Part shown: positions 1 to 64,000 of the stretch, one piece after another | Layout of the letters: each line of letters opens with the position of its first letter | Numbering within the stretch: the stretch's first letter is position 1 | Assembly (NCBI RefSeq): GCF_014202415.1 | Contig: NZ_JACHGR010000005.1 | Coordinates: 186,001-250,000, forward strand | Length of the DNA stretch: 64,000 nt | DNA from: Tolumonas osonensis | Lineage (GTDB): Bacteria > Pseudomonadota > Gammaproteobacteria > Enterobacterales > Aeromonadaceae | Direction: 5' to 3' | Notes under the pieces: generated by a model | Database searches by the model: none | Told to the model about the DNA's origin: nothing | The model's input: only the letters and a program-made list of their open reading frames with translations | Position numbers and translations under genes: made by a program

Positions 1-575
1 TCAGCCAGTCTGATCTGATCGAAGCGGTACAGGAAGTGATCATCAAACCGGTTCTGCCGGCAGAATGGGTCAGCAAAAATACCAAGTATTTCATTAACCC
101 GACCGGCCGTTTCGTAATCGGTGGCCCAATGGGCGACTGTGGCCTGACCGGTCGTAAAATTATCGTAGATACATACGGTGGTATGGCACGTCACGGTGGT
201 GGTGCGTTCTCCGGTAAAGATCCGTCTAAAGTTGACCGTTCAGCGGCTTATGCTGCCCGTTATGTCGCGAAGAACATCGTGGCTGCTGGTCTGGCTGATC
301 GCTGTGAAATCCAGGTTTCCTACGCCATCGGTGTTGCGGAACCGACTTCTATCAGTGTTGAAACATTCGGCACCGGTAAAGTGGATGAAGAACTTCTGAC
401 TCAGCTGGTGCGTGATCAGTTCGATCTGCGTCCATATGGTCTGATTGAAATGCTGGATCTGGTTCGCCCAATCTACAAAGCAACTGCGGCTTATGGCCAC
501 TTCGGCCGTGAAGAGTTCCCGTGGGAAAAAACCGACAAGGCCGAAATGCTGCGTGACCTCGCCGGTCTGAAATAA
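1..575 (+). CDS. metK: S-adenosylmethionine synthetase, C-terminal half (cut by window edge)
   Basis: The enzyme makes S-adenosylmethionine from methionine and ATP in the cytosol. The reading frame is open from base 3, so the gene enters from the left; about 190 residues of a protein usually near 384 are present. The family glycine-rich stretches [13 protein letters not shown] and [16 protein letters not shown], which form part of the ATP/phosphate site, are intact, as is the GVAEPTS segment. The stop at 573-575 is followed closely by an intrinsic terminator. The GTG at 36 is an internal codon, not the start. Confidence 0.97.
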
Positions 576-586
576 TTACTGCGTTA

Positions 587-612
587 AAAGGGGCTGCGGC
601 CCCTTTCTTTTA
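587..612 (+). terminator. Intrinsic terminator of metK
   Basis: An 8-bp perfect stem (AAAGGGGC / GCCCCTTT) with a TGCG loop runs into a T-rich tract. It begins 12 bases after the metK stop. Confidence 0.9.
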
Positions 613-659
613 TCTGTATTATCCCTGCCAGATCGTTCGTTGTTTGCCCCCGCGCTTTT

Positions 660-1184
660 ATGCTGAATACTACCCGTGCTACCAACCTGATCCAGATAGA
701 GGTCGTCGCCAGTCATTATTTGTCTCTGGCGAGCCGCCATTTCCGGCGTGAATTTAATCACCCGAGAATTACGCTGGATCAACGGGGACAATGTGCCGGC
801 ACGGCCCGCCTACGCGACTGGCATATCCGTCTTAATCCGGTTTTGCTGCAGGATAATCAGAGCGAATTTGAGCGGGAGGTCATCCCGCATGAGATTGCAC
901 ATCTGGTCGTGCATGCCATCTGGGGACGGGTAAAACCACACGGGGAAGAGTGGAAGATGGTAATGCGGGACGTCTTCGGTGTTTCGCCCCGCACCACCCA
1001 CAAGATGGATATCAGTAAAGTTCAGGGAACGCTGTATACCTATCAGTGCAACTGTCAGCAGCATCAGCTCACGGTTCGCCGTCACCGCGCCATAGTCCGC
1101 GGTGACCGGCAGTACTGTTGCCGTCGCTGCGGGGCTAATCTGCAACCACTTGCTGGCGCAGCAGACTCATCCCCTCGCCCGTAA
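660..1184 (+). CDS. sprT: SprT family zinc metalloprotein
   Basis: A SprT/Spartan-like protein of 174 residues, close to the roughly 165 of E. coli SprT. The metal-binding HExxH motif is visible as PHEIAHLVVH near residue 80. The C-terminal part carries paired cysteines (CNCQQ, then CCRRCGANL) typical of the SprT zinc ribbon. Family members bind zinc, and the eukaryotic relatives cleave DNA-protein crosslinks; the bacterial role is poorly defined. The ATG at 660 has no strong ribosome site. The last 50 bases overlap, tail to tail, the end of the gene on the opposite strand. Confidence 0.85.
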   Translation: MLNTTRATNLIQIEVVASHYLSLASRHFRREFNHPRITLDQRGQCAGTARLRDWHIRLNPVLLQDNQSEFEREVIPHEIAHLVVHAIWGRVKPHGEEWKMVMRDVFGVSPRTTHKMDISKVQGTLYTYQCNCQQHQLTVRRHRAIVRGDRQYCCRRCGANLQPLAGAADSSPRP

Positions 1185-1965
1185 ATTCACCGGTAACCGC
1201 CATGTTCCGGATCTGTTCCGGCGTGTGGCAACGAGCGTCATACACCACCACAATACTTTCATCACCCGGTTGCAGAAAATTCTGTTCGCCGAATGGTGTA
1301 TAACGGGTTGCGCCGATACTGATAACCGCCTGCTGCGGATAGTGCGCCGCTTTCAGCAAGGCAGCGATGTCTTCGGCCGGACCTTCATCCTGCTGATGGT
1401 TCATCTTGTCGATCACCCAGTTCAGCAAGGTTTCGTGGAAATAGCTGTATTCGGTTGCCGGACTGTCCAGCCCGTACGCATGGCATTCACCGTTGCGGCG
1501 CAGGAAACTGGCAATATGGTAACGATCCAGTTCGCCACCTGAAGAAAACTTGTCCAGTGCAATCCGCTGCAAGGACATGCCTTTACTGGCGGATCCCCAG
1601 TTTTTCTTTTCGCTGATCTTGCGGGCACCCGGACGACGAATCGAACAGTCATTGAATGCGGCAAACGCCCGTGGCATCAGGGCTTTTACCTGGTTGTTCT
1701 CATATTCGATGTCACAGATCAGGCACACTTCCGGTTCAATCTGTAAATTGTCCGCTCCTTCAGGAAACTGGATATGATCATGCGAGACCGGAAATACATT
1801 CAGGAAGCTGTTTTCAATATGCGGAACATAAAACGGGAAAATGGCCTTCGGCTGAATGGCGTCCTTCACTTTTACATTGACGAAATCGCTGGCTTCGCCG
1901 GCCTGTTCCAGATGTCCGGCAAAATTGCCCGCCACGCCAAAACCAATCAGTCTGGTTAAATCCAT
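1135..1965 (-). CDS. DUF5718-like conserved protein
   Basis: A 276-residue protein whose N-terminus ([20 protein letters not shown]) resembles the DUF5718 family, which has no known function. The start at 1965 is preferred over 2052 because AAGGAG sits 9 bases before it and family proteins begin at this point. No signal peptide, membrane segment or catalytic motif is evident. Its 3' end overlaps the convergent sprT gene by 50 bp, so the two transcripts have complementary tails. The divergent neighbour is endA. The family name is from memory and the function is unknown. Confidence 0.7.
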
Positions 1966-2073
1966 CTGCTTATGCTCCTTACCGAATGCACACGCATTCT
2001 CAACAAGATTACTGTTAAAAATCGCAGGCATGTTATCCTTGCAACATGTCATTTACACCATAGATATGCAGTT

Positions 2074-2769
2074 ATGGTAAAAAATATTTTTTTAGCGTCT
2101 GTTTTTGCCGCTTGTAGCTTGTTTATCGGTTCGGCGCTGGCCGATCAAACGTTTGTTCAGGCAAAAAAAATGGCGGCCGAGTTGTATAAGCAGCATCCCG
2201 TCACCTTCTACTGCGAGTGTCCGATTATTTACCGGGGTAAAAAACTGACCCCGGATCTGGAGGCCTGTGGTTATCAGGTCCGTAAACAGGAAAGCCGGGC
2301 GAATCGTATCGAGTGGGAACATATTGTTCCGGCCTGGGAATTTGGCCACCAGCGTCAGTGCTGGCAAAAAGGCGGACGCAAAAACTGCGTGGATAATGAT
2401 CCGGTATTTGCCCAGATGGAAGGCGATATGCACAATCTGGTTCCGTCTGTCGGCGAAGTGAATGGCGATCGGGCGAACTACCGTTATTCCGAATGGAACG
2501 CCAAACCGGATCAGTACGGCAAGTGTGAAATGGTGGTCGATTTTAAAGCCAGGAGAGCACAGCCGCCATCTCATAGCCGTGGCGCCATTGCCCGTACCTA
2601 TTTCTATATGCAGGAGCGCTATCAATTGACGATAGCCGAACAGCAACGGAAATTATTTGAAGTCTGGAATAAAAAGTATCCGGTTACCCCCTGGGAATGT
2701 CAGCGCGACGACGCGATTGCCAAACTACAGGGTAACCATAACCGGTTTGTGAAGGAGCAATGTCGTTAA
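2074..2769 (+). CDS. endA: Endonuclease I, periplasmic
   Basis: A periplasmic, broad-specificity DNA endonuclease of the beta-beta-alpha-metal class. The product is 231 residues, against about 235 in E. coli. The start at 2074 gives a clean signal peptide (MVKNIF... cleaved near SALA|DQ); an upstream ATG at 1972 would lengthen it without sense. The active-site region [13 protein letters not shown] with its catalytic histidine is present, followed by the [17 protein letters not shown] segment of the family. Several cysteines fit periplasmic disulfides. rsmE starts on the base after its stop codon, so the two are probably co-transcribed. Confidence 0.95.
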
Positions 2770-3501
2770 ATGCGTGTTCCACGAATTTATCAAAACTCGC
2801 CGCTCAGTGTCGGCGCCACGATTGCGTTAGACGATGACGCAGCTAATCATGTCGGTCGCGTATTACGTATGCTGCCCGATCAGGAGATCTGTCTGTTTAA
2901 CGGGCAAGGCGGTCAGTATCAGGCTGTTATCACCGAAAGTGGTAAAAAGCATGTCACCGTGACGATCACTGATTTCTCGGATCATTCTGTTGAATCACCG
3001 CTGTCTATTCATCTGGGACAGGTGATCAGCCGTGGTGACAAGATGGAGTTCACCATTCAAAAGTCGGTCGAACTCGGCGTTAATGTGATCACGCCGCTCT
3101 GGTCTTCCCGCTGTGGTGTGAAACTGCAGGGCGATCGGCTGGACAAGAAACTGGAGCAGTGGCAGAAAATCGCGATCAGCGCCTGTGAACAATGTGGCCG
3201 GAATACGGTGCCACTGGTGCGCCCGGTTATGTCGCTGGAACACTGGCTGGCTGAACCGACGGAAGAACTGAAGCTGACGCTGCATCCGCGTGCCCAATAT
3301 TCCGCAGGAACCTTGCCGGTTCCGACTCATGGCGTACGTCTGGTCATTGGTCCGGAAGGCGGTCTGTCAGATGACGAGATCGCGCTGACAGAACAATATC
3401 ATTTTCAGGAAATGCTGCTTGGCCCACGTGTATTACGCACTGAAACCGCCGCTTTGACCGCCATTACCGCGCTGCAATGTCGTTTCGGCGATCTGTCTTA
3501 G
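2770..3501 (+). CDS. rsmE: 16S rRNA (uracil-1498-N3)-methyltransferase
   Basis: RsmE methylates U1498 of 16S rRNA using S-adenosylmethionine. The 243-residue length is typical. The C-terminal SPOUT/trefoil-knot motifs are plain: [13 protein letters not shown] and [16 protein letters not shown]. The start codon abuts the endA stop (TAAATG), and gshB follows after 8 bases, matching the endA-rsmE-gshB order of many enteric relatives. Confidence 0.95.
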
Positions 3502-3509
3502 GAGAGCAA

Positions 3510-4466
3510 ATGAGCATTAAATTAGGCATCGTGATGGACCCTATCAGTTCCATCAATATCAAGAAGGATACCAGCTTCGCCATGCTGGAAGAAGCACAGC
3601 GCCGTGGTTACGAACTCTATTATATGGAGATGAGCGACCTCTATCTGGAACAGGGTATTTCTTTCGCAACCATGCGTCCGCTAAGCGTTCGCCGGGATCC
3701 TGCTGACTGGTTTACCCTGGGCGATGTGATTGATCAGCCGTTGCATGAGCTGGACGTGGTCCTGATGCGTAAAGACCCGCCGTTCGACACCGAATTTATC
3801 TATGCAACTTATCTGCTGGAACGGGCAGAAGAACAGGGAACCCTGATCGTCAACAAACCGCAGAGTCTGCGGGATGCCAACGAGAAGCTGTTCACCGCCT
3901 GGTTTGCCGAACATACGCCGGATACGCTGGTCACCCGTTCTGCTGCTAAATTGCGTTTATTCCACCAGAAACATAAGGATGTGATCCTGAAACCGCTGGA
4001 TGGGATGGGCGGCGCGTCTATCTTCCGGATGAAACAGGATGATCCTAACGTTGGTGTCATTATCGAGACCCTGACCGAGCATGGCGCCCGCTATTGCATG
4101 GCGCAGACCTATCTGCCGGCGATCAAAGATGGCGACAAGCGCGTACTGGTTGTTGATGGTGAACCTATTCCTTATTGCCTGGCCCGAATTCCTTCTCAGG
4201 GTGAAACTCGCGGTAATCTTGCCGCCGGTGGTCGTGGTGAACCTCGCGAACTGACCGAAGCTGACTGGCGAATCGCCCGGGCGGTTGGTCCGACCCTGAA
4301 GGAAAAAGGGCTGATTTTTGTGGGCCTGGATATTATCGGTGATCGTCTCACCGAGATTAACGTGACCAGCCCAACCTGCGTCCGGGAAATCGAGGCCGTA
4401 TTTGATATCAATATCTGTGGTTTGCTGATGGATGCGATTGAGCGCCGTCTGGCCAAGACCCACTGA
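3510..4466 (+). CDS. gshB: Glutathione synthetase
   Basis: An ATP-grasp enzyme joining gamma-glutamylcysteine and glycine, the last step of glutathione synthesis. It has 318 residues (E. coli: 316). The start at 3510 is chosen because AGGAGAG lies just upstream and family proteins begin MSIKLGIVMDP. Visible motifs are the NKPQSLRDANEKL segment, the ATP-grasp LKPLDGMGGASIFR loop and the C-terminal EINVTSPTCVREI metal-binding segment. It lies in an apparent endA-rsmE-gshB-yqgE-ruvX transcription unit. Confidence 0.96.
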   Translation: MSIKLGIVMDPISSINIKKDTSFAMLEEAQRRGYELYYMEMSDLYLEQGISFATMRPLSVRRDPADWFTLGDVIDQPLHELDVVLMRKDPPFDTEFIYATYLLERAEEQGTLIVNKPQSLRDANEKLFTAWFAEHTPDTLVTRSAAKLRLFHQKHKDVILKPLDGMGGASIFRMKQDDPNVGVIIETLTEHGARYCMAQTYLPAIKDGDKRVLVVDGEPIPYCLARIPSQGETRGNLAAGGRGEPRELTEADWRIARAVGPTLKEKGLIFVGLDIIGDRLTEINVTSPTCVREIEAVFDINICGLLMDAIERRLAKTH

Positions 4467-4482
4467 GGAACTGTCTTTAATA

Positions 4483-5040
4483 ATGATGCAGTCATTACAG
4501 AATTATTTTCTGGTTGCAATGCCGACGCTCAACGACTCGGTGTTTGAGCGTTCGCTGATTTATATCTGTGAACACAACGAAAAAGGGGCAATGGGCATTA
4601 TGCTGAATGTCCCGCTTGATCTGGATGTTTGTCAGTTACTGACGCAGATGAAGCTGGAAAATACCTCTTTTTCACTGAGCGGAAAACCGGTGTTGTCCGG
4701 CGGCCCGGTCAGCACGGATCGGGGGTTCGTCCTTCATACCCCCATGGATGGCTTTCATGCCTCAATGGCCCTGACTGACGAGCTCATGCTGACCACATCG
4801 CTGGATATTCTGTCTACGCTGGGTACCTCTGCCGAACCCAAGCAGTATCTGATTGCGCTGGGTTACGCCGGCTGGGAGAAAGGGCAACTGGAGCAGGAGT
4901 TACTCGACAACACCTGGCTGACGATCCCCGCCTCTTCCGGGATTATTTTCAATACGCCGGTGGAAGATCGCTGGCTTGCTGCCAGTCAATCGGTGGGCAT
5001 TGATATCTGGCAGGTTGCACCAGTGGCGGGACATGCATGA
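4483..5040 (+). CDS. yqgE: YqgE/AlgH family protein
   Basis: A 185-residue member of the YqgE/AlgH (UPF0301) family, about the length of E. coli YqgE. The N-terminal [20 protein letters not shown] and the PVLSGGPV and [11 protein letters not shown] segments are typical. The biochemical function is unsettled; in Pseudomonas AlgH was linked to alginate regulation. The start at 4483 uses GAGGAA about 12 bases upstream; ATG 4486 is possible. Its stop overlaps the ruvX start (ATGA), which indicates translational coupling. Confidence 0.92.
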
Positions 5041-5468
5041 AAGAACCGGGTAATCGTTCATTAATGGGTTTCGATTTCGGAACCCGTAGTATTGGTGTTG
5101 CCACCGGTCAGGAAATAACCGGTACCGCCTCGCCGCTGACTTCGCTGAAAGCCAATGATGGCATTCCGGACTGGGCTCAAATCGAGAAGATCCTGAAAGA
5201 GTGGCAACCCGATCTGCTCATTGTCGGCTTGCCGCTGAATATGGATGGCACCGAGCAGGAGATGACGCAGCGCGCACGCAAATTCGGTCAACGTCTGCAT
5301 GGTCGTTTCGGTTTTCAAGTGGAATTCAAAGACGAACGTCTGACCACAACGGATGCCAAAGCCCGCTTGTTTGAACACGGCGGCTACCGGGCTTTAGGAA
5401 AAAGCAGGGTGGACGCGGTGTCGGCTCAGCTGATTCTGGAAAGCTGGATGGAATCGCACTACGGTTGA
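5037..5468 (+). CDS. ruvX: RuvX/YqgF RNase H-fold nuclease (pre-16S rRNA processing)
   Basis: A 143-residue RNase H-fold protein, thought to act in pre-16S rRNA maturation and once proposed as an alternative Holliday-junction resolvase. The first strand [15 protein letters not shown] carries the catalytic aspartate, VGLPLNMDG is the second conserved block, and DERLTT holds another conserved acidic residue. It overlaps yqgE by four bases. A gap of 100 bases separates it from purC, with no strong terminator seen. Confidence 0.94.
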
Positions 5469-5568
5469 TGCTCAACGTGATTTATAAATCCGGGCTAGTG
5501 TTGCTGCAGATGAACTCTGTTACAATTCAGCCCTCTCAAACCAGCCTATCTCCTCAGAAGGGAACTCT

Positions 5569-6675
5569 ATGAGTCTTGCAGATAAAGTTCTTGCGGTAAA
5601 CGATAACCTCCCGATCCGCACTGATAAACCTGTACATTCCGGTAAAGTCCGCAGTGTGTACTGGCTGACAGCCGAAGACAGCGCGCGTCTGATCCGTGAA
5701 AAAGGTTATGACGTTCCTGCTGATACACCACTGGCTATCATGGTGATTAGTGACCGCATCTCTGCTTTCGATTGCATATGGCACGGCGAAGATGGTCTGA
5801 ACGGTGTACCGGGTAAAGGTGCCGCGCTGAACGCCATTTCCAGCCATTGGTTCAAGTTGTTTAAAGAAAAAGGTCTGGCTGACAGCCACATTCTGGATAT
5901 TCCGCATCCGTTTGTCTGGATCGTGCAGAAAGCCCGTCCGGTCATGGTTGAAGCGATTGCCCGCCAGTACATTACCGGTTCTATGTGGCGTTCTTACAGC
6001 AAGGGTGAACGCGAATTCTGCGGTATTACCCTGCCGGAAGGTCTGAAAAAAGAACAAAAACTGCCGGAAATTCTGATCACTCCATCGACCAAAGGCATTA
6101 TGCGTGGTCTGGATGGCGTACCGGAAGCCGATGACGTCAACGTATCGCGTGCGGATCTGGAACGTCACTACAAAGCGTTCAACTTCCTGAGCCTGTCTGA
6201 CATCGATCAGTATGAAAAACTGCTGAAAGAAGGCTTCAACGTGATCAGTGACGCGCTGGCTGAACTGGATGAAATCTTTGTTGATACCAAATTCGAGTTT
6301 GGTTACGTCAAGGATGCCGCCGGTAATGACAAGATGATCTACATGGATGAAGTTGGCACACCAGACAGTTCCCGTATCTGGGAAGGTGCGGCTTACCGTG
6401 AAGGCAAAATCATCGAGCAGTCCAAAGAAGGTTTCCGTCAGTGGTTGCTGAACAACTTCCCTGATCCGGACATTCTGCTGAACAAAGATCGTATGCCGGA
6501 ACGTGCTGCGTTGGCGCGTGACAATGCGCTGCCGGTAGAAGTGATGATGGATATCTCCCGTACCTACGTAGGTATTGCCGAGAAGATCGTGGGTCACAAG
6601 CTGGACTTAAGTGCGAATCCGAAACAGGAAATCATCGATATCCTGCGTGAACAATATCAGCTGATTGCTGACTAA
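5569..6675 (+). CDS. purC: SAICAR synthase (long, Vibrio-type form)
   Basis: Phosphoribosylaminoimidazole-succinocarboxamide synthase of purine synthesis; it joins CAIR with aspartate at the cost of ATP. At 368 residues it belongs to the longer form seen in Vibrio and relatives rather than the 237-residue E. coli form. Family signatures are [13 protein letters not shown] at the N-terminus, [20 protein letters not shown] and [12 protein letters not shown]. The ATG at 5569 follows AGAAGGGA. A strong terminator follows the stop, so purC appears to end its transcription unit. Confidence 0.94.
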
Positions 6676-6683
6676 GCCAAAAG

Positions 6684-6711
6684 ACAGGGAGCTGATGCTC
6701 CCTGTTTTATT
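6684..6711 (+). terminator. Intrinsic terminator of purC
   Basis: A 9-bp perfect stem (ACAGGGAGC / GCTCCCTGT) with a TGAT loop, followed by TTTT. It lies 8 bases past the purC stop. Confidence 0.9.
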
Positions 6712-6846
6712 TGTACCCTGCCCTTCGCCATCCTCTTCCGGTCGTATCTGACCATCCGATAAAAAACCGCTATATTCATAGATACTAATAAATAGTTTCT
6801 CTGCCCGGCAGTTGACCGTCCGGAACCCACGCACGGGAGAATAGCG

Positions 6847-7536
6847 ATGATTCTGATTAAGGCGGACCGACTTTCCAAAAGCTACCGCACCGGCGAAGTC
6901 GAAAGCATAGCATTGAAAAATATCTCTTTTTCCGTTCAGTCCGGAGCTTTTGCCGCGATTGTCGGTCCTTCTGGCAGCGGTAAATCCACGTTGCTGAATC
7001 TTATCGGTTGTCTGGATCATCCTGACCAAGGCTCTTTGCTGGTGTGTGACACCAACGTCACATCGCTTTCACGCACAGAAGCCGCTGATTTCAGGGGTAA
7101 AAATATCGGCTTTATCTTTCAGGATTTTAATCTCATCCCGGTGCTGACAGTGTTTGAGAATGTCGAATATCCCTTGCTGATGGTACGCAACTGGCCTGCG
7201 GCAAAACGACGGGAACGGGTGCTGCAGATGCTGGAAGCGGTCGGTATGCGGGAACAGGCGGATAAAAAACCGGACCAGATATCAGGGGGCCAGAAACAGC
7301 GGGTCGCGGTGGCCCGGGCATTGGTCGGTGAACCAAGGCTGGTGCTGGCGGATGAACCGACGGCTAACCTGGACCATGACACAGCCTACCGTATCCTCAC
7401 GCTGATGAAACAGATGCGGGATAACTTCGGCACGACCTTTCTCTTTTCCACGCACGATCCCAAGATCATGCAGGAAGCAGAACAGACCTTCATGCTGGAA
7501 GATGGGCATCTGACGACAACCGGAGGTGCTCAATGA
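6847..7536 (+). CDS. ABC transporter ATPase, LolD/MacB-type
   Basis: A 229-residue nucleotide-binding subunit of the LolD/MacB/FtsE group. It has Walker [10 protein letters not shown] near residue 40, the Q-loop in FQDFNLIPVLTVFENV, signature SGGQKQRVAVARAL, Walker B VLADEPT and a switch histidine in STHDP. The RBS GGGAG precedes the ATG. The stop overlaps the next start by four bases, tying it to the FtsX-type permease. This is the first gene of a four-gene operon that reaches the outer membrane; the exported or extracted substrate is not evident. Confidence 0.93.
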   Translation: MILIKADRLSKSYRTGEVESIALKNISFSVQSGAFAAIVGPSGSGKSTLLNLIGCLDHPDQGSLLVCDTNVTSLSRTEAADFRGKNIGFIFQDFNLIPVLTVFENVEYPLLMVRNWPAAKRRERVLQMLEAVGMREQADKKPDQISGGQKQRVAVARALVGEPRLVLADEPTANLDHDTAYRILTLMKQMRDNFGTTFLFSTHDPKIMQEAEQTFMLEDGHLTTTGGAQ

Positions 7537-8777
7537 TCGCACTACTGAAACTCGCAGCCCGTAATCTGCTGCGTTACCGCCGGCGGACACTGCTGACAGC
7601 CATTCTGATTGCCGTCGGTGTGGTTGCTTTGCTGCTGTTTGTCGCCACCGCCGGTTCATTCAAGCAGGTCATGGTCGGCGGGATTACCGACAGCATGCTC
7701 GGACATCTGCAGATCCATCACAAGGGATATACCGCTTCTATCGACAATCTGCCGCTGAATCTCGATTTAAAACCAACCGCTATCAGGAAGGTCGAAACGC
7801 TGCTGCAATCGGAACCTGCCATTGCCAGCTATTCTGAGCGGGTGAAACTGGGGGCCATGTTCAGTAATTTTAACGAAAGCACCAGTATCCGTCTGAATGG
7901 TATCGATCCTGTTGCCGAGGATAAAACGGTACCCGCGTTACGCCAGCGCATCAGCGAAGGCGATCCGAAAGGCTTACTGGTTGAACCGGGTCAGATCCTG
8001 ATCCCTGATCTGCTGGCCAAAGGCATGAAAGTGAAAACCGGCGATTCGGTGGTTCTGGTCGCAACCAATGCATCCGGTTCGGTGAACGGTAAAACGTTCA
8101 TTGTCCGTGGTGTGCTGGAAGCGGTTACCGGCCCCGGTGGTCGTGATGGTTACATTCATATCAGCGATGCGCGGGAACTGCTGCGACTGGAGCAGCCGGA
8201 TATCATGGAGATCGCGCTCCGTTTGCACAACCTGGACCAATTACCTTCTGTCATGACGAAACTGAGTGTTCAGCTGGATGAGATCCGCAATAAGGATAAT
8301 AAACCGGTCACCGAACTACATAGCTGGAAGGAGCTGTCGCCGTTTGCCAACATCGTGAAAATGATCGACATGATGACGCTGTTTATCCGCATCATGCTGA
8401 TTGCCATTGTACTTGTCAGCGTACTGAACGTCATGCTGATGGCGGTTTATGAGCGTATTCGCGAGATCGGCACACTGGCCGCCATCGGCACACAGCCGAA
8501 TACCATCATGGGGATGTTTATCTGTGAAGGCTTACTGTTAGGTCTGGTTGGCGCTCTAGCTGGGATCCTGCTCAGTCTCGCCTGTCTGGCACTGCTGCAG
8601 GCCATGCCGCCGACGTTTGCTTTCGGGCGGGAAATCATCACTCTGCATCCAACGGTTTCCCTGGCTGATCTGGGCTGGGTATTACTGGCTTCGGTTCTGG
8701 TTTCCGTTCTGGCCAGTTTCCAGCCTGCGTGGCGTGCTTCACGCATGGACCCTATCAAAGCGCTGCATCACGTCTGA
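7533..8777 (+). CDS. FtsX/LolE-type ABC permease
   Basis: A 414-residue permease with the MacB/LolE layout: one N-terminal membrane helix (about residues 18-40), a large periplasmic domain, then three C-terminal helices forming the FtsX domain (from about residue 280). Family text such as LNVMLMAVYERIREIGTLAAIGT, the coupling helix region, and the closing PAWRASRMDPIKAL is clear. Proteins of this class move lipids, lipoproteins or peptides from the inner membrane by a mechanotransmission mechanism. It overlaps the ATPase gene and sits 13 bases before the LolA-like gene. Confidence 0.92.
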   Translation: MIALLKLAARNLLRYRRRTLLTAILIAVGVVALLLFVATAGSFKQVMVGGITDSMLGHLQIHHKGYTASIDNLPLNLDLKPTAIRKVETLLQSEPAIASYSERVKLGAMFSNFNESTSIRLNGIDPVAEDKTVPALRQRISEGDPKGLLVEPGQILIPDLLAKGMKVKTGDSVVLVATNASGSVNGKTFIVRGVLEAVTGPGGRDGYIHISDARELLRLEQPDIMEIALRLHNLDQLPSVMTKLSVQLDEIRNKDNKPVTELHSWKELSPFANIVKMIDMMTLFIRIMLIAIVLVSVLNVMLMAVYERIREIGTLAAIGTQPNTIMGMFICEGLLLGLVGALAGILLSLACLALLQAMPPTFAFGREIITLHPTVSLADLGWVLLASVLVSVLASFQPAWRASRMDPIKALHHV

Positions 8778-8790
8778 ACAGGAGATTCAT

Positions 8791-9528
8791 ATGCGTTTAC
8801 TGCATTACATACTGACCGGATGTTTATTCTTGCTGCCATCCGCTGCCATGGCGCTGGACGGCAAGACGATCCTGCAAAAGGTCGACCGGAATCTGGAACC
8901 CGAATCTTACGAGTCATACCGCAAACTGATTAATATCGAACCGGATGCCAGCCGCAAAGAGTTTGTGATCTACTCGGTTAAAAGCGGTCGCGACAAGATT
9001 GTGACACTGTTTCTTTCCCCTGCCAGTGATAAAGGCCGCACCACATTACGTCAGGGAGAAAATATGTGGCTGTATATCCCGAATGTCGGCAAACCGATCC
9101 GCATCACCAGCCTGCAATCCGTCACTGGCGGTGTCTTCAACAATGCCGATATCATGCGGGTAGACTATACCGAAGAGTACGATGTCACCACGATCAGCGA
9201 ACAGGGCGACACGTATCTGTTAACCCTGAAAGCGAAAAATACCAGTGTCGCTTATGACCAGTTGAAAATGACGGTCGATAAGACATTACTGCTGCCGCGG
9301 GAAATCGAAGCCTACGCCAGCAGCGGTATGCTGATTAAAACGCTGCATTTCAGGGATCTGAAAGACTTCGGTGACGGTATCAAACGGCCAGCGACCATTG
9401 AAACAGATAGTCCGTTATATAAAGGTTACCGCTCCGTCATGCTCTATTCCGGGCTGAAAAAACGTGAAGTGCCGGCAGAAGTCTTTACGCTGGGATATAT
9501 GCCACGCATTGAGGAATTGCGTCAATGA
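8791..9528 (+). CDS. LolA-like outer-membrane lipoprotein-sorting protein
   Basis: A 245-residue periplasmic protein with a clear signal peptide (MRLLHYILTGCLFLLPSAAMA, cut before LDG). The mature part matches the LolA-like family annotated as outer membrane lipoprotein-sorting protein (PF17131-type): LQKVDRNLEPESYES, RDKIVTLFLSPASDKGRTTLR, MWLYIPNVGKPIRI. Such half-barrel proteins bind lipids or acyl chains. The start at 8791 has an AGGAG site. The stop overlaps the barrel gene by four bases, so it likely bridges the ABC exporter and the outer membrane. It is not the general LolA, which is usually about 200 residues. Confidence 0.85.
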   Translation: MRLLHYILTGCLFLLPSAAMALDGKTILQKVDRNLEPESYESYRKLINIEPDASRKEFVIYSVKSGRDKIVTLFLSPASDKGRTTLRQGENMWLYIPNVGKPIRITSLQSVTGGVFNNADIMRVDYTEEYDVTTISEQGDTYLLTLKAKNTSVAYDQLKMTVDKTLLLPREIEAYASSGMLIKTLHFRDLKDFGDGIKRPATIETDSPLYKGYRSVMLYSGLKKREVPAEVFTLGYMPRIEELRQ

Positions 9529-10814
9529 AAGCGGTGATTGCCGCACTCCCCGTGCTGCTGGCGATGTTCCCTTCGGATGTACCGGCCGAAGATTTTTCTT
9601 TCGATGCCAGTGAGTACGAGAAGAAAACATTTGAGTTCAGTGGGTATGCAGAGGCCAAACAGGAAGCGCTGGATCTGCAGCCGGAACGGGCGGCTTATAC
9701 GCTGAACTATCCGGATGAACCGCCGCGCGACTGGTTGTATCGCAGTACGGGTACGCTGGATCTGGCCGGCACACTCAATCTGACCAACACTATAGTCAAT
9801 CTTCATGGTCAGGCCTTCTATGCGCAGGATGCTTTCGCCAGCAGCCATGACTACGACAAGATCATGGATGGCGGCATCCGCTGGAGCCCCGCTTCTGATT
9901 TCTCTATGGATATGGGAAAACGGGTACAACGCTGGGGTAAAGGCTATGCGTGGAATCCGGTGGGCTTTATCGAGCGGCCGAAAGATCCGTCCGATCCGCA
10001 AACGGTGCGTGAAGGCTTCAATATGCTCAGTCTGGACTGGACGAAAACAGGAGAAGGTGTCATCCGCACGATGACATTCACTCCCGTGATCGTCCCGACC
10101 TATGACGAACTTAACCCGGATTTTGGCAGTGAGGAATATCTCAATCCGGCGGCAAAACTCTATCTGCTGGCCTGGGATACGGATATTGACCTGATGTGGC
10201 TTGGCGAAGGCGCCCGTCCGCAAAGTATCGGATTCGACTTTTCACGCAATATCACCACCAATCTGGAAGTACACGGTGAATGGGCGCATCAGTATGGTGT
10301 GACGCAGAATTATCTGCAGCCCTCCGGCGGCATGATGTCGCAGAACAGAAATACCGACAGCTACTTGCTGGGAATCCGCTATCTGACCGAACGCGAGGTT
10401 ACCTGGATTGCCGAGTATTATCACAACGGCCGGGGATACACCGCATCTGAACTTGATACCTATTACCGCTTGCTGGATACCGCTACGGCGCCTGATGCCA
10501 CACCAGCACAGTCAGCGAAAGCCCGGCAATTGCAGCAATCCGGCTATGGCAAGGCCAATACCGGCGAGAACTATCTCTACTTGCGAGCCAGTATCAGTGA
10601 ACCGTTCAATTGGCTGTATACCACGCCGGCAGTGACCCTGATCAGCCATCTGGATGACAACAGTTTTCAGATAACACCGGAAATCAGCTATACCGGTTTG
10701 CCGGATACGGAAATACGGGCCCGGGCAATGATTTTCACCCGGGAACAGCGTACCGAGTTTGGCGAGAAACTTTCCCGTTTCCGGTTCGAGATTTATGCCC
10801 GGTATTACTTCTGA
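9525..10814 (+). CDS. Putative outer-membrane beta-barrel protein of the ABC operon
   Basis: A 429-residue protein with a signal peptide (to about residue 22, DVPA|ED). Its mature part is rich in alternating aromatic and polar strands (FSGYAEAK, IVNLHGQAFYAQDAF, LLGIRYLTEREVTWIAEYY) and ends in a terminal phenylalanine (RFEIYARYYF), the usual signal for barrel insertion. It may be related to DUF1302-like barrels but I cannot confirm that. It overlaps the LolA-like gene by four bases and closes the four-gene operon. The role is inferred to be the outer-membrane end of that transport line. Confidence 0.7.
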   Translation: MKAVIAALPVLLAMFPSDVPAEDFSFDASEYEKKTFEFSGYAEAKQEALDLQPERAAYTLNYPDEPPRDWLYRSTGTLDLAGTLNLTNTIVNLHGQAFYAQDAFASSHDYDKIMDGGIRWSPASDFSMDMGKRVQRWGKGYAWNPVGFIERPKDPSDPQTVREGFNMLSLDWTKTGEGVIRTMTFTPVIVPTYDELNPDFGSEEYLNPAAKLYLLAWDTDIDLMWLGEGARPQSIGFDFSRNITTNLEVHGEWAHQYGVTQNYLQPSGGMMSQNRNTDSYLLGIRYLTEREVTWIAEYYHNGRGYTASELDTYYRLLDTATAPDATPAQSAKARQLQQSGYGKANTGENYLYLRASISEPFNWLYTTPAVTLISHLDDNSFQITPEISYTGLPDTEIRARAMIFTREQRTEFGEKLSRFRFEIYARYYF

Positions 10815-10821
10815 TGACGTA

Positions 10822-11739
10822 TCAGGCAGCCGGAGAAAGAGATCGCCGTTGTTCCTTGAGCCAGTCAGTAAACGCCTTTAAACGGGGCCGTTGCGCATTT
10901 TCTTCCGGATAAAAAAGCTCATAATTCCGACCGGCAGGAACCACCGGACCACACGGGCTGACCAGCTGACCCGATTCCAGCAGCTGTTTGATTAAAACAT
11001 GCCGTCCCATCAGGACTCCCATCCCGTTGAGTGCTGCCTGCAAAGCCAGAGCGTAATTGTTAAAGCCATAATACCGTCCTTCCAAAGGCAGGTTTGTGTT
11101 GCTGGCGTCACACCATATCCGCCATTCCGCGAACAGGTTCTGCACATCGGTAGATTCCGAGGCATGTAAAAAACAGGCTTCGGATAACCGCACCGGATTT
11201 TCTGCCAGACCGAGCTGTGCGGCATAGGCCGGCGTACACACGGGTAATAATTGTTCTTCGAACAAGAGCTCGCGGTATAAACCCGGATAATGCGTGGCAC
11301 CATAATAGATCGCCAGATCGATCTGTTCCTCGTCAAAATTTACGAGACCCGCCCTGACCCGTAGCATCACATTCAGACTCGGCCAGCGTTGCTGAAAATC
11401 CGGCAGCCGTGGCATGAGCCATAACTGGCCTAATATCGGCGCAATACCCAGCGTCAGCGTACCGCGAAGGTCGTTGTCGCGGATGTCTTCGATCTCATCA
11501 TCAATCCGGCGCAATGATTTGGCGAGTGTGCGCAACAACCGGCTGCCATCCTCCGTCAAAACCAGTTTTCGCGTCATTCGCAGAAAAAGCCGGAAGCCCA
11601 GCTGCTTTTCCAGTTGCTGGATCCGGTGACTGATGGCACTTGGCGTGAGACAAAGTTCATCGGCGGCCAGCTTAAAGCTGAGATGCCGGGCTGCCACCTC
11701 GAAAGTACTGAGCAGGGTCAATTTGTTTTGCAGCATCAA
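10822..11739 (-). CDS. LysR-family regulator, GcvA/DsdC-like
   Basis: A 305-residue LysR-type transcription factor. The N-terminal winged helix (residues about 7-66) contains TFEVAARHLSFKLAADELCLTPSAISHRIQ split by the usual turn; the C-terminal part is the ligand-binding domain. The sequence recalls GcvA and DsdC, but no glycine or D-serine genes are adjacent. It is divergent from the 6-phospho-beta-glucosidase gene across 163 bases that hold a 10-5-10 inverted repeat typical of LysR sites. Control of that glucosidase and of itself is inferred from position only. Confidence 0.9.
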   Translation of the reverse strand: MMLQNKLTLLSTFEVAARHLSFKLAADELCLTPSAISHRIQQLEKQLGFRLFLRMTRKLVLTEDGSRLLRTLAKSLRRIDDEIEDIRDNDLRGTLTLGIAPILGQLWLMPRLPDFQQRWPSLNVMLRVRAGLVNFDEEQIDLAIYYGATHYPGLYRELLFEEQLLPVCTPAYAAQLGLAENPVRLSEACFLHASESTDVQNLFAEWRIWCDASNTNLPLEGRYYGFNNYALALQAALNGMGVLMGRHVLIKQLLESGQLVSPCGPVVPAGRNYELFYPEENAQRPRLKAFTDWLKEQRRSLSPAA

Positions 11740-11756
11740 CTGAACATCCCATCACT

Positions 11757-11781
11757 TATAGGTGAAAATGATTCATCTATA
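11757..11781. promoter_or_regulatory. Candidate LysR operator, 10-5-10 inverted repeat
   Basis: TATAGGTGAA, a five-base spacer AATGA, then TTCATCTATA: ten-base arms with one mismatch. The centre lies 30 bases upstream of the LysR start, in the divergent intergenic region, and the arms fit the T-N11-A layout of LysR sites. Confidence 0.55.
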
Positions 11782-11890
11782 TCACTATATATTTCGTTTG
11801 TTGGCCTGTAAAACCGACGTTTAAAATATCCCACATACGCCATAGCGTAGTCACTCAATACCGACTGGGTTCATACAACACGCAACATGA

Positions 11891-13327
<1,437 letters not shown>

Positions 13328-13360
13328 TAATTCGCTAACTTATTGATATATTTGCCGCAC

Positions 13361-13436
13361 GTCCTCATAGCTCAGCAGGATAGAGCATGCGCCTCCTAAG
13401 CGTAAGATCCAGGTTCGAGTCCTGGTGGGGACGCCA
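13361..13436 (+). tRNA. tRNA-Arg(CCT)
   Basis: A 76-base cloverleaf with encoded CCA. The acceptor stem GTCCTCA pairs with TGGGGAC (one T-G wobble), the anticodon loop is CTCCTAA (anticodon CCT), and the T-loop GGTTCGAGTCC is standard. It reads AGG codons. Confidence 0.96.
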
Positions 13437-13440
13437 GAAC

Positions 13441-13470
13441 AAAGCTCGCCAGATGGCGAGCTTTTGTTTA
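13441..13470 (+). terminator. Terminator after tRNA-Arg, possibly bidirectional
   Basis: Stem AAAGCTCGCC / GGCGAGCTTT with an AGAT loop and a following T-rich run. An A-rich left side would also serve the convergent SDR gene ending at 13478. Confidence 0.85.
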
Positions 13471-13477
13471 TCCGGGA

Positions 13478-14239
13478 TCAGAGCGCGGTATATCCTCCAT
13501 CCACTGTCACCGCAGCACCGGTGACAAAACTGGCTTCATCCGATGCAAGAAACAGCATGGTGTAGGCCACTTCATCCGGTTGTCCGACCCGGCCCATCGG
13601 GTGTTTAGCGGACATCATTTCCAGATAACCTTCGTGCTGATCCATGATCGCTTTTACCAACGGGGTCAGAATCGTGCCGGGGTGCACCGAGTTAACCCGG
13701 ATATTATCGGGCGCGTAGGTCACCGCATCCTGCCGGGTCATCAGCGTTACGGCTCCTTTCGCCGCATGATATGGGCTCAAATCGCCCTTGGAACCAATCA
13801 AGCCATAAATGGATGACACGTTAACGATGCTGCCCTTGCCGAGTGTTCTCATGTAAGGAATGACATGTTTGGTACAGAAGAACACGCCTTTGACGTCTAC
13901 GGCAAACACGGCATCCCACTCGGCTTCTGTTGCTTCATGGGTCGACTTGTCGGCCCCGGTAATACCAGCGTTGTTGATAAGAATATCGATTTTGCCAAAG
14001 GTCCTGGCCACATCCGCAAAGGTGGCCTCTACCTCGACTTCTTTTGATACGTTTAGCGGCCAGAATTTAGCCTTTCCTCCCACCGCTTCAATCTGACGGA
14101 TGGTTTCCAGAGCATCGGCTTCTTTTGTATCAATCACAGCGACTGCCGCGCCCTCTTTGGCGAACAGAATGGCCGTAGCCTGACCGATGCCGTTTCCAGC
14201 GCCTGTCACAATGGCAACTTTGTTTTCCAAACGATTCAT
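13478..14239 (-). CDS. Short-chain dehydrogenase/reductase
   Basis: A 253-residue classical SDR, NAD(P)-dependent. Visible are the cofactor motif TGAGNGIG near residue 12, NNAG, a catalytic serine in NVSSIYG, the YHAAK catalytic pair and the closing VDGGYTAL. The start at 14239 is chosen because AGGAGAACGTC precedes it and the ATGA overlaps the stop of the upstream membrane-protein gene. The substrate cannot be read from sequence; homologues include glucose and cyclohexanol dehydrogenases. Confidence 0.92.
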   Translation of the reverse strand: MNRLENKVAIVTGAGNGIGQATAILFAKEGAAVAVIDTKEADALETIRQIEAVGGKAKFWPLNVSKEVEVEATFADVARTFGKIDILINNAGITGADKSTHEATEAEWDAVFAVDVKGVFFCTKHVIPYMRTLGKGSIVNVSSIYGLIGSKGDLSPYHAAKGAVTLMTRQDAVTYAPDNIRVNSVHPGTILTPLVKAIMDQHEGYLEMMSAKHPMGRVGQPDEVAYTMLFLASDEASFVTGAAVTVDGGYTAL

Positions 14240-15930
14240 GACGTTCTCCTTACAAAGCGAAATACACCCAAAACAAGCCATACCAGCATTGCGGCAAAGC
14301 TTATTGCGATACCTGCACGTTCCTCCGGTAATGGCTGCAATGTCAGTGTTACTTCATGCTGACCGGCAGGAACCGGAAATTGAATTAATCCCGTCTCTGA
14401 TGGTTTTATCCATAACGGCGTAGCCGGACTATCCATAAACCCTGACCAGCCCGGGTAATAAAAATGGTGCAACGTCAGCTGGCTATCAGCCACCGCATTC
14501 ACGGTTAAAACCAGTGCGCGCGGCTGCCATGTTTTAATCTGCCAGCTGGTTTCAGCCTGATCACTTTTCACTTGTGGTGTGCCGGCGGCAAAAGCTTCAA
14601 TTTTATTCAGAGAGAATCGGTTTGCCGGCACCCAGGATGGACGATATTCCAGTGGACTCCGGCTGATTGCCAAATATTTTGTGACGTCTTCAGCCCGCAT
14701 GCGGTTTATAAATATCGGTCTGAACCCATATACCAGTTCACTGCCCAGTAACACGCCCAACAGCAAAAGCCATATCACGATGGGTTTCCGGCCATGCAGG
14801 AGAAACTGAATGTCCCGGTGTTCAGACACTGCCAGCGCAAACACCGTGACCGCCCCCAGCGTCAGTACGGTATTAAACCGCCAGGGAAACTGAACTTTCT
14901 GCAAGATCGGGATCACCTCCCAGACAAACCGACTGACAGGCATCGTCATTAAAAAGGATAAAAACACGATAACCAGCCAGTAGTTGAGTTCGCGGCGGAT
15001 AGCAAGATGTGTTTGCATACGGCTGAATAGCCATGCGCCATAGGCTAATGAGCTTAGCAGGATCGTAATAAAAGTCAGATAACGCCAGAGAATTGTACTG
15101 TGGCCATACCCCGGTCCGGTCAGCAGAAAATTATTGGTATAGTGATACATCCCGGCAAACATATTTTTCATGTTGACGTATTCCTGCGTGGTTATCGCAG
15201 GCAGCCAGTAAATGGCAGACAGGCCAAAAGCCAGCACAATGGCGACAAGATGATGCGCAAATACAATCTTCCGCTGTGTTTTATCCGGGATAAATAGAAA
15301 ATGTCCGACAAAGACAGGCATAAAGATAATTAACGTCGGCAGATGCGTTAATATCAACAAAGATAAACTGAGCGCAAGCCATAATATCGACGATATTTTT
15401 CCGTCATTAATTCTTAAACTCAGCAACAGAATTAATGGCATCCAGACAAATGCCCATAATTCCGCGAAAGCAAAACGTATATAAAAATCCACCACCAGAT
15501 GATAAGGCAATGCCATATAGACAATGGCAAGAATCAGTGCAAATTTAGCGCTGGTGAATTCTTTCAGCCAGAAATAAGCCGTTATTCCGGAGGCGATTAA
15601 CGCCAGCGTGGCAGAAAATATCAAAGCTAAAGAATCAGGACTCTCTCCCGGCAATAACAGCGAAAACACACTTGTAATGTAATACGGCAAGGGCGCGTAA
15701 AAGAAAAATATCGGACTGCCAAAACCGGCATTCATCTGCGGCATCCAGCGGGGGTAGATTTCCCCCTGCCAAAGTTGCTCTGAGAAATGATGACTGAACA
15801 TGACGTGGAAGAAAAAATCGTGTCCGGCCAACGCACTGTTAACAAAGGCCGGGATCGCAAACAATAAACCAGCGACAGCTATCAGCAGGAAATGAAACCT
15901 GTACGGTGATTTTTCCTGAATCATAGGCAT
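14236..15930 (-). CDS. Large membrane protein, PTPS-related / GT-C-like
   Basis: A 564-residue polytopic membrane protein with about ten or more hydrophobic helices. The N-terminal region GHDFFFHVMFSHHFSEQLWQ and PRWMPQMNAGFGSPIFFFYA resembles the 6-pyruvoyl-tetrahydropterin synthase-related membrane domain (PF10131) and GT-C glycosyltransferases; the acidic/histidine cluster after the first helix fits a lipid-sugar enzyme. The PTPS name in databases is misleading because there is no pterin domain. The last four bases overlap the SDR start, so the two are translated together. The function is unknown. Confidence 0.8.
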   Translation of the reverse strand: MPMIQEKSPYRFHFLLIAVAGLLFAIPAFVNSALAGHDFFFHVMFSHHFSEQLWQGEIYPRWMPQMNAGFGSPIFFFYAPLPYYITSVFSLLLPGESPDSLALIFSATLALIASGITAYFWLKEFTSAKFALILAIVYMALPYHLVVDFYIRFAFAELWAFVWMPLILLLSLRINDGKISSILWLALSLSLLILTHLPTLIIFMPVFVGHFLFIPDKTQRKIVFAHHLVAIVLAFGLSAIYWLPAITTQEYVNMKNMFAGMYHYTNNFLLTGPGYGHSTILWRYLTFITILLSSLAYGAWLFSRMQTHLAIRRELNYWLVIVFLSFLMTMPVSRFVWEVIPILQKVQFPWRFNTVLTLGAVTVFALAVSEHRDIQFLLHGRKPIVIWLLLLGVLLGSELVYGFRPIFINRMRAEDVTKYLAISRSPLEYRPSWVPANRFSLNKIEAFAAGTPQVKSDQAETSWQIKTWQPRALVLTVNAVADSQLTLHHFYYPGWSGFMDSPATPLWIKPSETGLIQFPVPAGQHEVTLTLQPLPEERAGIAISFAAMLVWLVLGVFRFVRRTS

Positions 15931-16026
15931 TTCTGAATACCTCTCCGAACAGATTCAATTTTGGTTATATCACATGCATCCCTATCTAGTTTAGTTGTTC
16001 CGGAAAGAAATTCCGTATTAATTATT

Positions 16027-16042
16027 CGTGACACACTTCACA
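16027..16042. promoter_or_regulatory. Candidate CRP site
   Basis: CGTGA-N6-TCACA matches nine of ten core positions of the CRP consensus TGTGA-N6-TCACA. It lies 81 bases upstream of the palindrome in front of the EIIB gene, where catabolite control of a sugar system would be expected. Confidence 0.55.
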
Positions 16043-16107
16043 TTCACTTCTGTATAACATGCTGAATTGATTATTTTTTTGTGATTTTCATCTTTAAATT
16101 CAGGGCT

Positions 16108-16128
16108 GATATAGATGATTTCTATATC
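16108..16128. promoter_or_regulatory. Shared operator, copy 1 (upstream of EIIB)
   Basis: A perfect 8-5-8 inverted repeat, GATATAGA-TGATT-TCTATATC. Copy 2 lies at 17538-17558, and both are followed by a similar tract that ends AAAGCATTTC. It is the likely target of the LysR regulator encoded at 16592-17518. Confidence 0.7.
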
Positions 16129-16209
16129 TCTGCGATAAAAAAGCATTTCAGCATTAATTTGATGATCATTAGCATGCAGGAGATCCCGTCAATAACAAGA
16201 GGAACCCTC

Positions 16210-16542
16210 ATGGATGCAAAAACAGTAGCGCAGAATATTTTTGAAGCGTTAGGTGGTAATGACAACATTATTTCGCTGGTCTACTGTGCCACACGTTTGC
16301 GATTTGTACTCAGTGATGATTCTATTGTCGATGAGCATAAACTTGCTCAAATCAGCGAAGTCACCGGCACCTTCCGCACGGGTGGTCAGTATCAGATTAT
16401 TCTGGGAATGGGAACAGTAAAAGCAGTGCATGATGAACTGCTACCATTACTGGAACAATCTCAGGAAAATACCGGATCTGACACTCTTAATCCCGTCCAG
16501 CGGGCAGTAAAAGCACTGTCTGGTCTGGTTGGTAAAGACTAA
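16210..16542 (+). CDS. Stand-alone PTS EIIB domain, glucose family
   Basis: A 110-residue protein consisting of one EIIB domain of the glucose/glucoside superfamily. The phosphorylated cysteine is C26 in LVYCATRLRF, the family CxTRLRF motif, followed by the TGTFRTGGQYQIILG core. There is no EIIC membrane domain or EIIA in the gene or beside it. The start at 16210 has AGAGGAA upstream. It shares its upstream palindrome with the alpha-glucoside ABC operon, so it may act as a phosphorylation-state sensor or as a partner of a distant EIIC. The hydrophilic C-terminal 25 residues look like a linker remnant. Confidence 0.85.
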   Translation: MDAKTVAQNIFEALGGNDNIISLVYCATRLRFVLSDDSIVDEHKLAQISEVTGTFRTGGQYQIILGMGTVKAVHDELLPLLEQSQENTGSDTLNPVQRAVKALSGLVGKD

Positions 16543-16550
16543 TAAAGCAG

Positions 16551-16573
16551 CCGGGAATACTTTATATTCCCGG
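16551..16573. terminator. Hairpin between convergent EIIB and LysR genes
   Basis: A perfect 9-bp stem (CCGGGAATA / TATTCCCGG) with a five-base loop. No clear T-tract follows, so it may end or protect transcripts from either side. Confidence 0.5.
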
Positions 16574-16591
16574 CCATTTCAGAAAAGAATA

Positions 16592-17518
16592 TTAAAAAAT
16601 CAGATGCCGGTTCTTTTCCAGGCTCTGATGAATAAGTTCCAGCACATCCTGAATATGCGGATCGTCCTGCCGTTCCCTGATCAGATAGATACCAATAGTG
16701 CCTCTCGTGTATTCTTCCGTCAGCGTCAGACTCACCAGATTATATTGTTTAAAATAACCTTCCATTGAGCCGGGAAACGGTAGCAACCCGTTGGAAGAGC
16801 AAGCCATATCAATACAGGTTGTAATGGAGTTACTCCGGTACAGGATCTTGTCGGTCAGATGGAGTTGTGTCCGCTCCAGTTTTTTCGGCTGAAGATCTTC
16901 CACCACATGTGCGTGACGCACTTCGTCCGGCGTAATTTCAATCGTCGGATAGTCCAGCAGGTCCTGCTTATTGCATGCCCGGATTGTCAGCGGATGCCCT
17001 TCCCGGACAAAGACCTTGTCTCTGGAAATAAACAGCGGAAGAAATAATACCCCTGCCCGCTTGTTCAGCCCCGGGATTTCATGACCAATAAACAGATCAA
17101 TATCACCACTCAGCAACAAGTCCATCTGCCGCAGGTGATTTCCGATATCGATATGAATATTGGCGGCAGGATGGATCTGACGGTATATCGTGATCATATC
17201 GCGCAGAAACAGATACCACCACGCATGTCCGGAGCCGATTTTCAATTCCCGTTCATGCCGCTCTTTCAGCATTTCCATTTTGGTCAGCGTGTTGTCATAG
17301 ATACGCTGCATGATACGGGTCTGGTCACGCAAAACTTCCCCGAATTCGGTCAGCTTCATTCCGTTCGATGTGCGGATAAACAGCTGAACATCCAGTGATT
17401 CTTCCAGCTTCTTCATGTTGTGCGTCAAGGTGGGCTGGCTAAGACACAGCTTTTTCGCTGCATGACTCACATTTTGTAAAGTAGCGACTTCGAGGAATTG
17501 CTGCAAAATCTTATCCAT
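16592..17518 (-). CDS. LysR-family regulator of the alpha-glucoside cluster
   Basis: A 308-residue LysR protein. The N-terminal helix-turn-helix is visible in FLEVATLQNVSHAAKKLCLS followed by QPTLTHNMKKLEESL; the remainder is the effector domain. The start at 17518 (MDKILQQ) is preferred over GTG 17524. It is divergent from the sugar-binding protein gene and convergent with EIIB, and a perfect palindrome sits in front of each target promoter. Control of a sugar ABC transporter by a LysR protein, rather than by LacI or MalT, is unusual. Confidence 0.9.
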   Translation of the reverse strand: MDKILQQFLEVATLQNVSHAAKKLCLSQPTLTHNMKKLEESLDVQLFIRTSNGMKLTEFGEVLRDQTRIMQRIYDNTLTKMEMLKERHERELKIGSGHAWWYLFLRDMITIYRQIHPAANIHIDIGNHLRQMDLLLSGDIDLFIGHEIPGLNKRAGVLFLPLFISRDKVFVREGHPLTIRACNKQDLLDYPTIEITPDEVRHAHVVEDLQPKKLERTQLHLTDKILYRSNSITTCIDMACSSNGLLPFPGSMEGYFKQYNLVSLTLTEEYTRGTIGIYLIRERQDDPHIQDVLELIHQSLEKNRHLIF

Positions 17519-17537
17519 GATCACTCTCTGGCTTACT

Positions 17538-17558
17538 GATATAGATAAATTCTATATC
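17538..17558. promoter_or_regulatory. Shared operator, copy 2 (LysR / sugar ABC divergent promoter)
   Basis: A perfect 8-5-8 inverted repeat, GATATAGA-TAAAT-TCTATATC, 20 bases upstream of the LysR start and 140 bases upstream of the binding-protein gene. The arms are identical to copy 1 at 16108-16128, and an AAAGCATTTC tract follows in both. Confidence 0.75.
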
Positions 17559-17697
17559 ACGGCAAAAATAAAGCATTTCTTTTTCATCTCGTCCCTCTCT
17601 AACATCGCTCTCGTTCAAGCATCATAACGTTTGGCTGGCTATGCTTTATGGATGATTTCCCGGCCAAACTAACTAATAAAGATGACGAGAGGTTACT

Positions 17698-18966
17698 ATG
17701 AAAAAACACACCCTGGGTCTTATCGCTACGTTGGTCGCCGGCGCACTGAATACCGCGCATGCCGATACGCTGAAAATGGAATGCGCCAGCACCAGTACCG
17801 GTAAATCCTATTGTGATTACATCAAAGCCCGCTTTGAAAAAGAAACTCCGCATAAACTGGAATTCGTGCAGTTACCTCCGGCATCTGATGAAAAACTGGG
17901 TTTGTTCCAGCAAATCTTCGCAGCAAAAGACAGTAAAGCGGTTGATGTGTTCCAGGCAGATACAGTGTGGCTGGGTGTGCTGGATAAACACCTGCTGGAC
18001 CTGACCGATCATGTCAAAGATCTGCAGCCGCAATTCTTCCAGTCAGCCTGGAACAACGACGTCGTCAACGGCAAGGTGAAAGCGCTCCCAGCATTCCTGG
18101 ATGCGGGCGCCATGTACTACCGTAAGGATCTGCTGGAAAAATACGGTGAACAGCCACCGAAAACCTGGGAAGAGCTGACTCGTATCGCAGATAAAATCCA
18201 GAAAGGCGAACGTGAAGCCGGCAACAAAAACTTCTGGGGTTTTGTGTTCCAGGGTAAAGCGTATGAAGGCATGACCTGTGATGCGCTGGAATGGGTTGCG
18301 TCCTATAACGGCGGCACTTTCGTTGATAAAGACGGCAAGATCACCGTCAACAATCCGCAAGCGGCCAAGGCGCTGGATACCGCAGCAGGCTGGATCGGCA
18401 CGATTTCACCGAAAGGCGTACTGGGCTACATGGAAGAGGAATCCCGCGCTGTATTCCAGAACGGTGATGCCGCGTTCATGCGTAACTGGCCTTACGCATA
18501 TGTGCTGGCACAGGATCCAACCAGTCCGGTGAAAGACAAGATTGGCGTTATCCCGGTACCGAAAGGTGGCGAAGATGGCCAGCATGCGGCGACTTTGGGC
18601 GGCTGGCAATGGGCCGTCAGTGCCTATAGTGAAAACCCTGAAGCGGCGGTTCAGCTGATCCGTATCCTGACCGATGCCGAATCTCAGAAAATGCAGTTCA
18701 AAACCGTGGGTGTCGCACCATCCCGTCTGGATGTCTATGAAGATCCGGAAGTGAAAGCTGCGGCGCCTTATCTGGCCGAATTCAAGGAAGTATTCGCCAC
18801 GGCAGTTCCCCGCCCTGCAGTTGAAACCAAATCGCAGTTCCCGAAAGTCTCTAAAGCAGTCTTCAACGCAGCCTATGACGTCCTGAGTGGCCGCTCTACA
18901 GGTGAAAAAGCGGTTGCCGATCTGGAAGCCAAACTCAAACGCATCAAAGGTAAAGAGTGGAAGTAA
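17698..18966 (+). CDS. Sugar ABC transporter substrate-binding protein
   Basis: A 422-residue periplasmic binding protein of the maltose/trehalose type (family 1 extracellular solute-binding). The signal peptide runs to about residue 22 (NTAHA|DT). It has the usual VDVFQADTVWLGVL, FLDAGAMYYRKDLLEKYG, WEELTRIADKIQ and ENPEAAVQLIRILT segments. Linkage to two cytosolic alpha-glucosidases suggests alpha-linked disaccharides or short isomalto-/maltosaccharides as ligand. It is the first gene of a six-gene run; GACGAGAGG precedes the ATG. Confidence 0.92.
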   Translation: MKKHTLGLIATLVAGALNTAHADTLKMECASTSTGKSYCDYIKARFEKETPHKLEFVQLPPASDEKLGLFQQIFAAKDSKAVDVFQADTVWLGVLDKHLLDLTDHVKDLQPQFFQSAWNNDVVNGKVKALPAFLDAGAMYYRKDLLEKYGEQPPKTWEELTRIADKIQKGEREAGNKNFWGFVFQGKAYEGMTCDALEWVASYNGGTFVDKDGKITVNNPQAAKALDTAAGWIGTISPKGVLGYMEEESRAVFQNGDAAFMRNWPYAYVLAQDPTSPVKDKIGVIPVPKGGEDGQHAATLGGWQWAVSAYSENPEAAVQLIRILTDAESQKMQFKTVGVAPSRLDVYEDPEVKAAAPYLAEFKEVFATAVPRPAVETKSQFPKVSKAVFNAAYDVLSGRSTGEKAVADLEAKLKRIKGKEWK

Positions 18967-19036
18967 GCATGATGGTGCTGCCCTGACACGGGGCAGCGCC
19001 GCTGTTCAGCTATCTTGCCACAAGGAGTAAACGTTG

Positions 19037-20038
19037 ATGAACCACCATTCTGAGTCATTGCCTTCCAAAGAAAGTTCTTCGAAGGCAAATCTACAAAACG
19101 AAGTCATTTCCCGGAAAAACAAACGTAGCCTGCAACAACGCCGCAGCCGCGCCGCCTGGATCCTGGTTGCACCGGCGCTGATCCTGCTGGCCTCGGTTGC
19201 CGGATGGCCATTATTACGCACCCTGTTTTACAGCTTCACCGATGCCGCGTTGGATACACCGGAAGAGTACAACCTGGTGGGATTTGATAACTATCTGTCC
19301 TGGGCTGACGGTGAAAGTTTCGGGGTTCTGGCCGATCCGCTGTGGTGGAAAGCGGTCATGAACACCCTCTGGTTTACCGGGGTTTCGGTCTCTTTTGAAT
19401 TGTTCTTCGGCATGCTGCTGGCATTACTGATGAACCAGAAATTTCGGGGGCAGGGTCTGGTGCGGGCCGCCATTCTGGTGCCTTGGGCCATTCCGACCAT
19501 TGTGACCGCGAAAATGTGGGGCTGGATGTTCCATGACCAATACGGTGTCATCAATGATCTGCTGTCCCGCCTCGGTCTCATCAATGAACCACTGGCCTGG
19601 ATCGCAGAACCGACGCTATCCATGTGGGCCGTCGTGTTCGCCGATGTCTGGAAAACCGTTCCGTTCATGGCACTGATGTTACTGGCTGCCTTGCAGATGA
19701 TCTCGGCCGATCTCTATGAAGCCGCCCGTGTCGATGGCGCCACTGCCTGGCAGCGTTTCACCCGCATCACCCTGCCGCTCATCATGCCAGCCATGATTGT
19801 GGCGCTGATTTTCCGAATCATGGATGCGCTGCGTGTGTTTGACCTGATTTATGTGCTCACATCGAACAGTGAAGCCACGATCTCCATTTCCGGTTATGCC
19901 CGCGAACAGATGGTTTCCTATCAGGAAATGGGTTCCGGTTCTGCCGCCTCGGTACTGGTATTCATGATGGTTGCCGGTATTGCCGCCTGCTTCCTCTACA
20001 TCGGTCGTATGAATGATGACGGCAAGGAGAATAAATAA
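19037..20038 (+). CDS. Sugar ABC permease, MalF-like
   Basis: A 333-residue inner-membrane subunit with six predicted helices. The EAA coupling loop is present as EAARVDGATAWQRFTRITLPLI. AAGGAG lies 9 bases before the ATG at 19037; a TTG at 19034 is the alternative start. The N-terminal 35 residues are hydrophilic and basic. It follows the binding-protein gene after 70 bases, and its stop shares one base with the next start (TAATG). Confidence 0.93.
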   Translation: MNHHSESLPSKESSSKANLQNEVISRKNKRSLQQRRSRAAWILVAPALILLASVAGWPLLRTLFYSFTDAALDTPEEYNLVGFDNYLSWADGESFGVLADPLWWKAVMNTLWFTGVSVSFELFFGMLLALLMNQKFRGQGLVRAAILVPWAIPTIVTAKMWGWMFHDQYGVINDLLSRLGLINEPLAWIAEPTLSMWAVVFADVWKTVPFMALMLLAALQMISADLYEAARVDGATAWQRFTRITLPLIMPAMIVALIFRIMDALRVFDLIYVLTSNSEATISISGYAREQMVSYQEMGSGSAASVLVFMMVAGIAACFLYIGRMNDDGKENK

Positions 20039-20883
20039 TGAAGTTAACTCGTCGCCAACGCCACATTACTCACCAGACGCTGATTTACGCAGCAGCTGCC
20101 CTGGTCAGTGTGATCTGTGTGTTCCCGTTCTATAACGCGATTCTGACATCGCTGCGCACCGGCCAGGAGCTGTTCCTGACCAACTATCTGCCGACTTCGT
20201 TCCACTGGGAGAACTATATCAATGCGCTGATGGTCAACGGGGTCGCCCGCAGTCTGTTTAACTCGTTCATCGTGGCCACCGTGACCGTTGGTATCTGCCT
20301 GCTGGTTTCCATCACTGCCGCCTTTGCGCTGGCTCGTATCAAGTTCAGAGGCCGCAAATACATTCTGTTCACCATCCTGTGCGTTTCCATGTTCCCGCAG
20401 GTGGCTGTACTGTCTGGCATGTTTGAACTGGTTCGTTTCCTCGGTCTGTATGACTCGCTGGGCGCGCTGATCCTGTCCTACACCACCTTCTCGCTGCCAT
20501 TCACCGTCTGGGTACTGACGACCTTCATGAAGTCGCTGCCGGTGGAACTGGAAGAAGCCGCCATCGTGGACGGTGCCAGCCTGTGGGTCATCATCAGCCG
20601 GATCTTCGCGCCAATCATGGGGCCATCGCTGGTCACTACCGGTCTGCTGGCGTTCATCGGTGCCTGGAACGAGTTCATGTTCGCCCTGACATTCATCATC
20701 TCCAACGAGCAACGTACCGTGCCGGTCGCTATCGGCATGCTGCAGGGTGCCTCTCAGTTTGAACTGCCGTGGGGCAACATCATGGCCGCCTCGGTTGTGG
20801 TCACGCTGCCAATCATTGTGATGGTACTGATATTCCAGAAACGCATCGTCAGCGGTCTGACCAGCGGTGCGGTGAAAGGTTAA
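20038..20883 (+). CDS. Sugar ABC permease, MalG-like
   Basis: A 281-residue permease with six helices and the EAA loop EEAAIVDGASLWVIISRI. It pairs with the MalF-like subunit to form the channel, and the family C-terminal segment FQKRIVSGLTSGAVKG is present. Translation is likely coupled to the preceding gene through TAATG. Confidence 0.94.
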   Translation: MKLTRRQRHITHQTLIYAAAALVSVICVFPFYNAILTSLRTGQELFLTNYLPTSFHWENYINALMVNGVARSLFNSFIVATVTVGICLLVSITAAFALARIKFRGRKYILFTILCVSMFPQVAVLSGMFELVRFLGLYDSLGALILSYTTFSLPFTVWVLTTFMKSLPVELEEAAIVDGASLWVIISRIFAPIMGPSLVTTGLLAFIGAWNEFMFALTFIISNEQRTVPVAIGMLQGASQFELPWGNIMAASVVVTLPIIVMVLIFQKRIVSGLTSGAVKG

Positions 20884-20952
20884 TTAACAACGTTAGTGAT
20901 TCGATTCCGGCGTTCCCTGTGCGGGGACGCCCACAGAACAGGATGTACAGCT

Positions 20953-22068
20953 ATGTCTCAGTTAAGATTAGAGAAATTAAACAAACGGTACAGCGAACAC
21001 GCCCAGGTGATCAAATCCCTGGATCTGCAGGTCAACAGCGGCGAGTTCATCGTGATCGTTGGCCCGTCAGGCTGCGGTAAATCGACCCTGCTGCGCATGA
21101 TTGCCGGCCTGGAAGATATCTCCGCCGGCAGCATGTACATCGATGGTACTTATGTGAACGACGATACCCCTTCTGAACGCGGTATCGGTATGGTATTCCA
21201 GTCTTATGCGCTTTATCCGCACATGAGCGTGTATCAGAACATGGCGTTCGGTCTGGAACTGGCCGGCAAATCCAAAGAAGAGATCGACGCCAAGGTCCAG
21301 AACAGCGCCCGTATTCTGCAACTGGAACCGCTGCTGCAGCGTCGTCCGAAAGATCTGTCCGGTGGTCAGCGTCAGCGTGTGGCGATTGGCCGTGCGATTG
21401 CCCGCGAACCCAAACTGTTCCTGTTCGATGAGCCCCTGTCCAACCTGGATGCGGCGCTGCGCGTACAGATGCGCATGGAGATCGCCAACCTGCATAAACG
21501 TCTGGGTTCCACCATCATCTACGTGACCCACGATCAGGTGGAAGCGATGACGCTGGCTGACCGCATTGTGGTGCTGAACAAAGGCAACATCGAGCAGGTC
21601 GGCACGCCGTTAGAGCTGTATGACCATCCGGCCAATGAATTCGTCGCGCAGTTTATCGGTTCCCCAAAAATGAACCTGATCCCGGCCAGCCTGATCAAGG
21701 CCGGCGCCACAGAAAGCGTGGTGCGTCTGGATAACGGCAAACAACTGGTTCTGCCGATCTGTACCCCAAGCAATGCCGAAGGTCAGAGCGTCAACCTGGG
21801 CATCCGTCCGGAACATATCCTGTGGGGCGATGTTGGCGAATCACAATACCAGGCTAACGTCATGTTCGTTGAACACATGGGCAACGAAACTTACCTCTAC
21901 CTCGACAACGGCAACGCCAGTGAGCCATGGGTCGTGCGTAATGCGGAACGTTCTCCGATCTCTGCAGGTCAGACTGTCGGCGTGCAGTTACCGGCCGAAC
22001 ATTGCTACCTGTTTGACGGTGACGGCAATGCCTTCCAGCGTCTTATCCGGAAACAAAACACGCATTAA
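20953..22068 (+). CDS. Sugar ABC ATPase, MalK/UgpC-like
   Basis: A 371-residue ATPase of the MalK/UgpC/MsmK group. Walker A GPSGCGKST, signature LSGGQRQRVAIGRAI, Walker B LFDEPLSNLDA and the switch histidine in YVTHDQ are intact. A C-terminal TOBE-type regulatory domain spans about residues 240-371 (NLGIRPEHI). In MalK the equivalent part contacts EIIA-Glc, so PTS control of this transporter is possible. The start at 20953 begins MSQLRLEKLNKRYS; the in-frame 20896 start is unlikely. Confidence 0.94.
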   Translation: MSQLRLEKLNKRYSEHAQVIKSLDLQVNSGEFIVIVGPSGCGKSTLLRMIAGLEDISAGSMYIDGTYVNDDTPSERGIGMVFQSYALYPHMSVYQNMAFGLELAGKSKEEIDAKVQNSARILQLEPLLQRRPKDLSGGQRQRVAIGRAIAREPKLFLFDEPLSNLDAALRVQMRMEIANLHKRLGSTIIYVTHDQVEAMTLADRIVVLNKGNIEQVGTPLELYDHPANEFVAQFIGSPKMNLIPASLIKAGATESVVRLDNGKQLVLPICTPSNAEGQSVNLGIRPEHILWGDVGESQYQANVMFVEHMGNETYLYLDNGNASEPWVVRNAERSPISAGQTVGVQLPAEHCYLFDGDGNAFQRLIRKQNTH

Positions 22069-22140
22069 CCGATTGTACTGACGGCTACAGAGATAGCCGT
22101 CAGATCTGGTTTCCATAACAAATCTGAAAGGCCAAGTACG

Positions 22141-23805
22141 ATGGAAAGTAACGTATTAACTAAAAAATGGTGGCATGACGCGGTGGTCTATCAGATCTAC
22201 CCGCGCAGCTTCTGTGATGCCAACAACGACGGTATGGGTGATATCGCCGGTATCATCAGCAAACTCGACTATCTGCAACAGCTGGGTATCAACATCATCT
22301 GGTTATCGCCGGTGTATAAGTCCCCGATGGACGATAACGGCTATGACATCTCCGATTATCAGGATATCGCCGCTGAATTCGGCACCCTGGCAGAGATGGA
22401 AAATCTGATTGCTGAAGCCAAAAAACGCGACATCCGGATCGTGATGGATCTGGTGGTAAACCATACCTCTGATGAACATCCGTGGTTTATCGAAGCGAAG
22501 AAATCCAAGGATAATCCTTACCGCGACTATTACATCTGGCGCCAGCCACAGGCAGATGGTTCAGTGCCTAACGACTTCCACTCCTACTTCGGTGGCAGCG
22601 GCTGGGAATTTGATGCGGCGACCGGCGAATACTACTTCCACCAGTTTTCCAAACGTCAGCCTGATCTGAACTGGGAAAATCCGAAAGTGCAGGAAGAAGT
22701 GCACAAGATGATGAACTGGTGGCTGGATAAAGGCATCGGCGGCTTCCGCATGGACGTGATCGATCTGATCGGTAAAGAGGTCGATAAAAAAGTCATGGCC
22801 AACGGCGCCAATCTGCATCCGTTATTGCAGGCCATGAACAAGGCGACGTTCGGTGATCGTGACGTGCTGACCGTCGGTGAAGCCTGGAGCGCCACCCCGG
22901 AGATTGCCAAGCTGTATTCCAATCCGGCCCGGGACGAACTGTCGATGGTATTCCAGTTTGAACATATCACCATCGGCTGGCATCCGCAGAATGGCAAATG
23001 GGAACCGCAACCTTTTGATCTGATCAAGCTGAAAAAGGTCTTCACCAAATGGCAGACCGAACTCTCCGACAGTGGCTGGAACTCGCTGTTCTGGGATAAC
23101 CACGATCTGCCGCGTGCTGTCTCCAAATATGGCGATCCGGGCAAATACCGGGTGGAATCGGCCAAGATGCTGGCCACCGCTCTCCACTTCCTGAAAGGCA
23201 CGCCTTATATCTATCAGGGGGAAGAGATCGGCATGACCAACGTACGGTTCGATTCCATCGATGACTATCAGGATATCGAATCGCTGAATCTGTATTACGA
23301 ACGTACAGCAGCCGGTGTTCCGCATGAACAGATGATGGAAGGTATCTATGAAAACGGCCGGGATAACGCCCGCACACCGATGCAGTGGAACAGCGACGTT
23401 AATGCCGGTTTCAGCACTGCCAGACCATGGCTTAAAGTGAATCCGAATTACACCGGGATCAATGTACAGGCCGCTCTCAACGATCCGGATTCGGTATTCT
23501 TCCACTATCAGAAACTGATCAAGCTGCGTAAAGAATTGCCGATCATGACCTATGGCCAATACATTCCGCTGCTGGACGATCATCCGGATGTCTTTGCCTA
23601 TCTGCGAGCTCAGGATGACCAGCGCATACTGGTTATCAATAACTTCAGCGCGAAAAAAATAGCATTGCCATTACCGGCTGAAATTCAGGGCATCCAAGGG
23701 AAATGCCTGATCAGTAACTACCAGCCACATCAGGATCTGGCAGAAACAATCACCCTGCAACCTTATGAGTCGTTTGCTATTGCCTATACGCAACCAGCAG
23801 CATAA
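22141..23805 (+). CDS. GH13 alpha-glucosidase, dextran-glucosidase / oligo-1,6 type
   Basis: A 554-residue cytosolic GH13 (subfamily 31-like) enzyme. The catalytic nucleophile D205 lies in GFRMDVIDLIGK, the acid/base glutamate in TVGEAWSA and the third acid in FWDNHDLPR. The residue after the nucleophile is valine (V206), the signature of alpha-1,6-specific members such as oligo-1,6-glucosidase and dextran glucosidase. No signal peptide is present, so it acts on imported sugars. It is 43% or more similar by eye to the next gene, which has alanine at that position. AAGG precedes the ATG. Confidence 0.9.
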   Translation: MESNVLTKKWWHDAVVYQIYPRSFCDANNDGMGDIAGIISKLDYLQQLGINIIWLSPVYKSPMDDNGYDISDYQDIAAEFGTLAEMENLIAEAKKRDIRIVMDLVVNHTSDEHPWFIEAKKSKDNPYRDYYIWRQPQADGSVPNDFHSYFGGSGWEFDAATGEYYFHQFSKRQPDLNWENPKVQEEVHKMMNWWLDKGIGGFRMDVIDLIGKEVDKKVMANGANLHPLLQAMNKATFGDRDVLTVGEAWSATPEIAKLYSNPARDELSMVFQFEHITIGWHPQNGKWEPQPFDLIKLKKVFTKWQTELSDSGWNSLFWDNHDLPRAVSKYGDPGKYRVESAKMLATALHFLKGTPYIYQGEEIGMTNVRFDSIDDYQDIESLNLYYERTAAGVPHEQMMEGIYENGRDNARTPMQWNSDVNAGFSTARPWLKVNPNYTGINVQAALNDPDSVFFHYQKLIKLRKELPIMTYGQYIPLLDDHPDVFAYLRAQDDQRILVINNFSAKKIALPLPAEIQGIQGKCLISNYQPHQDLAETITLQPYESFAIAYTQPAA

Positions 23806-23828
23806 ACCAAGCAGTAAAGGATTAAGTT

Positions 23829-25505
23829 ATGAGCAAGAAAGTCACTCAGCGCTGGTGGAAAGAAGCGGTCGCGTATCAGATTTATCCGCGCAGCTTTATG
23901 GATTCTGACGGCGATGGTATCGGTGATCTGAACGGGATCACCGCCAAGCTGGATTACCTGAAAAACCTGGGTATTGATGTCATCTGGATTTGTCCGATGT
24001 ACAAATCGCCGAACGACGATAACGGCTACGACATCAGCGATTATCAGGACATCATGGATGAATTCGGCACGATGGCAGACTTCGATCGCCTGCTGAAAGA
24101 AGTGCATGATCGCGGTATGCGCCTGATCCTGGATTTGGTGGTCAACCATACCAGTGACGAACATCCGTGGTTCCTGGAATCCCGCGCATCAAAAGACAAT
24201 CCGAAACGCGACTGGTATATCTGGCGCGACGGTAAAAATGGCAAAGAGCCGAATAACTGGGAAAGTATCTTCAAAGGCTCGGCCTGGAAAAAGGACGAGG
24301 CCACCGAGCAATACTTTCTGCACCTGTTTTCCAGCCGTCAGCCGGATCTGAACTGGGATAACATGGATGTCCGCAAAGCGGTTTACGACATGATCCACTG
24401 GTGGCTGGACAAGGGTATCGACGGCTTCCGTATTGATGCCATCAGCCATATGAAAAAAGAAGATGGTCTGGCCGATATGCCCAATCCGGATGGTCTGGAA
24501 TATGTCCCCTCTTTCGACAAGCACCTGAATGCAGACGGTGTGCTGGATTATCTGGACGACATGTGCCGCAACACGTTCGCTCATTACGACATCATGACGG
24601 TGGGCGAAGCTAACGGCGTGTCAGCACTGCAGGCGGATGAGTGGGTGGCGGAACGCAATAACCGTCTCAACATGATCTTCCAGTTCGAACACGTCAAACT
24701 CTGGGAAGGCGATCCGACCAGCCCGCTGGATCTGTGCGCACTGAAGAAAATCTTCACCCGCTGGCAACAGACCCTGCACGGGGTTGGCTGGAATGCGCTG
24801 TATGTGGAAAACCACGACATCCCGCGTGTTATCTCGAAATGGGGTAATACCGATCGCTACTGGCGCGAAAGTGCCACCGCGATCGCAGCGATGTATTTCC
24901 TGATGCAGGGCACGCCATTCATCTATCAGGGCCAGGAAATCGGCATGACCAACACCCGATTCACCTCGATTGATGATTTCGATGATGTCTGGTCAAAAAA
25001 CCGCTATTACAGCATGAAGAAAGACGGCATGACCGAAGAGGCGATCCTCGGCTGGTTATCGCTGACATCGCGTGATAACGCCCGCACGCCAATGCAATGG
25101 AACGCAACGGCCAATGCTGGTTTCACGAGCGGCAAGCCATGGCTGAAAGTGAATCCGAACTACACCAGCATTAACGTGCAGCAACAGCAGGAACAGCCGG
25201 ACTCCGTGCTGAACTTTTACCGTCAGATGATTCGCCTGCGCAAAGCGGAACCGGTGCTGGTGTATGGCAACTATGCACAGCTGATGGAAGAAGATCCGCA
25301 GATCTACGCCTATACCCGGACTCTGGACGATCAGAAGGTGGTCATCATCTGCAATATGAGCGATCACGATGCGCTGTATCATCAGGATGAGATCACGCTC
25401 CATCATGATCACCTGTGGCTGAATAACTATCCGGTATTGCCGCATTCCGTGACGAATCGCGTATTGCTGCAACCTTACGAAATCCGCGTTTACCGGATCA
25501 GTTAA
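23829..25505 (+). CDS. GH13 alpha-glucosidase, alpha-1,4 type
   Basis: A 558-residue cytosolic GH13 enzyme paralogous to the preceding gene. Catalytic residues are D203 in GFRIDAISHMKK, the glutamate in TVGEANG and the aspartate in VENHDIPR. Alanine (A204) after the nucleophile is the state usual in alpha-1,4-glucosidases. With its partner, the cell could cleave both alpha-1,4 and alpha-1,6 linkages. It starts 23 bases after the first glucosidase and ends in a strong terminator, closing the operon. Confidence 0.9.
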   Translation: MSKKVTQRWWKEAVAYQIYPRSFMDSDGDGIGDLNGITAKLDYLKNLGIDVIWICPMYKSPNDDNGYDISDYQDIMDEFGTMADFDRLLKEVHDRGMRLILDLVVNHTSDEHPWFLESRASKDNPKRDWYIWRDGKNGKEPNNWESIFKGSAWKKDEATEQYFLHLFSSRQPDLNWDNMDVRKAVYDMIHWWLDKGIDGFRIDAISHMKKEDGLADMPNPDGLEYVPSFDKHLNADGVLDYLDDMCRNTFAHYDIMTVGEANGVSALQADEWVAERNNRLNMIFQFEHVKLWEGDPTSPLDLCALKKIFTRWQQTLHGVGWNALYVENHDIPRVISKWGNTDRYWRESATAIAAMYFLMQGTPFIYQGQEIGMTNTRFTSIDDFDDVWSKNRYYSMKKDGMTEEAILGWLSLTSRDNARTPMQWNATANAGFTSGKPWLKVNPNYTSINVQQQQEQPDSVLNFYRQMIRLRKAEPVLVYGNYAQLMEEDPQIYAYTRTLDDQKVVIICNMSDHDALYHQDEITLHHDHLWLNNYPVLPHSVTNRVLLQPYEIRVYRIS

Positions 25506-25517
25506 ATCCCGAAAAAC

Positions 25518-25546
25518 AAAAAGCCGCTCAGTTGAGCGGCTTTTTT
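25518..25546. terminator. Bidirectional terminator between glucosidase and aapP
   Basis: A long stem (AAAAAGCCGCTCA / TGAGCGGCTTTTTT) with A-rich left and T-rich right sides, placed between two convergent genes. It can serve both. Confidence 0.9.
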
Positions 25547-25561
25547 ATGTCATCACAATGA

Positions 25562-26314
25562 TCAGTGCTGCAGGATCTGGCTCAGGAACAGACGGCCACG
25601 CTCCGATTGCGGATTATTGAAGAACTCTTCCGGCGTCCCCTCTTCCACGATCTGACCTTTGTCCATGAAAATCACCCGGTCGGCCACTTTACGCGCAAAA
25701 CCCATTTCATGCGTTACACACAGCATGGTCATGCCTTCTTTTGCCAGCTCAATCATGACATCCAGCACTTCACTGACCATTTCAGGATCCAGCGCTGATG
25801 TTGGCTCATCGAACAGCATGATTTCCGGGTTCATGCACAGACTGCGGGCAATCGCCACTCGCTGCTGCTGACCACCGGAGAGCTGTCCCGGATATTTCAG
25901 CGCCTGATCCGGAATATGTACACGTTCCAGATATTTCATGGCGATGGCTTCCGCTTCCTTACGCGGGATCTTGCGTACCCACATCGGCGCCAGACAGCAG
26001 TTTTCCAGCACGGTCAGGTGCGGGAACAGGTTGAAATGCTGGAACACCATGCCGACATCACGACGCACATGCTCAATATTTTTCAGATCATTGGTCAGCG
26101 GCGTACCCTTAACAATGATGTCGCCCTGCTGATGTTCTTCCAGCCGGTTGATGCAGCGGATCATGGTGGATTTGCCAGAGCCTGACGGACCACAAACTAC
26201 AATCTTTTCGCCTTTTTTAACACGCAGACAAACGTTTTTGAGAACATGGAACTCGCCGTACCATTTATTCACATCATTCATTTCAACTACGATTTCATTT
26301 TTGTCGATGCTCAT
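25562..26314 (-). CDS. aapP: Polar amino-acid ABC ATPase, AapP-like
   Basis: A 250-residue ATPase of the GlnQ/AapP group with Walker [10 protein letters not shown], signature [15 protein letters not shown], Walker [13 protein letters not shown] and the H-loop VTHEMGFA. The start at 26314 (MSIDKNE) fits a GAGG site 8 bases upstream; ATG 26320 is the alternative. It is the last gene of a JQMP-ordered operon for general L-amino acids. Confidence 0.92.
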
Positions 26315-26324
26315 CAACATGTCC

Positions 26325-27422
26325 TCAGCGCTTATGACCTGTATGCAGCAGTTTCTCTAGATACATAGAGTAACGAGACATACCAAAACAGAAAACCCAG
26401 AATACCAAAGCAACAAACGTATACGCTTCAGTAGAAAAACCTAACCATGCCGGATCTGACAAACCGGCTTTTGCCACTGCAAGCAGATCGAAGAGGCCAA
26501 TGATAGTCACCAGACTGGTATCTTTAAACAGTTCGATAAAAGTATTTACCAGCGAAGGAATCGTCAGTTTTAATGCCTGCGGCATAATAATCAGACTCAT
26601 CGACTTCCAGTAATTCAGACCCAGCGCATTAGCGGCCTCATACTGACCTTTCGGGATCGCCTGCAAGCCACCGCGAATTACTTCCGCAACATACGCTGAC
26701 TCAAACAGAATGATGCCGATCATAGCACGCAGCAGTTTATCCATGGTCACTTCACCGGATAAAAAGAGCGGTAACATCACTGACGCCATGAAAAGGACGG
26801 TGATCAGCGGCACCGCACGCCAGAATTCGATAAATACGATACTCAGCGAGCGGATAATCGGCATTTCTGAACGACGGCCCAGCGCCAGCAGAATACCGAT
26901 TGGCAGTGCAGCAACTGTTCCCACAATCCCCAGCAACAGCGTCAGCATCAGGCCGCCCCATTTGTGGGTTTCAACCAGCTCAAGACCGAATGCGCCGCCA
27001 TGAAGAAGGTAGAACACAACAAACGGATAAATCACAAAGAAGACGCCCGTCAAAACCGATTTATAAGGCGTTTTCGGATAAAGCAGTGCCGCAACCTGAA
27101 TCGCCGTCAGCGCATAAACCAGATTCACCCGCCAGTATTCGCTTTCCGGATAAAAACCATAGATAAACAGGTTCAGACGATTCGTCACAAACACCCAGCA
27201 GGCCCCGCCTGAAACACATTGATCCCGGCTATCCCCTATCCAGTCTGATTTGATGAGGGCCCATTCAAGCAGACTCCATAGCTGAGGAACCAGTACATAC
27301 AGCAGCGCCAGCGTAATGATGCTGTTGATCCAGTTGGAAAACAGATTTTTATGCAACCACCCGGCAATGCTGGTCTGACTCGCCGGCGCAGGCATGACGG
27401 GCTGTTCGCGATATACAACCAT
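26325..27422 (-). CDS. aapM: General L-amino-acid ABC permease, AapM-like
   Basis: A 365-residue permease of the HisM/AapM family. Its N-terminal extension carries extra membrane helices, followed by the conserved core with the EAA-like loop [23 protein letters not shown]. The length exceeds the simple HisM type because of that extension, as is usual for AapM. It starts one base after the aapQ stop, and aapP begins within ten bases of its end. Confidence 0.92.
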
Positions 27423-27423
27423 A

Positions 27424-28617
27424 TTAACGCTCCACTAACGCTTTCTTGGCGTTATAAATATTCATCAGTACAGAGGTGATCAGGCTGATGGTCAGATATA
27501 CCGCCATGGTCATGGCAATAATTTCCACCGCCTGGCCGGTCTGGTTCAGCGTACTGCCCATGAAGACAGACACCAGATCCGGATAACCCACCGCTGTCGC
27601 CAGTGAAGAGTTCTTAACCAGGTTCAGATACTGGCTGGTTAATGGTGGAATGATGACGCGCATGGCCTGCGGAATAATGACAAAGCGTAATGTCAGACCA
27701 TTTTTCAGACCCAGCGCACTCGCCGCCTCAACCTGACCTTTTGATACAGCCATGATCCCGGACCGGACAATTTCCGCGATCGAGGCTGCGGTAAAAATCG
27801 TCAATGCCACCACCATGGAGAACAGCTCCGGAATAATGGTTAATCCGCCACGGAAGTTGAATCCTTTCAGCGCCGGCAGTTCCCAGTGCAGCGGCATCCC
27901 CGCAATCAGAAAGACAATCAGTGGCAAGCCCAGCAACAGCCCCAGACTGCTGAAGAAGACAGGAAATGTCTGCCCGGTCAGTTCCTGACGCTTTTTGGCC
28001 CATTTTTTCAGGATGACAACACCAGCCAGACCCATCACAAATGCAGTAGTAACCAGAAAGAAACCGTCTTCAGTGACCGGTGCCGGGACAAACAGACCAC
28101 GCACGTTAAGGAAAAAAGCGTCCGCAAAACCGAGACTTTGCCGGGGGGGTGGCAACGCCCGCAATACACAGAAATACCAGAAGAATACCTGTAACAGCAG
28201 CGGAATATTACGGAATGTTTCGATATAAACCGCCGCCGCACGGCTAAGCAGCCAGTTGTTGGATAAGCGGGCAATACCGATAAGGAAACCCAGCAGTGTG
28301 GCAAAAATGATACCGATCCCGGAAACCAGCAGGGTATTCAGTAACCCGATGATAAAGGCCCGTCCGTAGGTATCATCTTCGGAATAAGAAATCAGTGTCT
28401 GAACAATACCGAAACTGGCTCTGTTATCAAGAAAGCCAAAACCGGTGGCAATGCCGCGTGTTTCCATATTGTGCAAAGCATTGCTGACAAAATAGAACAG
28501 CATCCATGCTACACATGCAACAGCAATCGCCTGAAACAGAATTCCGCGTACTTTAGGATCATAAATCCAGCGGGTAGCTGCCGCGTGGTTGCGATTATTC
28601 GAGTTTTCAGCAGGCAT
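27424..28617 (-). CDS. aapQ: General L-amino-acid ABC permease, AapQ-like
   Basis: A 397-residue permease with about eight helices. The core contains VEAASALGLKNGLTLRFVIIPQA as coupling loop, and a long insertion with two helices separates the first and second halves, as in AapQ/BztB. GGAG precedes the start by ten bases. It follows aapJ after 68 bases that hold a stem-loop. Confidence 0.92.
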   Translation of the reverse strand: MPAENSNNRNHAAATRWIYDPKVRGILFQAIAVACVAWMLFYFVSNALHNMETRGIATGFGFLDNRASFGIVQTLISYSEDDTYGRAFIIGLLNTLLVSGIGIIFATLLGFLIGIARLSNNWLLSRAAAVYIETFRNIPLLLQVFFWYFCVLRALPPPRQSLGFADAFFLNVRGLFVPAPVTEDGFFLVTTAFVMGLAGVVILKKWAKKRQELTGQTFPVFFSSLGLLLGLPLIVFLIAGMPLHWELPALKGFNFRGGLTIIPELFSMVVALTIFTAASIAEIVRSGIMAVSKGQVEAASALGLKNGLTLRFVIIPQAMRVIIPPLTSQYLNLVKNSSLATAVGYPDLVSVFMGSTLNQTGQAVEIIAMTMAVYLTISLITSVLMNIYNAKKALVER

Positions 28618-28652
28618 GCTAAATTAAACTCCAGTAAAGCTCTTAACTTAAA

Positions 28653-28673
28653 AGGGCGGGAAAATCCCGCCCT
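28653..28673 (-). terminator. Stem-loop between aapJ and aapQ
   Basis: A perfect 9-bp stem (AGGGCGGGA / TCCCGCCCT) followed on the minus strand by TTTTAA. It probably acts as a leaky terminator or 3'-end stabiliser, so that the binding protein is made in excess of the permeases. Confidence 0.65.
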
Positions 28674-28685
28674 GTCCTGATGCGA

Positions 28686-29714
28686 TTAACGTACTGGCGG
28701 AGCGTACAGGAAGCCGCCTTTGCTCCACAGATTGTTTTCAGTACGAACGATTTTCAGTGGTGAGTCTTTACCTACGTTACGATCGAAAACTTCTGCGTAG
28801 TTACCTACCTGTTTCACGATCTGATAGCCCCAGTCTTTGACCGCACCCAGCGCTGTTCCGTCCGGTGCGTCATAGCCCAGCATACGTTTAACATCCGGGC
28901 TACCGGATTTCGCCATTTCATCCACGTTCTTGCTGTTGATACCCAGCTCTTCCGCGTTGATCATGGCAAATACGGTCCATTTAACCAGCAGTTCCCATTG
29001 TTCATCGCCCTGACGAACCATCGGACCTAAAGGCTCTTTGGAAATGATTTCCGGCAACACCTCGACATCGTCCGGTTTCGCCAGCTTGATACGTACCGCA
29101 AACAGTTGTGATTTATCCGATGTCAGCACATCACAACGACCGGATTCAAAACCTTTCACGGTCTGATCCGAGTTATCGAACACAACCGGTGTGTATTTCA
29201 TTTTGTTGGCGTGGAAATAGTCCGCCATGTTCATTTCGGTGGTCGTACCGCCTTCGGTACAAACCGTGGCACCATCCAGTTCTTTCGCGCTCTTCACACC
29301 CAGCGCTTTGTTAACCATAAAACCCTGGCCATCATAATAAGTGGTCGCGGTTGATTTCAGACCCAGCGTGGCATCACGGGTCATCGTCCAGGTGGTATTA
29401 CGGGACAGAACATCCACTTCGCCTGACTGCAGTGCGGTGAAACGTTCTTTACCACCCAGCGGGATATACTTCACTTTGCTGGCATCAGAAAAAACGGCGG
29501 CGGCAACAGCGCGGCAGACATCAACATCCATACCTTCCCATACGCCTTTCGCATTCGGGCTGGAGAAACCAGGCAAACCGTCATTCACACCACATTGCAC
29601 ATAACCTTTTTTCTTCACGTTCGCTAATGTGTCACCTGATGCCGCCTGAGCATTGCCGGCAACCAATAAAGCAACCGCGGACGCAACGCCTGTTAGATAT
29701 TTTAGTTTTGACAT
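28686..29714 (-). CDS. aapJ: General L-amino-acid binding protein, AapJ-like
   Basis: A 342-residue periplasmic binding protein. The signal peptide ends near NAQA|ASG; the mature protein opens with LANVKKKGYVQCGVNDGLPGFS, typical of AapJ/BztA. Ligand-pocket blocks GKERFTALQSGEVDVLSRNTTW and DVLTSDKSQL are conserved. It is the first gene of the operon. A sigma-54-type promoter and an NtrC-type palindrome lie upstream. Confidence 0.94.
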   Translation of the reverse strand: MSKLKYLTGVASAVALLVAGNAQAASGDTLANVKKKGYVQCGVNDGLPGFSSPNAKGVWEGMDVDVCRAVAAAVFSDASKVKYIPLGGKERFTALQSGEVDVLSRNTTWTMTRDATLGLKSTATTYYDGQGFMVNKALGVKSAKELDGATVCTEGGTTTEMNMADYFHANKMKYTPVVFDNSDQTVKGFESGRCDVLTSDKSQLFAVRIKLAKPDDVEVLPEIISKEPLGPMVRQGDEQWELLVKWTVFAMINAEELGINSKNVDEMAKSGSPDVKRMLGYDAPDGTALGAVKDWGYQIVKQVGNYAEVFDRNVGKDSPLKIVRTENNLWSKGGFLYAPPVR

Positions 29715-29792
29715 ATTTCTTCCCTGCCAGGTTGAGTGAATAACATTATTAGATTAATGCTGACTATATTCCGCAGCACTTGTCATCAATAA

Positions 29793-29808
29793 AGCAACTA
29801 TCAGGCCA
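29793..29808 (-). promoter_or_regulatory. Candidate sigma-54 promoter of aapJQMP
   Basis: Read on the minus strand the bases are TGGCCTGATAGTTGCT. This matches the -24/-12 consensus TGGCAYR-N4-TTGCW with one mismatch, and the GG and GC elements have the required spacing. The predicted transcript would begin about 70 bases upstream of the aapJ start. Confidence 0.65.
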
Positions 29809-29880
29809 GAATGCAGATCAATGAAATTCCGCAAAATACCGTGAATTAAAGTATACACGGCACTGGCAGCACCATCTGAA

Positions 29881-29897
29881 GGCACCAAAACGGTGCT
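29881..29897. promoter_or_regulatory. Candidate NtrC enhancer site
   Basis: GCACC-AAAAC-GGTGC is a perfect five-base inverted repeat matching the core of the NtrC site TGCACC-N5-GGTGCA. It lies about 105 bases upstream of the predicted sigma-54 start, a normal enhancer distance. The other side of this 348-base gap, up to 30062, shows no gene. Confidence 0.6.
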
Positions 29898-29920
29898 ACC
29901 AGCCGAAAATAAGGACTTTG

Positions 29921-29935
29921 ACACCATTCATGGTT
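29921..29935. promoter_or_regulatory. Weaker second NtrC-like site
   Basis: ACACC-ATTCA-TGGTT keeps most of the NtrC arm bases and is centred 39 bases beyond the better site. NtrC often uses paired sites; this one is degenerate. Confidence 0.3.
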
Positions 29936-30062
29936 TTTGTTCTGAGCGGATTCCTCAAACCCGGAAGTAATATATGAAAGATCCCGGCTTTTCAGAATAT
30001 AAGACTAAAAGGACAGTAAAAGAATTCACCTTGATAAAATAAGATAGCAGAGGAAATGCCAT

Positions 30063-30719
30063 TTAAGAGATAAAATCCTGCAAATTGAGGTTCTCGTCTA
30101 TTTTTTCACCCCATTCATGCGGTGCTTCTACACGATATTCTGTGCCGGCATAGCTGAAATGCAGCCGCCAGGCGTGCAAATATGTTCGATCTGCTACAGA
30201 ACCACCGTAGCGTTCATCCCCCAGGATAGGCGCACCGATACTTTTCAATGCAACACGGATCTGATGTGTTTTCCCGGTATGCGGAGAAACGATATAGACA
30301 CGATGACGAGGCAAAGCCAGCGCGACGCTCCGGAACCAGGTAACAGCCGGGTTTTCACAGGAATGCTGCAATCGCCAGCTACCATTCCTTCCTTTCACCA
30401 TATCGCCTTTGATCCAGCCCTGTTTCTTTTTCGGGGCGCGATCACTAATAGCGAGATAAATCTTTTTCACCTCCCGATCAGCAAAAGACTGGCTGAGCAG
30501 ACGGGTCGCCTCTTTATTCTTTGCCAGTAAAACCAGACCGGAAGTCACCTTATCCAGACGATGCACCGGATACACATCCTGTCCCAGAAAAGCAGACACC
30601 CGGGAAACCAGGCCGGGAACACCGGCATCATCATGCATATCAATACCGGCCTCTTTATTGACGACAAGGAAATCAGGCTGTTCCAGGATCATCGTAAATC
30701 CAGTGCGCGTTTCAGACAT
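30063..30719 (-). CDS. RluA-family pseudouridine synthase, TIGR01621 type
   Basis: A 218-residue pseudouridine synthase of the short RluA-like type (TIGR01621). The catalytic aspartate is in PVHRLDKVTSGLVLLAKN. The KKKQGWIKGDM segment and the SPHTGKTHQIRVALKSIG block are characteristic. No S4 domain is present. The RNA target is not known. An internal ATG at residue 10 (MILEQPDF) is an alternative start. It is divergent from gdhA. Confidence 0.9.
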   Translation of the reverse strand: MSETRTGFTMILEQPDFLVVNKEAGIDMHDDAGVPGLVSRVSAFLGQDVYPVHRLDKVTSGLVLLAKNKEATRLLSQSFADREVKKIYLAISDRAPKKKQGWIKGDMVKGRNGSWRLQHSCENPAVTWFRSVALALPRHRVYIVSPHTGKTHQIRVALKSIGAPILGDERYGGSVADRTYLHAWRLHFSYAGTEYRVEAPHEWGEKIDENLNLQDFIS

Positions 30720-30853
30720 AGTGACGACTCTTATTAGTTACGGGCAAAAAAAAGCAAGAAAGAAACAATTATTACAGGTTGCTCTCGGTGGGGCCATATA
30801 TTAGATATCGATCACATTGTTTATGACATCAGTACCTACATAACACAACATAT

Positions 30854-30870
30854 TGCACAGTTTTGGTGCC
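30854..30870. promoter_or_regulatory. NtrC-like palindrome upstream of gdhA
   Basis: TGCACA-GTTTT-GGTGCC agrees with ten of twelve arm positions of TGCACC-N5-GGTGCA. It is followed by a further half-site, AGTGCA. It lies 56 bases before the gdhA start, close enough to overlap the promoter, so repression is as possible as activation. No sigma-54 promoter is seen downstream of it. Confidence 0.45.
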
Positions 30871-30925
30871 ATTGAAGTGCAAAAATAAATATTCAGTATT
30901 GTTTTCAACCAGTTGAGGTTAACTG

Positions 30926-32269
30926 ATGAAATACTCTTCTTCGCACCAATTTTTGCAATATGTCGCCGATCGCAATCCTGGTCAGCCTGAATTCCTGCAA
31001 GCCGTCACCGAGGTAATAGAAAGTCTCTGGCCCTTCATTGAAAGACATCCAAAATATGCGGAGCATGGTCTGCTCGATCGCCTGGTGGAACCGGAACGTG
31101 TGGTTATGTTTCGTGTTTCCTGGGTTGATGATCACGGTCAGGTTCAGGTCAATCGTGGCTATCGCATTCAGCACAGTATGGCCATTGGGCCCTACAAAGG
31201 CGGTATTCGCTTTCATCCATCCGTTAACCTGTCTGTACTGAAATTTCTGGCTTTCGAACAAACATTTAAAAACGCATTGACCACCCTGCCCATGGGCGGC
31301 GGTAAAGGCGGTTCAGATTTTGATCCCAAGGGGAAAAGTCCGGCTGAAATCATGCGCTTTTGTCAGGCCTTCGTCAGTGAACTATTCCGTCATGTCGGAT
31401 CCGATACCGACGTACCCGCCGGTGATATAGGCGTTGGCGGCAGGGAAGTCGGTTATATGGCCGGCATGATGAAAAAACTCAGTAACAGAGCAGACTGCGT
31501 ATTCACCGGCAAGGGACTGAGTTTTGGCGGTTCGCTGATTCGTCCGGAAGCCACAGGCTATGGCACTGTTTATTTTGCCAATGAGATGCTGAAGACCAAA
31601 GGACGCTCTTTTAATGGCTTGCGCGTCAGTGTGTCAGGTTCCGGTAACGTAGCGCAGTATGCGGTAGAAAAGGCGATGTCTCTGGGTGCCAGAGTCATTA
31701 CGGTATCCGATTCCAGCGGAACGGTAATAGATGAGCATGGTTTCACGCCTGAAAAACTCGCTATTCTGATGGAAGTGAAAAACCATAACTACGGCCGTGT
31801 CAGCGATTATGCTCAACGTGTCGGAGCCCGCTTCGAACCCGGTGTACGTCCGTGGCACGTACCCGTGGATGTAGCCCTGCCCTGCGCAACGCAGAATGAA
31901 CTGGATGTAAATGATGCGGCAGCCCTGATCAAAAACGGTGTCATATGTGTAGCAGAAGGTGCCAATATGCCCGCGACTATCGAAGCGGCCAAAGCGTTTG
32001 AGGCTGCCGGGGTACTGTATGCACCAGGCAAAGCCAGCAATGCGGGCGGCGTTGCCACCTCGGGTCTTGAAATGAGCCAGAATGCGATGCGGATATCCTG
32101 GTCACGCGAGGAAGTAGATGCTCGTCTGCTACAAATCATGCAAGGCATCCATGCCGCCTGCCTGCATTATGGCAAACGATCCAATGGCAGCGTAAGTTAT
32201 GTGGACGGAGCAAATATCGCCGGATTTGTCAAAGTGGCTGATGCCATGCTGACTCAAGGGGTGATTTAA
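30926..32269 (+). CDS. gdhA: NADP-specific glutamate dehydrogenase
   Basis: A 447-residue enzyme for reductive amination of 2-oxoglutarate, matching the E. coli length. It has the substrate region VNRGYRIQHSMAIGPYKGGIRFH, the PMGGGKGGSDFDPKGKS block with the catalytic lysine region, the VGGREVGYMAGM segment and the nucleotide-binding VSGSGNVAQYA. TTGAGGTT precedes the ATG. A neighbouring NtrC-like palindrome suggests nitrogen control together with the aap operon. Confidence 0.97.
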   Translation: MKYSSSHQFLQYVADRNPGQPEFLQAVTEVIESLWPFIERHPKYAEHGLLDRLVEPERVVMFRVSWVDDHGQVQVNRGYRIQHSMAIGPYKGGIRFHPSVNLSVLKFLAFEQTFKNALTTLPMGGGKGGSDFDPKGKSPAEIMRFCQAFVSELFRHVGSDTDVPAGDIGVGGREVGYMAGMMKKLSNRADCVFTGKGLSFGGSLIRPEATGYGTVYFANEMLKTKGRSFNGLRVSVSGSGNVAQYAVEKAMSLGARVITVSDSSGTVIDEHGFTPEKLAILMEVKNHNYGRVSDYAQRVGARFEPGVRPWHVPVDVALPCATQNELDVNDAAALIKNGVICVAEGANMPATIEAAKAFEAAGVLYAPGKASNAGGVATSGLEMSQNAMRISWSREEVDARLLQIMQGIHAACLHYGKRSNGSVSYVDGANIAGFVKVADAMLTQGVI

Positions 32270-32290
32270 ACAGCAGAAATACCGGCATAC

Positions 32291-32323
32291 CATTCCCCTG
32301 GCGCATGACGCGCCCGGGGAATG
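32291..32323 (+). terminator. GC-rich hairpin after gdhA
   Basis: CATTCCCC pairs with GGGGAATG and an inner GGCGC with GCGCC. It is strong but lacks a T-tract, so it may be a 3'-end protecting structure rather than a standard intrinsic terminator. Confidence 0.5.
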
Positions 32324-32413
32324 TCCGGCGATAATTTGCAGTTCTGACGGGCACGTATAGACTCAAAGTATTACGATTTATTTTCTTCTGCCCTGAAGAA
32401 TAAGGATTGTCTT

Positions 32414-33262
32414 ATGCCTCGCTCATATCAACGCATCCCTTTTCTTATTGCGCTTTTTCTTTCCGGATGCGCCTCCGGCCCGTCGGATAAGACAGCACAG
32501 CCGGATCAGATGAAGATCGATCCCATCACGGCTTCCCAGAAGTGCGTTTCTCTGGATACCGCCGGTAACTACGACGGTGCTTTCCCGTACTGCAAGGCAT
32601 CTGCTGAAAATGGTAATACGTATGCTCAGACACTGACAGGCTCAATGTATTTCCGGGGAAAAGGTACACCACAGAATTTCGAACAAGCCGCCTACTGGTT
32701 TCAGAAAGTCGCCAAACACGGTGATGTGAATGCGCAGGCTCTTGTCGGCTCGTTATATTATGAAGGCAAGGGTGTTCCGCAAAGTTATGATCAGGCCAAT
32801 TACTGGTTTCAGCAGGTCGCAAGACAGATAGAACTCAATGCGATGGTGCTCGTGGGCGCCATGTATTATGAAGGACAATGGGTTTACCAGGACTACCAGC
32901 AAGCGGCAATCTGGTATCAACGCGCCGCCGAACAGGGTGATGACAACGCTCAGTTCCGCCTCGGCACGATGTATTACGACGGGCAACTCCCGCAGGATTT
33001 CGCACAGGCCGCCTACTGGTACCAGAAATCGGCCGAACAGGGCAACTTTAACGCTCAGGCATTTTTAGGCGGCATGTATTACGAAGGGAAAGGTGTAGAG
33101 AAAGACAACAGGAAAGCTTATGCCTGGCTGTCTGTCGCTGCCGCTCATAATCAGGAAGCCATTGCCGCCCGCGACTCTGTGGCCGCGCAGCTTTCCCCTG
33201 ATGAACTGATTGAGGCACAGGTTCTTTCTGCCGAATACTTTCAGAAATATTCCGTTAAATAG
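32414..33262 (+). CDS. Sel1-repeat lipoprotein
   Basis: A 282-residue predicted lipoprotein with lipobox LSGC near residue 19 (the following ASGP has no Asp at +2, so outer-membrane sorting is expected). About five Sel1-like repeats of 36 residues fill residues 60-255, with recurring AQ..LG.MYYEGKGV and QAAYWYQKAAEQG elements. Sel1 proteins act as binding scaffolds; no partner is evident. AATAAGG precedes the ATG. Confidence 0.88.
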   Translation: MPRSYQRIPFLIALFLSGCASGPSDKTAQPDQMKIDPITASQKCVSLDTAGNYDGAFPYCKASAENGNTYAQTLTGSMYFRGKGTPQNFEQAAYWFQKVAKHGDVNAQALVGSLYYEGKGVPQSYDQANYWFQQVARQIELNAMVLVGAMYYEGQWVYQDYQQAAIWYQRAAEQGDDNAQFRLGTMYYDGQLPQDFAQAAYWYQKSAEQGNFNAQAFLGGMYYEGKGVEKDNRKAYAWLSVAAAHNQEAIAARDSVAAQLSPDELIEAQVLSAEYFQKYSVK

Positions 33263-33393
33263 CAAACCCGCCGTCAACAGGAGCCGCTTTTCATAAAGAA
33301 AGCGGCTTCCGGCTGGATTTTCAGCAGTAACATGATAAATTGCGCGGCAAATCCGTTCGCTCAGCCGTATCTCTGTCGTATCGATTCAACGCC

Positions 33394-34344
33394 ATGCAAA
33401 TCCGATCACACAATAACTCCGTTCAGAAAGAGCTTAACTCGCATAAACCTGAATCGCTCAACCTGCAGTCAGCCCCGCCGCATCTTAAGCCCTGCACCTT
33501 TGTACTGCCGCACGGCCACTGGCCAACGGTTCTGGATTGTCTGTGTGACAGCTTCCCTGCCATCCATCGTCAGCACTGGCTTAGCCGGTTTGAACGGGAA
33601 CTCGTGCTGGATAATCATCGGCAGCCAATCCGGCATGATCGACCACACCAGACCGGCCTGCGGATTTACTATTTTCGCGAAATTGCCAACGAAAAAGAGA
33701 TCCCCTTTTACGAATCCATCCTCTATATGGATGAGCATCTGCTGGTGGCGGATAAACCGCATTTTCTGCCGGTCACCCCGAGCGGTGATTATGTGTCGCA
33801 AACACTGCTGTCACGGCTGATAGCTCGCTTCCAAAATCCCGAACTGCAGCCATTGCACCGGATTGATCGCCATACCGCAGGGCTCGTGCTGTTTTCCGTG
33901 CAAAAGAAAACACGTGGCCTCTATCAGGCCCTGTTCCGTGATCAAAAAATAGATAAGTGTTATGAGGCGATCGCACCGGCCTTACCCCAGCTCAGCTTCC
34001 CGCACACCCGCGCAACGAGGATTGTTCGCGGCGATCCGTTTTTTCTGTCTCAGGAAGTTGACGGAGAGGTCAATGCGCAGACCATCATTGATGTCATCGA
34101 ACAGCGCGGTGATTTATGCCGGTATGCCCTGCAGCCGGTTTCCGGCAAAAAACATCAGCTACGCCTGCATATGGCAGCGCTTGGCGCACCAATTTGCAAT
34201 GACGCGCTTTATCCGGTTGTGAATGATGCTATTGCGGATGATTATGAAAAGCCGCTGCAACTGCTTGCCAGCGACGTCACTTTTGTCGATCCGCTCAGCG
34301 GGACGCCGCGGTATTTCAAAAGTGAGCTGAGATTAGACTGGTGA
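33394..34344 (+). CDS. RluA-family pseudouridine synthase
   Basis: A 316-residue pseudouridine synthase. The catalytic motif is HRIDRHTAGLVLFS near residue 170, followed by the SGKKHQLRLHMAALGAPI block. The N-terminal part resembles the PSRA_1-type subgroup with LPHGHWPTVLDCLCDSFP. It differs from the one at 30063-30719 in length and N-terminus. The start at 33394 (MQIRSH) is the first ATG; the frame is open to a TTG at 33340. The target RNA is unknown. Confidence 0.87.
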   Translation: MQIRSHNNSVQKELNSHKPESLNLQSAPPHLKPCTFVLPHGHWPTVLDCLCDSFPAIHRQHWLSRFERELVLDNHRQPIRHDRPHQTGLRIYYFREIANEKEIPFYESILYMDEHLLVADKPHFLPVTPSGDYVSQTLLSRLIARFQNPELQPLHRIDRHTAGLVLFSVQKKTRGLYQALFRDQKIDKCYEAIAPALPQLSFPHTRATRIVRGDPFFLSQEVDGEVNAQTIIDVIEQRGDLCRYALQPVSGKKHQLRLHMAALGAPICNDALYPVVNDAIADDYEKPLQLLASDVTFVDPLSGTPRYFKSELRLDW

Positions 34345-34424
34345 AAACTGTCGGCCAGTACAGCCACCGTCAAAAGAATTAAACTCAATCCTGATGACGA
34401 TGACCGGAGATAAATGAATATTTA

Positions 34425-34649
34425 TTACTCACCCGGTGTGACATCAATTGTTTTTAACATTTGCTTGAGTTCGGCAACCCCCTCTTCACCGGGAAGAGTA
34501 ACTGCCACATTGAGGATATTGTCTGCAAACGATTCTTCTAACCATGGACATGACGCGGTCACAACTCTGATTGGATAACCATGAAAATGAGGTAATACAA
34601 GGTTGTGATGAATGAAATGCTCTTTTTGTAATTTTTCGACATTAATCAC
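34425..34649 (-). CDS. Small hypothetical protein
   Basis: A 74-residue protein that I do not recognise. It starts with GTG at 34649, 7 bases after GGAG, which supports real translation. It contains no signal peptide or membrane segment and ends in an acidic, helix-prone segment (GEEGVAELKQMLKTID). It lies between a pseudouridine synthase and the broken TonB receptor, and may belong to the older chromosomal backbone. Confidence 0.55.
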   Translation of the reverse strand: MINVEKLQKEHFIHHNLVLPHFHGYPIRVVTASCPWLEESFADNILNVAVTLPGEEGVAELKQMLKTIDVTPGE

Positions 34650-34854
34650 GACGACTCTCCGCTAGCTTGGTGAGTCTTTGTTATAACAGACCTGATCCCC
34701 GCTTAATCAAACCTGCATCACCAAAATTGACTTTGGCTGAACAACAATACAATCAGGATGTTATCTACGTCGCAATAATCCTTAATCAGTACTAAAGACC
34801 AAAAATCATGGGCAGGCGAAAAGGTGACCATCCCCCTCCGCGCTGCCCAGTGGG

Positions 34855-35817
34855 TCAGAATTTCATCTGACCTTCCAGTACATAGGTCCTTCCTGGCATT
34901 GGCAGGCGGCCAACAGGACTAACGTCCGAACCGCGGAAGTAAGCGTCGTCATCCAGCAAATTGTTTATCCCCCCACTCAGATTCAGCTCCAGACCATTCC
35001 CTAAAGAAAAATCACGCCCCAGATGCGCGTTAACAAGAGTATAACCAGGTAACTCTCCCGCATCGCCATTAGCAGTTTCAGTGATGGTGTTGGCGGCATC
35101 GCTGAAACTTCTTGATGCATACAGAGCACTGGCGCTTGCAGTCCACGGTCCCGTTTTATAAACGGATTCGGCGCTGACATGATGACGAGGCGCATTAGGC
35201 AGTGCTTTACCGGCGTTTTTACCGCTTAACTGTTCTGTATCAAGCCAGGTATAACCAAGCCCTAGGGCCAGTTTCTCGGTTGCCTGCCAGCGGTTTTCCA
35301 GTTCGATCCCCTGCTGACGGGTTTCACCCAAGTTCTCATAGATATTCTGAGCTTTGTTAAACTGAATCTGATCCTTGTAGTCGATGCGGAATAACGTCGC
35401 GGACAGCTCAACCTCATCCAGTGGCTGCCAACGCGTCCCCACTTCATAGTTCCAGGCGATTTCATTAGCCACCTGACCTTCATAGATGACTTGCGCAGTC
35501 TGTACCGGTACCAGAGAACGCTGGGCATTGGCAAAGAGGAAGACGTCATCGCTGGCCTGCAGCCCCAGCGTCAGACCGGGCAGCCAGGCCGTAGCCCGGT
35601 TATCACTGGTGGCGCCGCTACGCTGATCCACATAATCGGTACGCACATCCTCATAACGGACGCCCGGCGTGACAGTGAAACGATCATCCATGAAATGCAT
35701 GGTGTCACTGACATAGTAGGCCATCGCATCAGTATCGAATTGCCAGCGCCGGACCGCCGAGTAGGAATAATCGGCCAGCTTAGTCCGGTAATACCTGAAC
35801 CAGTTTCCCTTCCCGAA
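34855..35817 (-). pseudogene. TonB-dependent receptor, C-terminal fragment
   Basis: About 320 codons of the barrel of a FecA-like TonB-dependent receptor. Barrel text such as DRFTVTPGVRYEDVRTDY, EIAWNYEVGTRWQP, TRQQGIELENRWQ and LNLSGGINNLLDDDAYFRGSD leads to the terminal aromatic residue (EGQMKF). Upstream the frame reaches RYYRTKLADYSYSAVRRWQ and is then broken by TGA at 35818-35820. The plug, TonB box and signal peptide are absent, so it is a 5'-deleted remnant. The DNA beyond the break, to about 35910, is unrelated and open on the plus strand. Confidence 0.85.
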
Positions 35818-36049
35818 TCACTGAATTTGCAGAGAAAGAGGGTAAGCGGGCGATTCCGAGTCCGAATGGCCTATGCCGATATTGAAGCTCTGACAGGGAA
35901 AGCATTATGAACACTTTGGATTATTCCTGATATTACTCGCTGGCGGCCGCCATACCCGCAACGTACAATTCTCTACTTGTGGGGTGCCGGCCCTGGTTCG
36001 AAGCAGACATGAAATAGCATAACCTGATTAATTGGAGTGACCGTTTACT

Positions 36050-36544
36050 ATGCATCCGTTTGACATTCTCACGTTAGACAACGGCGCAAAGCTGATTTTT
36101 ACACCTTGTCCGGGAACAAAGGGCATTTCGTTATCCGATTCGCTGACTGCGTTGAAAAACGCTGGAGCACAAGCCGTCATTACCATGATGACAACAGCCG
36201 AATTAATTGAAAATCAGGCTGATTCGATCCCGTCTCTTTGTGCTGATTTGGGTATGGACTGGTATCACTTGCCGGTTGAAGATGGTTGTGCACCGCAAAC
36301 GCCATTTGCTGAGGCGTTTGCTGCACAGAAACCCATTTTGCTGGATTTGGTCACATCAGGCGCGACGCTGGTGATCCACTGTCACGGTGGTACGGGTCGC
36401 ACTGGTCTGATGGCCGCTATTCTGATGCTGGAATTGGGCTATGAGTCTGCCGAGGTTAAAGCCCGGATCCAACATATCCGTCCAAAATCGCTGACTTCAG
36501 CCGTTCAGGTTGGCTATCTGGTTGAGCATTATTCGTATACATAA
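36050..36544 (+). CDS. Dual-specificity protein phosphatase, CDKN3-like
   Basis: A 164-residue cysteine-based phosphatase. The P-loop Cx5R is VIHCHGGTGRTG (C111, R117), and D78 in LPVEDGC is placed to act as general acid. The layout matches the CDKN3/KAP-like group of bacterial dual-specificity phosphatases. The ATG follows GGAGTGACC. Substrates are unknown. It stands alone, with yfgJ convergent 12 bases downstream. Confidence 0.88.
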   Translation: MHPFDILTLDNGAKLIFTPCPGTKGISLSDSLTALKNAGAQAVITMMTTAELIENQADSIPSLCADLGMDWYHLPVEDGCAPQTPFAEAFAAQKPILLDLVTSGATLVIHCHGGTGRTGLMAAILMLELGYESAEVKARIQHIRPKSLTSAVQVGYLVEHYSYT

Positions 36545-36556
36545 CATGATGGAGCA

Positions 36557-36790
36557 TCAGGGCGAAACGGGTGTGACGCGGAACTCAACCCGTTTTTTAG
36601 AAATCAGCTCATTGCATGTATTACAGAAAAAATCGACAGAACAGCATTTAAATTTTTGTAGTTCCGCATGACAGGTTGGACAGAACCCCACAATATTGAA
36701 TTCTTTTTTGCAATGGATACAGGCGACAGGACTATATCGCGGATCCAGCCCCTCCTTCTGGCAAGCCGGGCACTTGATAAAGTAAGTCAT
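36557..36790 (-). CDS. YfgJ-like zinc-ribbon protein
   Basis: A 77-residue protein with four CxxC pairs (CPACQ, CIHCK, CPTCH, CNTC), hence two zinc ribbons. The C-terminus VDFFCNTCNELISKKRVEF closely matches the E. coli YfgJ ending. The start at 36790 has AGGAGG upstream; the longer frame to 36829 lacks one. The function is unknown. Confidence 0.85.
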   Translation of the reverse strand: MTYFIKCPACQKEGLDPRYSPVACIHCKKEFNIVGFCPTCHAELQKFKCCSVDFFCNTCNELISKKRVEFRVTPVSP

Positions 36791-37301
36791 AAACCCCTCC
36801 TCTGCGGCACTGTATCGATCAGTGACCACACTAATTCAACTCTCCTTTAAGTTTAGTTTTCTCAATAGTGAAAAGGCTTTGGTCTCAGGAAATATATTTT
36901 TCTGGTTTTATCCATCTTCAATTCGGTCATGATTGGCTGAATCATTTATGCCCCATTCCGAGTTTAGTTAGCTCACATCTGTCCTAATGTGTGAGAGAAA
37001 CTATGACATGTCGCTATCGCGTCATGTACCCATATCAGTTTGACAAAAATCAGTAAAAGCTAAGATACATGCAACTTTTAATTGTCCTTAATCAGTCTCA
37101 TCCGGCATCATAAAATCCTATGGAAACACGGAATTATTCCGTATTTTGGCTGAGCTACCGCTTTGGCGATAGCTATGGAAAGACTGCACCCTGTAATAGA
37201 AGGGGCTGATAAATCCAGGTATCCGAACGCTAATAGCGGCACCAACAACTGCATCATCTAAAGTGGGAAATATGAATGCAAAAATTCTGGCAAGAGACTA
37301 A
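36791..37301. other. Non-coding gap upstream of the defence gene
   Basis: This 511-base, AT-rich gap holds no gene-length frame. It contains a CTCACA/TGTGAG hairpin at 36972-36995. A nine-codon frame (ATG at 37272, MNAKILARD) has its stop directly abutting the ATG at 37302 in the same frame; this may be a leader that couples translation or simply chance. No insertion-sequence end or recombinase gene was recognised. Confidence 0.5.
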
Positions 37302-40300
37302 ATGAGCATCGCAGGAATACTCTCCAACCGTGGCGATATTTATCAGACCCTTGTTGCCTTCGATTGGGCATTAACCGTCCTATCCGATCCCGAATTTCAA
37401 TGGCTTGAGATAGATTCTACGACCTATCTGGTAGATGATGTTGTAATTGGAAAATCCGACGGTTCCCTAATTTGTTGCCAGTGCAAAAAGAACCAAACCG
37501 ATTTCAGGGCATGGTCGATAACTGATCTTGCGGATGAACTGGACAAGGCGACTCTAGCACTGACTGGAAATAAACAAGCCCAAGTCCGCTTCTATTCGCG
37601 TAGCGAGTTTGGCTCACTCGCCAAACTACGTGAATTCAGCACCCTCCATGGCAATGAGGCCGATTATCTTGCGAAATTGACCAAAGAGCATAATAAAACA
37701 AATAGCGACTTGGCTGCTCGCATTGCCGATAAGGTGACCAATCTTTCGACGTATGAATTCCTACACCGTACCTCCTTCGAGATCACCCCAGACTTTGATC
37801 GCATGGAGATTTTACTACGTGAACGTTTGCGCCAAATGGCAAGTAACTCAGATGCTGCCTTCAACGCTCTTTGTATACGCCTCGATAAACTTGGTGGTCG
37901 TATAGAGGACGGCAACCTATCCGCCTCAACCCAGCATCGACTGACCAAAGACGACATCAAAGATATTCTTCATCGCTCTGGCGCAATGCTCGTTCCTAGC
38001 ATGGACATTTCAGAGGTACGAAAATCGTTTGCCAGCACTTCGGTCATTGGCAGGCATTGGCATCGGGACATTGCCGGGCAGCGCATTTCTAGCCCAGTTG
38101 TGGGGGAACTCCTAGCAGCTATCGATGCCAAGAAACGTTCCGTCTTGCTTACGGGTCTGCCTGGTTCTGGCAAAACCTGTGTGATGCTGAGCCTGCAAGA
38201 AGCACTAGAACAACGTATGCAAGCCCGAGGTGACCTAGTGCCGCTCTTTATACAGTCACGAGAATTCGCCGACCTAGCGACGGCGCTGGAACGCCAGGCA
38301 CAGGGCCTGCCAGTACAATGGGTAGAACAGGCCGCCCGTTTAGCTGAAGACGCACATGTTGTCGTAGTTATTGACTCACTGGATGTCTTGTCCATCGCTC
38401 GCGAACACAGCATATTGACGTACTTTCTGGCACAAATTGACCAGTTGCTACTGATTCCCAATGTTACCGTTATCACAGCTTGCCGCGACTTCGACCGTAA
38501 ATACGACCGACGCATTGCTGCACGGCAATGGGACTGCGAATTGCAGTGCCTGCCGTTGGACTGGGAGAATGAAATTGTACCGCTTCTTGACAAGCTTGGA
38601 ATCGATTCGACGACTATTGATTCCGTCACCCGTGAACTGATCTGTAATCCTCGCGAACTTGCCCTGTTTGTCGAACTGGCGCAACGTGAAGGCTGCTTCA
38701 ACGTAGTGACCAGTCAAGCACTGGCGCAACGCTACCTCGATACCATCGTAAAGGCCGATCCAACGCTGGGGGATGCAGCCATGCAAGCGATTGAAGCCAT
38801 CGCCGACGCAATGCTGAAGTCACGCAGCCTGTCTATTTCTAATCAACGCTTCAATGCTTCAGAGGACATCCTGCGACGACTCCACAGTCTCAATGTTCTG
38901 CTCGATACCCATGATGGTAAATTGACGTTTGGCCATCAAACTCTACTAGATGTACTGGTGATTAGTAGCGCTGTGCGCCGGGTCGTCTCGCTCAATAAAT
39001 TCATCCAAGACTTGCCTCCTGTGCCCTTCGTACGTCCGAGTATACGTAGCTTTGTTGCACAGTTGGCGACTGGAGATCGCCGCGAATTTAGGAAGCAACT
39101 GCGGACAGTACTGACAGGCAACGCCGCCTTCCATATCCGCCGCCTGATTGCCGAATCATTTTCCCAGCAGATGCCTCTGGATGATGACTGGCCGCTTATA
39201 CGAGATTTGCACGCCCATCATCGCGAGGTGTTTCAGGTGATTTACAACCAAGCATCGTTGGTTGAGTGGCATCACTTTTGGCTTTCTCATCTGGTTCCCG
39301 CATTGAAGGAAACGCTCGATGCCGATGGACTGACAGCCCATATTCATCGGGTAGCGCAGTGGGCAAATGATGATGCTACTGGCGTATTGGCATTCTGGAT
39401 GGATGCAATTGCTTTAGATTGGCTAGATGGCAACAGAATCTCAGAGCAATTAGTTTTTTCTCTATCCGACTTTCGGACAGAAAATTTACCACTTGTTGCC
39501 CCCTTACTAAAGCGACTACTCAGTATGCCGAAACCAGACCATAGTTTATTGGGGCGTACTGTTGCACGTAGTGTCACTGCTGGCGCTATTGATGATAAAG
39601 ACTTATGGCGCTATATCACTGGTGAGATCAATGATGATGATGTATTGAAATTTCATTTTGATAATAAACTGCATTGCCAAGCCCATGAGTTTGGCGACAA
39701 GGATGAAGATTTCCTGAAACAGAGGATGGTGGAATCCACTGCTTTACTTGATTTAGCACTGGAAACAATAGAACAATGGAGCCAACTTCGATCAACGCGT
39801 TATGGTGATACCCGAATAGGCTATCGCAGTGGATTCCTGAGTGGCACATCTTATAGCGATAATCACACGCAGAACGATCATACATACATAAATAGTGAAC
39901 GAGTTCTGCTAGATGCAATTGAAGCAGCCATTCTCAATCACGCCCAAAATCACTCCAACTGGTGGGAAAATAACCGCGAACGCTTATGCTTTAACCACGA
40001 AGGGGCATTATGTTACTTCGCCATCCTCGCTTTCATCAGTAACCCAGAGGCAAATATAGACTTGATCGGTCGCCTGTTATGCGACAGCAATTTACTCGAA
40101 TTCGAACTCTCCTATGAATTAGGCACATTGATTCAGACTGCATTTATTTACCTAGATAGCCATACACAAGATTCAGTCATGGCAACAATACAGACCTTGT
40201 GGGAGGATGAACCAGCAACGGATGAGGAAACACGTTTATGGGTTCTGAAGAAACGAGCAGAATATATATCCACGATCCCATGCCATATGCGTTCATCAGA

Positions 40301-41873
40301 AATGCAGGCGATACTAGATAGATTCGAAAAGTTATATGGGACATTTTGTCGACAGCCATATATCGGCATGAGAGGAGGCACTGTCGCCGCGCCATTTTCA
40401 TATGAGGTGTTCCTCAATGCCAGTGATGGTGGGATACTTCATTTGCTCGCACACTACACTGGACATAACCGAGATTTCGATGACTTTTTAGTCGGTGGTG
40501 AACGAGAGGTCGGTTGGCAGCTACGCGAGGCTTCATCTCGCCACCCATCGCGATTCTTGGGAATACTGAAATCCCATTGGGCAGATATTTCATCAGGATT
40601 TTGCAATGATATCATGGACGGTATTGCCAACTACCTGGCACATCGCTATGGCAACTTGCAACCTAACGCTACTTGGATACCGATCGATGAGCCTGATGCA
40701 CCTGCCTTGGCGAACCAAATCCTTGATGAACTGGAAAGACATCCCGCTCACTGGCAACTTAATCGCTCCGCTGCTAAGGCTTTGGAAGCCTGTGCGCATG
40801 TCCTCCAGGACACACAAACTGCTATGCGGCTGGTGTTCTTATCGATAGGCTTTGGAAAACTTAAGGAAGAAAGCTCCATTCATGGGGATTCAGGCGATTT
40901 GCTTACCACTGGTATCAATATGATTACCGGGAATATCGCCGAAGCCTTGATGATCTTGGTCAACAATTTTCAAGAGCAGAAAATTGCATTACCCGAATTG
41001 TTACCACCAACACTACGTCGATTTGCCAGCAAGAAACACCCTGCCATTCGCGCTCTAATTTTGAGACGTTTGCCGTACCTCCAAAGCCGGTATCCTGAGT
41101 TGGGTTGGGATTTATTTGACCATGCCATGCTGGATTCCGTGGGTCTTTGGAAATCCGCAGAACGTTGTCTGTATTGCGCCTATCACGATCTCTTCGAGAA
41201 GGTTGCTCCCTTGCTTGAGCGCCTCCGTTACGAGGGCAGCAAGGAAGATATGGAAACTTGGGGACGCATTTCAGCACTGTCTGCCCTAACGGGTCATATC
41301 AATTTTGCTGACTTGCTTAGAGAATTGAACACATTGGACATTACTGAAGCTTGGCAGGGAGCGGCAAGTGTTTGGACTAATCCTAACAATATCAAACAGC
41401 ATCGCGAGCAATGTCTTACAGGTATCGAGACGGGACTAAGAACAGACAGTCGTCATGCAGCGATAGTTGCTCGACAGACCGAGAAAATCTTTCGGGACAA
41501 AACGCCACCTATCTCCATCCCGGTTGAATTGATTCAACTGTGCTTCAATGTGTTCGAGATTGATAGTGAAAACAAACATCACCGGCTGTTTGGGTTTGAC
41601 GAATGGCTCAACGCCATTTCACAGCGCGATCCAGATCTCGCCTTGACTACAACAGAAATTTACCTAGCCTATGTTGGTCGTGCCAAGACTTATTTTTACG
41701 ACCATAACAATCAGCTTGTCCAGCTAGTGACCCGGCTTTTTGCAGAAGCTGAGGAACGGGAAGAATCCGATCGAGGTACGATGCTTAAACGTGTGGTATC
41801 TGTGCAAGATTTGCTATTGTCACTGGGAGTTAATTCCGTTAATGATTGGCTAAAGATAGCTGAGAGGCAATAA
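37302..41873 (+). CDS. Nuclease-STAND NTPase, candidate anti-phage defence protein
   Basis: A 1523-residue single-gene system. Residues 1-200 resemble a DUF4297/Cap4-type PD-(D/E)xK nuclease: the opening GDIYQTLVAFDWAL, then D46 in VDDVVIG and Q60-x-K62 in CCQCKK. Residues about 240-560 form a STAND/NACHT-like NTPase with Walker A GLPGSGKT (285-292), Walker B VVVVIDSLD (353-361) and a sensor arginine in ITACRDFDR (R395). The remaining 950 residues are helical with no recognised catalytic motif, consistent with a repeat-type sensor as in Avs proteins. The RBS is weak. No partner gene is adjacent. The Avs subtype was not determined, and the function is inferred. Confidence 0.8.
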   Translation: MSIAGILSNRGDIYQTLVAFDWALTVLSDPEFQWLEIDSTTYLVDDVVIGKSDGSLICCQCKKNQTDFRAWSITDLADELDKATLALTGNKQAQVRFYSRSEFGSLAKLREFSTLHGNEADYLAKLTKEHNKTNSDLAARIADKVTNLSTYEFLHRTSFEITPDFDRMEILLRERLRQMASNSDAAFNALCIRLDKLGGRIEDGNLSASTQHRLTKDDIKDILHRSGAMLVPSMDISEVRKSFASTSVIGRHWHRDIAGQRISSPVVGELLAAIDAKKRSVLLTGLPGSGKTCVMLSLQEALEQRMQARGDLVPLFIQSREFADLATALERQAQGLPVQWVEQAARLAEDAHVVVVIDSLDVLSIAREHSILTYFLAQIDQLLLIPNVTVITACRDFDRKYDRRIAARQWDCELQCLPLDWENEIVPLLDKLGIDSTTIDSVTRELICNPRELALFVELAQREGCFNVVTSQALAQRYLDTIVKADPTLGDAAMQAIEAIADAMLKSRSLSISNQRFNASEDILRRLHSLNVLLDTHDGKLTFGHQTLLDVLVISSAVRRVVSLNKFIQDLPPVPFVRPSIRSFVAQLATGDRREFRKQLRTVLTGNAAFHIRRLIAESFSQQMPLDDDWPLIRDLHAHHREVFQVIYNQASLVEWHHFWLSHLVPALKETLDADGLTAHIHRVAQWANDDATGVLAFWMDAIALDWLDGNRISEQLVFSLSDFRTENLPLVAPLLKRLLSMPKPDHSLLGRTVARSVTAGAIDDKDLWRYITGEINDDDVLKFHFDNKLHCQAHEFGDKDEDFLKQRMVESTALLDLALETIEQWSQLRSTRYGDTRIGYRSGFLSGTSYSDNHTQNDHTYINSERVLLDAIEAAILNHAQNHSNWWENNRERLCFNHEGALCYFAILAFISNPEANIDLIGRLLCDSNLLEFELSYELGTLIQTAFIYLDSHTQDSVMATIQTLWEDEPATDEETRLWVLKKRAEYISTIPCHMRSSEMQAILDRFEKLYGTFCRQPYIGMRGGTVAAPFSYEVFLNASDGGILHLLAHYTGHNRDFDDFLVGGEREVGWQLREASSRHPSRFLGILKSHWADISSGFCNDIMDGIANYLAHRYGNLQPNATWIPIDEPDAPALANQILDELERHPAHWQLNRSAAKALEACAHVLQDTQTAMRLVFLSIGFGKLKEESSIHGDSGDLLTTGINMITGNIAEALMILVNNFQEQKIALPELLPPTLRRFASKKHPAIRALILRRLPYLQSRYPELGWDLFDHAMLDSVGLWKSAERCLYCAYHDLFEKVAPLLERLRYEGSKEDMETWGRISALSALTGHINFADLLRELNTLDITEAWQGAASVWTNPNNIKQHREQCLTGIETGLRTDSRHAAIVARQTEKIFRDKTPPISIPVELIQLCFNVFEIDSENKHHRLFGFDEWLNAISQRDPDLALTTTEIYLAYVGRAKTYFYDHNNQLVQLVTRLFAEAEEREESDRGTMLKRVVSVQDLLLSLGVNSVNDWLKIAERQ

Positions 41874-42071
41874 CTAATCCCTCATGAAAAGAGGTCCGCT
41901 CTTTAGCCGACCTTATCAAGACTTGTTCACAATGAGACGAATGCCCCTAACTAAGCGACACATAGATAACACGCTTTTGTCCATTTGCGTGGCACTGCCA
42001 TATATCAAGACATCACTTTTTGACTGCTATACTGAAAAAATAGTAGCCTTTGCTGATATTCGACAGAACGT

Positions 42072-42845
42072 ATGAATACCACTCGATCCTTTGTGAAGCT
42101 GACATGCGGAACGGTTGGAATGCTACTTGCGCTAACCGCCCTTGCCTGGCAAACGCCAATTCTAGTCTACCACCGGTTTGCGCAGACCGCCGAGGACAGC
42201 ATGACGGTTCGTGCCGCCGTTTTTCAGCAACAGCTCGATCAGATCGATAGAGATGGCTATCAGGTAATCCCGCTCAAGCGCCTCGTCGATCATCTCCTTG
42301 GCCTAGCGCCGCCTCCACCCGTCAAGTCGATTGTCATCACTGCCGATGACGGCCACGAGTCGGTTTACCGGGCGATGGCGCCGATCACCATGCGTGCGCG
42401 TATTCCGGTGACGGTATTCATCTACCCTTCGGCAATCTCCAATGCGAGCTATGCGATGACCTGGCATGAAATCGACGAACTCAAGCGGAGCGGTTATTTC
42501 GACATCGGATCCCACTCGTACTGGCACCCGAATTTCTTCCGCGAGCGGCAAAGGCTCGATCCTGCCGCCTACGCGCGCTTCGTCGATGACCAGCTGGTCC
42601 GCTCGAAGGCGGTCTTGGAACGGAAAGCGGGGGCTCAGGTCGATCTGCTCGCTTGGCCCTTCGGCCTGGTGGACCACGAGCTCGAAGCGCATGCCCGGAG
42701 GGCCGGCTATGTCGCGGCTTTTACGCTGGAGCGTCGGCCAGTGCGCGAGGGCGACGACCCCATGGCCCTGCCGCGTTACCTGATCACCGACGCCGTCGGG
42801 GCGAAGGCATTTGCCGTCATCCTTCATGAAGCGGACGCGAAATGA
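42072..42845 (+). CDS. Polysaccharide deacetylase-family protein
   Basis: A 257-residue NodB-fold protein. The metal-binding motifs are visible as ITADDGHES (first motif, near residue 93) and GSHSYWHPN (second motif). A hydrophobic N-terminus (residues about 9-26) implies export or membrane anchoring. The segment after LVYHRF recalls PgaB-type deacetylases. DNA from about 42.1 kb is distinctly richer in GC than its surroundings, and codon choice shifts accordingly, which points to transfer. Its stop overlaps the next gene by four bases. Confidence 0.85.
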   Translation: MNTTRSFVKLTCGTVGMLLALTALAWQTPILVYHRFAQTAEDSMTVRAAVFQQQLDQIDRDGYQVIPLKRLVDHLLGLAPPPPVKSIVITADDGHESVYRAMAPITMRARIPVTVFIYPSAISNASYAMTWHEIDELKRSGYFDIGSHSYWHPNFFRERQRLDPAAYARFVDDQLVRSKAVLERKAGAQVDLLAWPFGLVDHELEAHARRAGYVAAFTLERRPVREGDDPMALPRYLITDAVGAKAFAVILHEADAK

Positions 42846-44104
42846 ATACGGCTAGCCGCTTTGTTCTGATCTTCCTCGCCTTGTTCCGGGTTTCGGCCCT
42901 AGAGGCGTCGATCGAGATCGTCTCCGTGGTGAATGCAGTAGATGGGCGACCCATCGCGGGCGCGCTGGTGACCGCAGAAGGTCGCGTCGAGGCCGCCGAT
43001 GGGCAGGGCAGGCTGACATTGCCGGCACCGGCAACGTGGGTCGCGGCGCGGGCGCCGGGTTATTTGCGGACGCATGTGCAGGACGCCAGCCCCATTGCGC
43101 GAAATGAGACCATCCGGCTGACGCCTTTTCGACCGAAGGCGCTATACCTGTCGTTCTACGGTATCGGCGACAAGGCTCTGCGTGAATCCGCGCTCAAACT
43201 CATTGCCACGACCGAACTGAACGCTCTGGTGATCGATGTTAAGGGGGACCGCGGCCGCATTCCCTATCGCAGTGCCGTGGCGCTGGCGGCGGACAGCGGC
43301 GCTCAGAAGGTGATAACCGTGCGCGACATGCCCACCCTGATTGCCCAGTTGCACGCAGGCGGCGTCTACCTGATAGCTCGCGTGGTCGCCTTCAAGGACG
43401 ACCCCCTGGCGCGTACCCATCCGGAATGGGCGGTGCGAGACAGGAACGGTCAGATCTATGTCGATCGGGAGGGACTGGCGTGGATCGACCCATTTCGCGG
43501 CGAGGTGCGGGACTACGTTCTCGACGTGGCCGAGGAGGCCGCGCGCCTCGGCTTCGACGAGATCCAGTTCGACTATCTGCGTTTTCCCGATGCACCCGGC
43601 CTCGTATTCGCAGAGCTGCCCACCCAGACCAACCGTGTCGCCACCATCAGCGGTTTCCTGTCCGAAGCGCGCCGTCGCCTGGCACCCTATAATGTCTTTG
43701 TGGCAGCCGACATTTTTGGCTATGTGCTCTGGAATCGGGATGACACGGCTATCGGACAGCGCTTGGAAGATTTGGTCAAATATCTGGATTACGTTTCACC
43801 CATGCTCTACCCATCCAACTTTCAGTTCGGCATCCCTGGGTACCGCAATCCGGTCGCCGTGCCAGGGGAAATTGTCAGATTGTCGCTGCGCAATGCCGTC
43901 AAGCGCACCGGTTTGCCACCCATACGCTTCCGTCCGTGGCTTCAGGCGTTCCGCGATTATGCGTTTGACCGGCGTCTGTTCGGGGCGGACATGATCCGTG
44001 CCCAGATCGAAGCCGCGGAGGCTTTCGGATCGGATGGCTGGATGCTATGGAACCCTCGCAACGCCTATGGCGAGGCCGGATTGCGGGCGAAGACGCAGCA
44101 ATGA
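42842..44104 (+). CDS. Putative glycoside hydrolase, DUF4015-like
   Basis: A 420-residue exported protein. After a signal peptide (to about residue 20) comes a short carboxypeptidase-regulatory-like fold (VVNAVDGRPIAGALVTAEGR), then a TIM-barrel-type domain resembling the putative glycosyl hydrolase family PF13200/DUF4015: LNALVIDVKGDRG, YLIARVVAFKDDPLA, FDEIQFDYLRFPD and YVSPMLYPSNF. Pairing with a deacetylase resembles PgaB, where a deacetylase and a hydrolase are fused. It is strongly GC-rich like its partner. Confidence 0.82.
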   Translation: MNTASRFVLIFLALFRVSALEASIEIVSVVNAVDGRPIAGALVTAEGRVEAADGQGRLTLPAPATWVAARAPGYLRTHVQDASPIARNETIRLTPFRPKALYLSFYGIGDKALRESALKLIATTELNALVIDVKGDRGRIPYRSAVALAADSGAQKVITVRDMPTLIAQLHAGGVYLIARVVAFKDDPLARTHPEWAVRDRNGQIYVDREGLAWIDPFRGEVRDYVLDVAEEAARLGFDEIQFDYLRFPDAPGLVFAELPTQTNRVATISGFLSEARRRLAPYNVFVAADIFGYVLWNRDDTAIGQRLEDLVKYLDYVSPMLYPSNFQFGIPGYRNPVAVPGEIVRLSLRNAVKRTGLPPIRFRPWLQAFRDYAFDRRLFGADMIRAQIEAAEAFGSDGWMLWNPRNAYGEAGLRAKTQQ

Positions 44105-44145
44105 AACGCTGGTTCCTGCTGCTGGCTTGCTTTACTGAACATTAA
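44101..44145 (+). pseudogene. Truncated third gene of the GC-rich cluster
   Basis: The bases ATGA link the preceding stop to a new start, and the frame opens like a signal peptide (MKRWFLLLACF) but stops after 14 codons. Composition returns to the AT-rich host type at about 44130-44140. This looks like the cut end of an imported operon. Confidence 0.6.
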
Positions 44146-44331
44146 CCTTCACCAGGCTACTCTTAAATTTGCTCAAATTTTACCAACAAGTTGTTTTTGG
44201 ATACGCAAAATAGAGACTTAAAGACTCACGATTCGTAACATGAATAATTTTCATCACGAAGGGAGCACCTGGAATACTGCTATGACTGAAAAAGGTATGG
44301 GCTGATGTATGGAGCGAACGAATACACAAAC

Positions 44332-44360
44332 AAAAAAGCCCGCTTATTCAGCGGGCTTTT
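44332..44360 (-). terminator. Terminator downstream of tRNA-Ser
   Basis: Stem AAAAGCCCGCT / AGCGGGCTTTT; read on the minus strand it ends in a run of T after the tRNA. Confidence 0.88.
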
Positions 44361-44370
44361 CCGTGGTATC

Positions 44371-44461
44371 TGGCGGAGAGATAGGGATTCGAACCCTAGA
44401 AGGGCTACAAACCCTTGCCGGTTTTCAAGACCGGTGCATTTAACCACTCTGCCATCTCTCC
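44371..44461 (-). tRNA. tRNA-Ser(TGA)
   Basis: A 91-base type II tRNA with encoded CCA. The acceptor stem GGAGAGA pairs with TCTCTCC, the anticodon loop CTTGAAA gives anticodon TGA, and the long variable arm is AAGGGTTTGTAGCCCTT. Its 3' end faces the accessory region, the usual orientation for island insertion next to a tRNA. Confidence 0.97.
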
Positions 44462-44643
44462 GTGGTTGCGGCGCATATTACTAAAGCTTGTAAATGTTGT
44501 AAATACGAAAGGCTGCTTGCACAACCTGACTGAACAGTTATTAAGCTGATTCACCAGAGATTCTCATATAAAACTGTTGTTTTGTGCCCGCTTCTGTTTT
44601 GATTATTATAAATAACATACTTGTTTAATGGTCTTTAGCCAGC

Positions 44644-46818
44644 ATGCTTGCGTTTACCCGACTTTTACAGCGTTTTATCACCGATACGCATGTCTTTTTC
44701 GCCTTAAAAGTATCGTGTGCTCTGGCCGGCGTGCTTCTGCCCGGACTTTATCTCGGCATGATCCATGAAACGGTAGCCATGTCGCTGGGCATTGTGGCTG
44801 GAGCGATTGCCGAGCCTGATGATTCGCCTGCCGGACGGGTCAAATCATTACTGCTGACACTAGCATGTTTCTGGATCGCCACTTTGTCGGTGCAACTGCT
44901 GTACCCCTACCCTTGGTTCTTTGCGGCCGGGCTTTTATTTTCCACCTTCTTCTTCGTCATGCTGGGTGGACTGGGTAAACGTTACAGCAGCATTAGCTTC
45001 GGCAGTCTGCTGGTTGCGGTATATTCCATGATGGGCGCAGCGCAGGCGCCGACCATCTGGTTTCAGCCAGTCTGGTTATGTACTGGTGCCCTGTGGTATG
45101 GATTTATTTCTTTATGGTGGTTGCAGTTAACCCCCAATAAACCATTACGTGAACAAATTTCGCAGACCTGCTTTTCGCTGGCCCGCTATTGCACCCAGAA
45201 AGCCTGGCTGTTTCCCAGCAATGCCGATGAACAGCAGAGTATTCATCAGAAACTGGCTATTCTGAATGTGGACTGCATGGCCTCGATTAACCTATGCCAG
45301 GAGATGATCGCTCGCCGGACTGATCCTTCCGATCAGGAATTACGGCAGTTAAAAGCGCTGCAGACGATTACCGAACAGATCCATGAGCGGATCACATCCA
45401 GTCACTACCTCTATAATCGATTGAAGGACGATGTGCACAGCAATCTGCTGCTCGACGGTTTCCGTGAATTACTCCGGCAACTCGGCGTTGCCGTGCAGCA
45501 ACTCGGTTACGCGACCCTGTTGAACAATCCTTTCCAGCTTTCGCCGGGATTACTCTGGGGTATTCAGGCACTAGGAGATCAGCTGCAATTCAGTCATGAA
45601 AGAACGCCGTTTTCTGCGAATACCGTTAATGCGCTACGTTTCTTACAAAAGAACCTGCTCGAGATTGTGCTTTTGCTGAATTCGGTTAATGACGTGCTCT
45701 CCGCAGCAGGCATGCAGTCACCGGAAAGCAAAGACACGCCAGTGCCCCCTGCACCGTCAGTATTACAACAAATCAAACTGCAGTTCAGTTTTAAATCGCC
45801 GCTGTTCCGTCACGCCTGCCGCATGAGTCTGTGTCTGGTCGCCGCTTATGGTTTGCTGCAACTATTTGATATAAAACAGGGTTTCTGGGTATTACTGACG
45901 TGCTTGTTTGTTTGCCAGTCCAGCTATACCGCAACCCGCCGACGTCTTTATCAGCGTATTGCCGGAACCTGCAGCGGCCTGCTACTCAGTCTGCCTTTGC
46001 TATGGTTTTCACCGGAACCCGGCGTTCAGCTGATTCTGATGGCCATTGCCGCTGTCCTGTTTTTTGCCCAGTTAAGAAGTAATTACAGCGTAGCGGTCAT
46101 CTTCATTACCTTATATGCCATGACCGCGTTCGGCCTGCTGGGTGTCGAAGAAAAAAGCATCATTCTGCCGCGTTTTGTCGATACCCTGCTCGGCAGTATA
46201 CTCTCGTTCGGTGCGGTTACCGTCTTATGGCCGGAGTGGCAATATCAGCGCATTCCGGAGTTGCTGGCCAAGGCGACCCGCTGCAACTATGAATATCTGA
46301 AATCGGTTATTTCTGCCTTGCAAAACACCGGGCAGGACAAGCAATTCAGCCGGAAACGGATCGCCGCCCATCATGCTGACAGTGCGCTGGCTCAGGCATG
46401 GATAAATATGCAGACCGATCCGAAGCAGCAGCGACGGTACACCAATTTATGTGCTGCGCTGATATACCGTAACCACAGCCTGTTATCCTATGTCTCGGCA
46501 CTCGGCATTCATCAGGAATTACATGGTTCCTTATTCGAGCCACAACTGATTAAATACGCTCAATCGTTGTTTGATGCACTGGATGAATCAGTCACAGCCT
46601 TATCAGGTAAACACAATACCCATCCGGTGGTGCTGGCATCGTTATCGCCGGCACTTTACATTGAATCAGTGGCTGATACCGATCAGCGCGCCGGTCTCAT
46701 CCGGCAGGAAATGATGCATATCGGTATCATGACAACTGAAATACTGAAACTATCCCGATTGTTAAACCCGCTGATACAAAGCCACAGCGCAGATAAATCT
46801 TTTTTCCGGAGTAAATAG
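44644..46818 (+). CDS. yccS: FUSC-family inner-membrane protein, YccS-like
   Basis: A 724-residue protein with the YccS/YhfK layout: a first membrane block of about six helices (residues 20-165), a cytosolic helical region, a second membrane block (about 400-525) and a soluble C-terminus. GTCARP-like TATRRRLYQRIAGTCSGLL lies in the second block. Relatives include aromatic-acid exporters and fusaric-acid resistance proteins; the substrate here is unknown. tusE starts on the base after its stop. Confidence 0.85.
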   Translation: MLAFTRLLQRFITDTHVFFALKVSCALAGVLLPGLYLGMIHETVAMSLGIVAGAIAEPDDSPAGRVKSLLLTLACFWIATLSVQLLYPYPWFFAAGLLFSTFFFVMLGGLGKRYSSISFGSLLVAVYSMMGAAQAPTIWFQPVWLCTGALWYGFISLWWLQLTPNKPLREQISQTCFSLARYCTQKAWLFPSNADEQQSIHQKLAILNVDCMASINLCQEMIARRTDPSDQELRQLKALQTITEQIHERITSSHYLYNRLKDDVHSNLLLDGFRELLRQLGVAVQQLGYATLLNNPFQLSPGLLWGIQALGDQLQFSHERTPFSANTVNALRFLQKNLLEIVLLLNSVNDVLSAAGMQSPESKDTPVPPAPSVLQQIKLQFSFKSPLFRHACRMSLCLVAAYGLLQLFDIKQGFWVLLTCLFVCQSSYTATRRRLYQRIAGTCSGLLLSLPLLWFSPEPGVQLILMAIAAVLFFAQLRSNYSVAVIFITLYAMTAFGLLGVEEKSIILPRFVDTLLGSILSFGAVTVLWPEWQYQRIPELLAKATRCNYEYLKSVISALQNTGQDKQFSRKRIAAHHADSALAQAWINMQTDPKQQRRYTNLCAALIYRNHSLLSYVSALGIHQELHGSLFEPQLIKYAQSLFDALDESVTALSGKHNTHPVVLASLSPALYIESVADTDQRAGLIRQEMMHIGIMTTEILKLSRLLNPLIQSHSADKSFFRSK

Positions 46819-47148
46819 ATGTTGGTTCTTGGCAACAAAGAGATCGAAACAGATACGTATGGCTACCTGAAAAACATGAGTGACTGGACCCCCGAACTGG
46901 CGGAGCTGATCGCCGCCGGTGAGCAGATCACACTGAGCGAAGCGCACTGGGAAGTGATCCATTTTGTCCGCGATTTCTATGCCGAATACAAGACCTCCCC
47001 TGCTATTCGTGCACTGGTAAAAGCCATGGCGCTGAAACTGGGCGAAGATAAAGGAAACAGCCGCTATCTCTATCGTTTGTTCCCGGAAGGGCCAGCCAAA
47101 CAGGCCACCAAAATTGCCGGCCTGCCCAAACCGGCCAAATGCATTTAA
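46819..47148 (+). CDS. tusE: Sulfur carrier TusE/DsrC family
   Basis: A 109-residue DsrC-fold protein that accepts sulfur from TusBCD and passes it to MnmA for 2-thiouridine in tRNA. The essential penultimate cysteine is present (AKCI at the end). The family core [26 protein letters not shown] is clear. It directly abuts the upstream FUSC gene. The TusE assignment, rather than a dissimilatory DsrC, rests on the absence of dsr genes. Confidence 0.92.
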
Positions 47149-47327
47149 CCCGTCATACCGGGTCTCAACCTGCCTGATGCTGGCTACCGGCATTAGTGCA
47201 GGTTAAATATCATACTATTTTTGTCAAGTTTTCCCTCCCGTAACACATCAAACATATATACTTAATACATCAATGTAATGATGTTGATTCCTGTCAATGG
47301 TAACCTCTCTTTACTGAGGTGAACGCT

Positions 47328-48275
47328 ATGTCAAAATACAGATCAGCCTTACCGCAATTAGCGGGTGATCTATACCTCACCGATGGCGGGCTTGAAACAA
47401 CGCTGATATTTCATCATGGCCTCGAACTCCCGGATTTTGCAGCGTTCCACCTGCTGACCAGTCCGGCCGGGACAGAAACTCTCCGCAACTATTTCCGCGC
47501 TTATGCCAAACTGGCACATGAGTTAAAAACGGGTTTTATATTTGAAAGTGCAACCTGGCGGGCCAACCGGGATTGGGCCTATCCACTCGGTTATAACCGG
47601 GCAACCTTAGCGGCCGTGAATCATATGGCCATCACCATCATGGATGAAATCCGCCAGGAATACGAATCTGAACATTCGCCGATGATTCTTAGCGGTTGTA
47701 TTGGCCCCCGGGGAGATGGTTATCTTCCGACCAGTGTGATGTCAGTGCAGGACGCACAAGACTATCATCAGGAACAGATCGACACCTTTGCCCGCACTCA
47801 GGCAGACATGGTTTGTGCGTTAACCATGAATTACCCCGATGAAGCATCCGGTATTGTGCTGGCCGCCAGACAGGCCGAATTACCTGTCGCAATCTCTTTT
47901 ACGCTGGAAACAGACGGTAATCTGCCGGATGGACAGACATTGGCAGTGGCAATTAACCGGGTCGATGACATAACAGCCGGTTATGCCAGTTATTTTATGA
48001 TCAATTGTGCTCATCCAACCCATTTTGAACATCTTTTTGCGGGCAATGATAAAAGCCTCATCCGGGTTCGCGGCGTCCGGGCCAATGCCTCATGTAAAAG
48101 TCATGCCGAATTAAACGACTCGGCTGAACTGGATATGGGAAATCCGGAAGAACTGGGAGAGCAATATGCAGCTCTCAAAAAACAACTCCCCAGCCTGAAC
48201 ATACTGGGAGGATGTTGCGGAACCGATCATCAGCATGTGGCTGAAATAGCCAAAGCCTGTTTACCGCTGTTTTAA
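47328..48275 (+). CDS. Homocysteine S-methyltransferase
   Basis: A 315-residue zinc enzyme that transfers methyl from S-methylmethionine (or SAM) to homocysteine. The zinc cysteines lie in MINCAHPTHFEHL and the GGCCGTD motif near the C-terminus, and the N-terminal LTDGGLETTLIF is typical. The start at 47328 follows GAGG by 8 bases; an in-frame GTG at 47319 is less likely. No S-methylmethionine permease is adjacent, unlike E. coli mmuPM. It probably shares a transcript with the acetyltransferase gene 44 bases downstream. Confidence 0.9.
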   Translation: MSKYRSALPQLAGDLYLTDGGLETTLIFHHGLELPDFAAFHLLTSPAGTETLRNYFRAYAKLAHELKTGFIFESATWRANRDWAYPLGYNRATLAAVNHMAITIMDEIRQEYESEHSPMILSGCIGPRGDGYLPTSVMSVQDAQDYHQEQIDTFARTQADMVCALTMNYPDEASGIVLAARQAELPVAISFTLETDGNLPDGQTLAVAINRVDDITAGYASYFMINCAHPTHFEHLFAGNDKSLIRVRGVRANASCKSHAELNDSAELDMGNPEELGEQYAALKKQLPSLNILGGCCGTDHQHVAEIAKACLPLF

Positions 48276-48319
48276 ATACAAAGAGTGGGCAATATCCGGC
48301 ATTAAAATCAGTTAACAGG

Positions 48320-48913
48320 ATGAAAATAATGAACATCAGAGATGCAACCAGAGACGATGCCAAAGCGCTGGCTTATCTGATCAATCTGGCTGGCGAAGGC
48401 ATACCGGAGTATTTCTGGAAAACAATGGCTGCCGAAGGGGAACTGCCGCTGGCTGTCGGTGCAGAACGAGCAAGGCGTGAGGAAGGCAACTTTAGCTATA
48501 AAAATGCAAAAGTCTGCGTTGAAAATGATCAGGTCGCCGGCATGATTCTTTCCTATAAACTCCCCGCGCCCTATCTTTTGGGCAATCTTGCAGAATACCC
48601 GGAATTAGTGCATCCCTTAGTCAAGCTGGAAGCACAAGTACCCGGAAGCTGGTACATCAACGCTGTGGCAACTTTTGAAGAGTTCAGAGGTAGAGGCATT
48701 GCAACACTGCTACTCCGGCACGCGGAAGAGCAGGCGCATCAGGCAGCCTGTAATACCCTCTCGCTCATCGTCGCATCCGAAAATATTAATGCAGTAAAAC
48801 TATATGAAAAACTGGGTTTTATCAGAATCAGTACACTACCCGTCATTTTATATGAAGGTTGCATGCATGGCGGGAAGTGGATTTTAATGACAAAAAATAT
48901 AAGTACTATTTAG
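48320..48913 (+). CDS. GNAT-family N-acetyltransferase
   Basis: A 197-residue acyl-CoA-dependent transferase with the motif A sequence FRGRGIATLLLRHAEEQA and a C-terminal NAVKLYEKLGF segment. The ATG at 48329 (MNIRDATRDD) is a possible later start. The substrate is unknown. Its end overlaps the convergent TerC-family gene by four bases. Confidence 0.88.
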   Translation: MKIMNIRDATRDDAKALAYLINLAGEGIPEYFWKTMAAEGELPLAVGAERARREEGNFSYKNAKVCVENDQVAGMILSYKLPAPYLLGNLAEYPELVHPLVKLEAQVPGSWYINAVATFEEFRGRGIATLLLRHAEEQAHQAACNTLSLIVASENINAVKLYEKLGFIRISTLPVILYEGCMHGGKWILMTKNISTI

Positions 48914-49863
48914 TTATCCTTATGCCGACGGTTATGCACAATACTGGCAATCACACTGATAGCCAGAATCACAGCTACTACTCCCAGCGATAGCATTATT
49001 GGAATTTTAACGATATTCATCAGTAACATTTTACAGCCAATAAATAACAGAATCGCAGCCAGCCCATATTTAAGAAAGACAAACCGGTCAGCAAAGTCTG
49101 CCAGCAGAAAATACATTGCCCGTAACCCCATGATGGCAAAGATATTTGATGTGAGAACAATAAAAGGATCAGTAGTAATCGCAAAGATAGCCGGAATACT
49201 GTCAACAGCGAAAATAAGATCACTAATTTCAACGAGTAACAGCACTAAAAACAAAGGTGTTACATAACGAACCCCTTTCTGAATCACAATGAATTTTTCA
49301 TCATGTAACTTGTGAGTTATATTCAAATGATGCCGAAGCCATAATATCAGCGGATTATTGGCCCAATCCGGTTCTTTATCGGCAGCCCAGATCATCTTGA
49401 TCGCTGTCATCACCAGAAATCCGCCGAAAACATACAGGATCCAGTGAAACTGTGATATCAGCCAGGTACCGGCAAATATCATCCCGGTACGCATCACAAT
49501 GGCACCAAGAACACCGAATAACAGTACCCGTCGTTGTAATTCGGCCGGAATAGAAAAATATTTAAACAACATCAGCCAGACAAAGAAATTATCAATTGCC
49601 AGTGCTTTTTCAATCAGATAGCCGGTGAAAAACTCAAGTGCTTTCTCATTAGCCAGTTCCCGTCCGGCATGGATATCAAGATATACCCAGATAGCGGTAT
49701 TAAAGATGCAAGCAACAACAATCCAGATCACCGACCAGATTGCGGCCTCTTTGAAAGAAACCCGGTGCTGTTTGCCACCACCAACAAACAGATCGATAAA
49801 AAAGATGAAGATAACCAGTACCGCGAAACCACTCCACATCCACCAGACATTAAGTAGTTCCAT
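48910..49863 (-). CDS. TerC/Alx-family membrane protein
   Basis: A 317-residue membrane protein with about nine helices, the size of E. coli Alx (321). Conserved acidic membrane motifs EKALAIDNFF and EISDLIFAVDSIPA, assumed to bind metal, are intact. Family members are linked to manganese export and tellurite resistance. Upstream bases to 50088 were read for a yybP-ykoY manganese riboswitch and no convincing match was seen. Confidence 0.9.
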   Translation of the reverse strand: MELLNVWWMWSGFAVLVIFIFFIDLFVGGGKQHRVSFKEAAIWSVIWIVVACIFNTAIWVYLDIHAGRELANEKALEFFTGYLIEKALAIDNFFVWLMLFKYFSIPAELQRRVLLFGVLGAIVMRTGMIFAGTWLISQFHWILYVFGGFLVMTAIKMIWAADKEPDWANNPLILWLRHHLNITHKLHDEKFIVIQKGVRYVTPLFLVLLLVEISDLIFAVDSIPAIFAITTDPFIVLTSNIFAIMGLRAMYFLLADFADRFVFLKYGLAAILLFIGCKMLLMNIVKIPIMLSLGVVAVILAISVIASIVHNRRHKDN

Positions 49864-50088
49864 ACCGGAAACTCCTTAACAGCCTTCTATCCGACCGGGT
49901 ACATACACTGGGATAAAAGACCGTCAGTATTAAGTCACGCCGCTTGTTAAAATAAGGTTAATAGCTGATAAAAGGTTGTGCAACCGGAGATGAAGGGGAC
50001 TTTGTATCAATAAACCCTACTTTAAGTATTGTTAATAAATTGCCGTTATATATGCTAGCCGAATGTATCTGTAGTGGAGCTCCATTAG

Positions 50089-51288
50089 TTGCATATCGTT
50101 TTCGATGCTCAGACCATGCTCTTCATGGATGTTGTTTTAGGGTTTTGCCTTTCCATCGCTTTAAGTTTCAGCATCCACGACCGTTTTGTTTGCCCCGGAG
50201 CCAAGGCTTGGGTTACAGCATTATTCTCATCCACAGCTGGGCTCCTTTTCTTGTGGCTGCGCCTTTTCGTCCCGCTATGGATTAGTGTGGCATTCGGCAA
50301 TGGACTGATACTGATTGCTCATGCACTGCTCTGGCTGGGATTCAGACAATATACAAATCGACATACACCTAAAGATAATCTGGTGCTACTTACCCCCGTT
50401 GTGGTTTCGATGGTTTTACTATGGCTGACAAATATAGACCCTAATAACATCACATTAAGAAGCAATATTGCCGCTTACACCCTGATATGCCTCATCATCA
50501 TGACGATATTCGAGGCATTGAAAAATAGAAAGGTCATTGAAACCGGTCGTCTTCTGTGTGCCATATCGCTCTCTTTCACCATCGCCTGTACCTTATTCAG
50601 AGCCTTAACCATCCAGAAATTTGCAGGAAATGTCAGTCTTTTTGAAAACAATCTGAACTCCCTGATTCTCATGGTTTCCTCAGGTATTTCTCTGGTGGGC
50701 ACAGGTATTAGTGTGATGCTGATATCTTCCCAATGGTTACAGCAACGTCTATACATGCATGCCACTTATGACGCATTAACCGGATTGTATAATCGTTATG
50801 CATTGACTGAGTTAAGTGAAACAGGCTCAATCACCAAAAATGCATCATCCCGATGGAGCATTGCGATAATAGATATTGACCATTTCAAAAGAGTAAATGA
50901 TCAATACGGCCACCCTGCTGGCGATGATGTTTTACGTGAAATTGCCAGCATTCTGAAAGCACATGTCCGGCATAGAGATATCGTGACTCGCTATGGCGGA
51001 GAAGAGTTCGTGGTTGTTTTAATCGATTGTGATTTACAGCAGACCCGAAACTGGGCTGAGCGGATCAGAGCACAAATCGAATCCCGGGAGATTCGAATCC
51101 AGGGGCACTCTATTCATGTGACCGTAAGCATCGGTATCGCTACATCATCAGATTCAGAATTAGATCCTGCCATCAATGCTGCAGATAGTGCTCTTTACCT
51201 GGCAAAGCGCTCAGGTCGAAATCAGGTTCATGTTTGTACCGAGGAGTCATGCGTGGGAATGAATGGGTCAATATCACTTAAAAACTGA
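50089..51288 (+). CDS. Membrane-bound diguanylate cyclase
   Basis: A 399-residue protein with about six N-terminal membrane helices (residues 10-210) and a C-terminal GGDEF domain that makes cyclic di-GMP. The active-site loop is GGEEF, so activity is expected, and an inhibitory I-site RHRD lies exactly five residues before it. The TTG at 50089 follows GGAG by 9 bases; the first ATG is at 50116 with no RBS, so the TTG start is preferred. The signal sensed by the membrane part is unknown. Confidence 0.9.
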   Translation: MHIVFDAQTMLFMDVVLGFCLSIALSFSIHDRFVCPGAKAWVTALFSSTAGLLFLWLRLFVPLWISVAFGNGLILIAHALLWLGFRQYTNRHTPKDNLVLLTPVVVSMVLLWLTNIDPNNITLRSNIAAYTLICLIIMTIFEALKNRKVIETGRLLCAISLSFTIACTLFRALTIQKFAGNVSLFENNLNSLILMVSSGISLVGTGISVMLISSQWLQQRLYMHATYDALTGLYNRYALTELSETGSITKNASSRWSIAIIDIDHFKRVNDQYGHPAGDDVLREIASILKAHVRHRDIVTRYGGEEFVVVLIDCDLQQTRNWAERIRAQIESREIRIQGHSIHVTVSIGIATSSDSELDPAINAADSALYLAKRSGRNQVHVCTEESCVGMNGSISLKN

Positions 51289-51297
51289 TGATTTCAA

Positions 51298-51373
51298 TGG
51301 TGCCGGCAATAGGAATCGAACCTACGACCTTCGCATTACGGGTGCGCTGCTCTACCAACTGAGCTATACCGGC
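51298..51373 (-). tRNA. tRNA-Thr(CGT)
   Basis: A 76-base tRNA with encoded CCA. Acceptor GCCGGTA pairs with TGCCGGC, and the T-arm GGTTCGATTCC is normal. The anticodon loop reads CCCGTAA, which places CGT at 34-36 but gives C, not the near-universal U, at position 33. The rest closely matches E. coli thrW, whose loop is TTCGTAA. Confidence 0.9.
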
Positions 51374-51537
51374 ATTTGAGTCTTCTGACTTAATTTATTT
51401 TGCTACTGTTTATTAGCATTTCCAACTATTTTATCTGCAAAACTGATTCATAATTATAGAGTTAGAATCAAAAAATATACGGGCGATCACGTAAATAGCT
51501 CAAAATCTGCAGTTGCAAGCGTAAATCTGTTTGCATG

Positions 51538-51555
51538 CTGATTTATGAAAATCAG
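51538..51555. promoter_or_regulatory. Inverted repeat upstream of the aldehyde reductase
   Basis: CTGATTT-N4-AAATCAG is a perfect 7-bp inverted repeat 70 bases before the start codon. It could be an operator; no regulator gene lies adjacent except cysB downstream. Confidence 0.3.
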
Positions 51556-51624
51556 GTGATCTTAAGCTGTTAATGTTACTGTATATACCGGATATAAATT
51601 TATACACATTTATCGAGGGACCAT

Positions 51625-52857
51625 ATGCTGAATTTTGAATATCAGAATCCAACCAAAATTCTCTTTGGAAAAGGACAAATTGAAAAAATTGGCCAGGAAA
51701 TCCCTTCTGATGCCCGCATCCTGATCGTTTATGGCGGGGGAAGTGTTATTGCCAACGGGACCATGGACATGGTCAGAAAAGCGTTAGCCGGCCGGAACAT
51801 CTCGGAGTTTGGAGGTATCGAACCCAATCCGGATTACGACACGCTGATGCGGGCGGTGGAGCTGGTAAAAAAGGCGCGGATCAACTATCTGCTGGCCGTG
51901 GGCGGCGGTTCTGTCATTGACGGCACAAAATTCATTTCCGCAGCCTCTTGCTGGGAATTGGGCGACCCATGGGAAATACTGCGCCATCAGGGAAAAGGTA
52001 TCCGTACCGTGATTCCTTTCGGATGCGTTTTAACACTGCCGGCCACCGGTTCAGAAATGAACCATCATGCGGTCATCAGTCGTAAAACCCGCCAGATCAC
52101 GTTGCCATCAGCCAGCGGCAGCTCGGAAGGTTCTGGTGTCGTGTCGATTCACAGCCGCGTGGATAATGAAAAGCTCGCCTTCTCAAGCGAGAAAGTATTC
52201 CCGCAATTTGCAGTGCTGGATCCGGTTGTCACATTCACTTTACCTAAGGTTCAGATTGCAAATGGCATAACAGATGCGTTTTGTCATGTCATGGAACAAT
52301 ATTTGACCTATCCGGTTCATGCGAACCTGCAAGACAGATTCGCCGAAAGCATTCTGCTGACATTACTGGACGATGGGGTCAAAAGTTACCGACAGCCGGA
52401 GAACTATGACAGCAGAGCCAATCTGATGTGGTGTGCCACGATGGCATTAAATGGTCTGATCGGCGCAGGCGTTCCGCAGGACTGGAGTACACATGCCATT
52501 GGTCATGAGCTGACCGCCCTGTTTGGTCTGGCACATGCACAGACATTAGCCATCGTACTGCCGGCAACCATGCATGTCCGCCGGCATGAGAAAAAAGAGA
52601 AATTGTTGCAGTATGCTGATCGTGTCTGGGGTATCCGGGGAGAAAATCCGGATGAAGTTATTCAGCAGGCCATCAGTAAAACGGTCGCGTTTTTCGAGTC
52701 CATCGGCCTGCACTCCAAGCTTTCTGCCTACAATATCAGCGCAGACCAGCTCTCCGAGGTTTCTGCCAAGTTACTGAAACATGGCATGACCGGTATCGGT
52801 GAACATAGCTCGGTCACGTTGGAAGTTTGTGAGGAAATTCTGAACACCGCGCTGTAA
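51625..52857 (+). CDS. NADPH-dependent aldehyde reductase, YqhD-like
   Basis: A 410-residue iron/zinc alcohol dehydrogenase-fold enzyme close to E. coli YqhD, which reduces toxic short aldehydes. Conserved blocks include LAVGGGSVIDGTKFI, LTLPATGSEMN, the metal-ligand region DAFCHVMEQY and HAIGHELTALFGLAHAQ. It is 23 residues longer than YqhD (387). The extra segment sits after VISRKT (about residues 154-178, rich in Ser and Gly) before KLAFSS, where YqhD has a short loop. Neighbouring genes do not include a YqhC-type regulator. Confidence 0.9.
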   Translation: MLNFEYQNPTKILFGKGQIEKIGQEIPSDARILIVYGGGSVIANGTMDMVRKALAGRNISEFGGIEPNPDYDTLMRAVELVKKARINYLLAVGGGSVIDGTKFISAASCWELGDPWEILRHQGKGIRTVIPFGCVLTLPATGSEMNHHAVISRKTRQITLPSASGSSEGSGVVSIHSRVDNEKLAFSSEKVFPQFAVLDPVVTFTLPKVQIANGITDAFCHVMEQYLTYPVHANLQDRFAESILLTLLDDGVKSYRQPENYDSRANLMWCATMALNGLIGAGVPQDWSTHAIGHELTALFGLAHAQTLAIVLPATMHVRRHEKKEKLLQYADRVWGIRGENPDEVIQQAISKTVAFFESIGLHSKLSAYNISADQLSEVSAKLLKHGMTGIGEHSSVTLEVCEEILNTAL

Positions 52858-52907
52858 TGACGCTTCGCTCCGGAATGATGCTGAACAAACGTCACTCCGG
52901 AGTGCAG

Positions 52908-53933
<1,026 letters not shown>

Positions 53934-53942
53934 CAATCAGAC

Positions 53943-54212
53943 TTATTTTTCAGCGACATATTCAGCTGGGCTGATTTGGCCGATTTCAGGTGCGATCTTG
54001 TCCGATAATAGCCATAAAGTGAATTTATGCAGCTGTTCCTGGTGAGCCAGAGCCACCAGAAAAGCGCCGCCAACTTCACGATAACCTAATTCATAGTTTT
54101 TCAGTGTAGTTGGTGGTACGCCCAGCAGCTCCGCAAATTTCGGACGGCTGAGCCCCATAGTTTCACGAATATGACGAATTTTCTGACCAACAGACACAGG
54201 AGCGAGACTCAT
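53943..54212 (-). CDS. Small XRE-type DNA-binding protein
   Basis: An 89-residue protein with a Cro/C1-type helix-turn-helix: GQKIRHIRETMGLSRPKFAELLGV and TTLKNYELG at residues about 8-45. The start at 54212 has GAGGAA close upstream; GTG 54224 is possible. The C-terminal 40 residues (TLWLLSDKIAPEIGQ) may form a dimerisation helix. It is monocistronic, with its own terminator. The regulatory targets are unknown. Confidence 0.8.
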   Translation of the reverse strand: MSLAPVSVGQKIRHIRETMGLSRPKFAELLGVPPTTLKNYELGYREVGGAFLVALAHQEQLHKFTLWLLSDKIAPEIGQISPAEYVAEK

Positions 54213-54224
54213 ATATTTCCTCAC

Positions 54225-54532
54225 GCATTTGCGAATTTCACTGTTACCAATAACGATCTAGTTTGGTGTTAAACAGCTTTATCCGGCTCCTTTTTATTAT
54301 ACTTTTATTATAGTCTGTATTTCTGCGATGCAAGAAAAGAGGCTCATATTAATCACTAAATAATGTTGCGTAAATAGTTGTTCTCATCGGAACTGCTAAG
54401 TTCCGTAAGAAAAAGTGTGGAGTGCGTAACATTTCAGCGAACGGTGAACCTCATCTTGCATAATTCGTAAGCTGATACATAATGAAAGATATAACAAACG
54501 TGGATTCTTCTGAGCATAGTCTGGAGACAATC
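54225..54532. other. Intergenic region before the OmpA-like gene
   Basis: A 308-base, AT-rich divergent region. A loose sigma-70-like pair, TTGCAT at 54456 and CATAAT at 54478 with a 16-base spacer, could drive the porin gene. No operator or RNA gene was recognised. Confidence 0.35.
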
Positions 54533-55552
54533 ATGAAAAAAGCAGTGGTTTTATCAGTAATTGCAGGTTTTGTTGCTTCTGCAATGTCAGTTTCAGCATC
54601 TGCAAATGACGCCGAAGGCGCATTCCTGGGTGCTGGTTTCGGTGGTAACAATTACTCGGAACTGGGTGATGTGGGTACAGCAGATAAAAGCAGCACTCCT
54701 GCCGCTCACGTATTCGGTGGTTACACCTTCAATGAATACATCGGTGCAGAAGCTGGCTATAACTGGCTGGGCAACGGCCGTGTAGACGGTGAGCGTTTCA
54801 AAGCTCACGGCGCCAACGTATCTTTACTGCCACGCTACCCACTGACAGAAGATCTGTCTCTGCTGGGTGAGTTGGGTGTGATGCGCTGGAATGTCGCCAA
54901 CGAAGGAACTGATGTCAGCGATTTCGGCGTTTCTCCAATTTTCGGTATTGGTCTGGCTTACCGCGTATCTGACCCGGTAGATTTACAGGTTCGTTACCGT
55001 CACATTGATGGTATCGGTGATGCAAAAACCGGTGAATCTGATAGCGAAAGCCTTGGCCTGGATGTTGTTTACTATCCAACCCGTACCAGCGCTCCAGCAC
55101 CAGTTGTAACTCCGGCTCCGGAACCAGCTCCGGCACCACAACCAGTTGAAGAAACCAAAACCTTCACCCTGACTTCAGACGTACTGTTTGATTTCGGTAA
55201 AGCAACTCTGAAACCAGCGGGTGTAACCGCGCTGTCTCAGCTGTACAACCAAGTCCAGACCCTGGAAATGGACGACAAAAACATTGTTGTTTACGGTTAT
55301 ACTGACCGCATCGGTTCTGACGGTTACAACCTGAAGCTGTCTCAGGAACGTGCTAAAACTGTTTCTGATTTCCTGACATCTAAAGGTGTGTCTGCTACCC
55401 GTATCACCGCGGTAGGTCGTGGCGAAGCAGATCCAGTAAGCCCGGCTAGCTGCAATGCGATCAAAGCCAAGAAAGAGCTGATTGTTTGCCTGGCACCTGA
55501 CCGTCGTGTAAACATCGAAGTTAAAGGCACTAAGAAAGTTACTGTTAAATAA
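54533..55552 (+). CDS. ompA: OmpA-like outer-membrane protein
   Basis: A 339-residue porin of the OmpA family. It has a signal peptide (MKKAVVLSVIAGFVASAMSV, cut near SASA|ND), an eight-stranded barrel domain of about 180 residues, a Pro/Ala hinge (APAPVVTPAPEPAPAPQP) and a C-terminal peptidoglycan-binding OmpA domain with VYGYTDRIGSDGYNLKLSQERA. A paired cysteine (PASCN ... IVCL) is typical. The start at 54533 fits GGAG six bases upstream; the frame is open further up to 54482. Confidence 0.93.
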   Translation: MKKAVVLSVIAGFVASAMSVSASANDAEGAFLGAGFGGNNYSELGDVGTADKSSTPAAHVFGGYTFNEYIGAEAGYNWLGNGRVDGERFKAHGANVSLLPRYPLTEDLSLLGELGVMRWNVANEGTDVSDFGVSPIFGIGLAYRVSDPVDLQVRYRHIDGIGDAKTGESDSESLGLDVVYYPTRTSAPAPVVTPAPEPAPAPQPVEETKTFTLTSDVLFDFGKATLKPAGVTALSQLYNQVQTLEMDDKNIVVYGYTDRIGSDGYNLKLSQERAKTVSDFLTSKGVSATRITAVGRGEADPVSPASCNAIKAKKELIVCLAPDRRVNIEVKGTKKVTVK

Positions 55553-55576
55553 TCTTTCTCAGCTATAGCCTGTACA

Positions 55577-55607
55577 CAAAACCGCACTATATGTGCGGTT
55601 TTGTTTC
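55577..55607 (+). terminator. Terminator of ompA
   Basis: Stem CAAAACCGCAC / GTGCGGTTTTG with a TATAT loop and a T-rich end, 24 bases after the stop. Confidence 0.9.
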
Positions 55608-55631
55608 ATCTGCAGTCCACTGAGGTTATAA

Positions 55632-55877
55632 ATGGAAAATAAACAACCTATCAGTAAAGAGTCCCTGCTCGAACTGGCAAACCATATCATGAAAGAGCAT
55701 GACGATTATTTAGCCGGCATGTTAGTCACTGATGTTACAGAGAAAGCGGGTGTATTGGTTTTCAAAGGTGAATATTTCCTTGACGAACAGGGTTTGCCAA
55801 CGGCCAAAACCACGGCTGTCTTTAATGTCTACAAAGGATTAGCTCACGCCCTTTCACCACAATATACGCTGGAGTAA
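55632..55877 (+). CDS. yciN: YciN family protein
   Basis: An 81-residue protein matching E. coli YciN (DUF2498): [20 protein letters not shown] and [15 protein letters not shown] are near-identical to the family. The function is unknown. GAGG precedes the ATG. yffB follows after three bases. Confidence 0.9.
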
Positions 55878-55880
55878 GCC

Positions 55881-56228
55881 GTGGCAGTGACTATTTACGG
55901 TATCAAAACCTGTGACAGCGTCAAAAAAGCACAAAACTGGCTGAAGCAAAATAACATTGCATTTGAACTGGTCGACTTTAAGCAAACACCACCAGACGAA
56001 ACACAGATATCTCAGTGGTGTCAGTCAGCCGGATGGGAAAAACTACTTAACAAACAAAGTAAAACCTTCCGGGAATTATCTTCCGAACAGAAAGTCATTG
56101 ATAATGAAGTGCAGGCGATCGCGCTGATGCAACAGTTCCCGTTGCTCATTAAACGCCCGGTTCTGGTTTCAGAAGAAAAAATCATGATCGGATTTTCTGA
56201 ATCTGCGTATAACTCATTGATAAATTAA
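55881..56228 (+). CDS. yffB: ArsC/Spx-like protein YffB
   Basis: A 115-residue thioredoxin-fold protein with the single redox cysteine in YGIKTCDSVKKAQNWL and the cis-proline segment LIKRPVLV. It begins with GTG. Family members are glutathione-dependent reductase-like; the exact role is unclear. It is next to dapE, as in E. coli. Confidence 0.9.
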   Translation: MAVTIYGIKTCDSVKKAQNWLKQNNIAFELVDFKQTPPDETQISQWCQSAGWEKLLNKQSKTFRELSSEQKVIDNEVQAIALMQQFPLLIKRPVLVSEEKIMIGFSESAYNSLIN

Positions 56229-56244
56229 TCAGAAAAATGAATAA

Positions 56245-58071
<1,827 letters not shown>

Positions 58072-58075
<4 letters not shown>

Positions 58076-58227
58076 GCCTGTGGCTGATTATTGGGATTCC
58101 GTTACTGTTTTTACTCGGGCTGTTTCTAAATGCCATCAAAGATATGAAACGGCTCGAAAAACAGTTACCAAAATATAAAGACAAAATACGGGAAGTTCCC
58201 AAAGACGACGAAGAAGAAGACAAATAA
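58072..58227 (+). CDS. ypfN: YpfN family small membrane protein
   Basis: A 51-residue protein with one N-terminal membrane helix (LWLIIGIPLLFLLGLFLNAIK) and a charged acidic tail (KDDEEEDK), as in the YpfN/UPF0370 family. Its ATGA overlaps the peptidase stop. It lies near dapE as in E. coli, with one gene inserted between. Confidence 0.88.
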
Positions 58228-58254
58228 AAAGGGGGTGGTAACACCCCCTTTTTT
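58226..58254 (+). terminator. Terminator after ypfN
   Basis: Stem AAAAAGGGGGTG / CACCCCCTTTTTT with a GTAA loop; it begins within the ypfN stop codon. It faces the convergent bamC gene and could work both ways. Confidence 0.9.
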
Positions 58255-58273
58255 CATCTGCTGGCCGGTAGAA

Positions 58274-59803
58274 TCACTCTTTGGCCTTGACCTGCAATTT
58301 TTTCGCCAGCGCCTGATATACCTGGTCCGCCGTTGCTGCCGGAACGGCCTGTTGCGCCGGGGTCAGCAATTCAACCTGCGTTCCTTTCTCCAGTTGCGTC
58401 AGCTGGAAAATATAGGAGCCTGATTCCAGACCTTTATAATACGGTGCCAGCGGTTTCCAGATAGCAAACGCATCCAGCAAGCTGCCTTCCGGTACCGTAT
58501 ATTCAGCATCAATACGTTGCGCGGCTGTATTGGTCTGTTTAATGACCCACCCCAACTGCGACAATTCTGCCGACATGCGGCTGAGCACCTGATCCGCCGG
58601 CGCATCGGCAACCCATGCATCCTTCGTTTTCACCAGATGAATTGGTTGGCTGATAGCTTCTGGTTGTGGTTGTGCCGCCACCTTCTGCGCACCAGTTCCG
58701 GCTGTATCCGCTATCACGACAGGCGCCACGTTGGAGTATTTCTGCAACCGCTGGTACAACTTTTCGACAGCAGAGGCCAATACCGGTTTGTTACTGTCAT
58801 CCAGCAAGGTAATGGATGTTTCATTACCCCGATCTGCCAGTTGCAGTCGATACTTGCCGGACGATAATGCCAGGCCGTCCGTTTCTTCAACAGGTTCCCA
58901 GAAAGTCAGTACCTGAAGCATGCTCACAGAGGCATCGCCTTCGTAATTAAATACAATCAATCCCTGTGATTGTGAGCTTTGCTCTATCGGCAAGCCTGCT
59001 TTCGGTAAGGCTGTCAGTAGCCACTGCCATGTATTTACAAAACTATTCTGTGCGACGATCGCCTTGGAGCCTGAGCTGTCTTCACCCAATACCAGCTGGA
59101 TCGGGCCACTTGATGATGTCGTATAGGTATTGCGACTATGAGTATCAGCATAGGCACTAACATTATTCAGCAAGCGGGTCGCATAGCGGCGTTGCTCGAA
59201 TATAGTGGGTGTCGCCTGCTGGTCATCAGCACTACGCAACCACTTGACCATCAACCCGGCACGGTGTGTCGACTGATCACTCCGGACCTGAAACCGAAAA
59301 TGTTGTGCCGGTGCAGGCGGAATATCATCCTCTTTTTCACCTTCGAAGGTGACCGCTACCGGACCGGTTTCAATAACCTTATTCACTTCATCCCGGCGGG
59401 TTACCGGAATTTTATTTGCCGCCAGATAACCATTCAGCCATGCCCAGACATCGTCATCGATTTGCTGATTAAGTGTCCGCGCCGAAAACCAGAGCATCAG
59501 CGTATTACGGCTGCTATCAGCACGGCTGCTGGTAATGAACGGCATGATCTGTTCCGGTGGACGCACATCCACCTCTTCTGCCAGCGCACCTTTTCTGGTT
59601 TCAACAGGTAACTGATACTCCTGCGAAAATGAAGGCGCCTGCAATGGAGCCGGCGTCTTCAGCTGCGGATGCAAAACAGCTGCGGTATAGTCAAAATCCC
59701 GGTTAGCCTGCTTCTTTTCTACCTCTGAACTACAGGCAGAAAGCACACAGACACACAGAATACTGTAAGGCAACAGAGACAATTTCATTTTCTTATTTTG
59801 CAC
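58274..59803 (-). CDS. bamC: Outer-membrane assembly lipoprotein BamC, extended
   Basis: The lipoprotein subunit of the BAM complex. The lipobox LSAC places the lipid on C24; the unstructured N-terminus and EVDVRPPEQ segment match BamC. Two helix-grip domains lie at about residues 97-220 and 235-355. After a linker, residues about 394-505 look like a third copy of the second domain (W at 398, LSQLGWVIKQ, SGSYIFQLTQLEKGTQVEL). The protein is 509 residues, against 344 in E. coli. The GTG at 59803 has GGAG ten bases upstream; ATG 59788 is the alternative. It lies just after dapA, as in E. coli. Confidence 0.88.
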   Translation of the reverse strand: MQNKKMKLSLLPYSILCVCVLSACSSEVEKKQANRDFDYTAAVLHPQLKTPAPLQAPSFSQEYQLPVETRKGALAEEVDVRPPEQIMPFITSSRADSSRNTLMLWFSARTLNQQIDDDVWAWLNGYLAANKIPVTRRDEVNKVIETGPVAVTFEGEKEDDIPPAPAQHFRFQVRSDQSTHRAGLMVKWLRSADDQQATPTIFEQRRYATRLLNNVSAYADTHSRNTYTTSSSGPIQLVLGEDSSGSKAIVAQNSFVNTWQWLLTALPKAGLPIEQSSQSQGLIVFNYEGDASVSMLQVLTFWEPVEETDGLALSSGKYRLQLADRGNETSITLLDDSNKPVLASAVEKLYQRLQKYSNVAPVVIADTAGTGAQKVAAQPQPEAISQPIHLVKTKDAWVADAPADQVLSRMSAELSQLGWVIKQTNTAAQRIDAEYTVPEGSLLDAFAIWKPLAPYYKGLESGSYIFQLTQLEKGTQVELLTPAQQAVPAATADQVYQALAKKLQVKAKE

Positions 59804-59804
59804 G

Positions 59805-60683
59805 CTAGATTAACTCCGCTTTCACAAGTGCCGCTTCAACTATTGCTTGTGCCGGGGAAGAAAGCAATGTCAATGGCAGGCGTAAACCGGCATGGTTGAT
59901 CAGCCCCATTCTGGCAGCCGCCCATTTAACAGGAATCGGGTTAGATTCAATAAAAAGATCACGATGAAGAGGCTGCAAAGACATATCAATTCTGGTTGCC
60001 TGTTCACGTTCTCCTGCCAATGCCAGAGCACACATCCGGCTCATTGCCTTGGCTGCTATGTTTGCTGTCACTGAGATAACACCGTTACCACCTTGCAGCA
60101 TAAACTCACGGGAAGAAGCATCATCACCACTATACAGCGCAAAATCACGCCCACACAGTTCCCGTAATTGAGTGACCCGGGATAAATCGCCGGTCGCCTC
60201 TTTTATACCACAAATACCAAAGTTACCGGCCAGTCGGGCCACAGTCTCAGGTTTCAGATCACAACCAGTACGGCCCGGCACGTTATACAAAATCTGTGGT
60301 AAACCGCTGTATTCTCCGATAGCAGCATAATGCTGGTATAACCCTTCCTGTGTAGGTTTATTATAGTACGGAGTCACTGAAAGACCTGCGGTAACGCCCA
60401 GTTTACTAAGCTGTTTCGCGATCTGGCTGGCATGTGCCGTATTATTTGAGCCGCAGCCGGCGATGACCGGAATACGTTCGGCACAATATTCAAGTGTTCG
60501 ATCGAGGAGAGTAAAGAGCTCATCGTCTGTCAGTGTGACAGATTCTCCGGTAGTGCCGGCAACGACCAAACCATCAGTGCCAGACTGAATGTGATAATCA
60601 ATTAACTGCTCTAAGGCTTGCCAGTCAACGGAACCAGAACAGTTCATAGGAGTAATCAAAGCGACAAGACTACCGGTTAACAT
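59805..60683 (-). CDS. dapA: 4-hydroxy-tetrahydrodipicolinate synthase
   Basis: A 292-residue enzyme condensing pyruvate with aspartate semialdehyde in lysine synthesis, the same length as E. coli DapA. The Schiff-base lysine is in [11 protein letters not shown], the catalytic tyrosine region is [11 protein letters not shown], and GTTGESVTL is typical. The start at 60683 ([12 protein letters not shown]) follows AAGGAG; the longer frame to 60767 is not supported. bamC begins at once downstream. Confidence 0.95.
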
Positions 60684-60847
60684 AAAAGCACAGACTCCTT
60701 TTTGAGGGCAGCTAATGGTACGGCGCCCCATAGGCAAAAACAAGGCAAAACACCTCCCCTGTGACAAAATGCTGATCTCTCTCTTCTCTGATAGCGTATT
60801 GTTATCACGACGATTTTGATTTCAAAAATAGACGAGAGGATATGGCG

Positions 60848-61315
60848 ATGAACACATTAACAGCCGGCACAGTTGCTCCTGATTTTGAGTTACCGGATCA
60901 AAATGGTTCTTTGAACAAACTGAGCTCATTTCGGGGCAAGAAAGTGCTGGTTTACTTTTATCCGAAAGCAATGACACCCGGTTGTACGACACAGGCCTGC
61001 TCCTTACGTGACAGCAAAGCCGAACTGGATCAGCGGAAGGTCGTTGTGCTTGGTATCAGCCCGGATGATTCTGCAAAACTGAAAAAATTTGAAGCCCGCG
61101 ATGAACTGAATTTCACGCTGCTGGGCGATGAGGATCATCAGGTTGCAGAGGCCTTTGGCGTCTGGGGGCCCAAGAAATTTATGGGCAAGGAATATGATGG
61201 TATTCATCGGATCAGCTTTCTGATTGATGAACAGGGCGTGATCGCGCATGTGTTTGATGATTTCAAAACCAGCAATCACCACCAGATTGTCATCGATTAT
61301 CTGGATTCGCTCTGA
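60848..61315 (+). CDS. bcp: Thiol peroxidase Bcp/PrxQ
   Basis: A 155-residue thioredoxin-dependent peroxiredoxin. The peroxidatic and resolving cysteines are five residues apart in PGCTTQACSLRD. The start at 60848 (MNTLTAG) has GAGAGGA seven bases upstream; the ATG at 60842 would be only one base from it. It is divergent from dapA. Confidence 0.93.
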   Translation: MNTLTAGTVAPDFELPDQNGSLNKLSSFRGKKVLVYFYPKAMTPGCTTQACSLRDSKAELDQRKVVVLGISPDDSAKLKKFEARDELNFTLLGDEDHQVAEAFGVWGPKKFMGKEYDGIHRISFLIDEQGVIAHVFDDFKTSNHHQIVIDYLDSL

Positions 61316-61320
61316 AAACA

Positions 61321-61352
61321 AGAAAGCCGGATATTCATCCGGCTTTCTTTTG
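61321..61352 (+). terminator. Terminator of bcp
   Basis: Stem AGAAAGCCGGAT / ATCCGGCTTTCT with an ATTC loop and a T tract. It is placed between bcp and the convergent glycosyltransferase gene. Confidence 0.9.
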
Positions 61353-61366
61353 CAAGATTCACCAAC

Positions 61367-62548
61367 TTATACAGTGAAGAACTTGGCGTTAACCCAGGCA
61401 ATAACAAAGTAACTGGACAACAGCGCTGAAATTGCAAGCATGATCGGTCTCAGATTAGGCCGGTTACGGGCAATCAGCACAATAGCCAGCGATGTCGGAT
61501 AAAGGCCGAACATATAACGAGGCACTGTATTCGTACTGGTCGTAATGGGGACGAACGTACAAATAAACATAAACAGCGCTTCCGCATACCGTTTCTGTTT
61601 GATCAGATAAATGTTCAGAGCCCAGCCAACCACAATCATGACCGACAGATAGATTTTTCTGCCGCCGGTTTCAAAGCCTTCTAACCAGTATCCAAAAGGA
61701 TTACCGAAAATACGGCCCCAGGCCAGCTGGATATTCTTGAAGGAGAAGGCATCGCCTACGTGGTAATGCATATAGTACATATACAGGAACATGATCAACG
61801 GAATAAACCAGATAGCGAGAATAACCCGCATCCCACGATCACCCAGTTTGACCAGCTCTTTCCAGCCATATGCCTGCAGCGCCAGGATTCCGACAGAGAA
61901 CACAACCATCACACCGATATTGCGAGTACCAGTCATGATGATGCCGGCAACCGCCACCCACAGCCACTGATGCCGGTAAGCGAATAAAAACAGCGCCATT
62001 GTCGATGCGAGGAACAACGCTTCGGTATAAGGTGCAATGAAATAGACCGTATAAGGTGAGAAAGCCAGCATCAGCACACCAAAACGGGCGACATCCACCT
62101 CCTGTCCTAACTGACGCAGACACAGGAAGAACAATGGCAGCATCGCAAAGGAAGCGATGTTCGTTATGACATAAAAGCCATACAAAGATGGTACGCCTAA
62201 CGCTTCTGCTATGTAATGCCCCAGCATCGGAAACAATGGAAAGAACGCCCAGTTTGCCGCATGCCCCGTTGTCAGACCATGCGGATAGGCGTCATACCCC
62301 ACATCAGCAATACTTTTAAACCACGCACAATCAAACTGGCAAAATACACTCCATACGTCCGTTTCCAGTGAATCGAGCAGGTTGATCTGCCCGATCTGAT
62401 CGGTTTCCACGTTGTAATGCATAGCGCCAAAATAACCGATCGCATACAACAGAATGCGGCTGACCACAAAGGCCAGCGCAATAATGCCCCAGTCCTGACG
62501 ACTGATATGCAGAGGAGCGTAAATTACATCAATCTTATCTGTCTGCAC
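61367..62548 (-). CDS. Polytopic membrane glycosyltransferase, PIG-V-like
   Basis: A 393-residue protein with about ten membrane helices. CQFDCAWFKSIADVGYDAYP in the first external loop, WAFFPLFPMLGHYI, the SPYTVYFIAPYTEALFL segment and the late VPRYMFGLYP resemble the PIG-V/mannosyltransferase GT-C family, where the early Asp is catalytic. It follows GtrA and GtrB genes, so it probably takes a polyprenyl-phosphate sugar and moves it to an envelope acceptor. The acceptor is unknown. Confidence 0.83.
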   Translation of the reverse strand: MQTDKIDVIYAPLHISRQDWGIIALAFVVSRILLYAIGYFGAMHYNVETDQIGQINLLDSLETDVWSVFCQFDCAWFKSIADVGYDAYPHGLTTGHAANWAFFPLFPMLGHYIAEALGVPSLYGFYVITNIASFAMLPLFFLCLRQLGQEVDVARFGVLMLAFSPYTVYFIAPYTEALFLASTMALFLFAYRHQWLWVAVAGIIMTGTRNIGVMVVFSVGILALQAYGWKELVKLGDRGMRVILAIWFIPLIMFLYMYYMHYHVGDAFSFKNIQLAWGRIFGNPFGYWLEGFETGGRKIYLSVMIVVGWALNIYLIKQKRYAEALFMFICTFVPITTSTNTVPRYMFGLYPTSLAIVLIARNRPNLRPIMLAISALLSSYFVIAWVNAKFFTV

Positions 62549-62566
62549 GACTAACTCCTCTTTTAC

Positions 62567-62938
62567 TCAGGCAAAAACCCAAATCCGGGATAAAACATAA
62601 GTCAGGATCGTGACCGCCAGTGTCGCTATTACGATTGGCAGCATTCCTGACAAACCAATCCACAGCAATCCCGATAACAACACGTTTCTGACCGCCAGAG
62701 AAAAAAGAGCCACAGCCAGAAAATTGGTCACTTTTCCATGTGACTGGAATGTCACGTAACGGTGGCCAAAAAATGAAACCCAGAAGGCAACAAAAAAACC
62801 GATGGAAGTGACCACATGTTCAGACATAGCGGGCCACATAAACAAACAGAATTTCGCTGTTGCCAGGTCCACCAGGGTTGCTCCGCCCCCGACAATGCCA
62901 AAGCGGAACAAACGCCAGAATTCATCTCTTGAAATCAT
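62567..62938 (-). CDS. GtrA-family flippase-like protein
   Basis: A 123-residue protein with four membrane helices and the GtrA pattern (FGIVGGGATLVDLATAKF ... FWVSFFGHRYVTF). GtrA proteins are thought to flip polyprenyl-phosphate sugars. Its start overlaps the GtrB-like gene by four bases, and the glycosyltransferase follows after 18 bases. Confidence 0.9.
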   Translation of the reverse strand: MISRDEFWRLFRFGIVGGGATLVDLATAKFCLFMWPAMSEHVVTSIGFFVAFWVSFFGHRYVTFQSHGKVTNFLAVALFSLAVRNVLLSGLLWIGLSGMLPIVIATLAVTILTYVLSRIWVFA

Positions 62939-63930
62939 GCCTGTTTATCTTCTTCTTTTTTGGATTCAACTGTGTTCTGTTGCGCATACTGACCGTATAC
63001 CCCTTCAACCAGGAATACCGGGCGTTGTTTTACTTCCAGGAACATACGGCCAATGTATTCGCCCATAATACCGATAGAGAGTAACTGCACACCGCCGAGA
63101 AACAGAATCACACACATCAGAGAAGCATATCCCGGGCTGTCTACTCCGACGAAAATCACTTTTAATATAATGACCAGCATGTAGAGGAAGCTGATACCGG
63201 CAACTCCGGCGCCAACATAACTCCATACACGCAATGGCCAGCTGGAGAAGCTGAACAGACCGTCCAGTGCAAAGTTCCACAGTTTCCAGTAATTGAATTT
63301 AGTGGTCCCGGCAGCGCGTTCCGGACGGGCGTATGGCACACCAATCGAACGGAAACCAGCCCAGGCAAACAGGCCTTTCATGAAACGATTACGTTCCGGC
63401 AGTTGCTTGATTGCTTCCACAACCCGGCGATCCATCAGACGGAAGTCACCTGCGTTTTCCGGAATTTTGGTGGTAGTAGAAACAGCATTAAAGAAACGAT
63501 AGAAGCCACCAGCGGTTAAACGTTTCATCGCGGTATCCGCGTTACGATCGGTACGGACACCGTACACCGTGTCATAACCCTCTTCCCGCCACAGACGCAC
63601 AAACTCCAGTACCAATGCAGGCGGATCCTGCAAATCCACATCCATCGGTATGATCGCATCACCACGGGCATGTGCCAGTCCCGCTGTCATGGCTGCTTCT
63701 TTACCAAAGTTACGGGCCAGATTGATTAAAGTAACCCGGCTGTCACGTTCAATGGCTTTTTCCACAACTTCACGCGTTTTGTCACGACTACCATCGTTTA
63801 CAAAGACAATCTGTAACTGATCACGCAGCGGAGCCAGTTCTTTATCGATGGTTTCAATAAAGGTATCAATGCTCTCTTCTTCGTTATAAACAGGTACTAC
63901 CAGGGAAACAGTAAATGATTGAGTGCTCAT
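62935..63930 (-). CDS. GtrB-like polyprenyl-phosphate glycosyltransferase
   Basis: A 331-residue GT2 enzyme that loads a sugar onto undecaprenyl phosphate. N-terminal VVPVYNEEESI, nucleotide-sugar motif DVDLQDPP, a DFRLMDRRVVEAIK segment and two C-terminal helices are all typical. It is the first of a three-gene unit with GtrA and the PIG-V-like gene. The upstream 70 bases to the window end are non-coding and probably hold the promoter. Confidence 0.92.
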   Translation of the reverse strand: MSTQSFTVSLVVPVYNEEESIDTFIETIDKELAPLRDQLQIVFVNDGSRDKTREVVEKAIERDSRVTLINLARNFGKEAAMTAGLAHARGDAIIPMDVDLQDPPALVLEFVRLWREEGYDTVYGVRTDRNADTAMKRLTAGGFYRFFNAVSTTTKIPENAGDFRLMDRRVVEAIKQLPERNRFMKGLFAWAGFRSIGVPYARPERAAGTTKFNYWKLWNFALDGLFSFSSWPLRVWSYVGAGVAGISFLYMLVIILKVIFVGVDSPGYASLMCVILFLGGVQLLSIGIMGEYIGRMFLEVKQRPVFLVEGVYGQYAQQNTVESKKEEDKQA

Positions 63931-64000
63931 AGTAACCTCATCCCGCGCGGGATAATTTGAATGTTTTAAACATAATTGGATGATTGCTTTGTAATGACAG

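Follow-up and report, generated by a model that had tools for sequence, protein, structure and literature searches.

The 64,000-nucleotide stretch of DNA analysed here (the window) carries a single gene of 1523 codons that an earlier note had read as a candidate anti-phage defence system, and it raises the question of whether that reading holds and to which of the known defence systems, if any, the encoded protein belongs. We conclude that it is very probably a stand-alone STAND protein (NLR-like, of the bNACHT/Avs type) acting in anti-phage abortive infection. Family scans, predicted structures and comparison with solved ones support the architecture proposed in the earlier interpretation; its proposed defence role gained only indirect backing, from genomic context and from an exchange of effector domains among relatives. 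The features on which the argument draws are the following.

37302..41873, + strand: single gene for a nuclease-NACHT-sensor STAND protein, 1523 aa
37302..37961, + strand: Cap4/DUF4297-type PD-(D/E)xK nuclease domain, residues 1 to about 220
37437..37439, + strand: D46, candidate metal-binding acid of the nuclease
37479..37487, + strand: Q60-C61-K62, the (D/E/Q)xK motif
38004..38981, + strand: NACHT/STAND NTPase module, residues about 235-560
38154..38177, + strand: Walker A, GLPGSGKT (K291)
38358..38384, + strand: Walker B, VVVVIDSLD (D358, D361)
38484..38486, + strand: R395, conserved arginine, which we take to be of the sensor-1 type
38982..41870, + strand: C-terminal helical-repeat arm, presumed sensor, residues 561-1523
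33263..44370, no strand: variable chromosomal segment holding the gene and ending beside tRNA-Ser(TGA), from a comparison of five same-genus stretches
44371..44461, - strand: tRNA-Ser, right edge of the variable segment (ARAGORN, Rfam)

The open reading frame is intact, with an ATG start and no internal stop, and every motif named in the earlier note lies at the residues given there: residues 11-22 read GDIYQTLVAFDW, followed by D46, Q60-C61-K62, GLPGSGKT at 285-292, VVVVIDSLD at 353-361 and R395. To the window protein we aligned 42 relatives with an open reading frame from genome contigs (36-91% identity to it). D46, K62, K291, D358, D361 and R395 are identical in all 43 proteins, as are G288, G290 and T292 of Walker A, and Q60 is replaced once, by E; this invariance indicates that the motifs did not arise by chance. 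A promoter and terminator scan of 36800-42100 returned fewer matches than shuffled sequence gave on average, and nothing promoter-like was found upstream of the gene.

The predicted structure of residues 1-620 consists of a Cap4/DUF4297-type nuclease fold followed by a NACHT module. The solved folds nearest to the nuclease domain are HerA-DUF4297, Cap4, HamA and LmuA, its Pfam match is labelled 'Cap4, dsDNA endonuclease domain', and the PADLOC model for LmuA matches in a scan limited to the N-terminal half, not with the whole protein. The DUF4297/Cap4-like N-terminus claimed earlier is thus supported by scans, prediction and comparison alike, and the domain has the PD-(D/E)xK core with its acid and (D/E/Q)xK motif; from this pattern D46 is probably a catalytic residue. 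The window protein scored below the cut-off of the Pfam NACHT model, and the invariant Walker A and B motifs together with the module in the predicted model support the complete P-loop NTPase that had been claimed. Residues 560-1523 (964 aa; mean pLDDT 87.5, pTM 0.57) are predicted to be almost entirely alpha-helical repeats, in keeping with the helical C-terminus described before, and the structural matches of this arm are mostly general helical-repeat protein-binding folds. Models and structure comparison therefore agree on the order effector, STAND-NACHT NTPase, C-terminal arm, in which the arm would do the sensing.

The structure of a full-length relative has already been solved. A phmmer search of the PDB matched 9n00_A ('AAA family ATPase', 1523 aa) at 2163 bits over residues 1-1522, with 62% identity over the first 300 residues; 9n01 and 9yix have the same sequence as 9n00. 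This chain is a full-length homologue, yet a different protein of the same family, and with three PDB entries for such a relative the window protein is not a new kind, which lowers its novelty. The next PDB match was the pachytene checkpoint protein 2 ATPase (E 0.11, or 1.2e-04 with a profile of the 43 proteins). The three entries were absent among the structure-search matches listed (library up to 2026-04-08); since a homologue this similar would be expected at the top of the ranking, they presumably lie outside that library. A literature search, with most subscription papers outside its reach, found no publication naming 9N00, 9N01 or 9YIX and none attributable to the window protein.

The search of genome contigs found 56 related loci, from which the 42 aligned relatives were taken after 14 had been dropped (six with stops in the matched span read in one frame and eight partial matches). 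One retained relative is cut near the C-terminus (residues 1-1499 matched), and in the other 41 the matched span comprises 1514 to 1525 codons. Their phylum labels include Pseudomonadota, Nitrospirota, Cyanobacteriota and Chlorobiota, among others. In a tree in which many rows are metagenome bins, phyla mostly fall into clusters (9 label changes, where shuffling gives 13.7 on average), with the cyanobacteria on one side of a branch; there are also strongly supported cross-phylum groups, such as Chlorobium with Legionella steelei and Geobacter with a Myxococcota bin, and these suggest gene transfer. The gene was found in none of ten other same-genus genomes (six of them at least 90% complete), and the rest of the 61 genomes of the host's relatives held one full-length copy. 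Across the order, 394 genomes yielded three full-length copies (the host's own included), besides a distant Mrr-STAND protein and, in one genome, fragments; the first 3999 bases of the gene, used as a DNA query, had no match in E. coli genomes.

The same nuclease-STAND-helical sensor order is found in Avs1-4, and in Avs4 the effector is of the Mrr kind, in contrast to the Cap4/DUF4297-like effector of the window protein. No Avs model was among the PADLOC matches of the window protein at E<=1, which agrees with the earlier remark that its sensor fits no named Avs type (here Avs1-Avs5); nor was there one for its N-terminal half at E<=0.01, or among the 25 listed of the 36 PADLOC families matched by the 43 members together. 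By structure, Avs4 (8dgf) was the first Foldseek match for residues 1-620 (TMq 0.29, rmsd 21.0) and the first row of a VIA search with residues 560-1523, where COPI and importin rows scored equally. With so loose a superposition, and an arm match no better than those to COPI and importin, we did not take the structural likeness to Avs4 as membership. No PADLOC model of a named system spans the window protein. The best model was PDC-M54A (E 1.5e-06), with a best stretch, residues 444-550, that spans only about 110 of 1621 model positions; the model matches an Mrr-STAND protein more strongly (4.6e-17). The same model (PDLC04702) matched 39 of the 43 N-terminal halves at E<=0.01.

Cap4, HerA-DUF4297, LmuA and HamA effectors have their nuclease fold in common with the window protein, and they work with separate partners (SAVED, HerA, SMC-like or helicase proteins), whereas the window nuclease is fused to its NACHT switch. 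Another likeness, drawn from description, is to bNACHT25 and bNACHT32 of clade 6, a clade featuring the NCH1 domain: these are described as having a PD-(D/E)xK nuclease, a NACHT and a C-terminal sensing part (PMC12169576), to which the arm of the window protein would correspond. The same study describes the nuclease as a DNase whose D48A substitution abolishes defence, and reports DNA degradation on MS2 infection (PMC12169576).

The surroundings of the gene bear on its role. The right flank of the variable segment (tRNA-Ser and the next gene) matches all five same-genus stretches and the left flank two, with both present in two genomes. In one of these the flanks are 8.5 kb apart and enclose hsdM, hsdS and hsdR of a type I restriction-modification system; in the other the interval is only 2.7 kb. 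A 22-base piece from the 3' part of the tRNA-Ser occurs once in the window with three mismatches allowed, and no direct or inverted repeats of at least 18 bases were reported within 33000-45000; we thus found no element boundary. None of six same-genus genomes had a match to the flank gene at 30926-32269, which to the eye resembles a glutamate dehydrogenase gene, so that it could not serve as an anchor.

Around the 42 relatives we collected up to two open reading frames of at least 110 aa per side (n = 153; smaller genes are missed). Homology between loci joined only five pairs of these neighbours, and none of the five window neighbours had a counterpart at the relatives' loci, so that no shared partner gene of at least 110 aa was found. 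At E<=1e-15, PADLOC matched 93 families for the 80 nearest neighbours and 85 for the 73 next ones, and the families listed include GajA, GajB, AbiEi, AbiEii, type I and IIG restriction genes, PDC-S03, PDC-S06 and DRT-kind reverse transcriptases. As 25 families are listed per set, with one or two proteins to a family, and a protein may match more than one model, the defence proteins among the neighbours cannot be counted exactly. Seventy-five control reading frames from 15 arbitrary stretches (five from the middle of each, chosen from 149 listed), taken from DNA of the host's relatives and not from homologue-bearing genomes, gave one PADLOC family in two proteins. A DSR2 gene lies beyond one relative (E 1.9e-139, nearly full length; G031). 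By Pfam, many nearest neighbours are ordinary or mobile-element genes (e.g. SpoU methylase, FGAR-AT, carbamoyltransferase, resolvase, transposase). Of the neighbours of the window gene, those examined showed no defence family by Pfam, and the phosphatase among them had no PADLOC match.

STAND immune proteins typically pair one NTPase-sensor body with differing effectors, and such differences occur among the relatives. Five cyanobacterial plasmid records carry relatives at about 30% identity, four of which match only from residue 210. In the one whose N-terminus was inspected, from a Tolypothrix plasmid (32% identity over window residues 210-1520), a Peptidase_C14 (caspase) domain replaces the nuclease. 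The swap is not phylum-wide, as cyanobacterial relatives L009, L011, L030 and L047 have the nuclease form. A distant relative (G048; 23% identity over residues 253-681) carries an Mrr-type N-terminus and matches the Avs4 model weakly (1.2e-04).

Indirect support for a defence role thus comes from the patchy occurrence of the gene, the lack of any shared partner found, the defence genes beside some relatives, the type I restriction system that a sister genome carries at this site and the caspase-bearing relative. Ligand binding by the arm, oligomerisation, a DNA substrate and an abortive outcome would follow the characterised Avs and bNACHT proteins. In the resting state the N-terminal Cap4/DUF4297-type nuclease would be held apart, without activity. 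Some cue from the infection, in all likelihood a phage protein, would bind the 960-residue helical arm, whereupon the NACHT module would open and oligomerise in an ATP-dependent manner and so bring the nuclease domains together; the assembled nucleases would then cut DNA with little selectivity, stopping phage growth at the loss of the cell.

What sets the protein off could be something other than a phage protein. The protein may be a STAND DNase directed chiefly at plasmids or other invading DNA, or one that senses a change in host state (e.g. chaperone or translation failure). This reading is unlikely, though one to be taken seriously, since the trigger is not readable from sequence and the folds matched by the arm are mostly general protein-binding ones. 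It would have a precedent in bNACHT25, which is reported to need the host chaperone DnaJ for phage sensing (PMC12169576). Against it stand the phage-defence genes adjoining some relatives and the example of Avs1-4, the closest architectures with known triggers: their nucleases are reported to cleave phage and host genomes upon recognising phage packaging or other proteins (PMC12931631), with Avs1-3 cited as targeting the terminase and Avs4 the portal (PMC12724215).

The substrate of the N-terminal domain is a separate matter. PD-(D/E)xK folds act on several nucleic acids, which would leave room for an RNA cutter or a regulated nickase in place of a general DNase; we hold this to be quite improbable, as the nearest solved folds, HerA-DUF4297, Cap4, HamA and LmuA, are known as DNases and the Pfam label names a dsDNA endonuclease. 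That the protein is a signalling or metabolic AAA/STAND regulator outside defence, such as a transcription regulator of the MalT kind, is scarcely credible given its conserved nuclease active site, the caspase-bearing relative, the spread over several phyla and the defence neighbours of some relatives.

The relatives may, we tentatively propose, form a separate and widespread STAND family outside Avs1-5, of about 1520 aa and unusually constant length, with an arm conserved across phyla and an effector that is mostly a DNase and, on some cyanobacterial plasmids, a caspase-type protease. One conserved phage cue, not yet described, would then be read out by interchangeable killing domains. More generally, a sensor peculiar to one STAND defence family points to a phage feature conserved enough to be worth detecting. 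Nuclease and caspase on one NACHT-sensor body offer a natural pair for testing whether specificity is set by the arm alone. The family is sharply defined: its length hardly varies, its active sites are invariant, no neighbour gene common to its loci was found, its records span several phyla and one member has been solved. Its trigger can therefore be looked for by direct co-expression with phage genes. The matches of the T7 portal, the T7 large terminase (last part missing from the query), the T4 portal and the T7 major capsid protein did not name 9n00, 9n01 or 9yix, a check for a shared PDB entry that rules out those chains only. A protein search of phage records found no relative; among IMG/VR contigs, classed as viral there, we found four.

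The variable segment of the window (33263-44370), which holds the STAND gene and ends beside a tRNA-Ser, looks composite, because G+C content reaches 60% at 42001-44000 against 47-49% on both sides and because polysaccharide deacetylase and DUF4015 genes lie there, immediately downstream of the STAND gene. Two further ORFs lie in the segment:

34855-35724 (-), ORF whose match to the Pfam model of a TonB-dependent receptor barrel is confined to the C-terminal part (positions 173-436 of 436)
36050-36544 (+), small gene resembling those of dual-specificity phosphatases, located upstream of the STAND gene

The first looks like a remnant. The second matched best the Pfam models Tc-R-P (polymorphic toxin phosphatase) and PTP-SAK, and a PADLOC scan of it gave no match. 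In a genome of the same genus (G007, stretch L069), the position equivalent to that of the STAND gene is occupied by a type I restriction-modification system (6652-13828), with an additional 309-aa ORF, lacking a Pfam match at E<=0.001, between hsdS and hsdR.

A full-length relative, 60% identical, is found in genome G031 (stretch L092; ORFs at 2458-6027, 6426-11000 and 11061-12422, all on the minus strand), flanked by an mnmE-like gene and a DSR2 gene (PADLOC E 1.9e-139). Genome G048 (stretch L091) carries:

3571-8157 (+), Mrr-type nuclease-STAND protein, 1528 aa
10395-11837 (-), mnmE-like gene

Since the Mrr-type protein, like the G031 relative, is encoded near an mnmE-like gene (identity assigned by eye in both genomes), this site may be a recurrent location of STAND defence genes.

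Relatives with 52-69% identity are present on four IMG/VR viral contigs (L060-L063); some copies may therefore be carried by prophages, or else be mis-binned host DNA. A caspase-NACHT-sensor relative (L074, 2891-8020) is encoded on a conjugative plasmid of a cyanobacterium, where the annotation shows it flanked by genes for a trypsin-like protease and for a second protein of the caspase family. On a Nostoc plasmid (L075, 4001-9826) the annotation splits the relative into two genes separated by an IS630 transposase gene. Short pieces of a relative in genome G359 (L096, L097), one with in-frame stops, are probably a decayed copy.
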